A stretch of DNA of 64,000 nt from Eopsaltria australis. Its lineage: Eukaryota; Chordata; Aves; Passeriformes; Petroicidae. Shown here one piece after another: positions 1 through 64,000 of the stretch. The notes beneath the pieces were generated by a model that was not told the DNA's origin, did no database searches, and was given only the letters and a program-made list of their open reading frames with translations. Position 1 is the first letter of the stretch, and every line of letters starts with the position of its first letter. Both the position numbers and the translations under genes were made by a program. The DNA is taken from positions 9,769,001-9,833,000 of the forward strand of contig JAVTVJ010000012.1 of NCBI GenBank assembly GCA_034509425.1. Direction: 5' to 3'.

Positions 1-1159
1 TTCAAAAGCAGTAAGATAAAGTGGCAGAGAAAGCTGGTTTAGAAAGCATTTCAGCTCAGTGTAAATTTCCGAATCATCTCATTGTTTCTTAGTCTGTGTT
101 GGCTTTCCTCACCATTATATTCAAGAGCCCTCCAGACACTCTGGGATTCACCCCTGTACTACCCTGTGAGGCAGCAAACTCTCTCTGCCACTAGAAAGCC
201 AAAGCTCAGAGTCAACTAAGTGGCTTCCTCTCAGGATTACACAGAAATTACAAAGAGAATCTGGATCTCTTTGATGAACTGGAGCCTGACTTTTCTTCAT
301 CTGACCTGTTGCTCTCCTTGCTTAGTGCATTTTGATTCATTGAAGTTCATTAAAACTTGAAGTCAACAAAGACTAGCAGAGTCCATTTAAAGGAAGGCTG
401 TCAGGAAAGGTGGGTCTCCATTGGCTGTTTCCTGCTGCTCTTACAGTGTTCTGAGGACATTAGAGTGTGACAGGAGACCAAAGAGGATGACTCAGTGCAA
501 TTTTGCCACTGGCAAAAAAATTCTAAAACCACCCCCAAGAATCATACTGGAGATTTTGATCCATACACTGTGTGTGTGGCAGTGGTGTATGTGTGTAGGC
601 ATGTAAAACACGAGTACTTTCATAACACAGGAAACTACACAGTATGCAGTCACCCTAAGCACTCATGTCATTAAGTGACAGGGCCTTGTATCTATGAAAA
701 ACCTTGCTTATATCTCCATATTGCAAAATTCAAAAGTGTGGGAGGGGAACCCTGAAGGTTTTTGTGTGAGTGGAGCATACATGGTCTCCCACTTCCACGC
801 CCAGATTTAGTAAAGTTGCGATGGCACGTCTCGTTTCTGTGTCTGCTCTTACCAGTGCAGAATCTGTACCAGGTGAAGACTGAGGCCTGGTTGGTTTGCC
901 CAGTGGCTGCATCCCACGAGGGCCATATGTGCACGACACAAAAGCAGCTCATCAGAGGAGCACATGTACTGCAGCTATGACAAGTGCAAGATGCACTTAA
1001 CTGTGCTTCTGCAGGTTCTGTATACAACACATGCTTGTACTTCTGTCCAGGAAATCCCAGATAGAAATGTGGGAGCCCAACATATGACAAAATTCCTGTG
1101 TTTCCTGAGTTTATAAGCAACTTAATCCAGATGTTATGGCAACATTCTTCTGCTTGTAG
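1..1159 (+). other. TC2N: TC2N intron, partial (window edge)
   Basis: The stretch before the first recognised TC2N exon reads as intron. I see no coding exon in it, and the longest open frames (a minus-strand one at 692-1198) have no homology I recognise. It ends in a good acceptor, a TTCTTCTGCTTGTAG tract directly before position 1160. The N-terminal part of TC2N must lie to the left of the window. Confidence 0.6.
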
Positions 1160-4299
<3,140 letters not shown>

Positions 4300-4364
4300 A
4301 GACTGAAGGTGAAATTCAGAACTGATTTTTCTACAAAAATTCATATGCTGTCTAAAATAGTACA

Positions 4365-4370
4365 AATAAA
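4365..4370 (+). terminator. TC2N: TC2N polyadenylation signal AATAAA
   Basis: A canonical AATAAA lies 66 bases after the TC2N stop codon, in an A/T-rich 3' UTR. It is the first such signal and is a plausible short 3' end. Longer 3' UTR isoforms using later signals cannot be excluded. Confidence 0.6.
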
Positions 4371-7300
4371 AAGAAAAATACTGTCTATGCAAGTTCTTCA
4401 GAAGTTCTCCACTGCATCATGCCCCTGCGGAAACGGAAAATTCAGTTTCACCAACAGAAATACTGGCTAAATATTATTAAAAAGAAGATTTAGGAACTGG
4501 AAAAAGTGCTCATTTGATTTCACAAAATCCATCCTGAAGAAAAGATGCTTGCCCCTTTTGGACTTCATAAAAGCACAGAAATTCAATTTTGGAGAGAAGT
4601 GGCTTGAATTGGCTCTGTTTCACTAGTCACTGACATCACGCTCATCTGCAGTGTTTTGGGCAGACTCCAAAGTCCAGGGTGTGGGTCGTGTCAGTGGATG
4701 GATTCTGGGTACCTGTGAGCCTCTGGGATTGTTGACACCATATGATCAGAGTAACATGTGCCTGAGCAAGTGGGAAAGCTGTGGCAGCGGGAGAAAGCAT
4801 AAAGGGAAGTACACAATAAGGCAGCACCCACAGGCTTTTCTAATCTCCGTTTTGGATGAAGGGTTGTTCAGAAGCCGGTAGCTTGAGCTTGCCCCCGTCC
4901 TTTTCTCAAAACAGAGAGATGGAAAGATAAAAGTTCCTCTGACTTAGTGATCTTTACAAGAGGGGCCCTCCAGACTTGCTCTGCTTGGGTAAATTCTGGC
5001 TGGAATCTATGGAATAGTACAAAGAGGCAATGACCCTGCCTAGGATCAGAGCCAGTAGTTTTAGATTATTTTCTTGTATAGAATACTTACATGTAAACCA
5101 CTTCCTATCTAATCAAGATGCTCTAGCATTTGCTTACATTGCCAAAACACAGGCTAACATGTACAAAGGAGTAAGCAAAGGTTTACTGACTTATGTGTTT
5201 TTTGATATTAATTAAAATGCAGCACTGTAAGGGATTTAGACTTTGTTTAAAGAATGGGCTGCTACTGCAGAAGTATTTATTACATGTCTAGGATGCTAAA
5301 AAAATATGTGTGGGAGTATATTTTTATTACTTGTTTCTAGTAAGAAGAAATCACCGTATTTTTTATTTCAAATTGTATTTTTCCAACAAAATCCAAAGAT
5401 TATATTTTCTATTAGTTCCCATATTTTCAGCTGTTTTTTCACAGTTGTTTTTAAGGGGGGAAAATACCAAGTATATAATTGATAACGTATAAATCTAAAA
5501 GCACAGACCTCTTTGCACTGCTTCAACTACCTGATATAATAATACATGTATATTCCATTAATTCCACTGCTTATGTACTTACTGATGGCTGTCTGGACTG
5601 TACAAAGATGTATGTTTGTAGAGATGCTGAATAAATCTACCTTTCTTCATAACTTGGATCCGATTCCACCATCTGACAAGAACTAGAGTGAGAGCACTCG
5701 CTGCTGGAAGGCAGAGGAACATGGGGAGCAGAGAAAACGCTGTGACAGGAAAGGGCATCCTCTTCAAGCACACAGCTCAGAGCATCTTTATGTCAGATTT
5801 TTTGTCTTTGAGTGTCAGGAAAAAATGGAATCACTTAGAATTATTTTTCTTATCAGTCAGTAATTGAAACTTCAACCATCCAGATTGGTGTTGTTGAAAT
5901 TTAATATTTTGAAAACAGAAGGATTTTCACAGACTCATACATATTCTGCTTTTCGACCAGTCATTATAAAAGAACTGAAAAAAGATTTTGTGTGTTACTT
6001 GGAGAACAAACATTGGTTCTAGCTCTTACTCTTTGCAAAGCTCCCAGTAGGCACAGAGGATCTTGACTGACACTGATAATTTTCAGCCAGTTACAACAGG
6101 AGGAGCCTGGCCTGCTGGGTAAAATGAAAAAAGGAAGTGGGCTGAACTGATATTTTTGGAGTATCTTTATTTGAATACATGGATCTTTTTTATTCATTGT
6201 GGCTGAACATTTTATTCATTGTGGCAACAAACAAAAGTGCAAACTAACTGTTTCCTGATGCAGAATGCTGTTCTGTTTAAAAGAGAGGACAGGGAATATC
6301 CCAGTGTTTTGTAGACTTCAATTACCACAGCAGTGGTTCTACAGAGTTTGCCAGCTCAGTGGATAAAATGAATTTCTCGGCTGTTCTAGGACACCTATCC
6401 TTCTAAAGGCCTAACTAATCTCTTTTTTGCTATGTTAATATTTAATCTATATATTTTATGTTTATAATAAAAGCTATGAACAGCAAATATTCTTCTTTTT
6501 TTCCCAGTTGTTTATACTAATGTTTAGCAGCATCTCAAAGTGAAGTTCAGTTCCTACTTCTTTCTCTGAGAAGATGCCAGCTAACAAACTTTCATGTAGT
6601 GCTGCCTGCAGGGGAATTAACTGCTGACACGTGGAGGAGACGCAGAAGGCTTCTCCATGCAAGATGCACACAGGTACTGCAGTACTCTGAAGAACTGCTC
6701 TGAGGCAGTGCTTCATCCTGTGCTCATTCCCAGGCTGTGGCATGTTCCCCATTTGTGTGCATTCGTGTAAGAAGTCAATGAGTTCTTAATAGTTGACTGT
6801 TGTAAACAGTTGTGCTTTTTGTCACATAAAGCATTTTTTGTTGGTGATTCATTGGTCTAGACCGTATTGGTATGATTGTTACATTAGATGACAGTCCTGA
6901 AAAAAAGCCAGACGTGAGACGTGGGGATACATGCATATTCCTAGCATCAGTCCCTGGGTAAAACTATGTGTAAAGTAGGCTATTCTGGCAGGTGTTATTT
7001 CCATTTGACTGTCTTAAAATGCCAGCTAGAAATCACCTGGGACATCTTGCCTTTTAAATGCAGAATATTTTGCTTTCCTGCTTAGTGACTGCCTCACTAT
7101 AAATGCATGTGAGCCTTCAGCTCCTCTAAATCCAGCTCCTGGCTTATTTGAGACTAAGGCAGTTTTCCAGAAAAGGAAAATGATGCATCATTTGAAGAGC
7201 AATCCATGATGTAAATTACCAAGGAATTTCATGTACTCCAGGATACATGCAAGAAGAAGGAAAAAGAGGTGTCCTGAGACACTCTTGTAGTGGTCGCAGC

Positions 7301-10300
7301 TGTATGTTGTCCCTCTAAAGCATCCTCAGCCACTATTTTGATTGTTACATCCAAGTTTACTGTCACTGAAAATGCTGTTAAAGCTGTTTTGTCAGTTCAC
7401 TCTATTTGTAGATAAAAGGCACACGTGGTTTATAGTTGGATTTCCTCTTGCTTCTAGTCAGTGACTCACCCAGCTTCCTAACCTAAAACAATTCTGATGA
7501 AAGCAGCAGAGGTTCAGAGCTGCACCAGTTTTATTTTGGTCAGCTCCCAAATGGATGTGGATGAACTGGAAGAACAATTATGATTTTATATGAATTGTTA
7601 TTCATACAGAGATCTGTGCCTGCATAGTTAGAAACCAACCATAGACTAAACTTGATCAGATTTTCCAAAAAGTGTGTGTATAATTTCAGTGGTTAATCAA
7701 ACAATCCTGTGTTATTTATTTATGACTAATAACATTCTGTATGTAAATGAGGTCAACAAATTTCTGTTTCAAGTTTTTACGTCTCAGTGACACCCCTTGG
7801 CATTCTTTTTAAGGAAAAAAATGTGAGATTCTACCACAGAAGATGAGTGGGTGTAACAGTTTGTAAACCACATTATCATACAACATTACTTGGAAAATAA
7901 TTGTATTTGAGCATCTGATCTTATGTGATCACAACATAAATAGAGCCATGTTGTTAAATCCATTAGGCATCTCTGGTTTTTCCTTTCGTTGGCAGAACAT
8001 CTGTATAAAACAAAAGGTGATTTTGTAAGCATTCAATTAAGTACATATGCTGTTTGACTGAAAAATTGTTTGCCTGATGAAAGTTCCCTTTAGAGTTATG
8101 AGTTGATTTTGCAGCCAAAACATAAGCGTGTCTAGAATTTTGCGGCAGGGTTGTCCCACATCTTATTTTCATCCTGCCAACATATATATGACATGGCTAC
8201 ATAGTTGTGGAAAGCTTGGCATATATCACCTTTTTCCAGCTTCTGCTGCAAAATTACATCACCATGTAAACACAGCCCTGTACATGATCTCATGCTTGGT
8301 GCATGGAAAAAGCCATCTCCAAAATCAGCACCATGTTTCACAAACACAGCTCCAGCACATGTACATTCTCTTCTCTAGCTTGCACTGAGGAACGGGCCGC
8401 TGTCTCTCAGTCCATGCCAGAGCTCCCACCGTGTTCAGTAGAAGCAACCAGTCTTCAAAGCTGGTTTAGTGATGGGGTGATTTACCTAACAAAAGGTTAT
8501 AGACAGCTTTTTTTTTTCAAAGCAGTTTTTTAATTAGATGAAAATCTCTTCACAGTAATGTTTCTGTTGAAACTGAATTTCATGACAGTGGACCTGCATA
8601 TCTTAATGTAATGCAATTCTTCCCATAGATTTCAGAGCCTTTAAAATAAATCCTCTGTGGTTATTCTTCCCCCACATTCTAGTGTGCAGTTTCTTCCTTT
8701 GATTTGAGTGTAGGCTCCTCTTCTCCCTCGGCATAAACAAGTCTGTAAACAAGTCTGCTTTTTGCAATGAACTTTCTGCATTTCTAGTAATGTTTCCCCC
8801 TTCTTTACCTAGTACTGGGACCAGCATTATGCACATGTAATTTGCTGTTTAAAGAACTAGCTACATGCAGAAGGCTTTCATCCTAGGGCCTGGCTTGTGT
8901 CTGATGCTCTGCATTTCTGAGCTGTCTTTTTTCACAGCTTCAGTGTTATGGTTCTTTAGGTGCTCCCCAAATTTCTGTATTGTCTACTACCACTGAATAC
9001 AACAATGGCACAAATTAGTTGTAATTTTTCATGTGTACCTGGGTATCTTCATTTGCCTTTTTCCTCCAAAAATTACCTTAGGAAATAATGTTGTGTGATG
9101 AGAAGGAGCAAACTGTTTGTGCTTCTGACCTTTGAGGACAGCAGTGTTGTTTGACTGCCACTGCAGTGCTTTGAGACAGAAGGTGGGTCAAGGAAGAGTC
9201 ATAAAAAGCTGTACCTCCAGGTGGAAGGAGACCTGTACCTCCTTCATGTATGATCTGGGAAACACTCATTAGCCCGGGGACTGGGATCCCTTGTCAGATG
9301 CATATTGTATTTTTTATCCTTGTCTTGCAAAACGTCCTGGAGCTATGATGCAGCTAAATAGAGACATTTCCCATAGGAGGAATGATATGATTCACATATT
9401 TCTGTGAAGCAGAGAGCTGACTAAAAGATCTTGGAGGTTTTTGAAAAAAACAGTCATAGGAATGTACTTCTTAGTTTTAATATAGCCAGGCTTTGTCACT
9501 TGTCATAGGAGAGGATTGTTGTGGATTCTTACTTTGTGATACACACCAGCAGAAGAGGGCACGTACACCTTAAAACGGGTCTGGTTTTCTTCTGCATTGG
9601 TATCATTAGTCTTTTCAACACAGGTGGAACTAGGTATGCTTAGCTGCCTCTTTTCCTGCAGTAAGGGCAAGTTGGGTGGGGAATTGTTAAAACTGAGGTA
9701 GTGAAGGAGGTAAAATAAAAGCAGTGCTTTTGTTTTGAAAAACTTTGCTCTTCAAAGCAATGTAACGTGCCTGTAACTATTGACAAAGCTTTTATTTGAC
9801 ATAACTAAAGATAGATGCTTACGCATTTAGATATTTGCTTAGGTTCTACCAATACTTCCTGGCATGAGACTGGATTCATCCTCTCTATTTACATAATGCT
9901 TCATTCTGCTGTGTTCATTGACCTTTGAGCTCTAGACCTAATTATGCCTGATTTCCTATGGATTCGTCCCTCATGGCTGATTGACTTTGATGTGCAAATT
10001 GGGGTAGACTTGTGCCATCTTTTTGCTGCACATCACATAATTACAGAGTTTCTGTCTCTGATGGATTCTCTCATTTCTAATAGGAGGTGAGCTCTTGGCA
10101 ACTATTCTTTCACCTGGGAAACTGGGAACTGACTTTCCCTTTTCCACCTGAATATTCTTGGGTTTTCTCAAAACCTCTGGAGACAGAATTATCTGTGACA
10201 TCTCTGCCATCAGTCAAATTTGGCTGTAATGACTAATGGGCTCAAAAATTATTGTGGACCTTGGAAGAGAAATGAGTGACGGCAAGTTCTGCTGCTTCAG

Positions 10301-13300
10301 GACCCTGGGACTCGGCTGTGTTTTCCTCTGTTCTGCCACAGGCTGGAGAAGCTTTTCAGATCAGTGCTGATCATGATCCCAGCAATACTAGTTCTCAAGG
10401 CAGCTCAAGAAGTCTCCCTCTAAAGATACATTTCTTATAGCATGGACATTTTCTTAAAGCATGTCCCTCTGTATGAACAGATCAAAGCGCTAGTACGAGC
10501 ATATGAGCCATGCCAACTGCATCAACACTTCAGCAGGAATTCTGGCAGTACAAGCCATGAATCCAGTTTTCAGGTGTAGATCCTCAGCTGGTGCAATGTA
10601 AACGGAACTGTGCATTGGTAGATCTGAGCCAGCTCATCTTAGCTGGGGGTTGGACATGCGAGCCACAGAAACTACAATCATCTGCTAAAAATGCAAGAAG
10701 ATTGTGACTGTTGCTGTTCATCTCTTGGAAAACTTCAGTAGGGTGCATCAAGGTCTCAGAAGGAAGTGTTCAGGGCTGGAGATACATTTTCAGCAGCTCA
10801 CATGAAAATGGGAAAGAAGAATCCCTCACTCATAGTCTGGACTGATGCAGAGTTACTCTAGACATGCATGATTTATGTTCTCAGTTTTAGTGCTTCCTCA
10901 TTGAAATACAGCTTCATGATCAACAAGCCTTGTCCATTTGTATGTCTTACTAAACAGGATTTCTTGATATGGCAGGGAAGAAGGAGGTGGAAGGGAACAT
11001 ATTCACTGTGATCTTTGTCAACACTCCTATAAGCTGCTTGAATGTTTCCCTGGACTAGTTTTCTGAGCTGCAAGTGGAAAGCCACTTTTAGTCTAACAGA
11101 AAATATTAAGATACTTAACAAAAAAAGACCCCACAAAAACAACAAACTAATTCTTTGACACTGGCACCAAATCTGTTTCTTCATGTGATGCAACAAAGAC
11201 AATTCTTTCTTTCTTTCCTTAAAGAAGAGACCTAAATCAATAATTACATAAAATGCAGTGCTTATTAATTAGAATACAGTAACATCAAATATTTTGCTTA
11301 TTCATTAAAATATAGTATTATATATCCTTAGCTATGTTACTAAATAACTCAGAGAGTTAAACCAGCAATGATTTTTTCAGACATTTGCTTTCTTTCCATT
11401 TGAACTTCTGCATTTCTGACTTTGAGCAATGCAAATAAATTGGCTGTATTACCTCTGAGTGAGCCTGAACTTCTCTCATGCAGTATTCATTCAATAACTG
11501 GCTATCTGTAGAGAATATTTAATAACTTCTTTTAATTAATTGGATCTAAAATATGAGTTTTGGTTTAATTTTTATATTAGATTACCTGTTTACCAGTATT
11601 CAGAATGCAAAATAAAAATTATATAGGTTGTTGGAAGCAAGGGTGGCAAAGCATCTACAGGAAGGGTAGGTCATGAGGGATGCAGAACTGACTGCTAACT
11701 TGTAATTCCATCAACTGCAAATAAGACTCTAGCTGATTATCCCTGCAAGTAAAGTGTTTGAGGCTGTTCAACAGTCTTTGCAAAATAACACAATGCTTTC
11801 ACTCCAAGGATGTCTCCTCTCAGAAGGTGTTTGCAGCTGTTAAAAGAAACAGCAGGAAAGACCAGAAATGTTCCAATGAACTGCTTGTGTACAGATTTCT
11901 CATTTCTGTGATTCAGTCTTTTCCAGGGGAGCCAACACACATACTTGAGAATGCATCTGCTAAACAATTGGCCCAGCAATCCTCACCCTAGGGTCTGAGG
12001 AGTTCCACAGTGCCCAGTCTTACAGGTAATTAATGTCTTACAGGCCACAGCCAAGAAGAGCTATGCAGCAAATCTTAGTTCTAAGGATAAAAGTTAGAAA
12101 ATTTGGGATATTAAAAATATTTCACTAACAAGAATGTGAAATGTTCTGAATCTGCAACATATAAGGATCGCAGTAATTTCAAAGCATGCCTAGAGAAACA
12201 GGAGACTGGAAATGGGGGAGCTTGGCATTTGAGTCTGGTCTCCGGAGAGCACATATGAAAATGTGGTCGTGAGGCTTTTATCACTTGTTAACACAGATCT
12301 ATTTTCTAATTAGTGAGATTAATTTAGACCATCTGTGAAACTGTCTTACAGAAATACATGGACTGCACTACATGAAAAAAGGAAAATTACTAAATTCACA
12401 TTTTTAGAAAGACAGGGTGAAGTATGTTATAATCTTTGAATTTGGAGAAGTTCATTGAGGCCCCAAGAGGAGACCAGAACACACCAGGAAACTGAGATAA
12501 GAAACTGTGACACTGCAAACCATGAAATAAATTTATGATAACACTCTGGACTTTGCAAAGCAGTTGCATCCAGGTCATAGAAGCTCCTATAGGCTTACTA
12601 AAGCTATGATTACATAGGCAAACCAAAATATTAGAAGAAGGTTAAAGAACAAATGCAGAACAAAGGCAGGTAACAGTAATGAAGAGGTTATAGGAAAAAA
12701 CCCACACCGCTTCTCCATGCTCCCGCAAATGGCATGACCTAAGACAATGTTCAACATTTTGATAAAGATGCAAAACCTGCAGGAGACTGGACAGCCACAC
12801 AGGAGATTCCTCATGCCAGTACCCTGGGCAGAAATTAAGACAGTGACACTGCTACACCAAAGGAATTCTTCATGGTGGAAGGGTCAGGGGACCGTGTTGT
12901 GACAGGTAAAGCACATGGTTCTCATGAAAGCACACAGGCTACTGACTGCTATTAGATTCACAGAGTGAAACCTAAGAAACTAATGGGACTGTGTTTGTAT
13001 TGGAAACTGGCATCCAGCTGCCTGGGTGTAAATTAGAGCCAGAGATGGCAAAGAAAAAAGTCCTGATACTCTGAAGTTCTGGGACCTGTCACTTGGCATC
13101 ACTCACACACACATAGAGGGACACATGCACCCATGGACTGAGGGACAAATGGTTTAGGCAGCAGCATCATAGGAGGTGGTCCTGCTGTTGTGTTTGTTAC
13201 TGTGAATACAAGTAAACCAGCCAAAAAAAAAATCCAACTTTCTTCAAATTCCACACCACCAAATAGCACATTTTGCTTAGGGAGACAGAATTTCTACAAT

Positions 13301-13479
13301 CTCCTGCAGTGAAGTTGGCATCTTTCTCTACAACAGTCAACCTGGCAGTCATTCACTCCCAGACATACAGTCCTCACAAGCCTACACTGAGTATTTGCAC
13401 AGGAAGGGGCTGCTTAGCACTTTGACAGCAGAGCTTTCTGGTTCATTGGTTGTAAGTGTAGACAGAAGGTGCAAAACAA

Positions 13480-13967
13480 CCTGAAGTGCAAAGGGAGCAT
13501 AGCTCAGTATCACATTTGTATGGAGACAGATTCGGCCAGCTATCAGACAGAAATGCAAGTTTTGGTACTACACAACCATTTGGGCATGATATGATCGCAC
13601 TGATTCTTTATAGTCCATTCAATTCTGAGTGTGCAATCATGTCAGGGATAATATTCCAGTGTGCTGAGGTTAATTGCTTAATTTCTGTTTATCCAAGCTG
13701 ATTGCAGGCCTCCCAAATTACATACACTCTTAAAATATTGAAACATCTCCTGACAGCTGTAATAAATTAGCCCTGCTCTTGTAATTTACAGGAAGGAGAT
13801 GGTAAGGATAAAACTATTGCTCAGTAATTTCTGGAGGTTGATACTGAAAGCACAAATGGGCACAGGACACATTTTCAGAGAGTGAGACTGATATTTTATG
13901 CTTCAGAATAAAGATTCTTGAACTGGCAATATTATAGTGTTGCAAAAAAAAAAAAAAAAAGGGGGGG
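13480..13967 (+). other. PolyA-ended segment, possible retrocopy of a 3' UTR
   Basis: An AATAAA hexamer at 13907-13912 is followed about 31 bases later by seventeen A residues (13944-13960), then seven G residues. That spacing is what a polyadenylated transcript copied back into DNA would leave. I do not recognise a parent gene in the upstream sequence, and the left boundary given is arbitrary. The alternative is chance: an A run with a nearby AATAAA in AT-rich DNA. Confidence 0.25.
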
Positions 13968-16900
13968 TGGGAAGTACCATCCTGAGGCCATAGTTAAGAG
14001 TTTTGCACAGATGACACAGTTATGCATTGCTTCACTTTCTCCTGGGAAAGCCCCAGCTGCAGAATAGTGTTGAGCTGTAGTCATCATCTTTCAAGACAGA
14101 TACAGAACAAAATGGAGAGAGTTTAGAGGGAATGATGATATCAAGAACAAGAAAATCTGACGTGTGAGTAAGGAGTAAGGTACTGGGTGGTTGAAGATGA
14201 AAAAGAGAAAGCATTGAGATAAAATTCTGATATTCTAGTATGCAAATGTTTGTGGAAAAGGAAGACAAAGATTGACCGTTCTCCACATCACTGGGGATGA
14301 ATTAAATACTCATGTAATCACAGATTACAAGGAAGTTTCAGCTAGAAAATACCTGCTTTGATTTTTTAAATGTCCCAGCAATATTTTACCATCTCTATAA
14401 AATACTGAAGCAAAAAGAATGTTCCCAGATACAACCTGATTTTTTTGATTATTATTAATTATCATTGATTACTGAAGATGAATGAGAAGGATTTCTTTAC
14501 TTCTTTAGTCTGCTGTCCTTCTTACCAGCAGTACAAAAATGATACATGGGAAGTTTTTAGTGGCATCAAAATGATACCTCTTTTCGACTGGCTTTTTAAT
14601 TTTTTCATGAAAGTTTGGCAGTGCTCAGAAATAAGACTGACCAAAAGTTAATTTTGCAAAGGGAATGTGATGCACTCACCTCACCACTGATAAGCAAATA
14701 ACCTTATGCAATTCACCCATTGGGTAGATATTTATTTCTGATACAGTAATGGTCCACATGGTCAATATAATGTTAGTATTACCATAAAGCACAACTTTCA
14801 GCAAACACTGCATCTCCACTTTTGTTTAATCCACTAATTCCCTTCTGTCTGTTCTGTCCCACAAACATTGCTCTGTAAAAGCTTTCCATTACATCAAGTA
14901 TGAACAAAAAGCTAAAACAAAGGTGCCTCAGTCAGGGGCCTCATCACACCTTCCTTGGGCACCTTTCATTGCAAGGGGTGTGTCAAGTACACATGGGGTT
15001 CCTTGTCAGGCCACCAGCCAGAAATATGAGTTTATAAAGTACTATTGAAAAAGTACTTTACTGAAAAGGTTTAGCAAGTGTTGTTTTCTGATCTCATTTT
15101 GGAAGCTCTTCTAGTGATTTTTCACTGCCCAAGCCCACTTTCATCAGTGTAGTTATTAACAGTGACTTTTAATGAAACAAGATGAAGATGCCTGCAACAA
15201 AATCATGGTGGTATACAACCAGGGTGGAATTTGTTCTAGCTCCGTCTCCTGAAACAAAGGGGACCATGCTGAAATCTGTAAAAATGCTTTAAATTTGAGG
15301 GTTTTTTTCTTTTTTAAGTCTCATCCCATGGTACCATCAGTTTCTTTTTAACTTAGAAGCTGAAATCTGATGTTTCTGTCTATGGGGATGGCAAGAATTC
15401 TGTCAGAGAGAACAGCTATGCTAATAATGTGGAACAGAACACTGGCAGCAAGAAAATATAGTCTGTTCTTGGTTTTAAGCTGAATTTGCCTTAACTCGGT
15501 GAACTGTTGGCTGCTTTGAACTTGAATATGTTTTGAATTGGTAACAAGTAAAAGGTAATTAAAAAACTCCCACATTCTGTATTAATGGGACACATGCATG
15601 GGGAAAATTTTAAGAAGGTAGCTTTTGCTTGCGTATCTGTAATGCATAGTTGGAAACTTGTGCAGCACCACCGGAGACTTTTAAAATTAATTTATTTGCA
15701 TTTCAGTCCCAACCTATCCACATTTATAGTTAGTCTGTAGCATAGTCCAAATGAAATTGATTGAGCACATCCTGAATTTCAAAGCCCTTCTGTGTTCAGT
15801 CATATTTGTTAAGAGGTTGACGCACAAGCAGCTTTGCTGATTCCCGAACAAGTTCAGGTATAACAGGACCGGGCCTACCATCTCTCATGTTGATTTTCTG
15901 ATTATGATATTTTATTACACTTCATTTACACATTGAAACCATTTCTTTTTTTCTACAGCACTTCCTGTTGGCAACGTGCCACTGTGTGAATGGCATACAG
16001 TCTTGAATTCTTTTGTGGTATGGTGTGGTCTAATGCCAACTTTTTGTTTAAAAAGGGTGTGAAAGGATTTGGTCTATGAGAAAATGATGCTAAGCATTAG
16101 CTGTGACATCATTTGAGTACCTGCCTCATGAATAACCCCGGATACTCTCAGAGATACAGAGTAGAATAAAATTTTTTTAAATCAATTTCAGCAAGAATTC
16201 TGCAATAAAATCCCAAATGTCCTTCTATCTTTAGTTTCTAGCTTACATAAAAGTTTTGTTCTTGCTCACAAACAAATTTTAGCTGATACCAAATGCCTAA
16301 CTACTATAAATGTATGCTGTGGACAAAGGCCAGCCATGATAACCATACTTGGCCTTAGTAAGAGTCAAATTAATTTCCAAAGCTGTTTAATGTGGTTATC
16401 AATTTCCCATCTCCATTTGTTGTGCAGCGTTGCTAGGTGCTCTTATAACACCTGTGATACAACCTCTGCTCAGCTGATATTGTGAGTTTTTCTCTGGGCA
16501 CAGAAAAACTTTAAAATGCATAGGTTGTTACACCAGTAAAAACATCGCGACAGAAATCATGAATAGATATTTTTACAGATGAAAATGAATACTCAGATGA
16601 TCTCTTTTCTATTCTAATTACTTAGACCTTCTTCCTTGGAGTGAGTATTAATTTAAATAAAAAAAACCCAACAGCCATAAATGGTTCCAAGATTCGTATG
16701 TCAATGGAACAGAATTAAGTGACTTAATTGAGTACTTATTGTCATGTTCTCTTTTATTGTGGAACAGACAAAACAAAATATTATTATTATTTAGTTTCAC
16801 TGCTAATTTTTTGCAAAATGTTTAGGTGTCAATGTAAGGTTTTAGGCACTTAGAAACCAACAGAGTTATTTTTGAAAAGTAATTTCTAATGCTGTTCTTT

Positions 16901-19465
16901 TCCTAGGGAGAATATATCTATAGAGGAATCTGCAGAAGGAACTGCAGAAGAAACTGGCAGAAGGATCACAGGATAGTTGTGTGCAGATTAAGGCCCCCAG
17001 AAGAACAGAGAAGCCCAAAAGGTAGCAGGCAGCTGACACACGAGCAGTAGAGCTGAGCTTGGCTAGACACTTGTGCTACTCTGGCAATACCAACTATTTC
17101 TGAAGACTATTTGATTATTCATTGTGCTCTGGCTGCTTTAAGATGCTCCGGAGTAAATCAAACCAAATAAAACTTTCTTCATAACTATCAAGTTAAAGCA
17201 TGAGCAAGCAGAGATTGAAGTAATTTTCATGCTCAAATGATGTATTTTTTGTATCTTTAATGTGATACTTTTTCATTAACCTTAATTACAAGTTCCCTTG
17301 GTTTATCATTTTTAGTTTAGGAGTAATCACAACATCGCTCTAAAGTCATCTGGAAAAAATTGTCTGGATTTTACTCTACATTATGAAATCCATTTTCAAG
17401 TAGTTTTGTCAGGGACTAATTCCCAGCATTGGTTGAAACAGCTTTTGCAGAAAATTAGCTCTTTATTAAATGCACATTTTTAAACAAAAATACTGATTTC
17501 TGGGGAAAATCTTGTTTTCTTTTAAATTAACTAATTAAATACTCAGAAACAGTCTCTTGGCCAAAAACTGAAAAGCCTCACTTTGGAAATACTCCCGTAT
17601 CTTCCTATGGGATCTGTAGCTGAAATGACTCATTGTCCCCTATTAGGAGTTGCTCTCTGTAAGGAGGCTGCAACTACAAGGAAGCACAGCAGGCAATCCC
17701 CATGACAGGAGACTGACAGACATAGCCACAAGCCAAACCTGAAACCTCGGCTACAGCTCCAAGGAACCAGCAGGATGACATTTTCTAGACTTTAGCTTTT
17801 GGAACTAAGGGAATAGCTGGAAATGGGGCTTCCTCTTGTATTCCAAGATTCTACACCTTTTCCTGCAGCATAAAATTTCCAAGAGAAATGGAATAAAAAT
17901 TATTATCAACTTGTCCTTCTCTTTGCTTCTTTGAAACTAGCATTATTCATACACTGGAACATGGGAACTGCACAAAGTTTGGATATTGTGGGAGTTTGGC
18001 ACTGGTAGTACTGGTCCCACTATCTTCCAGAACTGTCATCTGACAGCTAACTTAAATCATGTTATACCCAGTGTCTGCACATTTGTTTGCATATACCAAT
18101 TAGAATTTATATAACCCTAAACTATATTGTAAAGAAAGTTCATCCACAAAAGATCCATCAGCGCAGCTTAATAAACAGCCTTATCTTATATTAGGCTTCC
18201 ACTCTTTCCCATTCAACATATGGTTTCACTTTGAAAGAGCAGACTTGCAATAAACTGTATCATCAGTAGGCTGATAAATGCTGTAATTCATAACAGGACA
18301 TCTGTTTAAAGATTTCCCATGCCTAGTCAATGCTTAATTGCTTTCTAAAATACTAACTTTTGCTATATATTTAGGCAAGGAGTACTGTATATAGGAAAAG
18401 AAATTATGGTTCTAGCCCATCTCTCCAACAATTTTAGTTTTTCATTTATTTTACATGTACATGCTGGTGTATGAATACTTAACAGAGATGCTAACCTCAG
18501 GATCCTTTGCACTTAAGAGACAAATGGGATCTTTACCTCAATGGCTCTGGGTTTGCTGCTCTTGTGATGTGGCACATCAGAAGCTCTGAATGGTGTAATT
18601 TACATTTCAGAGTGCAAGTGTAGTGCGATCACCAGGTCCTACACTGGGTGCTGGAAGGTTCCTGAAAACCTTCTGGCCCGGATGAAGACTTGGGCCTGCC
18701 TTTATGATACATTTTGCTTGGACGTCAGACAAGATGCAGAGGTGACAGAGATCCTTGAGGTTTCTGAGGTTCCTTGTGACTTTTTCTCAGTCTTTTTGTG
18801 ACATCAACAGAATACATACAGTTTCCACTTGAACCATCAGTGCCTTTTGCCCAGGCAATGAAACAGGTCCCTGCAGTGAGATTATTTCTCTGTATGTGGT
18901 AATTGTGGATGTATCTACACAGCTCCCAAAAGAGACAAACCACACATATCTTCAAAATAACACAGTTAGTGTGGGTCTGTGCTCGGTGCTTCTTCTTATA
19001 GACATGAGTCTGCAAAGAAATGCTCCCAGGTATGAAGACTGAGCACGTTGTAGGGCTGGAGTCTGCCTAGTGATGTACTGCCATGACCTGTAAATATGGG
19101 AAAGGATTAAGGTTCTGTCAACATGCTGACGTGGGAAATTAATGACTAAGTCAATCATCCTGTTTAAAATGCAAACTTGTGCTCATCAGAAAAACATACA
19201 AAGGAGCCACTAGTAGTGCCTGGCGCCAGAAATTTCCAGGTTCTGCTCACACAGGGCAGCTGGCAAAGACAGATTCTGAAGATGAAACAGAGGCAAGGCA
19301 GGAGATGATGGGACTAGAAAACCAGGCACCTCTTCCCCAGGTGGTACAGGATTCTAAGTCTAGCAGAAATCATCAGCTCACCTCGGCATTTGATGCAAAC
19401 CTATGCAAGTCCTGGATCATTTGGCAAATGAAAGAGCCAAACCCTAATCACACTTTTAATCAATC

Positions 19466-19602
19466 TTATCACTTTATTAAATATAATAACACTAAGATAA
19501 TATAATAAAAATATATAATAAATATAATAATATATAATAAATATAATACAATATATAACAAATATAATAAACATATAACAAATATAATAACACTAAGATA
19601 AA
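19466..19602. repeat. AT-rich minisatellite
   Basis: A run of irregular units built from AATATAATAAATAT-like blocks occupies this interval. A longer motif (AACACTAAGATAA) is present at both ends, about 100 bases apart. The array is imperfect, so it is probably old or frequently rearranged. Confidence 0.6.
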
Positions 19603-19671
19603 TTTTGTAACACCCTCAGGTCAATAAGGTCACAATACAAATGCTGATCCTGAAGGTATATCCCAAAGCAA

Positions 19672-20430
19672 TTACATTTGGGGGTGTTCCAGCCTCTTGG
19701 GAAAGAAAAAATTCCCCATGCAATTGTCATTCTTGCACATTTTTTGGCATGGGACCATAGGGGCACTGAAAGGTTTTTTTCTTCTATGTCCCCAAATCAA
19801 AGCTTTACCAGCTAATAGTAGAGACATTTGGATATCTAGATATGATGGAATGGACAGTTTCTCCTTCAACTTCTGAACAAGTGAACAATATACCAAACTG
19901 GTATCAAGCTTTAGGCTGATGAACTGCTCCATAGGCTAGGGAAGGCAGGGTACCTGGAAAAACCTAGATCCACTGTAAAATTCTACAGCTTCAAAATCAG
20001 GCTGTAACTGAACAGACAAGCAGAAATTTGGTACAGACTGATGCCTGTTTATTAAGTGCTTCTCTGTTTTTCACTTTGCAGTGCATAATGAAAACCAGTC
20101 TCAAAAGACTACCAATAGAAGAGGCCTATGTATAAAGATCACATGAATGAATAGCTCATTGTGAATTCAGTAAATTTGAATCACTTTTTAAAGGTTTTTC
20201 CTTATTCTAGGATCTTCTGTTTGTTCCATTTGGCCATTTCTGACATGGATTTTGCTTTCTCATTCCATGTACCCACAGAGCTCTCCAAGTTTAGCCAGAG
20301 AATCAGGTGTCCAAGAAGTAGGATCAGTCTTGTCATAGTAATTTCTTGCAGCAACAATGTCTTCAGTTGGTCAACATTAAACTTTCTTACAGTTCTTTCC
20401 TGTTTAGTTGCAAACCTGTTTAACCTGTAA
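19672..20430 (-). other. Unassigned minus-strand protein-like remnants
   Basis: Reading leftward, the minus strand has fragments that look like decayed coding sequence. One at about 20.43-20.26 kb contains KFNVDQLKTLLLQE, followed in another frame by WTPDSLAKLGELCGYM and a stop. A second open frame of 86 codons at 19932-19672 contains SLVQKLKEKLSIPSYLDIQ. The pieces are in different frames. I do not recognise a family. The W-T-P-x-x-L-x-x-L-G phrase faintly recalls superhelical mesothelin/otoancorin-like repeats, but that is far too weak to name. A retroelement gene is equally possible. Confidence 0.2.
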
Positions 20431-21328
20431 TCAGTGCAAAGGTGCTGCTCGTAGAAGTGAGATACTTGAGTCTTATGCAGGCTGGCTCAATCAAAGTTTT
20501 TAGCAAGTAGCCCCAGTGAGACTAATGCCCACGTTCATGGACATACATTCTATGTGTTTTATGAAAGCCAGGCTATATGTATATTGCCTTTCAGAACTAA
20601 TATCATAGTTTTGGTAAGACTGCCAGAAAAAATGGGAGACAAACATTTTGGCCATTGAAATGTTGCAAGACAAACGTCCTCTCCAAACAACATATAAGGC
20701 ACAGATCCATTACAGAATTCCTAAACATTTCCCACACAAGCAAATAAGGAGTGAAAAATTGTATTTGCATTCCTTACATTTTTAATTTCCATGAGTTTAC
20801 ATAAAAAAAACAATTGCTTAAAATTTGGATCATGTTTCTTGAAACTTTTGCAAATCCATATGGGTGTTTTTGTGCTTTTTCTTTTTTGTAGTCTTGGATT
20901 ACAACATCAATTGTTCCCATGGTAATGTTCAACACCGTTGTCTAAACACAGTCTGGTATCGCCTCAAGTGTGTTTTGGCACAATGACTTCTTTTAAGTGA
21001 TGTAGGTTTGGGTTGTTTTGGTATGGTCTTGTCTTTCAGTATGTCAATACTTAAGCAAATGGCTGAGACTGCAGCTCATTACACACACTACATCATAAAC
21101 AATCATATTTCTCTTTTATTTTGTATTACCCAACTCTATGTTTACATCTGTTGTCTACAAGCACAGAGCCGGTGCCATCTTTCCTCTGTATGTGTGTGAT
21201 TAATTCAAAGGGCACTGACTCACCCCTGAAGCTCTTAGTATCTAATCTGACATTAACATGAAAAAAATAGCATTTTTTACTTAAACACCTGGCCAGGACA
21301 TACATATTTTGACTTTAATTCCTTTCAG

Positions 21329-21585
21329 CGTCAAACTTAAATACTGAAGTGCAGCTAATTAAAACCCTATTTGTCCTTCAAATGTCTTTCCTCCTCTTGT
21401 GTGTGGATAATGACATACTAGCTTCTCACTTCAGTGGCCAAACTAAACAAATGGAAAATAATTCTGGTTTGGGTAGAACGGAAAACATTTTAGTCAATCC
21501 AAAACAAAAGAGTTTATTTTTATTTCTTTTTATGCATCACCTGGAAAATCAACTTTTAAATGGAAATGTAACTTCACAACTATAG
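21329..21585 (+). pseudogene. CATSPERB: CATSPERB relic segment 1 (N-terminal extracellular part)
   Basis: After the acceptor TTAATTCCTTTCAG an open frame of about 85 codons begins SNLNTEVQLIKTLFVLQ. It includes VDNDILAS and NNSGLGRTENILV and ends GNVTSQL before TAG. Mammalian CATSPERB near its N terminus has, in the same order and spacing, C-S-N..., an [E/Q]-[I/L]-I-K-x-x-[L/F]-[F/V]-L strand, a [T/V]-[E/D]-N-[E/D]-I-x-(x)-S segment, a G-G-L turn and an N-[I/V]-T site. Identity is modest but the spacing is conserved. No preceding signal-peptide exon was recognised. Confidence 0.5.
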
Positions 21586-21879
21586 TTTTGTCCCAGTTTT
21601 GCAGCAACAACAGGCATAGTCCTTTTCTGTATTGTTTTCAGGTCTCCAGAAAACATTTCTTCTTAAGTGGCACATACCTTTGTTAATAATTACTATGTTC
21701 CTCAAGCATGTTTTTCAGAAAATCTATTATTTCCTACGAATACAGCTCCCTAGTCCGCTGGATTGTAAGGGGGGGGAAACCATTTAATTTTTCTCCTTGC
21801 GCCAAAGAGGAACTCCCTGGGGTTTTATTTATTATCTTCTGTTGAGGGAATTAATTTTATATCCAGCTGTCCTGCGCAT

Positions 21880-22260
21880 CCCGGCAGCTCCTGCTCAGAA
21901 CCAGCCTCGCCCGGGCCCGCCGCTGCGGAGCTGCCCCGGGCACGACTCCTCCGCCACCCGCTCTGTGAGGGGCGGGCAGCGAGGCCGCGGCCGCCGCGCT
22001 CGGCAGTGCCAGCCCGTGCCTCGGCCTGACCCCCACGATCTGCCTGCCCCCGGGTTAGTTAAGTACCAGCAGTCAGCGGCTCGCCCGGGCTGCGGGCCGT
22101 GCCTCTCTCCCCGCTGGTGCCGGTGCCCGGCCCCGGGTCCCCACACGCCGGCCGCAGGGAGACAAGATGGCGCCCGTCCCACGCCGGCGGCCGCGCTGTG
22201 CGCTCCTCGCCGCGGAAAATAAACCATCCGCTTGATCTCTCCTGCCACGCAGTGGCTGCT
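21880..22260. promoter_or_regulatory. Orphan CpG island / candidate promoter
   Basis: This is about 380 bases of very GC-rich, CpG-dense sequence inside AT-rich surroundings. It contains a GC box (GGGGCGGG near 21967) and a YY1-like initiator element AAGATGGCGCC at 22164-22174, similar to the one in the PPP4R3A promoter. CpG density of this degree normally marks an unmethylated promoter. No functional gene starts here, and by my assignment it lies in the intron between the first two CATSPERB relic segments. The 100-140 codon open frames across it on both strands are what GC-rich DNA gives by chance. Confidence 0.6.
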
Positions 22261-22842
22261 GTGCGGAACTGTCGGAAAACCGTGTGTCAGGCCTCGGTAA
22301 ATGGGGAGGTTGAGGGCAGATTTAATTCCCCCGCCCTGCTGTGGTCAGTTCAAAGTACAAATTCCCCCGCTTCCTCAGCTCCAGCTGCATCCAGGCTCGC
22401 ACATCAACACACTCCGGAGCCAGGTCACAGGTAGTTCCCAAGCTCCTCGGTTGTTCTTTTCTTTTAGAGGGGAAATAAACGCTAGGAACGATGAGTTTGA
22501 TTTATTTCTAACACCGTTATTATCTGTTAAACTATCACGGGATCAGAGCCACACTGGAAGGCAGGAGCGGCTGGTGCAGGTCTGAGGCGGCAGGACAGGG
22601 GTGGCTCACAAAACACCGCACGCATCAGAGTTGCTAAACCCTCCTCCGCTCCTTCAGGGGCCCTGTCCCCCCTCGCAGGGGTGCCGGGCAGCACTGGGCT
22701 CTGTGGGCTTAGCAAACTGCTTGTCAGTTCACTCTTAAATGGGGAATGGCGATGCATGGTACCGGCACCGCTCCAGGGACTGGCAAAGTTGAAAGCAGAA
22801 ACAATGGCTATTAGGGAGTTGTCGACCAACAAAAGCAATTCC

Positions 22843-22856
22843 TCTAGGTAAGTAAG
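22843..22856 (+). other. Strong unassigned 5' splice site
   Basis: The sequence TCTAG|GTAAGTAAGT matches the U1 consensus strongly and lies about 600 bases downstream of the orphan CpG island. It could end the first exon of a noncoding transcript from that island. The open frame before it does not resemble CATSPERB convincingly. Confidence 0.3.
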
Positions 22857-23020
22857 TAGCCCTATATCCTCTTATAGATGATTCAAAGGCAATTAGGCCT
22901 TCTTAAATTGATTTGGCAATTTCAGCACATGTTGCTGCCTTCAGTCAGGTGAGAGAACTTGCTGCTTCCCTCGTTGCAGAGGGTATGAATAAGGAGTCTC
23001 TTTTCATTTGTAATTCACAG

Positions 23021-23200
23021 AACTGGATTTATGGTGTCCACAGAGTCTTTGGTAAGGAGCCATCTGATACATTTATGTGATGAGCTGGAAACACCCACAT
23101 TTAATCACTATTCTGACCTACCCCAGAACAGGCATCAATTGGGAAATATTTCTCTTTACCAGCCCACCTTATTTTACCTAAAGAAGATACATAGAGAGAC
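23021..23200 (+). pseudogene. CATSPERB: CATSPERB relic segment 2
   Basis: This opens after the acceptor TTTGTAATTCACAG. In one frame it reads VSTESLVRSHLIHL, later HQLGNISLYQP and FYLKK. The mammalian protein has [V]-E-E-W-L-V-R-I-T-L-H-H, then after almost the same number of residues L-G-D...S-x-L-Y-P and V-D-L-K. The distance between L-V-R and L-G is 27 residues here and 28 in the mammalian protein as I recall it. Conservation is thin, so the call leans on position and spacing. Confidence 0.45.
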
Positions 23201-24109
23201 TACATTAGGCTAGTTCACATTTACCCCAATGTCCAGGAAGGCTTTTAAGCCAATGTCTTGCTTTCCATTCCATTTCTAATACGACTTGGCAGAATGAATT
23301 CCTGATCTTCCTTGAAAAGGAATTCTCTCCATTTAAGGTCACAAAATGTACAGTCAGGATGGTATTAATTTTAATTTATATGTCCAAGAAAAGTACAGTT
23401 TAAAAATATGGCTTAGTTATGCCATTTTGTTTGCTGAAAAAAAATTATTTTCCATGCTACTTGAAAAGGAAGACTGATGGCCCTGTGCTTCCAACAATTC
23501 ACATACACATGTGCAAAACAGATGGTTTCTGGGTTGGCTCACTGACTTCTCCATCTTTCTAACATCCAGATTGACAAGAGAGACGCTTCCAATCATTTTT
23601 ATCCTTGAAATAAACATTTAGAACCTGTTGAGACCTTCTTTTCAGGCATTACTCCCTAAAGATCATATTCTGTATTACTGAGGAGTCTCATTTATTGTCC
23701 ATTGAAGCCAATGGCAAATTTTCCCTTGTCTGACGCAGTGGGCACAGATGAGGGCCAGGCAGGGAGCAGGCCTCTGTTCTGCCAAGTTTCAGCTAAAGAC
23801 ATGCAATAAAGGGGCAAAACCTCTCCCACAGAACTCAGAATCTAAGAGAAGAGGTAATTGTAATCTGCCATTTCCTAATGTTCCCAACAAACAGTTTGAG
23901 GGTTCATAAATTTCAAAGACTTCACTGCAAAAAGAAATTCTTTCCATTTTAACACAGAATTATAGAATGGTTTGAACATAACTGGGCTGATGAAGTTCAC
24001 CTAGGACATTCTGAAAGTTTCCTCTCCCCCATTTAATGATGATTCCAGCATTAGCTGAGTAACACGTATTAGCACTAGAATGAACTTTTTAAAAATTCCT
24101 TTTTAAATG

Positions 24110-24180
24110 GATGCACTAAGCCAAGCACTTCCCATGTTGCCTCTGCTAATTCTGGAGCTAAGTGTATTTGAAGAGAAATG
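24110..24180 (+). pseudogene. CATSPERB: CATSPERB relic segment 3 (tentative)
   Basis: The frame reads ALPMLPLLILELSVFEEK, compared with mammalian ...L-T-N-H-F-L-V-I-L-T-S-L-G-L-F-V-S-E-D-L. The pattern L-[L/V]-I-L-x-L-x-[V/L]-F-x-E agrees, allowing two single-residue gaps. No strong acceptor is visible at the left edge. A hydrophobic strand of this kind can match by chance; it is included because it falls in the right order between neighbouring relics. Confidence 0.3.
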
Positions 24181-24326
24181 TATCTCCTTAACCTTTGTTT
24201 TCTCAATTGGCTGAGTCTACAGTGATCCTGTGTTCCATGTTTGCAAAATGAGCTTTGCTGCTAGAGTTTTACTACAGGGTCAAGAATGATGAAAAAGTAT
24301 GCTGAGAGAAAGCCAAATCCTTCTTA

Positions 24327-24367
24327 AAACACAGATGTCTTAAATTTTCCAGATGTCATCTGTGTTT
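24327..24367. repeat. Perfect 11-bp inverted repeat
   Basis: AAACACAGATG (24327-24337) and its exact reverse complement (24357-24367) are separated by 19 bases, so the region could form a small hairpin. It is too short and isolated to name as an RNA gene. Confidence 0.5.
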
Positions 24368-24619
24368 AGCGAATAGGATGAGGGGTTGGATGCTGATGGA
24401 TTGACTGTGAGTGATCAACCTTTCACTGTTAGACCACCAGTCCTAAGGAAGCACAGAACAGTGAGAATTACCAATTACAGGTTGGTATTTGATTTTATGA
24501 AATATGTTTGCTGGCCATGATCCATTTCAAAGTAAGCAAATTTGCATTTCTTAAAAACCTACAGCAATATAAGAATTCATTACCACAAATATAAAGTTAG
24601 ACAAACTCTTTTCTTTCAG

Positions 24620-24685
24620 CATCAGATCCTTTAGATTAGGTTTGGGGGAGAAGTATGTATAATTCTGAAGCTGCACTTCTGCTGC
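24620..24685 (+). pseudogene. CATSPERB: CATSPERB relic segment 4 with in-frame stop
   Basis: After the acceptor TTTTCTTTCAG, one frame reads SDPLD, a stop (TAG), then VWGRSMYNSEA. Mammalian CATSPERB has V-D-Y-V-K-G-K-L-W-Y-N-E-R here. D-x-V-x-G-[K/R]-x-[W/M]-Y-N agrees without a gap, and the tyrosine codon is replaced by TAG near 24637. The downstream part of the exon has drifted beyond recognition. Confidence 0.45.
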
Positions 24686-26860
24686 TAAGCAGTTCAGGCC
24701 TTGGGAATGCAAAGAGAGCACCCAGTAGTAGCAAGAAATTTAGAAAATAAAAAGTCAGCCAGAAATATTTTATGGAAACTTGTGGAGATTAGACCTGGGG
24801 ACACTACTGACCTTTAGATTTCTATTTACAGTAAGTATTTGGAAAGCTCTCACAGCTTCCTTGAGACTAAGAAATTGATTTGGCAATATGAACTGTGCTA
24901 TGACCTTCTTTATACTTCCCGGTGATTGCTGGGTTTTTTTTCATTATTAACTTTCTGGTGAGAACTAAACTTAGAAGATTATTTTAATAATAAGTAGTGA
25001 TTTCTTTAATTTGAATTAAAATTCTCTTTAATATAAAAGTTTCCTTTTTTTTATTTTTTCTCTTCAAATACTCTTTTCTGCTGTTTTAAGTGGCAATTTT
25101 CCTTACTAAGTACAACTTTCCACTGCTTATTTTAGTTGTCATTTTTTACTGGCTTATCATTGCTTTCACAACACTCTGTTTGGCAAGCATTGTTCTCCTA
25201 TACTGATAATATACTGGTATCATAGTGACAACATGATCTTATTTTTGAGAGAGTGAGCCAACAGTTTCTGTAATACATAAAAACCTTTTTACAGACCATT
25301 GTGCTTTGGGTCAGTGTTGAATATCAGAAACTGAAATTCTGAGATCAAAAGTGTTTTCCTGGCTGTGTCGGAGGCATTTTTAGGTGAATTAGGGTCAATA
25401 GTTTTCACCACGGTATCTCGTGTTCACCATCAGACTGAGCCTGTCTGCTTCTCAGGCACATTGGAACTCAGCTTGCTGACGTTTTTAAAATACTTTAACG
25501 TATTTGCAAATGTTACTTGCAATTACTATTAACTTTATGAGCTGAAGTTGTTCTAATATGTATGTATAGTGAGAATTGTAGAAGACTTACTGCTGTTGTG
25601 ACTTTTGCAGTTCTGTTGACTTAAGGGGATGTTCTGATGTTTTATAAGTACCTATTTTTGTATGTATGTATACATATACATTTATATGCACAGGGCATAT
25701 ATTGGCTATGCAAGGCAGTAGTGTCACTACTGGTTTTATTCCTTCGGTTTCTGCTTCTACCTGTTGAACTTCCTCATTTTGCACTTTTTTCTTGGAGGTT
25801 TGCCACAGATGACCAATTATTTCCTGATTTTATTACCCTGTATTTGAAGCTCTTTCCTTTGCAGCTTGGGAGGGCAGAGGAGAAATTTAGGAATGCTGAT
25901 AGCATCACCTTTGAATAAGGCTTTGCTGTGGGTTTGTGTTTGGCCAGCTGGTAGAACTGCAGTCATGTCAGCAGTGTATTGCTGCACTGCTGTTTATGGC
26001 ACAGTAACCTGCTTCTCCACACTTGGCTCCCTGCTCTGTAAGAAGGAGAAAATGCTAAGCATTCAGAGCTGACTGCTGCTGTGATCTTTACTCACTGTCT
26101 GTAGAAGGATAAATATGGATACTTCTAGAAGAAATTGCATCTTTAAAAATAGGAGTGTTAGTTATTTTCTTTAGATTTTGTTCTTTGATGCATCTGGCCT
26201 GGGGTATACAAAACCTGCCGTACGTTCCTCAGAGGGAATAAGGTACCTCGTGCCAATTAACAGTATGAACAGATGATTGCAAGCAGATGTGTGAGGGTTG
26301 CTTCAGACGCTGCTGACCCCTCCATTCAGCTGTCTGTGAGCACACATCTTTGTGTGCAAGGTGAAATGAGATGTGTTAACTCTCCATGAGGAGAGATTGG
26401 CAGCAGGCAGCTCTGGTTGTCAACGTTTTCAAACTGCTGCTGCAGTTGACAGAGTCAACAGCCTTTACTCTCAGGGGGATCTGGGTATCAGGGAGGTATT
26501 ACCAGTAGCAAATTTAAAATGTAATGTATTTTTTTCTATGCTAGTAACCTTAATGTATATTAAAGCTCATTTGATTATTTTTTTGATTTTGGTGATGACC
26601 ACATGTCATTTTAAAAGTAGGTTTTCTTAAGCATATAATAATGGATTTCCTTTTATATGCAAGTCTCTCAAAATTAGAGACAATTACAAGAGAAATTACA
26701 TGTTTAAATAAGGCTGCATCCACTCTTATTCCTTCATTCCTGATACAGTATTTTGAAGTTCAGTGCTAGAATAAGAAATCTGATGATAGCTAATTGAAGG
26801 TGAGGTGAATAGTGGCAGGTGGCAGCTGTTTATTTCAAAGAGGTGAGTTGCAGAATAGAA

Positions 26861-26900
26861 ACAAGTATGTAGTGGGAATCCAACAAGTATGTAGTGGGAA
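26861..26900. repeat. Two-copy tandem duplication, 22-bp period
   Basis: ACAAGTATGTAGTGGGAA occurs at 26861-26878 and again, identically, at 26883-26900. This is a small recent duplication in the CATSPERB relic's intron. Confidence 0.75.
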
Positions 26901-27194
26901 GCTAAAAGCTGCAACTTCCAGACAAATGGATATACTGAATATGTGTTGCCCAGAAAAGAATGAGTACACATTTTAGGGTAGGCCAAACAACTTTGAATTG
27001 TAACCCTGGAGCTTAGTTGCAGCTACTTGAATTTGTCTGGGATGTTACCAGTAAATATTCTTATAAGAATGCAAAGAGATATTTTTAAACAGAATGAACA
27101 AAGCTTTGATCTTCTGTATAATCAGAATAATTAGATCTCCAGTGGGGGGGTGGTGCTGCTGCTGCTGCTGTTTGTTTATGTTCAGACATTTCAG

Positions 27195-27290
27195 TTTCCT
27201 GACTGGGAGAATAATTCATGTGCTATTTCCTTGGAGGTCTTTCAGGGTGCTGACTAGATTCCATCGTTTTTTGCCTTGAGAAGCTTTTAA
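27195..27290 (+). pseudogene. CATSPERB: CATSPERB relic segment 5 with in-frame stop
   Basis: After the acceptor CAGACATTTCAG the frame reads FPDWENNSCAISLEVFQGAD, then a TAG at 27255-27257, then IPSFFAL. Mammalian CATSPERB has F-L-E-W-V-P-C-L-P-H-I-F-K-G followed by three residues and F-P-T-V-L-T-F. The elements F-x-[E/D]-W, C, [I/V]-F-[K/Q]-G and the P-[T/S]-[V/F]-[L/F] strand appear in order, and the last two have identical spacing. The stop falls at a residue that is hydrophobic in the mammalian protein. Confidence 0.6.
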
Positions 27291-27427
27291 GTGATCTAGC
27301 TATACCCAAATACAATTAACCATTCGTTTTGCCTGTTATTGTATTTGTCTGAAAGTTAACTTGCATGATTTATAGATTTAGTTTTATGTCAAAGAGATTT
27401 AATCACTACTGATTTTATTTTTCATAG

Positions 27428-27562
27428 AATGCTCGGCTCGCTGTGCAGCGCCGCCTAGTGCACAGACCCGCTGCTGCAGCCAGGGACGGCTGCGGCACTC
27501 GGCATGGCTGGGAAGGATGAGGAGCCTTTCCCGGACAGCTCATGGCAAACGACGTTACTCAG
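27428..27562 (+). other. GC-rich exon-like patch of unknown origin
   Basis: A 135-base GC- and CpG-rich island sits abruptly in AT-rich sequence. On the left is an acceptor-like TTTATTTTTCATAG and on the right a possible donor CAG|gtcttg. It contains one ATG at about 27504 opening a 21-codon frame (MAGKDEEPFPDSSW...). It lies between two CATSPERB relic exons and matches no CATSPERB sequence I know. Possibilities are an exon of a noncoding transcript, a GC-rich mobile-element fragment, or a small promoter. Confidence 0.35.
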
Positions 27563-27752
27563 GTCTTGAAAAAAAGAAGCTTTTTTATTTCCAGCTTTCC
27601 TTCTCCAACACACGTGTAATATTTGCCTTCTCCTTACTTAAATTCATTCCTGGCTTAAGTATAGTCTAATCTTACTTTCTTGTTAGTCTGTGTAATAGCT
27701 GCAGGGCTGTTATACTTCTACCTATTGATGCTTAATGTGTTATTTTTCTTAG

Positions 27753-27895
27753 CACAAGTCCGTGGTTGCTTTTTGCAATATAGGAGGCCACAAACTGGAC
27801 CCCTGCATTTCCAAGGTTTGTATTTCTATACACCGAATTTTTGCCACATGGAATGCTTTTTCACATAGTAATTTCTCTCTGTTTATGGAAATGAG
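27753..27895 (+). pseudogene. CATSPERB: CATSPERB relic exon 6: splice sites kept, stop and frameshift inside
   Basis: The flanks are TTATTTTTCTTAG and gtatgt. In one frame, after an in-frame TAG at 27781-27783, the sequence gives FPRFVFLYTEFLPHGMLFH. Mammalian CATSPERB has F-P-I-F-R-F-(6)-P-x-G-M-V-F-H with exactly the same spacing. After a frameshift near 27868 the last codons read FLSVYGNE, against F-L-Y-A-Y-G-N-Q, directly at the donor. Joined to the next exon this gives YGNE|VCLSSDGG against mammalian Y-G-N-Q-I-W-L-S-V-D-G-G. This is one of the clearest exons of the relic. Confidence 0.85.
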
Positions 27896-28504
27896 GTATG
27901 TATACAAATAAAGTAACTTTGAATTTAAGTGTAACATAACCTTTTCTCTTTTTTTCCCCTTAAGTAGTAAATTAAAGATGTAAGCGGTCCAAATTTGCTG
28001 TTATAACTGTTTTGGCAAAGTTTCAGAGGAATTTGCAGAGGAACCAAGCTCAAAATTATCAATTTAATGCATTTTAAGTTACTGGACTCACTCTTTTACA
28101 GTGTTTGTACTGTTTCTATCAGTGGTCTCATTTAAATTGTGAAACTTTCTAAAATAATAGTTATTCATCATAAGTACCATCAGCAGAAATTGATCTTTAG
28201 TATGGAAATCCTTCATTTTAGGCTTTTGTAGAGACTACTGAAGAAGCTGTCTGTAAATCAGTTTTTTCTACAAGAAAATCTCAAATCAGCAGGGAGAGGT
28301 TTCTTTATAAATGAAGTTCTGTGTCAGGTGATTTTCATCTATGCACAGTAGTTTACAGACAATTATGAAAATAAATGGCACTTTTACACTTGATGAAGTG
28401 GACAGGTACTCTTTTCAGAAAATATTAATTAACTAAAAAGCAGTCTCTGCAGTGGCTCTGCCTCTAAATATGCATAATAATTCAGAGCACTATTTATTTA
28501 ACAG

Positions 28505-28645
28505 GTGTGCCTATCTAGTGATGGAGGCAATTGTTTTCAATTATTAAATCTTGAAGATGAAAAAAATTGTAAAAGCAAATATATGTGTACAGTCATTCAG
28601 TCACCTTCATGAGCAATAAGGGAAGCCTCTTCTTCCCTAAGGCAG
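28505..28645 (+). pseudogene. CATSPERB: CATSPERB relic exon 7 with -1 frameshift
   Basis: The exon starts after TATTTATTTAACAG and ends GGCAG|gtgcag. It opens VCLSSDGGNCFQLLNLEDE, matching mammalian I-W-L-S-V-D-G-G-N-T-F-Q-L-I. After a frameshift near 28590 it reads SVTFMSNKGSLFFPKAG, matching A-I-T-F-V-S-Q-R-G-K-V-Y-S-T-K-A-G. The exon is 141 bases long. The entry and exit phases required by its neighbours need one base more, so a net one-base deletion explains the break. Confidence 0.88.
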
Positions 28646-30006
28646 GTGCAGAATTTAAACCTACTTTTGCCATGAAACGTGGCATGAGAGCTACATGAAA
28701 AAGCTCCTGCATTAGGCAGTCTTCACACCTACTTTGTTAATGCTGTTTTACCATAAATATGATATCTAGAGAAACATTAATTCTTCCTGTTAGTAAGTTC
28801 TGAGTGAAGTTCCAGGTTAGAATACTTGATAAAGAAAGGATTTGTAGAAAGCAGTGGTAATGTACTTTATTAGTTGTGTAGTTGGCAGAATCCGGCACAA
28901 TCCTTCATCTAGCTGAAGTGCAGCAGGATCCAGACAAAGTATTACAGTGATACCAACACACAAGCAAGGAAAGTGTAGTCTGTGACTGTGCTAAGCATGA
29001 GCAGTCATGCTTCATTACTGGCTGAAAGGTCATCAAAGGACACAGCAAGCTCATCAGTGATATACCATATATTCCTTGTTCGTCTGCTACAGAATGCAGA
29101 TGGCTGTAGTTAAATAACTCATGTATTGTCACTGTATGGATTGAATCTTGACAGAGAGACTCCTTTCTCCCCTTCCATTTGTTGTAGTGTGCTAAATATA
29201 ACATACTAGGATAACATTGACTTATATATATCATATCAGGAAAGTATAGATTTAATTGATCTGTATTTTAATTAATCTCTTTGCTTGACAAAAAATAGTT
29301 AGTCTGTGTAAGGAGAGAACTCTTTAGAAGTCACTTTCTGTGACAGAACAGTGATTCACCAATCCAAGAGCTGATTTTAATTGAATGTTTTGGTGCTATA
29401 TTTTGCCATGAAGGAAAATAAAATGTGTCATTATTTTTGTGTGGTGTATGTTCTGTGAGAATCAAAACACATTTGGCTCACTGCTCCTCTACTATACAAA
29501 GAAACTTATCAAGTTCAATGTGCATACATAAATTTCACTGAGGGAGGTGTGTACTGATGCTCTAGGGAGAAGGAAATTGTGTATAAAAGATAATTTAAAT
29601 CAATGGTAATTTCGCCATTATTTTTGCCATGCTTTGAGTTGACCCCTACGTTTTCTAATCTATAGATAAGTATACAGATACAAAGCCCTTTATTCTTGTA
29701 GAACCTTCTTGAATTTATTACATGTAAGTATCCACTCCAATTACCACTGCAGGATAATGTACATGGTATTTTTTCAGGTATCTTAGGAAAAAAACATTCT
29801 ATTTTTTTGGGTTCTCAATTTGCTCTGAAAAGATGCTTTTCTTCCCCTTGCCAATTTGCTCTGAAAGTGTTTCTTTAGGTATATGTCAAAGCGAGAGATC
29901 TGATTTAAATACTGAACCTCAATTCTACTCTGTATCATCTTAAGCAGCACAACTTTTGCTTCTCTTCATGTGATTATTTATTTCTAATTTGTTGCCTGTA
30001 TTTCAG

Positions 30007-30105
30007 TTCGGTACATTTGGAAATATATGCCAGGTCTGAGACTAACAGCAAGTGTTGACAGTTTGTACTGTGATCATTTGGGAGCTTTGCATCTAACTAT
30101 TTTGG
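30007..30105 (+). pseudogene. CATSPERB: CATSPERB relic exon 8: open, with intact splice sites
   Basis: The exon is 99 bases, after GTTGCCTGTATTTCAG and before the consensus donor gtaagt. Entry and exit are both phase 1, matching the donor of exon 7. It codes for VRYIWKYMPGLRL, then TASVDSLYCDHLGALHLTIL. The mammalian protein has G-R-Y...T-E-R-I-F-T-L-Y-Y-D-H-L-G-F-L-H-K-L-T-L-G: 8 of 13 positions identical over the core L-Y-x-D-H-L-G region. No stop or frameshift. The downstream open frame to 30380 is intron read-through. Confidence 0.88.
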
Positions 30106-30639
30106 GTAAGTCAAAGTCTGATGGGCTGGAAATAAGGAAGCTAAATGTTTTAAAATCAATGGAGGTCAGCTGTCAAAAAATTCAAATAAGTGTTGTAAAA
30201 TCTCCTTTAAATCTGAAAGGGACAGTTTGCTTGTCATTTTACACGACTTCAAGAAGATTTGATTTCTGCAAGGAACTGAATAAAAAATATCCTTATTGTA
30301 TGAAGAAATGCCAGGCCATTGCATATATGCAGCTGTATGTACATTTTAAATGTGTAAGCTCAACTGTGTGGCATCAGTAATGCAGTCAGAGTAAAATTCA
30401 GGTAAGAGATAACTATGAATCCTGTAGTACCAGTCCCCATTCTACAACAAAGAGAATGATCTGAGAGCCCCTCTTCAGTTCCCTCCAAACTGAGTGTGCT
30501 TGAAAAGGCTTCTTCATGCAACCGATGTGGCCAGGTTACACTTCCCTGGTGCAGAGGGCTTTGAGTGTTCACTTCACCCTTGGAGCACAGCTTGGTGTTG
30601 CTGCATAGGCAGACAGTACTATGTATGAAAAACTACATT

Positions 30640-30760
30640 TCTGACTTACACCTTTTCACTTATCCACATTAAATTTCACCTGCTCTTTTATAATCAGTCT
30701 GATGATACCATGACATCCCTCTGCAACTGTGCAGTAACAAACAAAAGAATGTTGGCCAAA
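30640..30760 (-). mobile_element. Ancient LINE fragment (CR1/L3-like)
   Basis: The stretch around CACATTAAATTTCACCTGC, followed by a C-A-T-C-C-C-T-C-T-G-C-A-A-C region, recalls a widespread, strongly diverged sauropsid CR1/L3-type element, here in antisense. It lies in the intron between relic exons 8 and 9. Identification is from memory of the consensus. Confidence 0.4.
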
Positions 30761-30902
30761 TACTTCAGAGCTTCTATTTTTACTTTTTTGATATGTTGTT
30801 TTAGATGTTATAAGCATAATAAATGTTCTAACAAATGTGAAAATTCACGATTGTGGAACTATGGTCAAACATAACATTTTTTATCAATATTTACTTTTTC
30901 AG

Positions 30903-31080
30903 CTTTTCAAAAATAGATCTACCAGTAGTAATTCTGATTCACCAAAGCACCTCTATTTTAAGGAAACAAGTTCTGAAAGCAAGGACACAGCCTATTTAGC
31001 ACAAACTAAACTGTTTGGTCTGCCTTTAGCTCAGTATTGATGACATCAATGTCATCAGACTATTTCTAGTTCCAAAGATT
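30903..31080 (+). pseudogene. CATSPERB: CATSPERB relic segment 9 with frameshift
   Basis: After the acceptor TTTACTTTTTCAG, one frame contains DTAYLAQTKLFGLPLAQY and a stop. This compares with T-A-F-(4)-R-N-L-F-G-Q-P-P in the mammal, gapless with T-A, L-F-G and P shared. In a second frame from about 31030 it reads SIDDINVIRLFLVPK, against S-L-D-E-I-I-F-F-A-Y-V-P-E. Two frames are needed, so a frameshift separates them. Confidence 0.65.
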
Positions 31081-31099
31081 CATAGATTTCTTGGTGTTC

Positions 31100-31440
31100 T
31101 GGTTAAGGAATGGTGCTCCCCAGTTTAGTGCTCCCACTGAGACTCTCCGAACTGGGCTGCCATTCACTCGCTCCCCCTTCCCTCCCTCCCTGTGGAGGGC
31201 TGAAGAGGAGAACTAGGGGCACAAAAGGCAAAGATCAAAGGTTGAGAGAAAAACAAATTACTGGGAACAGCAATGAGATAAGAAAACAACCAGTAACAGC
31301 AGCAGTATTAATAATAAAATACTCCCCCCATACCCAGAAAATGACACAAGGCATTCTAGAGTAACCTCCATGTCCTAGACTGTGCCCCCTCCTGACTACT
31401 GCAAAAATTAACCCTGTCCTGGCTGCAACCAGGACACTTA
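31100..31440. mobile_element. ERVL-type LTR fragment (avian)
   Basis: The interval has composition and phrases characteristic of avian ERVL LTRs as I remember them: a CTCCC-rich start, a GGGCTGAAGAGGAGAA block, an AACAG..AATAATAAAATA block, and ACCCTGTCCTGGCTGCAACC near the end. There is no coding region. It is probably a degraded solo LTR, inserted next to relic segment 9. Orientation and ends are uncertain. Confidence 0.45.
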
Positions 31441-32457
31441 GTTGCCTACACGATTCATACAGAACTCTGGAAAAATCAGGAGGTCTGGATGAGCTCAAAA
31501 ACAAATAGATACTATATGTAACAGATCATGCCTTACTTGTTGAGTATTTATGCAACTCAGCCTAAACAAAATAGTTGTTATCAGTTGTAAAGATGTATTA
31601 TGTTGTTATTTGATCAGAAGTTTTCAGACACACATAACAAGAAACAGAAAGTTGTATAGCATCAGTGAGTACAGTAGATTATTAGTACCAAAACTACCTG
31701 AGAAAATCTTTTAGGTTACCACCACTTCTTATAATCTATCATATCTGCTGACAAAATCAGTTTGACAGGCATTGTAAAAGATGTCAGTCAATCCTGAGAG
31801 ATTTGTATCCTTAGCTACCTTTCAAGGAAATCATTTGAACTCTTCTTAGAAGCTGCATATTTTCAATAGGTAGACACTCAATGGTTTCTACCTATCTTCT
31901 TGTTTATTAGGTAAGTATTTTACTTCCACAAGAGTTCCTAGAATTCACAGTCATGGGCCTGTGTGAAGTGATTCTTCAAGTGTGTCCACTGTTAAACTGA
32001 TGTATTTTATCTTTCTCTTGAGCTGTATCAGGTTTTTCTGATATGTTCCAAATTTTTAGAGGTAGGTGAAAGTAGGAATAAACACAGAGGGGAGATAGGG
32101 CATTCAATCCCCTACTACATTTTTAAGGAAACTTTGCTTAGCAGCATTTACTGCAATCAGTGATAAAGCAGCAGAGTAAAACTTTGGTGATCTTTTAACA
32201 CTGTTTCTCCACCATACTCTGTCTTCCATAATGTTCACATATGCACCATAACCTAACCTTCTTTGTAACATTCTAAAGATCTGGGTCATTTTTTAAGAAA
32301 TGTTGCCATTTAAAAATAACAAATTCCCACATCTTTTGTCTTCTCCAAACCACAAATCTATGTGGAAATTATTTCTCTGTACATTTCAGATCTCATTGTA
32401 TAAAAATGTTTTACATTGCTGTCTTTACTGACCTATTTAAGGACCAGGCAATTTCAG

Positions 32458-32600
32458 TTGACATATATACCACCTTGCATGAATGTGTGCTCCAAAACAG
32501 CTCTCTCAGATGTCACAAGGCACTTTACTGTGCATTTTAGTAAAGAAAAAACAGCTGCTGCTGCTTTTTATGAGTACTCCCTTAAGAAGGAGAGATTATG
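32458..32600 (+). pseudogene. CATSPERB: CATSPERB relic segment 10
   Basis: After AGGCAATTTCAG the open frame reads TYIPPCMNVCSKTALSDVTR, followed by HFTVHFSKEKTAAAAFYEYS. The mammalian protein has S-S-C-L, N-K-A-G-N-V-Y-K-L-T-L-D-S, then V-V-Q-A-L-F-E-D-T-D-I-E-K. C, K, [N/D]-V-x-[K/R], T, S and the A-x-F...[I/L]-x-K segment agree in order, with a few residues inserted in the bird. The frame is open here. Confidence 0.5.
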
Positions 32601-32732
32601 GAACTGTATTCTGTGTGTATGTGCATGCAGATATCCTAGCTATGTCTATGCATAGAGACAGACTATAAACAACTTTAGGGTGGCTTCTTAGTTTGAATTT
32701 GATACAATCATTTCACTTACTGGACAGCTCAG

Positions 32733-32938
32733 GACCTTCTGCCAATAACTGTGGCAATAGCTGCAGAATATATATGGACAAGGCTGTATGAACTCTATTT
32801 ACAAGAAAGAAGGCAAGTAATTGTTCTTTGTCTTTTTCAGCAGACAGGCAAAGGACATAAAATCACAGAATCTAAGCCTGTCTCACAAGCTGGTAGCATT
32901 ACAAGGACTTACTCTCAAATATTTTTTCATCTGTGCAG
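32733..32938 (+). pseudogene. CATSPERB: CATSPERB relic segment 11 with frameshift
   Basis: The frame contains ITVAIAAEY and then VLCLFQQTGKGHKITESKP. Mammalian CATSPERB has N-A-L-A-I-A-T...F-L-Y-N-F-G-Q-R-N-G-R-T-W-K-I-Y-S-K-P. L, F, Q, G, K-I and S-K-P are shared with near-constant spacing. After about 32890 a second frame gives LVALQGLTLKYFFICAG, resembling I-V-K-Y-I-D-L-G-N-S-Y-V-L. The right edge is a good donor, GTGCAG|gtcacc. The left edge is uncertain because its polypyrimidine tract is weak. Confidence 0.65.
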
Positions 32939-33172
32939 GTCACCTGCCATCCACATCTGGTATTTTCCTGTTTGTTTTAACTGCAGAAATTTTTTCTTCA
33001 AAATTTTAAAAAATAGTATAAAAGACACACACTTTTTACTTAGGGATTTATCCATAACAATCAGAAAGTGATACTTCTTGTCATTATTGGCCAGTTGAAG
33101 CAACATTTGAACATGAGTCATTAATTTGATACAGTAAAGGGGGCATTAATACATGTTCTCTCTTATTTCAAG

Positions 33173-33345
33173 CTGTGAACTGTGGTCCTGTATTCCAATG
33201 CCACTGTTTGCTATTCAGAATAGGCCCACCACTTCTTTGGAAGCTTCATGTGAAATGCAGGTTCCAGAGAACGCGGTAGCTAAAAAGTCATTACCTTTAG
33301 CAGATGGGAAGTATTTTACATCTCTGACAATTAGTAGCAGCTCCC
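33173..33345 (+). pseudogene. CATSPERB: CATSPERB relic segment 12
   Basis: After CTCTTATTTCAAG the open frame reads CIPMPLFAIQNRP, TTSLEASCEM and later YFTSLTISSSSQI. The mammalian protein has E-I-P-L-L-T-V-F-V-G-N-P-N-L-L-E-V-T-A-E-V and then S-Y-V-I-T-I-S-A-A-S-K-V. I-P, N, P, L-E, E and T-I-S-x-x-S agree. The bird has about 15 extra residues between the two strands. The frame itself is open. Confidence 0.55.
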
Positions 33346-33613
33346 AGATAACAGCTTCTCCTCAGTTCAGACATCAGAAGGACTCAAAAGATCCTACACC
33401 TTATGGATGAAAAATTTAGTTCTTGGTAGCTTGTCAGAGCCCAGCACTCTGACTGGTTGCCTTTAGATATACCACATGAGGAGTGTTTAATGTTTAATAC
33501 CAAATTTACTTATTTGGTATAGTTGGCATTACATGGCAGTTCAATTTAGCACTGTGATACAGAAATCAATTGAAATCACAGCACAAGCATAATATAGCAG
33601 TTGCAATATTCAG

Positions 33614-33941
33614 GTGTAGTTAAATCTCTGATCTAATGTATTCTCATTACTGGTCCCTGTATGCTCACTGTCATGACATCCCCAGTCACCTGGAAAGAAC
33701 AAATGGATGGAAGCCAGCTCAAGCCTGTTTCTCCCTTCAAAATGTATAATTTGTCCAATTTTTATGCCTTATGTTGTGCCAAGCTACCTATGCATTGCCC
33801 CACCACCCCCATCCCCCAGTGTGGGTCTGGCTGGCTCACAAAGGCATTGCTGTTTGTTAATAATTTTGGAACCTGACGATTCACTGATGAAATTGTCTGT
33901 AACTAAAACCAAGGTTACTGTCCAGTTTACCTGGCATCAAA
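33614..33941 (+). pseudogene. CATSPERB: CATSPERB relic segment 13 with in-frame stop
   Basis: It begins at ATATTCAG and ends at a perfect donor (CATCAAA|gtaagt). One frame gives SGVVKSLI, a TAA at 33634-33636, then ITGPCMLTVMTSPVTW, LKPVSPFKMYNLSNFY and CCAKLPMHC, and later LTKALLFVNN. The mammal has I-S-G-V-H-K...N-L-I-K-T-L, I-N-Y-R-P-P...I-P-L-T, S-K-P-I-P-R-N-M-F-H-M-S...F-K-Q-C-A-N-V and S-H-A-V-A-F-S-D. The stop replaces the lysine of N-L-I-K. A frame change around 33875 precedes KVTVQFTWHQ, comparable to L-V-T-V-T-E-V-N-M-R. Confidence 0.72.
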
Positions 33942-34454
33942 GTAAGTTCAGCTTCCTTGATATTACTTTATTCCCTGACCTCACTGGGGTTTGCCCTTCT
34001 TTGACCTCTCCTCCACAGCAGGGCTGTGCGGGTTGGTTACGCAGCTGAACTGCCAAAACCCCTCCTGAGTCCAGCAGTCAGTGCACGTTGGTACCACGCA
34101 TGGCTTTGCCTCCCTTGAGCAGCAGTAACAGAGAAGTCCTTGCTGAATCACGTCACCACACAGCCCAGGATGCTACAAGCAGCCTGGTCTTGTGAATAGC
34201 AAGGGATGTCAGAAGCTATTGCTCTGTGAACAGCAGCTCCTGTCTCACATTTCTGCTGAGCTTGGAACCTAAACTTTGAAACTCAAATTGGATTTAAATG
34301 CATAAACATTTCCCATTTATTTCAAGCATGCATATAAATGTGGTTATAGCTGTCTATAAATAAATAGGCCCTAAATTTTTTTTTCTTATTTGTGATATGC
34401 TTTGAACATTGTTGTACAATCATTTGAGAAATCACTATAGTAATTAGTGTTCAC

Positions 34455-34588
34455 TATAGAGGCACCTGGATCTGGTGCTGGGTGATACAGTTTAGTAGTT
34501 CAGGGGTTACACTGTTAGTGCTGGGTTAACAGTTGAACTTCATGATCTTAAAGGTTTCTTGCAACCTTGATGATTCCACGATTCTGTA
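34455..34588 (+). mobile_element. CR1 LINE, 3' end
   Basis: The segment from TCTGGTGCTGGGTGA through CATGATCTTAAAGGTTTCTT to GATGATTCCACGATTCTG matches the familiar 3' untranslated region of avian CR1 elements, ending in the imperfect ATTCYRYG repeat. It is 5'-truncated, as most CR1 copies are. Confidence 0.8.
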
Positions 34589-35839
34589 GCATATTAAAGT
34601 ATTGTCAATACAAGGTAATTATTAATGCTTCAAAATCTTTTATGAGCTCACAAGTCACTTCAATACCTCATTTTCCTTACTGTTTGTTCTGCTAATTCTT
34701 GGCTAATTGCTCCTTTTTCTCTGAGTTTTTGCTTACTCCTTCTACTTCGCCTTCCCAGAGACAACACTCCCTTTCAGCCAATTTCTACTCTTTGGGCATA
34801 GCTTGCACTCCACTTTTCCCCATGGCTTTGTTTGAGGCAGAGGCCCCTCAGAGTTTGTCTCTTTCAGAAAGAAGCTGACTCTTCATATTGCTCTTACTGA
34901 AAGATGATTTCCATACCTACCAATACTACAAGTCCAGTAAATTTGTAACATTCTTATCTTCTGTCAACTCATAGTCCTGATGAGGTTTAAAAGAACCTTG
35001 TTGTAAACAGCCCTTTCCAGCAAGGCAACAGTTCCTACTCCGTGTGGACACAGTTACTGCCCTTCACTCACACACACAACTTCTTAAATAGCTGGTACTT
35101 AGCAGATCACTGAATAGGTCAAATTAATAGAATAGAAGCAAAGTGAATGTAAGTAACCGAGATCAGTATATAAATAGAATCTTACTCTAAGAAAAAAATG
35201 TGTATGGTTTGATAATTATTTTAATTGTGTGAAAAAATAGGGATTTTGATGGGGTATGTCTTGTAAGTTGTTTCTATTGGTAAAAGTTTGCATGATAAAT
35301 TGTTTAGGAGGAGATTGTCTTAATCACTAAGATAAACATCTCTCACCCAGACTTGAGAAGGGTAATTTGGCAGTAATTGGTCTCCACTAGTCAAAGGTGA
35401 AGTTTACCCTGACTGACCTTTTATTGAAAAGACAAGCACATAGTATTAGCAGTGTTCAAATCACTAAGGAAACCAGTGTCTAGATACTAGAACTTAACAT
35501 TTCCTCTAAATCAGGAGGAAAAAAAATACTTCAAAGACATATTTCATAAAGATTACAGCATTTATGAATGCAGGTCCCTTTAGGAAATTTGCAAAATTTA
35601 CGCTCTTAGGTCCCAAAGCACACCTTTGAAAATCCGAGCTCTCAGAGGAGACAAAATCCTGTCCCATGCATCTGATGTGATGTGAGCTACACTTAACTTA
35701 TCGGGGGAGGCAGGAAGGAATTCAAGGTGTTCTTGACACAGCAGTCCTTTATCCTACACTGGGCAAGCACCCTGCTGATGATCAGAGTAGCACCAGGATT
35801 TATGATGGGAGTAGGTGACCTATCAAGATGCTTTTATAG

Positions 35840-36071
35840 TATGCATACCTTCAAGAATACTAAAATCTTGAAAGTCAGTTTATTAGTTTCAGGCCCAGTT
35901 ATTGATTTCAGTAATACCTGTCTGACCTTTCTGTCTCTTAAAGGAAAAACAAGCAACTATGCTGTGCCACTCTACCAATGTACCAACAGTCATGCATTGA
36001 TTGCTGTGGCTGGAATTCTGGCTGGAATTGTTCCCTCCCACAGCTACCTGATGAGTCCATCCTGTGTATAG
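35840..36071 (+). pseudogene. CATSPERB: CATSPERB relic segment 14 (membrane-proximal and truncated TM helix)
   Basis: After GATGCTTTTATAG the open frame reads FKNTKILKVSLLVSGPVIDF, then SNTCLTF, and later NSHALIAVAGILAGIV, ending in TAG at 36069. The mammalian C-terminal part has I-K-G-S-E-L-F-H-F-R-V-T-V-I-S-G-V-T-F-C-N-L-I-E-E-F, then H-T-L-I-A-V-A-T-A-V-V-L-G-G-L-I, the transmembrane helix. S-G-x-V-x-F-x-N...F and H-x-L-I-A-V-A are shared. The bird frame loses hydrophobicity after about 14 residues and stops, so the helix and the cytoplasmic tail are missing. Confidence 0.7.
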
Positions 36072-36399
36072 GAGCTCTTCATTCTGGATTCTCACTCACT
36101 GCACAATGACTTTGCAGCCTAATTGTTGATTTCTGGTCTCTGGTCTTGAGACTATTGTTATACTAATAACAATACTAATAACTAGAGCAGGAAATCAAAA
36201 CCATTTCCAGCCATCAGCCAGGAACTTAGGGCACTCTTCCTGCTGCAGTGTTACAGGTTGAAGCACCATGCTTCCTCACACATGCAGTATTTCTGGCTTC
36301 ATTTCCCCGTGTAAATGCCTAAGAGCAAGTATTTCTGCACTAGGAAAGATGGAGACAGCAAGATCCTCACCCAGCTTTACAAGCTAACAGGATTGTCTC

Positions 36400-36515
36400 T
36401 TGAGAAAAGGGCTTGGATTCAGGCTGTGGAGGGAGTTGAACACAGGGCTTGTACTTTCTGGGTGAGTGCTCTGACTGGTAGAGTTGTACTGCCAACAACC
36501 AGCACAACCAGCAAC
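36400..36515 (-). mobile_element. Possible ancient tRNA-derived SINE
   Basis: On the minus strand, CTACCAGTCAGAGCACTCAC followed about 20 bases later by TGTGTTCAACTCC resembles the A and B boxes of a tRNA-derived pol III promoter. A similar diverged sequence is common in turtles, crocodilians and birds as I recall. The 90-codon open frame at 36315-36590 overlaps it and is therefore not a gene. Confidence 0.4.
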
Positions 36516-36719
36516 AGCTGGTTTTGGAAAACTAAAGTAGCTACACACATTTTAAAACTGAAGAGGGCACCTGAGACTCCTTTTACCTAACTCCATGTGC
36601 CAGTGGGACAGATCTCCTCAGGAAACTGATGTGCTGCTCCACTTACATTTGGATCCTTATTAACTTATGTGGGAGCTGGGAGGTTACTTGCATAGGTCAC
36701 AGCAGGCTTGGTAATGCTC

Positions 36720-36982
36720 AGAAAAGGGTTGAAAAAACACAATGACAAAAGCAATGGTCACAATAGGAAGCGGAGGAAATTCCATTTAAACATAAGAAAA
36801 AACTATTTTACTGTGAGGATGCTTAAATACCCCTTGGGGACTCTCCATCCTTGGAGATACTCAAAACCTAACTGGACAAGATCCAGAGCAGCCCTTTCTA
36901 GTGGATTCTATTTTGTGCAGGGCATTTAGACCAGGCAGTCTCCATAAGTCCCTTCCAACTTCAATTATTCTGTGTTTCTGTG
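36720..36982 (+). mobile_element. CR1 LINE, 3' portion
   Basis: The stretch follows the canonical CR1 3' region: AAATTCCATTTAAACATAAG, ACTATTTTACTGTGAGGATG, TCTCCATCCTTGGAGATACT, AACTGGACAAGATCC, then CCCTTCCAACTTCAATTATT and CTGTG-type end units. It is moderately diverged and 5'-truncated. The open frame at 36708-36929 is contained in it. Confidence 0.92.
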
Positions 36983-37193
36983 AACACTGAGAATTTGAAG
37001 GCCAAACAGAAAGGCAAACTTTGACCCCAGACTCAGCTTTTTGTTCTTGAAACTCAGATAAATCCTATTTTTGGTATCCAAATTCTCACTGAGATCAAAG
37101 TGAAGAAAACCAGCTGTGAGAACTTCCTTTACACTTACATGTATTTTCTTTCATGCATTAACATGGTTAAACTTAAAAAGAAATGTGTGTGCT

Positions 37194-37243
37194 GTGGGGG
37201 TGGATGGGTGTGTGGGTGGATGGGTGTGTGTGTGTGTGTGTGT
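37194..37243. repeat. GT-rich microsatellite with GGAT interruptions
   Basis: It consists of GGGTGGAT and GTGTGGGTGGAT units followed by an uninterrupted (TG) run of about nine units, then an A run. A typical dinucleotide microsatellite, likely polymorphic. Confidence 0.9.
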
Positions 37244-38879
37244 TAAAAAAAGAACAAAAAGAGGGAGGGAGCTGCCTTGTAAGAAAGAATTAAACCCAAG
37301 GGCTGGAAAGCTCTGAGCAGTTGAAGTCAGAAGGAAACTTTCAAATCTACACTTCGTACAGATTTTAAAGCGTGAAATAAGTGGAGGTGGAAGTGCTACA
37401 GATAAAAAAAAAAGTTAAATATCCTTCCACAGTTACTTTCATTTCCTTGGCTACAGTACAATAAAGGAGTAGTTAGCCAGTCAGCCAAACTGGCAAAGAA
37501 GCAATAACTGGTGTTGTGGAGGGAGTATGTACAGTTATGATGAAGAAATTTTCCATATTCTATTCACATAGCTTTGAATGGAAGTTTGAATTTTTTTTCC
37601 TTTCCTTGGGATTTGCTTAAATTACGGAGTACTAAATACATATCTTTGCTTTCTTGCTCAATTTCACAGCTTATCTAATGCTTCAAGTGTGTTTAATAAA
37701 CCTTGTTGTTGGCAATCAATCACTACTGGAAGTGAATGCAAAAGAGGACTGGGAATGGATAGCCACAAACTGGAATTCTCTGCAGCAAAGTCATTAAATT
37801 TACAAATTGCATCTATTACAAGCCATTAAGGGAGAAAAAATTAATTCTGATCAATAGCTTTGCGTCCACATTTTTGTATTCTGAATGGTTGTTCAAATAC
37901 AAATTTTACTCTGAATAGTTTTGGGAAATGGGAGAGTTATGTTTAGACTTAGTCAAAAAAAGTAATTATTTATTTTACATAGTGTAAAAAATAGTTATAT
38001 AAAATTTTACTGAAATTCCCTGATCATCTTTTCTCAGTCCTTGGATAGTATATTAATATATGTCAACAAAGCATTCCTCTACATAATAAAAACTGTTCAA
38101 GAAATGTTATTCTTTATGAAACTCCAAGTAAAGGAAATGTTCCTCTTCTGATTTTGGTTCAATCTTGTTACTTTATTATTATTTCTTATATTCCTCCATA
38201 TCATCCTCCAAATAGTCAATTTCTTTCTGGTCTTTCTGTTTGATTCCATAGAGATGTGCATTTAATTACAAATATCTCATAAGATGTAGTTCAGAAGAAT
38301 TAAAGGAAATCAAACTATAGGCATTGGTTGAGATCAATCTTTGTAAGAATGCTTTCTGATGGAATGGAATGACTTTGATACAGATGGGAAAACTCAGATG
38401 GGTAGTGGGACATCTCAAGAACTGCAAAATAATCTCAGAACTCTCTTACACTGATTCGTCATAAGGAAAGATTGTGAAATAAATCAGTTAAAGAAATAGT
38501 AAATGACTGCCAGGGCATGGAAAGGTCATGCATGAATTTTAAACATGAAATTCCTCACTTGAAAACTGTGGTGTTTAACCCAACATTTCAATCAACCAGG
38601 AGAACAGAAGTTGACAGACATGTCACTAGTTTTTACAAGCTACTAATCTCAGGGGTTATCTGAGGAACTATAATACCCAAGGCCTGACTTTTATGGGTGG
38701 CAAACTAATTGAAATTATTGTAAAATAGAACAAGTAGAAATTTTAGTAAATTAAAATATGAAGGAATAATTATTATGGTGTTTGAGAAAGGAATTTGCAT
38801 AGCAAATGTAGTAATCATGAGGTTGAGATGGTGATTTTTATGTACTTGGATTTGTAAAATGCTTCTTTGAGAAAGGCAC

Positions 38880-39760
38880 CTCACTAAGAACTTTTGAAGA
38901 AGTTAAATTCTCAAGGAATGGGAGCAAAGATAATCAATGGGCAACTGGATGAGAGATCTAAAAAAATTATGGTTTTCCACAAATAATAAAGAAAATAGCA
39001 TTCCATTGGATCTACAGCTGTCCAGATTCTCCTGTTCAAGTTATTCACAAATGACAACACAAAGGTGTATACTGAGGCAGGAAAGTTTGCAAAGATAACA
39101 ATTTGTGCATCAAAGTCACAACTAAAGCAGACAGCAAGGAGTTGAAGAAAGTTTTAAACAATACTGAGCTGCCAGACAGTAAAACCTCTCATACTATGTA
39201 TGCTTATCAAATTCAAACACAGGTGCTTGAAAGAAAAATACAAAACAGAGAGCTCTTAGCTGTAACTACTCATGAAAGGGATTTGGGAGTTATTTGAACA
39301 GGCAACACCATGCCCTGTGGCAAGAAAAGACAAACTGAATATTACAATTATTTCCTTATGAAAAGAATAGAGAACAAACCAGGAAAACATCATGATGCTG
39401 TTGTACCAACCTTGAATCTCAAATACATGCACTTCTGGTTATTGATCTCCAAGACCAAAGTAGTAGCACTAGATAAGGTACAGGTAATTTAAACAGTAGG
39501 GATCAGAAATAATGAATAGGTTCTATTCAAGGGAAACAGAATAGCACATTACTTCATGGAAAAAAGATGATTAAAGGTGGAGAGAACATAAAATCAGTGC
39601 TATAACTATAGTGATTCATTGTTTCTCAAAAGCACAAAAGCTGTAGAGTAATTTGAAACAAACAGAAGGAAACACTTTCTTTTACGCATCACTGAGTTGT
39701 ACAGAATGCTGAAACAGATGGACCTTTGATCTGACCAGTGTAGCAGTTCTTACAGTCCTG
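38880..39760 (+). mobile_element. Strongly diverged CR1-type LINE, ORF2 end
   Basis: Decayed reverse-transcriptase-end phrases of a CR1/L3-type element appear in order: a TTCACAAATGACAACACAAA block, GAAAGGGATTTGGGAGTTAT, then AAAGAATAGAGAACAAACC and CATGATGCTGTTGTACCAAC, GAATCTCAAATACATGCA and CACTTCTGGTTATTGATCTC. These correspond to the conserved block near the end of ORF2 ('...LGV', 'NK.EN.I...LY..LVRP.LEY...FW.P.L'). It is much older than the 36.7 or 48.3 kb copies. Confidence 0.7.
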
Positions 39761-42700
39761 TGACTGACACTTTTTCTCTGACTGTGTTCAGTGTCATGTT
39801 TAGGCAACATCAGTTGAGCAATATGAGAAGCTCAGTATAAAAATAACATCCTTTTCAAAGTATTCTTTCCATTTGTATCTACCACCCCTCTCTACTGTGA
39901 CAGGCATTGCCAATAGCTAAAAATATGCAAGCACATAAATAACATCAGCGCCTATCATGTGGCAGTGATCTGCTTGTACCATACTTGTCCACGTCATTTC
40001 TGTTACCAGTTTTACCAATTCATAATTGGCAACTGCTCCTCCCAAGTACTCTGGTAAAATATGGCCTTGCCACATACACTGAAAACTAACAAAATCAGGC
40101 TTTTGTCACATTAAATGTAGAACTATGAACTCTTCAAAATCACCTCACTAAGTACACTTCAAGGCCATTCCTAACAGAAAGAGGAATCAATGAAATAGTC
40201 TTCTGATCATCATTGTAGGAGCATTACAGAAGAAGAAAGCCAGATTTGAAATGAGTGATTCCAAGATAAACAAATTCAAACAATTCCCTTTATACCTTTG
40301 CACTAGATTAGTAGGCAGGAGAAGCAAATTTTGCAATGCAGATGTATCTGTCAGTGCAAATATGGTATTTACTGCATTCTTTTAAATGGCTATCTTTGCT
40401 TTGGAAGTTACTAATTTATTTCCACAGCACAGCTGTCTATAGGGTAAATCTATAACAACTGTGATTATCCCAGAAACCTTGTGTATTTGGGATATGGTAG
40501 CATGTATTATAACACAGAAGAGTGGCAGCACATTCGTTGCATATTCATTGCATTCCTCCAGTTCCAGTTACTGCTGAACTGTGGCTACAGAAAGATACAA
40601 AAGATGAAAATGGCTTTCCTCTCCTCGAAGAACTGCAGTTAAGAAAGCTAAGACACCGTTAGGTGGTGCCTAGGAATTGATGTAGAAAGAGAACTTCCTA
40701 CCTTGTGCATTTATTTTGCAAAAGAACCATGAGCCTGTCTATTCTTATGTGCACATTTATCTGAAGAAATTATCAACAACAGCCTACAAATTTCTTTAAG
40801 GAGAATGCACTGTGCAGAAATAAATCAACAGCAAAATCAGACACCAGACTGAAAAAGTGCATAAAATGAGTCTCTTTTTAATATATGCTAAAATATGCCT
40901 TTTGCTATTTAGGATGAATAAATTAAACTGCTATTTTCCATGTAACCCTATGACCTCCTGGGGAGTTGTTTTCAGTACAGTGTTTTGGAGGGGAAAAAAA
41001 TCCCTCAGGATCCCTAAGTTCTTCTGCAGTGAAAGAAATTAACTGAGATAGCTGGAGGCAAGAAACAGCACCACTCCCAATTCTGATACCATTCAGTGTA
41101 CTACTGTAAGAAAAGTGCCATTTAATTGTCATTCCAAAACCATCTTCTCTTTAAATGGCTTAAGTCTTGTTTTGCTAACAAGTTTTTATTTAATTTTGCA
41201 AAATGCATGGATTTGAGTTTAAACTACTATAAAATTGCATAATATGTCCTGTGCTTAAAATGCAATTAACAGAACTTGTATCTCCTATTAAACTCACATT
41301 TCCAATTTCCCCCATACTGTTACTTTTGCCATGTCCATGCCTTCATCATAGTTTGTGGCTACAGTGGATTCTCTACACAGTTATTTTGCAATATTATCAA
41401 GGATCTTCTTTCCCCCTTGCCACTCCTCATGCCTACAAAGAGGCTATACTGAACTAAATGACAAGGTTGTGTGCTGGAATCCCCAAAAAGCCACTTCCTG
41501 GGAAAACTGAAAACAATATTTGCAATGTGAAGAAGAAGAGCACCACACATTGGATAAACCAGAGGCTGATGCATGCCAATTGATAGGGGAAGGCTTTCAA
41601 GGCAAGTATAAAACAGGAAAGAGAAGGATAGGAAAAAACCTCTGAAAATGTACTTGGCTTGAAGGGGAACTAAGTTGTGTGGGACCTTGCAAGCACAGAG
41701 ATTAGTCCTATAGCAAGGAACATGGTACAGCAGAGATTTCAAACAAATTATAGCTATGAGCAGGATGGCAGGTGAGAGCATAACCTAAGCACAGCTAATC
41801 TGGGTGTGCTGAAAGGAATTCGGAGGAACACAGAGATATAAAGGGGGCAGCTGTTGAGTAAAGGAGGGAGATGAGCTTGATTGGATCCATGGTTTCCTCG
41901 GTGAGAAGGTCAGGGAAGGGATTTAGTGCTGGTCCATGTCATATATAAAAGGTAACAGGAAAGTATAAATCATAATCCCAATGATTTGGGATTATGAGAA
42001 GTGAGAAGCACAGAGGACAGCAGGAAGGGATCAAGGTTTCAGCTTTACTGACTGGAATTAGTCTTGTTTTCTTTTATCTCTAGTTGCCCCAGAATACTCT
42101 CATGGCTGCAAAGCACTGCAAGATCTTTAGGTGATCAAGGCTCTAGGGTGGCTGTTTCAGAGGACCTCAACAAATGCCAGCTGGCAATTCTGTTGTCCCC
42201 ACACTTGCACATTAAATTAAATGGCTATATTACACAACATATCTGAAATAGTAGAGAATGTCTTGACATCAGGGAATCTCAAACACCTATCTACCTGAGC
42301 GCAGATGTTTACAATATTTTTATGCAGAAGATTACAGAAAATTTAAAGAATTCTCACCATACTCTTTTACTCAGTATTAAACACAAACACATAGAACTGT
42401 AATATATTCTTATAGATTATACATTCTGTCATTATTATTTTCTCAGGTTCTGTCACTAACGAAAGCCATAAACGTCACAAATAAATCCTGCATGTAATTA
42501 GTTTAGACAATTGTTAGTGAATATTTAATATATATTATTCCAATAAAATAATAACCAATGTCTATACAGTGACAAGCTGCAGTGATGATTAATGAAGTGA
42601 TACGCACTTACACTGTCTTTGGTGGTAATGTCCAAGTGTGGTCCTAGTTGTATTTAGGACTATTCATTCTCCCTGTGGATTCAGTCCCACTGTCCTGCAC

Positions 42701-45700
42701 CAGCCAATGCACAGCAGAGCTGTGTCACTGCAGTCACCCCACACTTCAACACCCTGGGGCGTGAAAGTTGCCAGACCCCCTTTGCACCTCACTTCTCCAG
42801 ACTTCACTGGCACACACGGCATTCCCAACCTTCTTCCTCCTGCACATCCGCTGATAATCCCCACATGCCTCTAATGCCTTTGCCCATTAGTCACAGAAGT
42901 GTCTGACTTGAGAGCTCTGCTTTAAGGCCACCCATGCTCTGCAAGAGACCCTTGTAGTAGATTAGTACATTGGACTACTAAGTTTGACTTCAGCATCCAT
43001 GTTGCCTTGTAGCAGAGCATTCCGTCACTTTCTTCAATGAGCTATGAGAAAAAAACAATTTTTCTTGTTTAGATCATCATACGTACTTGCTGGACTTCTT
43101 GCTCCTCAGCTCTCATATTGGAGGGGACATTAAACAACTGATCCTTGCTGACTTTCTTCATGGCTTTCAAGATATTATAGATGTTTGCCAAATCAAATCT
43201 TGGGTGTGAGCCCAAATCCTATCTCTGGTGTCAGCCAGAAGGGAGGTAACATGTATGGAAAAAGAGGAGACTAGGCTGAGAATGTAGAATCAGAGGAATT
43301 TCTTTGTTGCTACTGAGGCAAACCCATTCCACAACAATTTGGGTTGTTTTTCTAGGAAACAACAAATGCAAAACCTCCAGTTTTGCATTTGGTCTACTTA
43401 GCTTTGCTTTTAGGTAGAGAACGGATGCAAAATGAGGACAGTGCACACTTCCCTCCCTAAATGCTTGGCCTCTGTTACTGCAGAGCTCATCCACAGAGCC
43501 TGAGGTCAGGTTCTCACCTCTGCTTTGTTGGCTTTATACGCAAAATGGAAGACATAAGAACCAGCTTAGATAATTAGTAAAGTAATCTCTCGAGTAGTTG
43601 GATGTGCTCCCAATCTGTTTATATTACTTAGTTGCAACTTGCACCACAGTCATTCATGTTCTGTGCAAGTCTTGAATTATTTGCATCTCTAATGCCATCA
43701 TTGTCACAAACACTGAAGTGACTCATATATTTTATTTAAGTTTGGAAAAATGAAACTTATATTTGAATTGCGTTCAGTAGAATGGCTGATTCTAAATTAC
43801 TTCCTTCAAAAAACTCACCTTCCTCCTTTTTTTCTGGACATTTTTTCAGGTTTCTGACATATTTTTACATTTTTTACACTTTATTACATTCAGACATACT
43901 GTCACTTTCACTAGCTTTTGTCCAGGAACCTGATTCTAAATTTACATAGGTCTAGTCCAGCCATCCCAGATGACTGCTCCAATTGAAGTACCAACCTGCT
44001 GAGACTGTGTGTGTATGGATGAGTATCCACCTTCCTGTGTCCATGTGCTGCTGTCTGTTCTGGCTCTGACAATGTCCCTTCTCCATCCCTTTTGGCCTTT
44101 CTCCCATTTTACTCTAAATCCGCCTATGTAGTTCTTCTTTACACAAACTGGAAATGCCTTTAACAGTTCCCACACTCACCTCAGCATGTGCCTAAGGTAA
44201 CGAGGAATTTATTTTAATGAGAACATTGCAGCAGATAGTGAATTTTTAGGTGATTAGGTAAAGATAAAATAGAAAAATGGAGGTAGTTTTTACCCTTATG
44301 GGCTTCTGATAGACTTTCAAAGCTTCCTGGAAACAAAGTTATGATGTGGATCTCATACTTTCTGCCTCTCTAACCATTGCTTTCTCAAAAGACCATCAAA
44401 TGTATGAAGTCTGTTGTAGTCTGAGTTATGGATAAAGTACTGGAAGCCTTATTTTAAAAAAATACATGGGAGCAAAAAGGAAAGAAAAAGGAAAAAAAGG
44501 ACTCAATTACTCTTACTGAAAACTTTACAAACACAGTCAACAGGCAAAATAATACGTGCAAAAATAGAAATATGTGCCGCATAGGGACAGTCAGGACAAT
44601 TCAGATGTCTTGGAGTTCCCCTCTCAGAAGGAGGGGATGAATAAATGACTCAGGCATGTTCTCTGCATCAGCAGTGCTTTGAAATTCTTCAGTCTTTTGA
44701 TAATGAGTCCTACATATTTAGATAAAGCATAGCATTTCCAGAGAGGCATACAGGAATTCTAAACAAATACAGACTTTGCATGACTGTGTAGTTGCAGAGG
44801 ACTCTTAAAAGGAAGCTCTGCTTGGAAGACAAGGGTCTTTTCAGTACTGTGAAAATTAAGATGACGATAGAGGTTGAAAGAAAAGAGATGACATTTGTGT
44901 TGAGAGGATTCATATGCACATTATGTAGGAGGAAGAGTCACAGAATCTTAACTGCTGACCTTCACAGGTTTGTGTTTGTGGTTCAGGTACAAGAACAGGG
45001 CTGCTGCTTCTCAGGGATCTGTGGCAGGATGTGAAAGCTGAGCAGCAGCATCTGAGCCATGATTCAGAGGGTATGGCTGCAAAAGAGTGCATGCTGCAGG
45101 AATCTGAGATTTTGGAGTGCAACAAATGGATCTGCAAAAAAATAAAGCTCCTCAGAGCAGTCCTTTCTGACCCTTTTCAATTTCTTAAAATTTGTTAACC
45201 ATGAGGACACCAGAATTATAGAATGTGGCATTAAAGCTACTTTTATTCCTGATGTTACATTCTTCCACAGTGTGCTAGTTTACAATATACCTAAAAGGCA
45301 TCTTATAGGATCTTACAGACACAGAGCAGTATCAGAAGTTTATGTTGGGTTGCTTGTTTACTATGCAGCCTTGCTTCTTTCAGAAGCAAGCCTTACTATT
45401 TATTGCCATAGATGTGACCCTGTATTTGGCTGTATCTGAAGGGTCCCGTTTAGGAGGTGTAGGTCAGAGTACAACCAGCTGCTCATCCATCAGGTCTTGA
45501 ACAAACACTGTTTACCCCTCAAAATGTTTAGTGAAAGTGTCATTGCTTGCCTTAAAAATGCAGGGATTATTGGGAAGTACTTATGAGCTCACAGACATTT
45601 GTAAAGCTGGAATAAGCCAGAAGCAGCTGCCAGTACCCTTCCCAGCTGTCCCAGGCTAAGCCATTCCTTCTACATCAGCACCTTCAGTAAGTGAACCTGT

Positions 45701-47861
45701 CTGTTTCTGACCCTTAAGTCCTTATCCATTTCTTGCCATTCTTCCAGGCTCTCTGAGTCATACACAGCTTTTATGCACAGAGATTTTACACTGACTCCCT
45801 AAACATTACGAGAAATGCTAAACAGAATCAGTTCTACTCTTGATTTCTCACAATCATCTAGGATCATCTCCACTGGTCAATAATTCCTTTTGAGCTATGT
45901 CAGCCACCTCAGATCTGACCCATGCAATGTGAGCTTTCTTCACAGAATACAATTTTGACTTTCCAGAAAAATACTTGAGAACTATCTGTGTATATAATAT
46001 CTGCACCATTACCCTTATGCACAACTTTGTAATTTAACAATAAATCAAATGTTTTTCTCCCTAAAGCCACACAGCTGCTACTGCTATAAGCCCATCTTGT
46101 AACTATTGAATTCTGTGTGAGCATTTATTGTCTTTGACTGATATCAGATAAATCAGTCTACTATTATCTGGGTTCTCACTTGTCCAATTTGAATACTTAA
46201 AGTCAGTCTTCATGGCTTGCAGAATTTCTGCAATTTAAGCTTTATTAAAAGCTAATAAGGTTTGATGCTTCCTGAGATCACAAGCCTCTTTAGGACTCTC
46301 AAATTCAAGTTCTTTAGAACTTGCATACTTGAATATATTTCTCTCTAAGAAAAGTTGTTTAATATCCTTTGCAATAATGACCAGGAAAGCACTTAGTTAT
46401 CATCACGTGATACAAATACATCACACATTCTTTCAAGTATAGAACAAATTTATTTATTAAACAATTCTATTGGGTTTTTTGGTATCAATAACAACATTTT
46501 AAAAAATCTTGACATAATAGTCCTATAATAGTGTTAAGGTTTAGGAAACATGAGGTGTACCTAAAACTACCAACCATGCATATTTCTTTACATTCTTATC
46601 CATTTTTTTCTGTGCTTCATAACTTGTAATGATTGATAAGTTTGCTACATTTGTCTACTGTATGTATTTATTTCAAACTGCTGTGTTTGCTTCCCCACTA
46701 AACTAGAAACATATTTTTTCAGAATCTCCCCTCCTTCTTGATCAAAATATTCTGACTTCTTTATAGATATCTTCTTCTTTATAGCCTCCCCCTATTATGA
46801 TCATTTTTCTATTTAATTTTTTCTTTTCACTCATTCATTTTCCACAGCCTTTTGGGACACAGGTCAGAATACATGCCTTAGGAACAAGAAGATATTGCTA
46901 GTGTCCATGTGTGTGTATAGTATGGATTGTAACCTTGTTTGTCCATACTGAATATAGCCATATCTACATACTCAGGCAAACACAGACTTTCATCCTAGCA
47001 ATTATCTTCATTATAATAAAGTCTGAAGTTGTTAGTTTCCCTAACATAGTTTTTTCTTTGTCAGAAAATAGTTAGCTAGGAGTTTTAGGAGCTCTAATAA
47101 TACCTTAGTACATAGGACCAAAGTTAGATGTGTGACCTGGAGTTCTTCATAATAACAATCCAATTTTCTTTCCCAAAATTATTATTAGACGCTGAAAGAA
47201 AAAGTTATCTTGCTCTCTAGTCTTGACTGCTGTGCAAGAAAGTAGCTCTCCATGAGAAACCCAGTTTAGACTTATTCCTATTGCACCGATACACGTGTAG
47301 TTACTTTCCTAGGAATATGAAAGTTTAAAACTGTATTCAACACTCCTTCTCATCATTTATTACTCAGCTCCTGGTGGGCCAACGTTTCTGTCAGGGCTAG
47401 GTCCTTTATTATTTGCAGGAACTAAAGGGGCCTAACCCTTTTAACTCAGTTAATAACAGCCTCTCCAAATGCCTGAAGACATTCCCTTCTGGACACAAAC
47501 TTGCAAACCGCTAGAAATGGAGAGAAGGAATTGAGGTGTGACCTGACAGACTTGCTTTCTAACTTGTTACTCCAAGAAAAATAAACAGAATGTTTCTTTC
47601 TTTCTCAACTGCTTTCCAGCATGGGAAGTTGCTCTCCATGCCCAATCTTTTTTTCTGGAATGACTGGGGTAGAAATGTTTGAAAAAATGAAAAACCCTTG
47701 CCAAATATAATGAGAATTGGGTTAAAACCTGACAAGTAGGCAACATTGTTCAGACTGGTATCAAAATAACACAAGGTCCATTAAAAGAAACTGAGTCCCA
47801 AAATTCTCATAAAGCAAACTGTGCAAACTGAAACCTGATTAAGTTCTTGTTTACAATTCAC

Positions 47862-47884
47862 AAAAAAAAAAAAAAAAAAAAAAA
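47862..47884. repeat. Uninterrupted run of 23 A residues
   Basis: This is the longest homopolymer of the window. No polyadenylation hexamer sits at the usual 15-35 bases upstream, so it does not look like a transcript tail. Confidence 0.9.
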
Positions 47885-48344
47885 GGCCAAAACTGCAGTG
47901 AGCAGTGTGGTCTCTACTTAATCTGATGGCCACAAGAGGGTACAATTTGTAAATGGTTTGTGAATATAACAGTCCTACAGAGTTTTCTCTAAGAGACATC
48001 AATCTTTTCTGAAGTCACAAAAATCCATCTCCAGGCTGGCCTGAGGGAAATTTTGGCACAGCACCTGCCCAGGAACATCCCCTCGAGAGCTGCCCAGGGC
48101 ACCAAGTGAAGGCGAAGAGCATCGTGCTGCGTGCTGGTTCCCCTTCAGGCCCACAACCCACAGCTCTCAGGCATCTGGATCTCTTCAAACCTACGGCTGC
48201 TTTAGCCAAGAGCACCATGCTGAGAGCAACAAGCACACCAGACTTCCAGCTACTTCATAGGCACCCAAACAACACTCTCGAAGGCTCTGTATTCTTAACC
48301 AGCCCTTGAGTGTCAGAGCAAAGGCCAAATGGCTTTGTCCGGGC

Positions 48345-48545
48345 ACATCAGGAATCCCAGAATATTCTGATTTGGAAGGGACCCATCAGGATCATTGAAT
48401 CCAGCTCGTGGCCCTGCACAGGACAGCCCAAAAGTCCCACCGTGTGCCTGAGAGCATTGTCCAAACACCTCTGGAGCTCTGTCAGGCTGCGGCTGTGCCC
48501 CTGCGAGCCTGCTCAGGGAACTGGGCACCAACCCTGGAACCTAAC
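48345..48545 (-). mobile_element. CR1 LINE, 3' portion, antisense
   Basis: The plus strand reads AATCCCAGAATATTCTGATT, TGGAAGGGACCCATCAGGAT, CATTGAATCCAGCTCGTGGC, CCTGCACAGGACAGCCC and so on. This is the reverse complement of a CR1 3' end and its upstream ORF2 tail. The wording resembles passerine CR1 subfamilies I remember. Low divergence suggests a fairly young copy. Overlapping open frames on both strands (48313-48632) are explained by it. Confidence 0.88.
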
Positions 48546-49220
48546 GCTGTCTTTCTCACAGGGCAAACAAAACAGAAGATGGACAAAGGAAAACAGGCCT
48601 TGACTAGAGGCTTCCTTGTGATACATAGTTAATTCTGAGGTGAAAGCTGCAAATCTGTGGTTTTGGCTCAAACCACCCTCAGTATAAATCACTTTAATAA
48701 ATGAGTATCAGGACTTGTCCGAAAGCATAAAATAATAGAGTATGTATTACAGTGAGCTCCCATGTACACTGTGTATCTAGAATGTACTGTGAAATGGACT
48801 CCCTTCTGCAGTGGTGCTGGTGGGGTCCCAAATGCACGAGTGTTTTCACATATTTTAGGGAAATCTGTCAAACATGCTCAGATGTTGGCAGCAGTGGCAG
48901 AAGCTTCTGTTAGTTATTGGAATTGTTTGATCCCATCTGTGACTGTGGAAATCCATCAGACATTCAACCAAAAGCTGTTTAACTTTGGGATCACTCGGCA
49001 AGGTGTGACAGGAGGAAAAAAAAAAAAAAAGAAAAAAAGAAAGGAAAATAAAAGCACAAAGCTGGGGTCGGCCGGCGCCTGCCCCAGGCCCGCTGTAACG
49101 GCGCGGCCACGGCCGCACGCGCGTCCTCGCGCAGGGCCGCTGGCCCTTTAAATGCCGGCGGGCTGCCCGTGCCGCCGCTGGCTGGGAGACCCCGCGCCTC
49201 CAGTGAGAGGTGAGACCAAG

Positions 49221-49514
49221 ATGGCGGCCGCGCAGTGACTGAGGCGGAGCCGGGGCCGGAGGGAGCCGGGCCGCACCAGCCGCTGCCGATCGCCCCCTCC
49301 CTCCGCAGGGCATAGCGTTTCTCTGCCGGCCGGGCCGCCGAACGCCTGGAAGCGCGGCCACGTCGCAAGGCGCGCTGGGGAGTCGGGACTGAGCCGCCGC
49401 AGCACCGGGAGGAGGAGGAGGAGGAGGAGGAGGAAGAAGAACATGGCGGCGGAGTCAGGCTGAGAGTGAAGCCGCCGCCTGCGACCGGAGCCCATGGGGA
49501 AGACGGGGCGCTGA
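49221..49514 (+). other. PPP4R3A: Three mini-uORFs in the PPP4R3A leader
   Basis: Three very short upstream reading frames lie ahead of the main start, if transcription begins early enough: 49221-49238 (MAAAQ), 49443-49463 (MAAESG) and 49494-49514 (MGKTGR). The first two start codons are the ATG inside the two YY1 elements. Whether they are in the mRNA depends on the true start site, which cannot be read from sequence alone. Confidence 0.5.
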
Positions 49515-50220
49515 GCTCGGCTGGCCGTTCACCCCGTCCCGGGACGGGCAACGTCCGCAGGCCCCGGGCAGCCCCGGCGGGAAGGAGGGCGGCTCCTTGG
49601 AGCCCCGCGCTGACGGACGGGGAGCGAGGGGCTTCGGGCCTGGGCAGCTGCTGCACAATAGAGCCGGGCTACAGGCCGGGGCGAGCGGCCCCTCTCCCGC
49701 CTGCCTCCCTTCCTCTGCTTCCCTCCGGCCTCACCAGCCTTCCCCCTGTTTTCCTCGGCAGGGCTCCGGCTTCCAGGAACGCCTGCTCCTGTCACGCTGG
49801 GCCGGCTGCGTCCGCCGCTGCTTCCACTACCGTGGATTCCCTTCTCCTCCGGGATCCCTTCTTCACCGCCTCTCCTGCCTGCCCTTCGCCCTGCAAAGAG
49901 CCTCCCTCCTCTCTGCGGCTCTCCCTGCCTAGGCTTACTCGCCTTTTGTGCAGCGTCTGACTGTACCTGAAGGAGCAGCTCCCCTTTTCACATCTTCACC
50001 TCTTGTTTCCCCCTCTTCCTCAATCCTCTGTTACCCTCGATAATGAGGATCCCGTCGGGGCACTGAAGAGGAGTACGAAGAGCTTGCTTGGCGTGCCCGT
50101 GTGGGGCTGCTCCCTTCTTTCCCGCTCCCCTCCCCTGAGGGGGGCCTGGCCCCCGACCAGCCTTCTGCTCCTCCAGCGATTGCGAGCCAGAGTGGTGGCT
50201 GCGGTGTGGCAGGCGGCAGG

Positions 50221-50362
50221 ATGACGGACACCCGGCGGAGGGTGAAGGTTTACACGCTAAATGAGGACCGCCAGTGGGATGATCGAGGCACAGGGCATGT
50301 GTCCTCTTGCTACGTGGAGAGGCTCAAGGGCATGTCCCTGCTAGTCAGGGCAGAGAGTGATG
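50221..50362 (+). CDS. PPP4R3A: PPP4R3A (SMEK1) exon 1, start codon and EVH1-like N terminus
   Basis: The exon codes for 47 residues beginning [20 protein letters not shown] and continuing [20 protein letters not shown] and LVRAESDG, then the donor gtaagt (phase 1). This is the start of the EVH1/PH-like domain of the Smek/PP4R3 family, which recruits substrates to the serine/threonine phosphatase PP4 (catalytic PPP4C with PPP4R2). M-T-D-T and Y-V-E-R fit the 3A paralogue; the 3B paralogue, as I recall it, has M-S-D-T and Y-V-E-E. A Cys stands where mammals have Gly in H-V-S-S-x-Y. The frame is open upstream to 50101, but no ATG lies in it, so 50221 is the start. Confidence 0.96.
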
Positions 50363-53300
50363 GTAAGTGTGTACGGCTGAAGGTACAGTCTTCCCTCTTC
50401 CTGCCCAGAAAAGGAACTGGGTGTAGCTTTGTGTCTGTTGCCATAATGTTTTGCTGCATAATTCAAATGGTATTCCTGAAAGCGAATAGGCACTAACCAG
50501 GGTTCATTCGTGCTAGGCCATGTGAAAGAAATAGAAGATTGCCATCAAGTGCGACCATAGTAGGAGGCACTTGGTTCTTACTGAATACACAGTGTTGCAT
50601 GCAAAATGCGTTCAGGTCTCGTTGTAAGTCTTGCATGGGTTTGGATGTCTAGTGGTCTAGTTTTAAAACTGGTCACTGGATGTTTCTGGAAGCGATCCCC
50701 TCGTGAAAGTTGTTCAAACTTAGGTCTTGGTTTTTAGCATTTGTTTTTAGAAGGTCGTTGGATGGCTAACACCCTTCTTTTTCCACCTGCCCTTTTCTTT
50801 TGTAGCTTTTAGAATTATGTAAGACATTCTAACAGCTATCAACGGTTCTCAAAGTACAGTTATGGTATAAAGACAATACAATGGACAGAGCAGCATTTTC
50901 AGAAATGCCTTTTTTTTAATGGTATGGGAGTTCTCAGTTTTTCAGCAGTTCTGTGTCTTCCTGAAAATAAATTTTAAATGATGGATTATCAACTTCCTTC
51001 ACATTTTCTAGCAGTATGTGTCAGTAGTATATGTTGAGTAGTAATATTTAGCCCTGTAGTTGCATGTTTGGGCTAGTCTTGACTATTGGTTAAGTGAGTT
51101 CATGACTGCTGTGATCAGAGATTTTAAAATGTGTACTTCACAGTATCAAGCTTGTACCATTTTGCTTTTCAAGTCTGTCAGTGCATGACTTCTTTATTAG
51201 ATGTGTAGCTACTGTATTTAGTGACTTGTAGATCTAGTTGTAGCTTGTGACTGTCAACAGACCTTGTAATTTTATTTATTAAGCTTTTATATTGTAGGAA
51301 GTAGGATGAAAAGCAGCTTGAGAATCGTTAATCCTTTTTGAGAAAGTTCTGATAAACTGTACAATATGTAATCTCTACAGCAAAGATCATAAACTGGAGG
51401 AATCAGTCATCTAAGCAGGATTTTGGTAATTGTGCTTCTGATAAGCCCCCAGAGAGATCTTGTAGTTTCTTCATTTAACTTCAAAAGGTTAAACTGATTC
51501 CCCGTTTTTTATGTATTTTACAGTGAGGAAGATGCATTTAAACCTTGAGCAGCTTCATAGTGCAAGAGAAAACATTCAGAATGGAAATAGATTTAGTTTA
51601 ATTTCAACATGATGAGGGAATTTAAAAAATTACCACTAAAATTTTAGACTAATTTTTATAATATGTTTTGTTGTAGATGCTGTTCTGGCTGCCTTCATGG
51701 CTGTTGGGGTCATATTTAAAAACTGTCATGTCTCCTTTACATTAAACATTTTCTGTTGTTTTTTTTTTTTTTAATTCTTTGTAGAAAAGAAATCAAAAGA
51801 ACTGCAGTTTCTAACCTGCATCTGAAGAAATAGCTCATTTGAACTAAAATCCATTTATTAACTTTCAGTGGGATATGTGTTTTTCAGACTGAATAGAACC
51901 TGAACTGGACTGTTGTTGCCAGCTCACTTGTAAATGAACATCTGTAAGAAGGAAGATACAAATTGGTATCAAAATTAAGTCATTGCTTTATCTTGCATAG
52001 CTAAGATACTCTAATCAAAGCAGAACTGTCTCAAACTTACTAATTGCACCTAATACACAAATGTTTATTTGGTAGGATATACACTTTAGACTTCTCTCAA
52101 ACTGCATACTTCGTACTTCAAAGTATTGAATAATATACAGAGTTAAAGTTCTTAATATAGTAGGTAGTATCAGTCCTGGGTAAATGTGCACTCTATTAAT
52201 AGGCTAGTTTTTCTAACTTGCTTGTGTAAACACCTCATAAAATTTGATTTATATTTTGTTTACTCCCAGTGTCTATTGTTTGTGGGCTAATTTTGAAGGC
52301 AAATAGTCATTTTTACATGTGAGCAAATGATTTGAAAAACGGTAATGCCATACTTGTATGTTATATACTGCACTATTTGTGTTTCCTTGCATGCTTTTTT
52401 AACTAAATGAAATAGCTGACTGTGATTTTAACCTTTTCCCAGCTATCAAAGACATGCAAGTGGTAGGAATGGACCTACACACCATTTGCCTCCATGTTTC
52501 CATTGCATTCTTGTATTGTCTTTCTTTGTCAGCTCCTCCTCTTTCCACAATGAAACTTCTTCCTTCCTGCATTTCTAAACCAGCTTTTCCTAGCCTTTGA
52601 GCTGAGATTCATCCTGTGCACACTGGCATATTCTTACTGACTTACTCCAGGAAGCTGACAGAAAACCTCGGGATCTGCCTGAAGGTGAAGGCTCCATTTC
52701 CGGAGTAGGGGAGGTCGTGGGGATGTGAGCAGTAGTTCCTTCTGTGTGCGGGAAATTCCCACTCCTGTTGCAGGGCCAGTTTGGCTGTGCAGAGATCAGC
52801 AGCAGAATTACCACTGGTTTCTTTGGCTGACCATGTGGGCTAGCACATAGTTCAGTCTTTGGATTTTGCAGCTGTCCCTTGATGTAGTAGGCTGCTTTAC
52901 AAGGGGGTGGGATTTTATAGCACAGTCAGGGTGTTCAGATAAGGGAAGTACAAACAGAATGCCACGTCCATGGTAAGCTATCATTTGGAACTGGAGGAAT
53001 AAGAACTGAGTAAAAGGGATTTTTATCTGTAGGAGTGGTTTTTTAACTTGTGCTGGTATTCAACACCATCATAAAAGACAATAATTTAGAGTAGATGTGT
53101 TGCTAGCTGAATTTCTAATGCTGCCAGGCATTAAACTGTTAAGAGTCATGGCAGACAATTTGGAATAATCAATTTTAGAGCGGAAATACCATAAACTGCT
53201 TTCGTGTCAGGTATATTATGCTTTGAAGCATGAAATTGTATTTTTTTTTTATAGTTTAATGGCTGTTCAATTTTTATTTAAAACCCTGAAAAGTTTCTCT

Positions 53301-56300
53301 GTGTGATTCCTAGTTGCGATGTATTCTACTTCAATTGCAGCAGAGCAATAGTGAAATATTTTCTTACAAATTATCACCTACCATGTGAGTTTCTGTGTGT
53401 AATCAGAAGCCTTTGATTTTTTTGCCCATTTCTGTAATGGTATTTTAGGCTACTGTGGCCTACCTTATTCTTAACATGTCTTTGTGCTTCTTGGGGTTTA
53501 CTATATGGTTTCAGATCACCTTCCTTTTGTTCTGAGCCCAGGTGACTGAAGTGACCTCTAAAGTGAACATTTCTCTTCAAGTAATTTGTGTTAATTTGAA
53601 GGCTTAAACCTTTAATTAAAACTTCCTGGTCCTGTATCTAAACTTTTTGACAAGTGAAAGTTAACCCCTCCATTGCAGACCATATTTGTGAGCTCTCTTT
53701 TAGGAAATCTCATGATTTTCATTCAGAAGTTGTAGTTTGCTGCTTCTGATGTCTGTATGCTAATGACTTCTGCCACAGGGCAAACAACTATCCTTGCTGT
53801 AGTGCAGGTCTCAGTAAACCTGTAAAACTAGCAGGCTTAGACAAAACTTAAGTTTTTTGTACCTTGTTCAAAATCAAGGGACTAATTTTATTGGCTTGTT
53901 TTTAGGAAAGCAACACACTATTTATCTTAAATCAAAGTGAAAAAAAGCATGGGGAAGATGACTTGGGGTTTTTTTGTTTCTTTTCTCCTGCTTCTCCCCT
54001 TTCCTTAATACTTGGATTTGACCCTCCAGAAGTGTCTTAGACTCAGGAATAGTGTCTTGGAATTGTAGAACACTTTCTTGGGCCTCAATTTGAGCTGTTT
54101 CTTGAGTTTCTGAGGATTAGTTTCTGTGCTTCGGTTGCAGCAGAACTGATTTGCAGAACTTAAACCTCTGTGTGCATCTTGCAAGAAGCAACTCTTGAAT
54201 TGAAACTTTCATTTAAATGCAAACATGTTTATGCTGGTGGGGGGTAATGAGCAGCACCTTTTTTTTCTGCTTTTGAGGAAGACTCCATATGACAGTTTGG
54301 TGGGAGAGGAGCAGTGTTCCGGATTAACTGGTCTGTTCCATACGTGTATTTGTAAGCAAAGCTGCGAATTTGCTGTTTAAGACTGTTGGATTGGGATATT
54401 TGATGTCTCTAAATATAATAGAAAATAACATCGAATATCTGTATGTAATCCCTTTTGCAAGTCTTTCCTGATGCACACATTCCTTCTGCAGCATAGAATG
54501 TTTGCTAACAAAACCCCAAGCTGTGCTGTATTACATTACAGTGGCAGGTAACAGAGTTCTGCAAATCAGTTTTCTTTTTTATAGGTGGTTTTGGATATTA
54601 TTTTTTGCCTCCAGTGTTTTGCAGTTACCTTTACAAATTCATTCAAGACTATAATTTAAAAAATAAGTAGGTCTGGATAATTTTGGAGCGTTTTCTGAAA
54701 ACATAGCTTGTATTAAGGTGAGTTTTCAGGCCTTACCTAACTTTGAATTGAGTCATTGGGTAAATGAAGATGAAATTTTGTGGGTGCATTTTTATGAAGC
54801 AGACTGGATAGTCTTAACATTTTCTAGGATAGTACCAGTGGAAAAATACCTACGTAGAAAGTAATGCTTATGACAAAAGCATCTCATACAAGTGATAATG
54901 ACTTTGAATGGAAGTTTATTTGTGGTGTGTTATATTTGTGTAACCTTTTCCTAAAGAATATATCTGTGTTTCAGATATCTGTTACTGCTGCCTGGTTTCC
55001 AAATGCAAGTAAGAAAGACTTAACATTGCCTCATACCAGGAAGGGTCTGATCCTGTAAAACATAGTGTATGAAATAAACTCACTGAGCTAACTAGTAGAC
55101 TAATCACTGATCTTTCACTTGTGGAACCCTTTTTGGGGAACTCATTGCACAAATGGAGCATTGTATTCTCCAGAAGGATGGATTTGGGGCAGTGTTTAGT
55201 TATAGAGCACAATTTATCCTTCAATATGTTTCAGTGTCCAGATCAATATTTTTCTAGTTATTGTCTAAAATGGTGAGGACTAAGTTGAATCATGTGGTAG
55301 CAAGAAGCAATTCAAGCCTTATAAAGCTTGATTTGTCTTTCCTGCAAGCATCAGGTTTAGTAGAGAAAAAGAAATGCTCTTTTTTGGTAAGTCTAGTAAA
55401 GAAGTTATTCTCTATTGTCTGCTTCTAGCTTGGAAAATCAAGTGTCTGCATTCAATTGTTTTCAGTTTTTTAAATAGTATTTTGTCAGACATGGTATTCA
55501 AGTTATGCATGATATTCTTCTAATGTTGGGATTTACATGTCTATAGGTCTGTGTTCAGCCATTAAAATATGATGTTGAAATTATAAAATACTTCTGTTTC
55601 TTAGAAGATTCTAATTCATGCTTGCTGGTATTAGATATTTCTAGACAGTAAAGACTTTAGAAGTTAGTCAGCTAATTTAATAACACAAATAATATTCTAA
55701 AATAATATTCCCAGTAGAAGCTGGGACTTCGAAAGCATGACTGACTCTGTGTAACTGTTGTTTGTAATGGAAAAGGAAATGCTGGTTTTAGATGTTCATT
55801 AGGCAAACCTAAAATTCAAAGCTTGAGACTATGGCCAAAGTACAAGCAATGTATTGGATCTTAGGTGTTTTCCTTGCCTGTCCTGCTCTATGTCCCACCT
55901 CTCTTTGTGATTATTTTTTGCTTTGCTTACACTTAAGCAAATAAGTTACTTTGGTAACAGAGTTGGTGCAAGTTAGAAAACTGGAAAAACTCAAAAAACC
56001 CTGAATAGTATATTTGGGCTTGAGGCGAGAAAGCTTTTTCTTTGAGTCTTGTTTTCCCTTGAGGGGTATTTGTTTCAGTTTTGTTGTTGAATTGTATCTG
56101 AGTTGTAAACAGCTTTTACTCCAAGAGCAGTTGAGAGAGGGTGATAGCTTCTCAAGCCAACTTCGTTAGTGAAGGCTGCCTCTTGTAGAACAGCAGACTT
56201 AGAAATTGTGAACAAGCAGCCTTCACAAGTACGTTAATTTGGAAAAAATACTTAATTGTATCTGATGAGCACATGCATAGTAAGCTAATGGATATAAAAA

Positions 56301-57614
56301 TCATTGGTAAGCTTCTAAATTCATGAAGTAGTAAGCTTTCTTATCAGACAACAGAATGTTCTGATATTTGTTATTCTTTAATGATACACCACTCTTACAG
56401 CAAGTGTAGTTCTGTGATCTGGTTCTTCAGTCTCTTCCCTTGCATCCCCCAGCTTAACATCTTCATCAGTGTCAGACAGAGGGATGGAGTGCATGCTCAG
56501 CAGTTTTGCAGGTGACACCAAGCTGCAGCGGTGTCGTTGACATGGCCAAGGGATGGGATGCCATGCCCATGGAGCTACACAACCTGAGAACTGGGCCCTT
56601 GTGAACCTCATGAGGTGCAAAGTGCTGCACCTGGGTCAGGGCAGCCCCAGTATCAGTCCAGGCTAGGGGATGAGTGGGTGGAGAGCAGCCTGTATTCTAG
56701 TAATACATTTACCTTAGAACTATAGTGATGAAACTGAAGTTAACACTTTCCTTAAAGAAAGTTTGGACTTTCTTAAAGCATAAGTTTAAGCAGGTAAGTG
56801 AATGGAGAAATGCCACTTTAAAGGGGTGCTTGCAGCCTTACATTTTAATTATATGATTGACAATGCAAGTTAATTTATCAGTATTTCGTCATGTAAGCTG
56901 AGTGAGCCTCCACAGATATGTAAATTTAAGACATGCACTGGCATTAATGCAGCTGAGTAGCAAGGTGGATGAGGGAAGTGATTGGTCCAAGAATAAAATC
57001 AATTTTAAGGGTTGTTTTTGCATAGATCAGCCCTTAGATTGTTTAAATGTGACACAGTAAAGCTAACATGGAAAAGGAAGGGAAAGAAGACGCAGACACA
57101 AGAATGGAATTGCTGTTCTCTGTCTTACATCAGTAAAGCCTGCTATGAAACTGTTGTTCCTGGGTTTATCGTGTGAAGTTTCGGTATTAACAGTCACAAT
57201 GGTTACTGCTTGAAGCATTAGTTTCTAGATATGCTTCCCAGGAAAACTAAGTGTTTTGGCTCACCTTTAATAACAAATACCACGTGATTACAAATTTCAC
57301 AAATAAGAGCCATAGGTGATCTCTGGAATGCAGTTGTGATGCTTTTGGTGTGCTGACTTACAGACTTTATCATCTCTAAAAATTTTCTCTGGAAAAGTCA
57401 TTATTCAGGATAAGAAGGTTTAAAATTCAGTCCTCAGAGCACTCTTAATTATTCTGTGCTGTGTGAACAATATCTCTGAGGGACAAATGAAATAAAAAGC
57501 TCAAGGACAGAGGTTAAGAGACTTATTGTTGCTCAAGGAAAGAGTGATCAGAAAATTCATATAGGGTTTAAAATTTTAGTGCACATGTAAATAAGTGGAA
57601 CTTTTTTTTTCTAG
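50363..57614 (+). other. PPP4R3A: PPP4R3A intron 1
   Basis: A 7.25 kb first intron with consensus ends (gtaagt...TTTTTTTTTCTAG). It contains one CR1 fragment at about 56.45-56.69 kb and several T-rich tracts. No alternative coding exon is evident, and the small open frames look random. Confidence 0.85.
56450..56690 (+). mobile_element. CR1 LINE, ORF2 C-terminal fragment
   Basis: It reads GGTGACACCAAGCTGCAGCG, ATGGGATGCCATGCCCATGG, CTGGGCCCTTGTGAACCTCA and TGAGGTGCAAAGTGCTGCAC, CTGGGTCAGGGCAGCCCCAG and so on. This is the end of CR1 ORF2 ('DDTKL...RDGMP...L..WALVNLMRC.VLHLGQGSPSI...'). It is in the host gene's sense orientation. It is truncated on both sides: the CR1 3' UTR is not seen. Confidence 0.88.
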
Positions 57615-57670
57615 GCTCTCTTCTTTTGGAGTCCAAAATTAATCCGAACACTGCGTACCAGAAGCAACAG
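57615..57670 (+). CDS. PPP4R3A: PPP4R3A (SMEK1) exon 2
   Basis: This is a 56-base exon after TTTTTTTTTCTAG and before gtaaac. With the last base of exon 1 it codes for GSLLLESKINPNTAYQKQQ, a block strongly conserved in both PP4R3 paralogues and part of the EVH1-like domain. It enters in phase 1 and leaves in phase 0. The next expected exon (starting D-T-L-I-V-W-S-E) is not in the window. Confidence 0.96.
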
Positions 57671-60600
57671 GTAAACATACTTTTCTTTTCCTCATGTTTA
57701 AAGGCAGATTCTTTAACAATATACAACCAACAGTGTAGCAGTATAGTAATTTTTTGCCACTATTGCAAATTATATTTTATGTTCTTGTGCCAAAAATAGA
57801 TGAAGTAGTTTGCACCATTGCTGTGTATTACATGATCATGTATTATTTCTCTGCATTTTTGGCGAAGTTATACAGATAAATTACACTCTGTTTTGCACCA
57901 GAAATTGCTTTGGAAGAGACAGATAAAACATAGTTGTGAAAATCACAAAGTAGCTGAGGTTCCTGAGGGTTATATTATCTGAAACCTAGTATCATCTGGC
58001 GTTTTTCTTCTTTTTGTTTCAGATGCTATAACTTTAAAATTATTTTTATTCTGGGGAAGACTAGAAAGCTTTAAAACTATTTACATGTTAGCCTTTGTTT
58101 GTCTTTTATTTGGAAGGTGGGTATGGGTTACTACTGCTCCAAAGCATTTTGTATGCATAAAAGCAACTTCTCACCTTTAGTTTGCACCTTGCTTCAGTTA
58201 TTTAGCCATACACTGTAAGCCCCTAAAGAATGCTTCTGAGATGGATGAGAAGTGAACTGTGTAAGTTTTGTACTTTATTTGCTGTTCTTGTTTCATAGAT
58301 GCTGAGAATTGCCTTTAGAGGTTTAAAAATGCTGAACCAGATTGTATTTTGTTGCCTGTTTGGTCAGCTCAGACTTTTTAAAATCTTGTCAGGTACAGTT
58401 AATGTATTAAAACACTCTTCAGTCTTTCACCTTTAATAGTTTATTACAGGCATAGACATACTGTTTTTTTGTTCACAGGCAGTCCCAGTAGTTTTGTCAC
58501 TGCTTCTGTTGGTAGGATTGTATTTTGAACTGAATGGGGAGAACCAGTATGCATTAAAAATACCCTTCCTTATAAAATTTAACCTGTTTCTGTCTCTTGC
58601 TGTAATTCATAATGTACCATATAAGCAGCCCGTACTGAATAACTGATAAGGCCAGTGTGGGTCTGGAGAATCAGTTCCAGGGAGTAAGGACAAGAAGAGC
58701 AAAAGTGCTAAGCAGACTAAGTCTTAACTGTAATCCTGACTAGCTCGAGGTCATGGTTCTATGATACCGTAACTTGAGCTTTAAAACTCCTGAAGTGACA
58801 CTGAATATTTCACAGCTCTATGGCATAAAGTACTGATCTGGTGTAAACGCGCTCTGCTGGCTTAAATATATTAAAAGAGCATTGAGGGGTGGGTTTTGTG
58901 TCTGTAGGCTTTATGCCACATCAGACATGAAACCTACTTCAAGCAGGCATAAAATTGCAAGATTGGTGCGAACCATCACTCATGTCGGTCAGTGTAACAG
59001 CATTTCCCACTCCTGGTCAGACATGTACTGTAATCTAGTGCTGCATAAATCATACTGGTCATTGTAAGAACATGGTTAGAGAAATAAAAATAGTTAGCAT
59101 GAATCTGTCCCATTAGAACAACACTGTACATTCTCTGTGCTGGAGAAAGAAAAGTCCTGTTTTTAAAACTTTCAAATGCTGTGTAGATAGAAATTTATAT
59201 TTGCCGGTGGATTGTTCGTATTATTTAAGCAAACCTGTTTCTAATACGGATTGAATATGGGGCTCCACTCCAAGCCTCAGAAATACCAAATGTTTCTTGG
59301 TGAGTGTATTAAATCTGCTCTGTAGCCTGTTTTCTTTCATGTGAGGCCTACTTATCCTTTCCCTTAGTAAAAGGCAAGTTCAGAGTTTAAACCTAATTCC
59401 ATATGAGCTAAGCTTGGAGCTTAGCAGCTGAAAAAAGAGGGTTTTTTTCCAGTGCTGCTTCTAGAACTCTGAACGGCTTAAATTTACTAAACGACAAGAA
59501 AATCAACTTGGTACTTTAAATCCATCTTCAAAAACTGGTAACTTTCTATGTTGGCAGATCTTTCAAACCAACTTACACAAGATCCATTTGTGGAACTGAG
59601 ATGGAAGAGTGAGTGAGGTCTTTCTTTTTGACTGCAGAAGGCCTTAGGTCACCTCACTGCTAGGGAAATTGCAATTCGAGATAGAAGACCTGCTTTTGAG
59701 CTTGCCTGCTGTTGTTAGTTGCACTTAGAAAATTTCAAGAAAAATCTCCCAGAAATCTGAGACTTAAAACTTCAAAGTAGCTGTGTAGTGTTATGATCTT
59801 ACCAGACTTTTGTCTCAGGATTTTGTTGTGACGGTGAACCTCCATGCTATTTTAAGGGGTACATAGCAGCACATCTCTTTCTGCTGTGACACAGCACGCA
59901 GCTTGTGGGCACTTTGAATATCTAATGGAATAAATGGATGAGTTCTGACTTCTGTCTAGGCTGACATGAGGCTTGTAAGAAGAAACAATCTTTTATTGGA
60001 CCAACTGAAACAATGTGTGGTTGGAAGCAAGGAGAGATAATGTGTACTAAGCTCTTGGCGAAACTTGCTATGCCAGTTACTTTGGATCCTTCAACAAAAG
60101 CCTGTAGATAATTTTGTGATAAGCAGTGAAGTCCTTCCACTGGTGAAAGAACCTTTTACCTATGCTGCTCTATTAGTGCCAGTGTGAAACAGATGGTCTC
60201 ATTAATTGTTGATATCACAAATTATGCAGCCCCATGGTATACATATGTATGTTTTAATAATTGCCTAGCTGAGATAATTATTTATCAAAATACTAGTGTG
60301 AAGACTGAGGACAAGTTTGCCTTGCTGCCTCTGTTCTCGTGGTGTGTAAAACATCCATGGAAACTAAAAACAAACAAAACCAACTAACTCACCCAAAAAA
60401 ACCCTGCCAAAAACCCCCAAAAAGCCTATACCTGTGAAGCTAAGCTTGTCCCAGTTGTTGATTTTGTCCCAGTTGTCTGCTTTATATTTCTTGGTGTTTA
60501 GTATTGAAAGCAGTGACTGCCCTTTGTGGTGGTAAATACAACTTTTTGTCTTTGGAGAGAAAGATTATGTGGGAGATCTTGAGTCCTGCTCAGGGACTCA

Positions 60601-63600
60601 TTTTTCATATATCAACCTGAAATACTTCAGTTTACACAGTCTAGTTCCCAGTCTTCCCAGACTTATCTGCCATCTGGAGGTTTGAAATAATTCATTAAAG
60701 CATGGAATTCATAGACAGTCTTTTAACTATGTTTTCAGTAGTCAAATAAATTAGTGTATCACAATGAAAAGCTGTTTTCTGCTGTGTTCAAAAAGAAAGA
60801 TAGGTCTATGTATCTGATTCTGCAACATAGAATTGCTGCCAGTGGAAGTTCATTGATGCTCTGAACTGTGTACTTCCTGGCAAACTCATCACTGCATATG
60901 CTAGAACTAGAAGAAAGGAAGTGATATGAGGAAAAAAAGCTAGAAAGAAAACAATTTGAGAAACTAATGTCCTGTGGCTCAAAAAAAAAGACTTAATATG
61001 TCTTACCTTAAAGTACTATTTGTAGGCAGAAACTTCTTAAAGCAAAATGTGCACAGTGCAGCCACATGAGCACCTGATTTGTATTCTTGTTTACACTCTA
61101 TGTTAAGTTTTGTTGGTGTTTTTTATTTTTAAATGTTACAATAATGGTCCTATAACTTTGCTGTGGAATATACTGGATTTAATTACCGGGTAAGTAGTAG
61201 AATACACCTTAAAAGCAAATTTTGTTTAGTAAGTGGAATTTAATTACACAAGGCATTTCTGTGTCTCACATGGAATACTTAGTTTTTCTCCGTTGTTGGT
61301 TGTTTTCTTGATATTCTAGTAAAGGTAGAAGATATTTTAATCGTGGGTTGGGGGAGTTTAAGGCATTACATTTTCAGGATGTTAATCACAAAGATGCTGT
61401 TCTTAAACAAGTGTTCCTCATTCAGAAAATGAATAATTGCACTAGTATATTAGGACAACACACCTCTTCCTATGCAGCCCTAAATGATGAAAAATCCCTC
61501 TATACACATAACATTTATCTAGGGAGAAACCTGATATGGGTGTGGACTGGGGTATAGTTTTTCAGTATACTTTGGCAATGTTTTAAAAATGGAACAGTAG
61601 ACTTGTATCTTCAGCTTTTTTAGATGCATTCATGTGCATCCTGTAACACAGTGATGAAGTATGTATTTGCATCCTTTCTGTGCCTGATACAAAAAAGACT
61701 TGAGTTATTTACAGCTTCCACCTACAGAATTTTGCCTCTGCCCTAGAGGTGTCTTGTGTCCTTTTTTGCTTGTGGAGTCTCAGTTCCTCACAAGAATAAA
61801 AAGCCAAAATTCATCCAGAGTACTATCTACTAGCTGTGCAAGTGAAGGTGGCCATCCTTGAGTAATGGAGAGCAGACTTACTAATTAAAAAGCCAAGTTT
61901 TGAAAAGATCCAAAAAGGCACTGACAGAACACTCAGAAGATGAACCTTCGTACCCTTGCTGTCGTGTCAAGCAAGCCAACAGTGAAACTGCTTCAATAAA
62001 GTTTGTGCATATCGTAGCTAAGATATTACGGGAAAGTGTGTGACTTTGTTGGGTGAGGGAATAAACAAGGGGAAGGGCGGGCTGCTCTTTGGTTTGGGGT
62101 GGGCTTGTTCATCTATTTTAACATCCATTTCTTTTCCTTCATGTCTGTTTTCTTGAGTATTCTGATTTTTCTGCTGTTGCTGACTATGGCCAGTAAGTCA
62201 AGGTTCTGCTGCAGAACTAGTAAACTGATTTTATTCCGTGTGATTCATGGGAATGCAGCTATGAAATCACTAACTGAAAAGTTGTGTATCATTGTTGAGC
62301 TTTTGTAGAAGCTAGTAGAACAAAATCTGAGTATGGCTTTGATGTGTTAATCTGTTTTTTGAATAGTTAGCACATCCAGATGACCAGGTTCTAGCTGAAA
62401 AAGTGCATGAGATCAAATGCAGAATTGAAACATTACATTACTTGGGTGGGTTTTTTTAGGTTGAAGATTCTCCACAACCTACCACACTAACTCTATATTT
62501 ACCTTTAAAAGTCCAGGTAGTGCAAATAGTTTATTTCATAAAGAGAAACCTGAAATTATGAAGCTGTATTTTTGATTGTAACTATTTAGATAGCAAGGTG
62601 CTGAAAGGTGGGTTGGCATGTCCAGGGAAGTGTCAGTGACTGTAGACAGTATAAATAATTAGATAAGGAACTAGCAATCAGGCAGTCCAAGAGGGGAAGA
62701 AACAGCCTGACTGATGAACCTTGTGTGGGCCAGGAAAGTGTCATAGGCCTGAACCATGTGAGGCCTAATAGGATGAGATTCATTTACTTTTTAAGGCTGG
62801 AAGCAAGAATTTATGAAATACTTACCTTATTTAGGGCATCACTACTTCTGGAGTGTAGATTAAATCCCATAGGGGTGCCAAGAGAATATTTTGGAGCTAC
62901 AGAGAAGACTTGTCCCTGGACAGGAACAGTAGTGAGAGTTCATTGTCAAACAGTAACAGTTTTGTGAATTTAATCACATTAGGAGAGGAAATCATTGCAG
63001 AATCTAATCCTGAGTACTAGTATTTCTGAAATTCTTCATGATGAAAACCCAGAGCTTGCTTTGGAGATTTGTGTGGGTGTTGTACAAGACAGCTACTAAT
63101 CAGCTTTCTAGTAGTTAAAAAAACTGATTTAATGTCCAGTAAAAGTTGACCTTCAGTGAGTACTGTGGCAAGAAGTTTGATAGTATGTAGCAAAAACTTT
63201 TTACTCTTGAGGCATGTCAGAGGCCTTTTGGCAATAGTTTCAGAAAAATGAGAAGTTGTAGGGTAGATACTAAACTCTGTCCTTCTTAAATGCAATCGCC
63301 ACTGTTTCCTGGGGTAAGCTCTAGCAGGTTAGCTTCTGAGGCATGACTTGTCAAATAAAACTAGCATGCAGTAGTGCCTCTGGAGAACCTTTGACTAACC
63401 TGAACATGCTTCATGTGGACTTGATGCAGCCAGCAGAGAGAAGCAGCATGGGAATCCCTAGTCGTGTTCTGAATTTTTGCCTCGGGCTGTGCCCTTATAA
63501 GGACTAGAGTGTACAAAGCTATCCTCTGCTGATAGAAATGATTGATACCTCCTTACAGGAATGTTAAGTACATAGGTCTCTTGAAAAGAGGCATACTCAG

Positions 63601-64000
63601 AACTTTTGCTTAAATTTTAAAATTCCTCATTTTATCTTTGCAATCATAATGAGCACTATTGTAACAGAAAACAAATTCATATAAATGGTCCTAAGGAGAC
63701 AGCAAATTTTGTATGGGCTAAGATAGTGATGACACATCCAACTGGCACTACTGTCAAAATATTTTTTTTACAAAGCAGCAAATTATTTTTCAGTCTTTGA
63801 ATAAGATCATGAACTCTCCATAAATAGCTCCTGATTATCATCCTGTTTAAAAAAAGATCTTGCCAAGAACTGTGATGCATCTTGAAAATATGAGGAGCTA
63901 GAATGCTGAGATTCTTGCAGAGAAGTCAGTATAAGATCCCTCAATGAAAAAGCCTTTGTCCAGCTCAGTGACAGTTAACACAGTGTAGTTATGGTTTAAC
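57671..64000 (+). other. PPP4R3A: PPP4R3A intron 2, partial
   Basis: The 6.3 kb to the window edge read as intron. I looked for the exon coding for T-L-I-V-W-S-E-A-E-N-Y-D-L-A-L and did not find it. The only landmarks are a short imperfect duplication (TGTCCCAGTTGT) near 60450-60478 and an A/C-rich tract at about 60365-60425. Confidence 0.75.

What the first reader, a model, noticed from the sequence alone, without database searches (positions are those of the whole stretch)
21329..36071. A decayed but still readable CATSPERB gene in a bird-like genome
Between TC2N and PPP4R3A, where mammals carry CATSPERB, fourteen + strand segments match that protein in unbroken N-to-C order. The clearest are exons 6, 7, 8, 11, 13 and 14. 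Several splice sites are exact, yet at least four in-frame stops and four frameshifts break the frame, and the transmembrane helix is truncated. Birds are reported to have lost the CatSper channel, but a locus with this much of the accessory subunit still legible is useful: it dates the loss and shows it was by decay in place and not deletion. The stops and shifts are seen in the sequence; identity rests on by-eye comparison with the recalled mammalian protein.
Basis: partly seen in the sequence, partly recalled or inferred. Interest (0 to 1): 0.82.

Follow-up and report, generated by a model that had tools for sequence, protein, structure and literature searches.

The report
Dead sperm-channel gene in a bird
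This stretch of a bird genome holds the wreck of CATSPERB, a part of the sperm calcium channel: a few exons are still readable but broken and most of the gene can no longer be found, which agrees with earlier reports that most birds have lost this channel.

Summary
The core observation holds; much of its detail does not. TC2N's last codon is at 4,296 and PPP4R3A starts at 50,221, both on the + strand. Between them lie broken CATSPERB exons in + strand order; the chained score is 280 bits, against a mean of 26 in 12 shuffles. Five exons are secure: 27,753-27,895, 28,505-28,645, 30,007-30,164, 37,670-37,784 and 40,443-40,635. Three 5' pieces have weaker support.

Two secure exons lie beyond its end. 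The presumed transmembrane segment near 36.0 kb is out of order and fits placental mammals better than birds. Secure exons show seven frame changes and no in-frame stop. Simulated exons decayed like the survivors would be seen in the N-terminal, middle and C-terminal parts, where little or nothing is found, so exon removal besides decay in place is likely.

Closest proteins are palaeognath CATSPERBs, 60-68% identical. No neognath is named among the 120 shown of 150 hits. A degenerate fragment at this locus in chicken was published in 2008, fragments in zebra finch in 2019 (passages seen).

The parts
1160..4296 (+). Last three coding exons of TC2N (aligned at 1,160-1,276; 1,746-1,952; 4,186-4,296, the last up to the final sense codon): upstream flanking gene
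   Evidence: tblastn of recalled human TC2N, 62-74% identity, E 4e-11 to 2e-27; C2 domain in the middle exon, nothing relevant in the other two
21850..22450 (.). CpG island between TC2N and the first CATSPERB remnant; possible old CATSPERB promoter (inferred)
   Evidence: GC 0.67, CpG observed/expected 0.85 over 601 bases; the promoter role rests on position only
22949..23053 (+). Exon-1-like remnant, similar to residues 1-38 of a kiwi CATSPERB model (medium confidence)
   Evidence: local score 58 against 32.9 +/- 3.1 in 100 shuffles (highest 45), 0 of 100 reach it; reverse complement 41; the query was picked
24800..24889 (+). Candidate N-terminal exon remnant with one stop (medium to low confidence)
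   Evidence: score 42 against a highest of 40 in 40 shuffles, z 3.0; part of the N-terminal chain that beats 40 of 40 shuffles
27220..27276 (+). Candidate exon remnant with what looks like its 3' intron edge, similar to an ostrich model (medium confidence)
   Evidence: score 48 against a highest of 40 in 40 shuffles, z 4.9; in order just before the first secure exon
27753..27895 (+). CATSPERB exon remnant A, turtle residues 387-437, two frame changes, acceptor and donor kept
   Evidence: tblastn sum E 0.002
28505..28645 (+). CATSPERB exon remnant B, turtle residues 439-485, two frame changes, acceptor and donor kept
   Evidence: tblastn sum E 1.6e-9
30007..30164 (+). CATSPERB exon remnant C, turtle residues 486-535, frame change near 30,047, acceptor and donor kept
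   Evidence: tblastn E 7.7e-8; 85 bits; block end coincides with a GT donor
33034..33102 (+). Weak candidate: exon edge resembling an emu model, in the right order
   Evidence: 1 of 100 shuffles reach the score; 2, 1 and 0 of 40 shuffles reach the regional chain at block costs 14, 16 and 18
37670..37784 (+).
   Evidence: tblastn E 3.6e-7; windowed HMM E 1.6e-5 with mammals alone
40443..40635 (+). Flanking sequence 40,367-40,442, taken as intron, also resembles an emu model.
   Evidence: tblastn sum E 8.6e-17; 118 bits; flanking match 0 of 100 shuffles
45621..45668 (+). Weak candidate for residues just after exon E, with one stop
   Evidence: inconclusive, the reversed-profile control scored higher in this region
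47189..47266 (+). Weak candidate C-terminal exon remnant with one stop
   Evidence: 2 of 100 shuffles reach the score; z 3.3 to 4.5 with three models; tblastn E 0.32
50221..50364 (+). Start of PPP4R3A (first 48 residues): downstream flanking gene, next to a CpG island at about 48.9-50.3 kb
   Evidence: phmmer E 1e-25 to PDB 6r8i, PPP4R3A; tblastn of recalled human protein E 4e-23; island

Best explanation
This is a unitary, intron-bearing pseudogene of CATSPERB, the beta accessory subunit of the sperm calcium channel CatSper, left at its ancestral place in a bird that is probably a neognath. Once the channel was no longer kept by selection, the locus broke down as a mosaic: some exons decayed in place by substitutions and frame changes, while most N-terminal, middle and C-terminal exons, including the transmembrane helix, were removed or scrambled beyond recognition. 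It makes no CATSPERB protein. Shown: homology, order, strand, synteny, frame breaks. Inferred: neognath identity, exon removal, lack of a product, absence of a working copy elsewhere.
For: Synteny. tblastn of 10 palaeognath models. Chained alignment of 280 bits, with none of 12 shuffles and none of 3 other controls above 38.5. A query whose scored part held window read-through pieces (and 33 marsupial residues) ranked 9 palaeognath protein clusters above every mammal; a tenth, a partial emu model, ranked below many mammals. Identity to the window is 60-68% for 7 palaeognaths (59-233 residues compared), 48-51% for 4 turtles and alligator, 27-34% for two mammals (233 residues each). Seven frame changes, with 5 of 5 acceptors and 3 of 5 donors found by eye within 10 bases of block edges from an alignment that did not model splicing. 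Simulations show that uniformly decayed exons would have been detected. Published fragments at this locus in chicken and of this gene in zebra finch (passages).
Against: Pfam and PDB scans with long read-through queries were negative. The N-terminal, middle and C-terminal intervals show no clear signal with the mixed profile. A placement inside palaeognaths is not rejected (AU 0.49 with ostrich). A copy elsewhere in the genome could not be looked for.
Confidence: 0.93

Rival explanations
1. Pure decay in place: all exons are still there, point-mutated past recognition, with no deletion.
For: The five secure exons are decayed in place and in order. Weak candidates at 33.0, 45.6 and 47.2 kb, and the three 5' pieces, could be further decayed exons. 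At 0.35 substitutions per site a part of the simulated stretches is missed.
Against: Simulated stretches at 0.15, 0.20, 0.25 and 0.30 substitutions per site with 0.012 indels per site scored above every one of 40 shuffles in 36 of 36 runs at each rate (12 per region). The observed scores were 0.0-5.4. Survivors fit about 0.15-0.20 by identity, and 0.15 or less by score.
Confidence: 0.2
2. The surviving exons are kept because they overlap conserved non-coding elements, so rates differ along the locus and no deletion need be assumed.
For: Sequence next to exon E also resembles the emu model (0 of 100 shuffles), as does an intron-like edge at 27.2 kb the ostrich model. Survivors are clustered.
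Against: Rfam finds nothing in the window. Frame changes occur in each of the five secure exons.
Confidence: 0.15
3. Chance similarity to a large protein in AT-rich DNA.
For: Single windowed hits with mammals alone reach only E 1.6e-5 at best, and one out-of-order hit (29,788, E 0.0015) ranks among the true ones.
Against:: real order and strand beat every control by a wide margin.
Confidence: 0.01
4. A functional but fast-evolving CATSPERB with shifted exons.
For: Several splice sites are intact.
Against: Frame changes in all five secure exons, and no clear trace of the C-terminal domain and transmembrane helix.
Confidence: 0.01

Closest known systems
Degenerate CatSper-beta fragment on chicken chromosome 5 (Cai & Clapham 2008, PMC2572835)
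   Same: Same gene, same interval between SMEK1 (PPP4R3A) and TC2N, no obvious coding region left, a 66-residue fragment readable (passages)
   Different: Here five exons and three weaker pieces are mapped, with frame changes and an estimate of what is missing; the 2008 fragment may be one of these exons (not checked, the figure is not held)
CATSPERB fragment in zebra finch (2019, PMC6679542)
   Same: Fragment of the same gene in a neognath; the paper infers neognath loss of CATSPER1, CATSPER4 and CATSPERG (passages)
   Different: Its table lists a single interval of about 112 bases for CATSPERB
Palaeognath CATSPERB (Nothoprocta P0121, Struthio P0123, Dromaius P0126, Apteryx P0127, Rhea P0122, Tinamus P0129, Eudromia P0162)
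   Same: Closest sequences found, same order of residues
   Different: Annotated gene models carrying CATSPERB Pfam domains, most of them shorter than the 1,068-residue Nothoprocta one; the window copy is broken and mostly missing

Membership tests
CATSPERB gene lineage | Sequence homology in collinear order | tested here: met
CATSPERB gene lineage | Position between TC2N and PPP4R3A on the same strand | tested here: met
CATSPERB gene lineage | Pfam CATSPERB domains above cut-off | tested here: not met
   no family in 2 of 3 + strand frames of 20,001-34,999, read through with X; the third frame, the stretch beyond 34,999 and joined exons were not scanned
CATSPERB gene lineage | C-terminal domain and transmembrane helix | tested here: not met
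   no clear signal in 40,640-49,000 (4 of 40 shuffles reach the real score at block cost 18); weak candidates at 45.6 and 47.2 kb only; the segment near 36 kb looks like chance
Unitary pseudogene | Disabling changes in the orthologous copy | tested here: met
   seven frame changes in five exons
Unitary pseudogene | Introns kept, so not a processed copy | tested here: met
   the five secure exons are spread over 12.9 kb, splice sites kept
Unitary pseudogene | No working copy elsewhere in the genome | not testable with these tools
   search of the own genome did not complete
Unitary pseudogene | No spliced open transcript | not testable with these tools
   no expression data held
Neognath bird origin | Branches outside all palaeognaths | tested here: inconclusive
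   best tree places it outside (AU 0.80, bootstrap 51) but ostrich sister is not rejected (AU 0.49), nor tinamou sister (0.12); rhea sister is (0.04) (6 palaeognaths, Eudromia left out)

The most novel reading that the evidence does not exclude
The CpG island at 21,850-22,450 is the old CATSPERB promoter, still active after the protein was lost and kept unmethylated by a surviving non-coding transcript, while the gene body was dismantled mainly by loss of whole exons and not by point decay.
Probability: 0.2. Interest if true: 0.45.

Novelty: already known. Interest (0 to 1): 0.27.

Why it matters
[quoted passage not shown] An exon-level map with palaeognath genes as yardstick makes shared disabling changes testable across birds, and separates exon loss from slow decay. 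The loss itself, and a wreck at this very locus, were already in print.

Tried and rejected
Long read-through frames (about 5000 residues) against Pfam (2 of 3 + strand frames) and PDB (3 + strand frames): no CATSPERB. I attribute this to the score penalty of very long queries and went on with smaller units.

GC-rich matches of one mammal model (P0118) at 21.9 and 49 kb: rejected as compositional. Out-of-order windowed hits at 29,788-29,925 (E 0.0015) and 26,997-27,062 (E 0.08): not confirmed with palaeognath proteins.

Candidate at 25,812-25,835 (about 20 bits): short, not among the 22 printed of 148, left out. Candidate at 37,556-37,579: below the bar. It was wrongly included in the 241-residue identity count and dropped for the 233-residue count.

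One search holds a slip: one of 11 query pieces (ostrich, middle interval) was the wrong part of the protein because a text search failed. Its rows are among the 148 scored. The composite N-terminal query and the kiwi piece were chosen, so those shuffle tests are somewhat flattering. Against my reading: the mixed profile saw nothing in 21,000-27,750 (35 of 40 shuffles at or above the real score). In the wider interval 4,301-27,750 at block cost 14, 5 of 20 shuffles and the reverse complement reached the composite's real score. For the C-terminal interval the reversed-profile control scored above the real one at all three block costs, and 4, 1 and 1 of 40 shuffles reached it.

The power test uses one rate for all exons, takes emu as ancestor, and emu is also in the profile, so it favours detection; its middle and N-terminal stretches held 187 and 245 residues.

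Rfam scan: nothing. Direct repeats of 30 bases or more in 4,300-50,200: none; one inverted pair. The retained splice sites were read by eye near block edges.
Full report
Flanks. The last three TC2N exons end with the final sense codon at 4,296 (tblastn of a recalled human protein; C2 domain in one of the three). PPP4R3A begins at 50,221 (PDB 6r8i, E 1e-25). The interval between them is 45.9 kb, and the window holds no N.

References. It aligned nearly end to end with mouse 7eeb chain E in two halves and gave five Pfam CATSPERB domains, so it served to collect relatives. One search listed 120 of 190 hits, all mammals as far as their names show. One search scored a stretch made of read-through pieces of the window plus 33 marsupial residues. 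Its first nine of 32 hits were palaeognath birds, above every mammal; a partial emu model ranked lower. One search, with the Nothoprocta protein, listed 120 of 150 hits. The birds named among them are seven palaeognath genera (Nothoprocta, Dromaius, Tinamus, Struthio, Apteryx, Rhea, Eudromia), together with turtles, alligator, squamates and mammals. No neognath is named among the 120; the other 30 were not shown.

Is the homology real? With mammal profiles the chained score on the + strand (20,001-48,500) was 57 bits, against 14-21 in 11 controls. With palaeognath models tblastn found 11 hit clusters with E from 8.6e-17 to 0.002, all on the + strand and in order; the next of the 40 printed has E 0.19. 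With a mixed sauropsid profile the chained score over 4,301-50,200 was 280.3, against 25.8 +/- 4.8 in 12 shuffles and 21.7-29.8 in three further controls.

What is left. Five exons are secure: 27,753-27,895, 28,505-28,645, 30,007-30,164, 37,670-37,784 and 40,443-40,635, for turtle residues 387-535 and 771-883 with small gaps. The alignment model knew nothing of splicing, yet AG acceptors lie within 10 bases of the block start in 5 of 5 exons and GT donors within 3 bases of the block end in 3 of 5; two of these edges match exactly (read by eye). Seven frame changes fall in these exons: three inside blocks (near 28,565, 30,047 and 37,757) and four between neighbouring blocks of one exon. No in-frame stop falls in the secure blocks. 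Three further pieces are in order and have moderate support: 22,949-23,053 (kiwi exon 1, 0 of 100 shuffles), 24,800-24,889 (z 3.0, one stop) and 27,220-27,276 (z 4.9). A chain over 21,000-27,750 with a composite palaeognath query beats 40 of 40 shuffles, while the earlier mixed profile saw nothing there (real 13.8, with 35 of 40 shuffles at or above it). Pieces at 33,034, 45,621 and 47,189 remain weak.

The best exon (40,443) and another secure one (37,670) lie beyond the stated end. The transmembrane segment, which I take to be the stretch ending at 36,071, scores 32 with two placental proteins but only 19-22 with six sauropsids, and 21 with a marsupial; another frame of the same DNA also reaches 31-32 with two proteins. 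A bird remnant should be closest to the sauropsids. It also lies upstream of the exons for residues 771-883. The start at 21,329 lies upstream of a CpG island and of the kiwi exon-1 match. The count of fourteen segments and of four stops is not reproduced; only the end points were given, so I could not test every segment.

Decay or deletion? I decayed an emu-derived coding sequence in silico and planted it in shuffled background. At 0.15-0.30 substitutions per site with 0.012 indels per site, the C-terminal, middle and N-terminal parts scored above the highest of 40 shuffles in 12 of 12 runs each. At 0.35 this was so in 9, 7 and 8 of 12. The observed scores were 5.4, 1.3 and 0.0. The survivors, 60-68% identical to palaeognaths, fit 0.15-0.20, and the score of residues 387-535 (143 bits) fits 0.15 or less. 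Since intron-like edges also stay alignable, the simplest reading is that most missing exons were removed, not merely point-mutated. The simulation assumes one rate for all exons and uses emu as ancestor, so this is an inference.

Which bird? The remnant is about equally close to four ratites (67-68%, 183-186 residues compared). The best tree places it outside the palaeognaths (AU 0.80, bootstrap 51), but a position next to ostrich is not rejected (AU 0.49). Neognath origin is therefore likely, not shown.

Prior work, seen as passages only. PMC2572835 reports a 66-residue CatSper-beta fragment between SMEK1 and TC2N on chicken chromosome 5. PMC4290089 reports CATSPERB in birds only from a ratite. 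PMC6660944 reports CatSper genes in Apteryx and Tinamus alone among the birds it examined. PMC6679542 reports fragments of CATSPER3, B, D and E in zebra finch, the same pattern plus CATSPER2 fragments in chicken, and neognath loss of CATSPER1, 4 and G. PMC12006431 treats birds as lacking CatSper. The listings showed no title or abstract that announces an exon-level account of this locus; they cover only the held library, and I looked into five papers. The finding is a confirmed, known kind of event with a corrected map.

Noticed in passing
window 21,850-22,450: A CpG island (GC 0.67, CpG observed/expected 0.85) sits alone between TC2N and the CATSPERB remnants, about 500 bases before the exon-1-like piece. 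It may be the old CATSPERB promoter or that of an unannotated non-coding RNA.
   Followed up: partly
window 50,308-50,310: PPP4R3A residue 30 reads Cys where PDB 6r8i has Gly, in an otherwise identical 47-residue stretch; could be a real substitution, a polymorphism or a sequencing error.
   Followed up: no
window 40,367-40,442: Sequence before exon E, taken as intron, resembles an emu model that seems to retain intron (P0137), so non-coding DNA at this locus is still partly alignable between this bird and emu.
   Followed up: partly
P0125, P0137, P0123: These public palaeognath CATSPERB models have stretches that match no other relative I aligned and look like retained introns or odd N-termini; this is my reading of the sequences, not checked on genomic DNA.
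   Followed up: no
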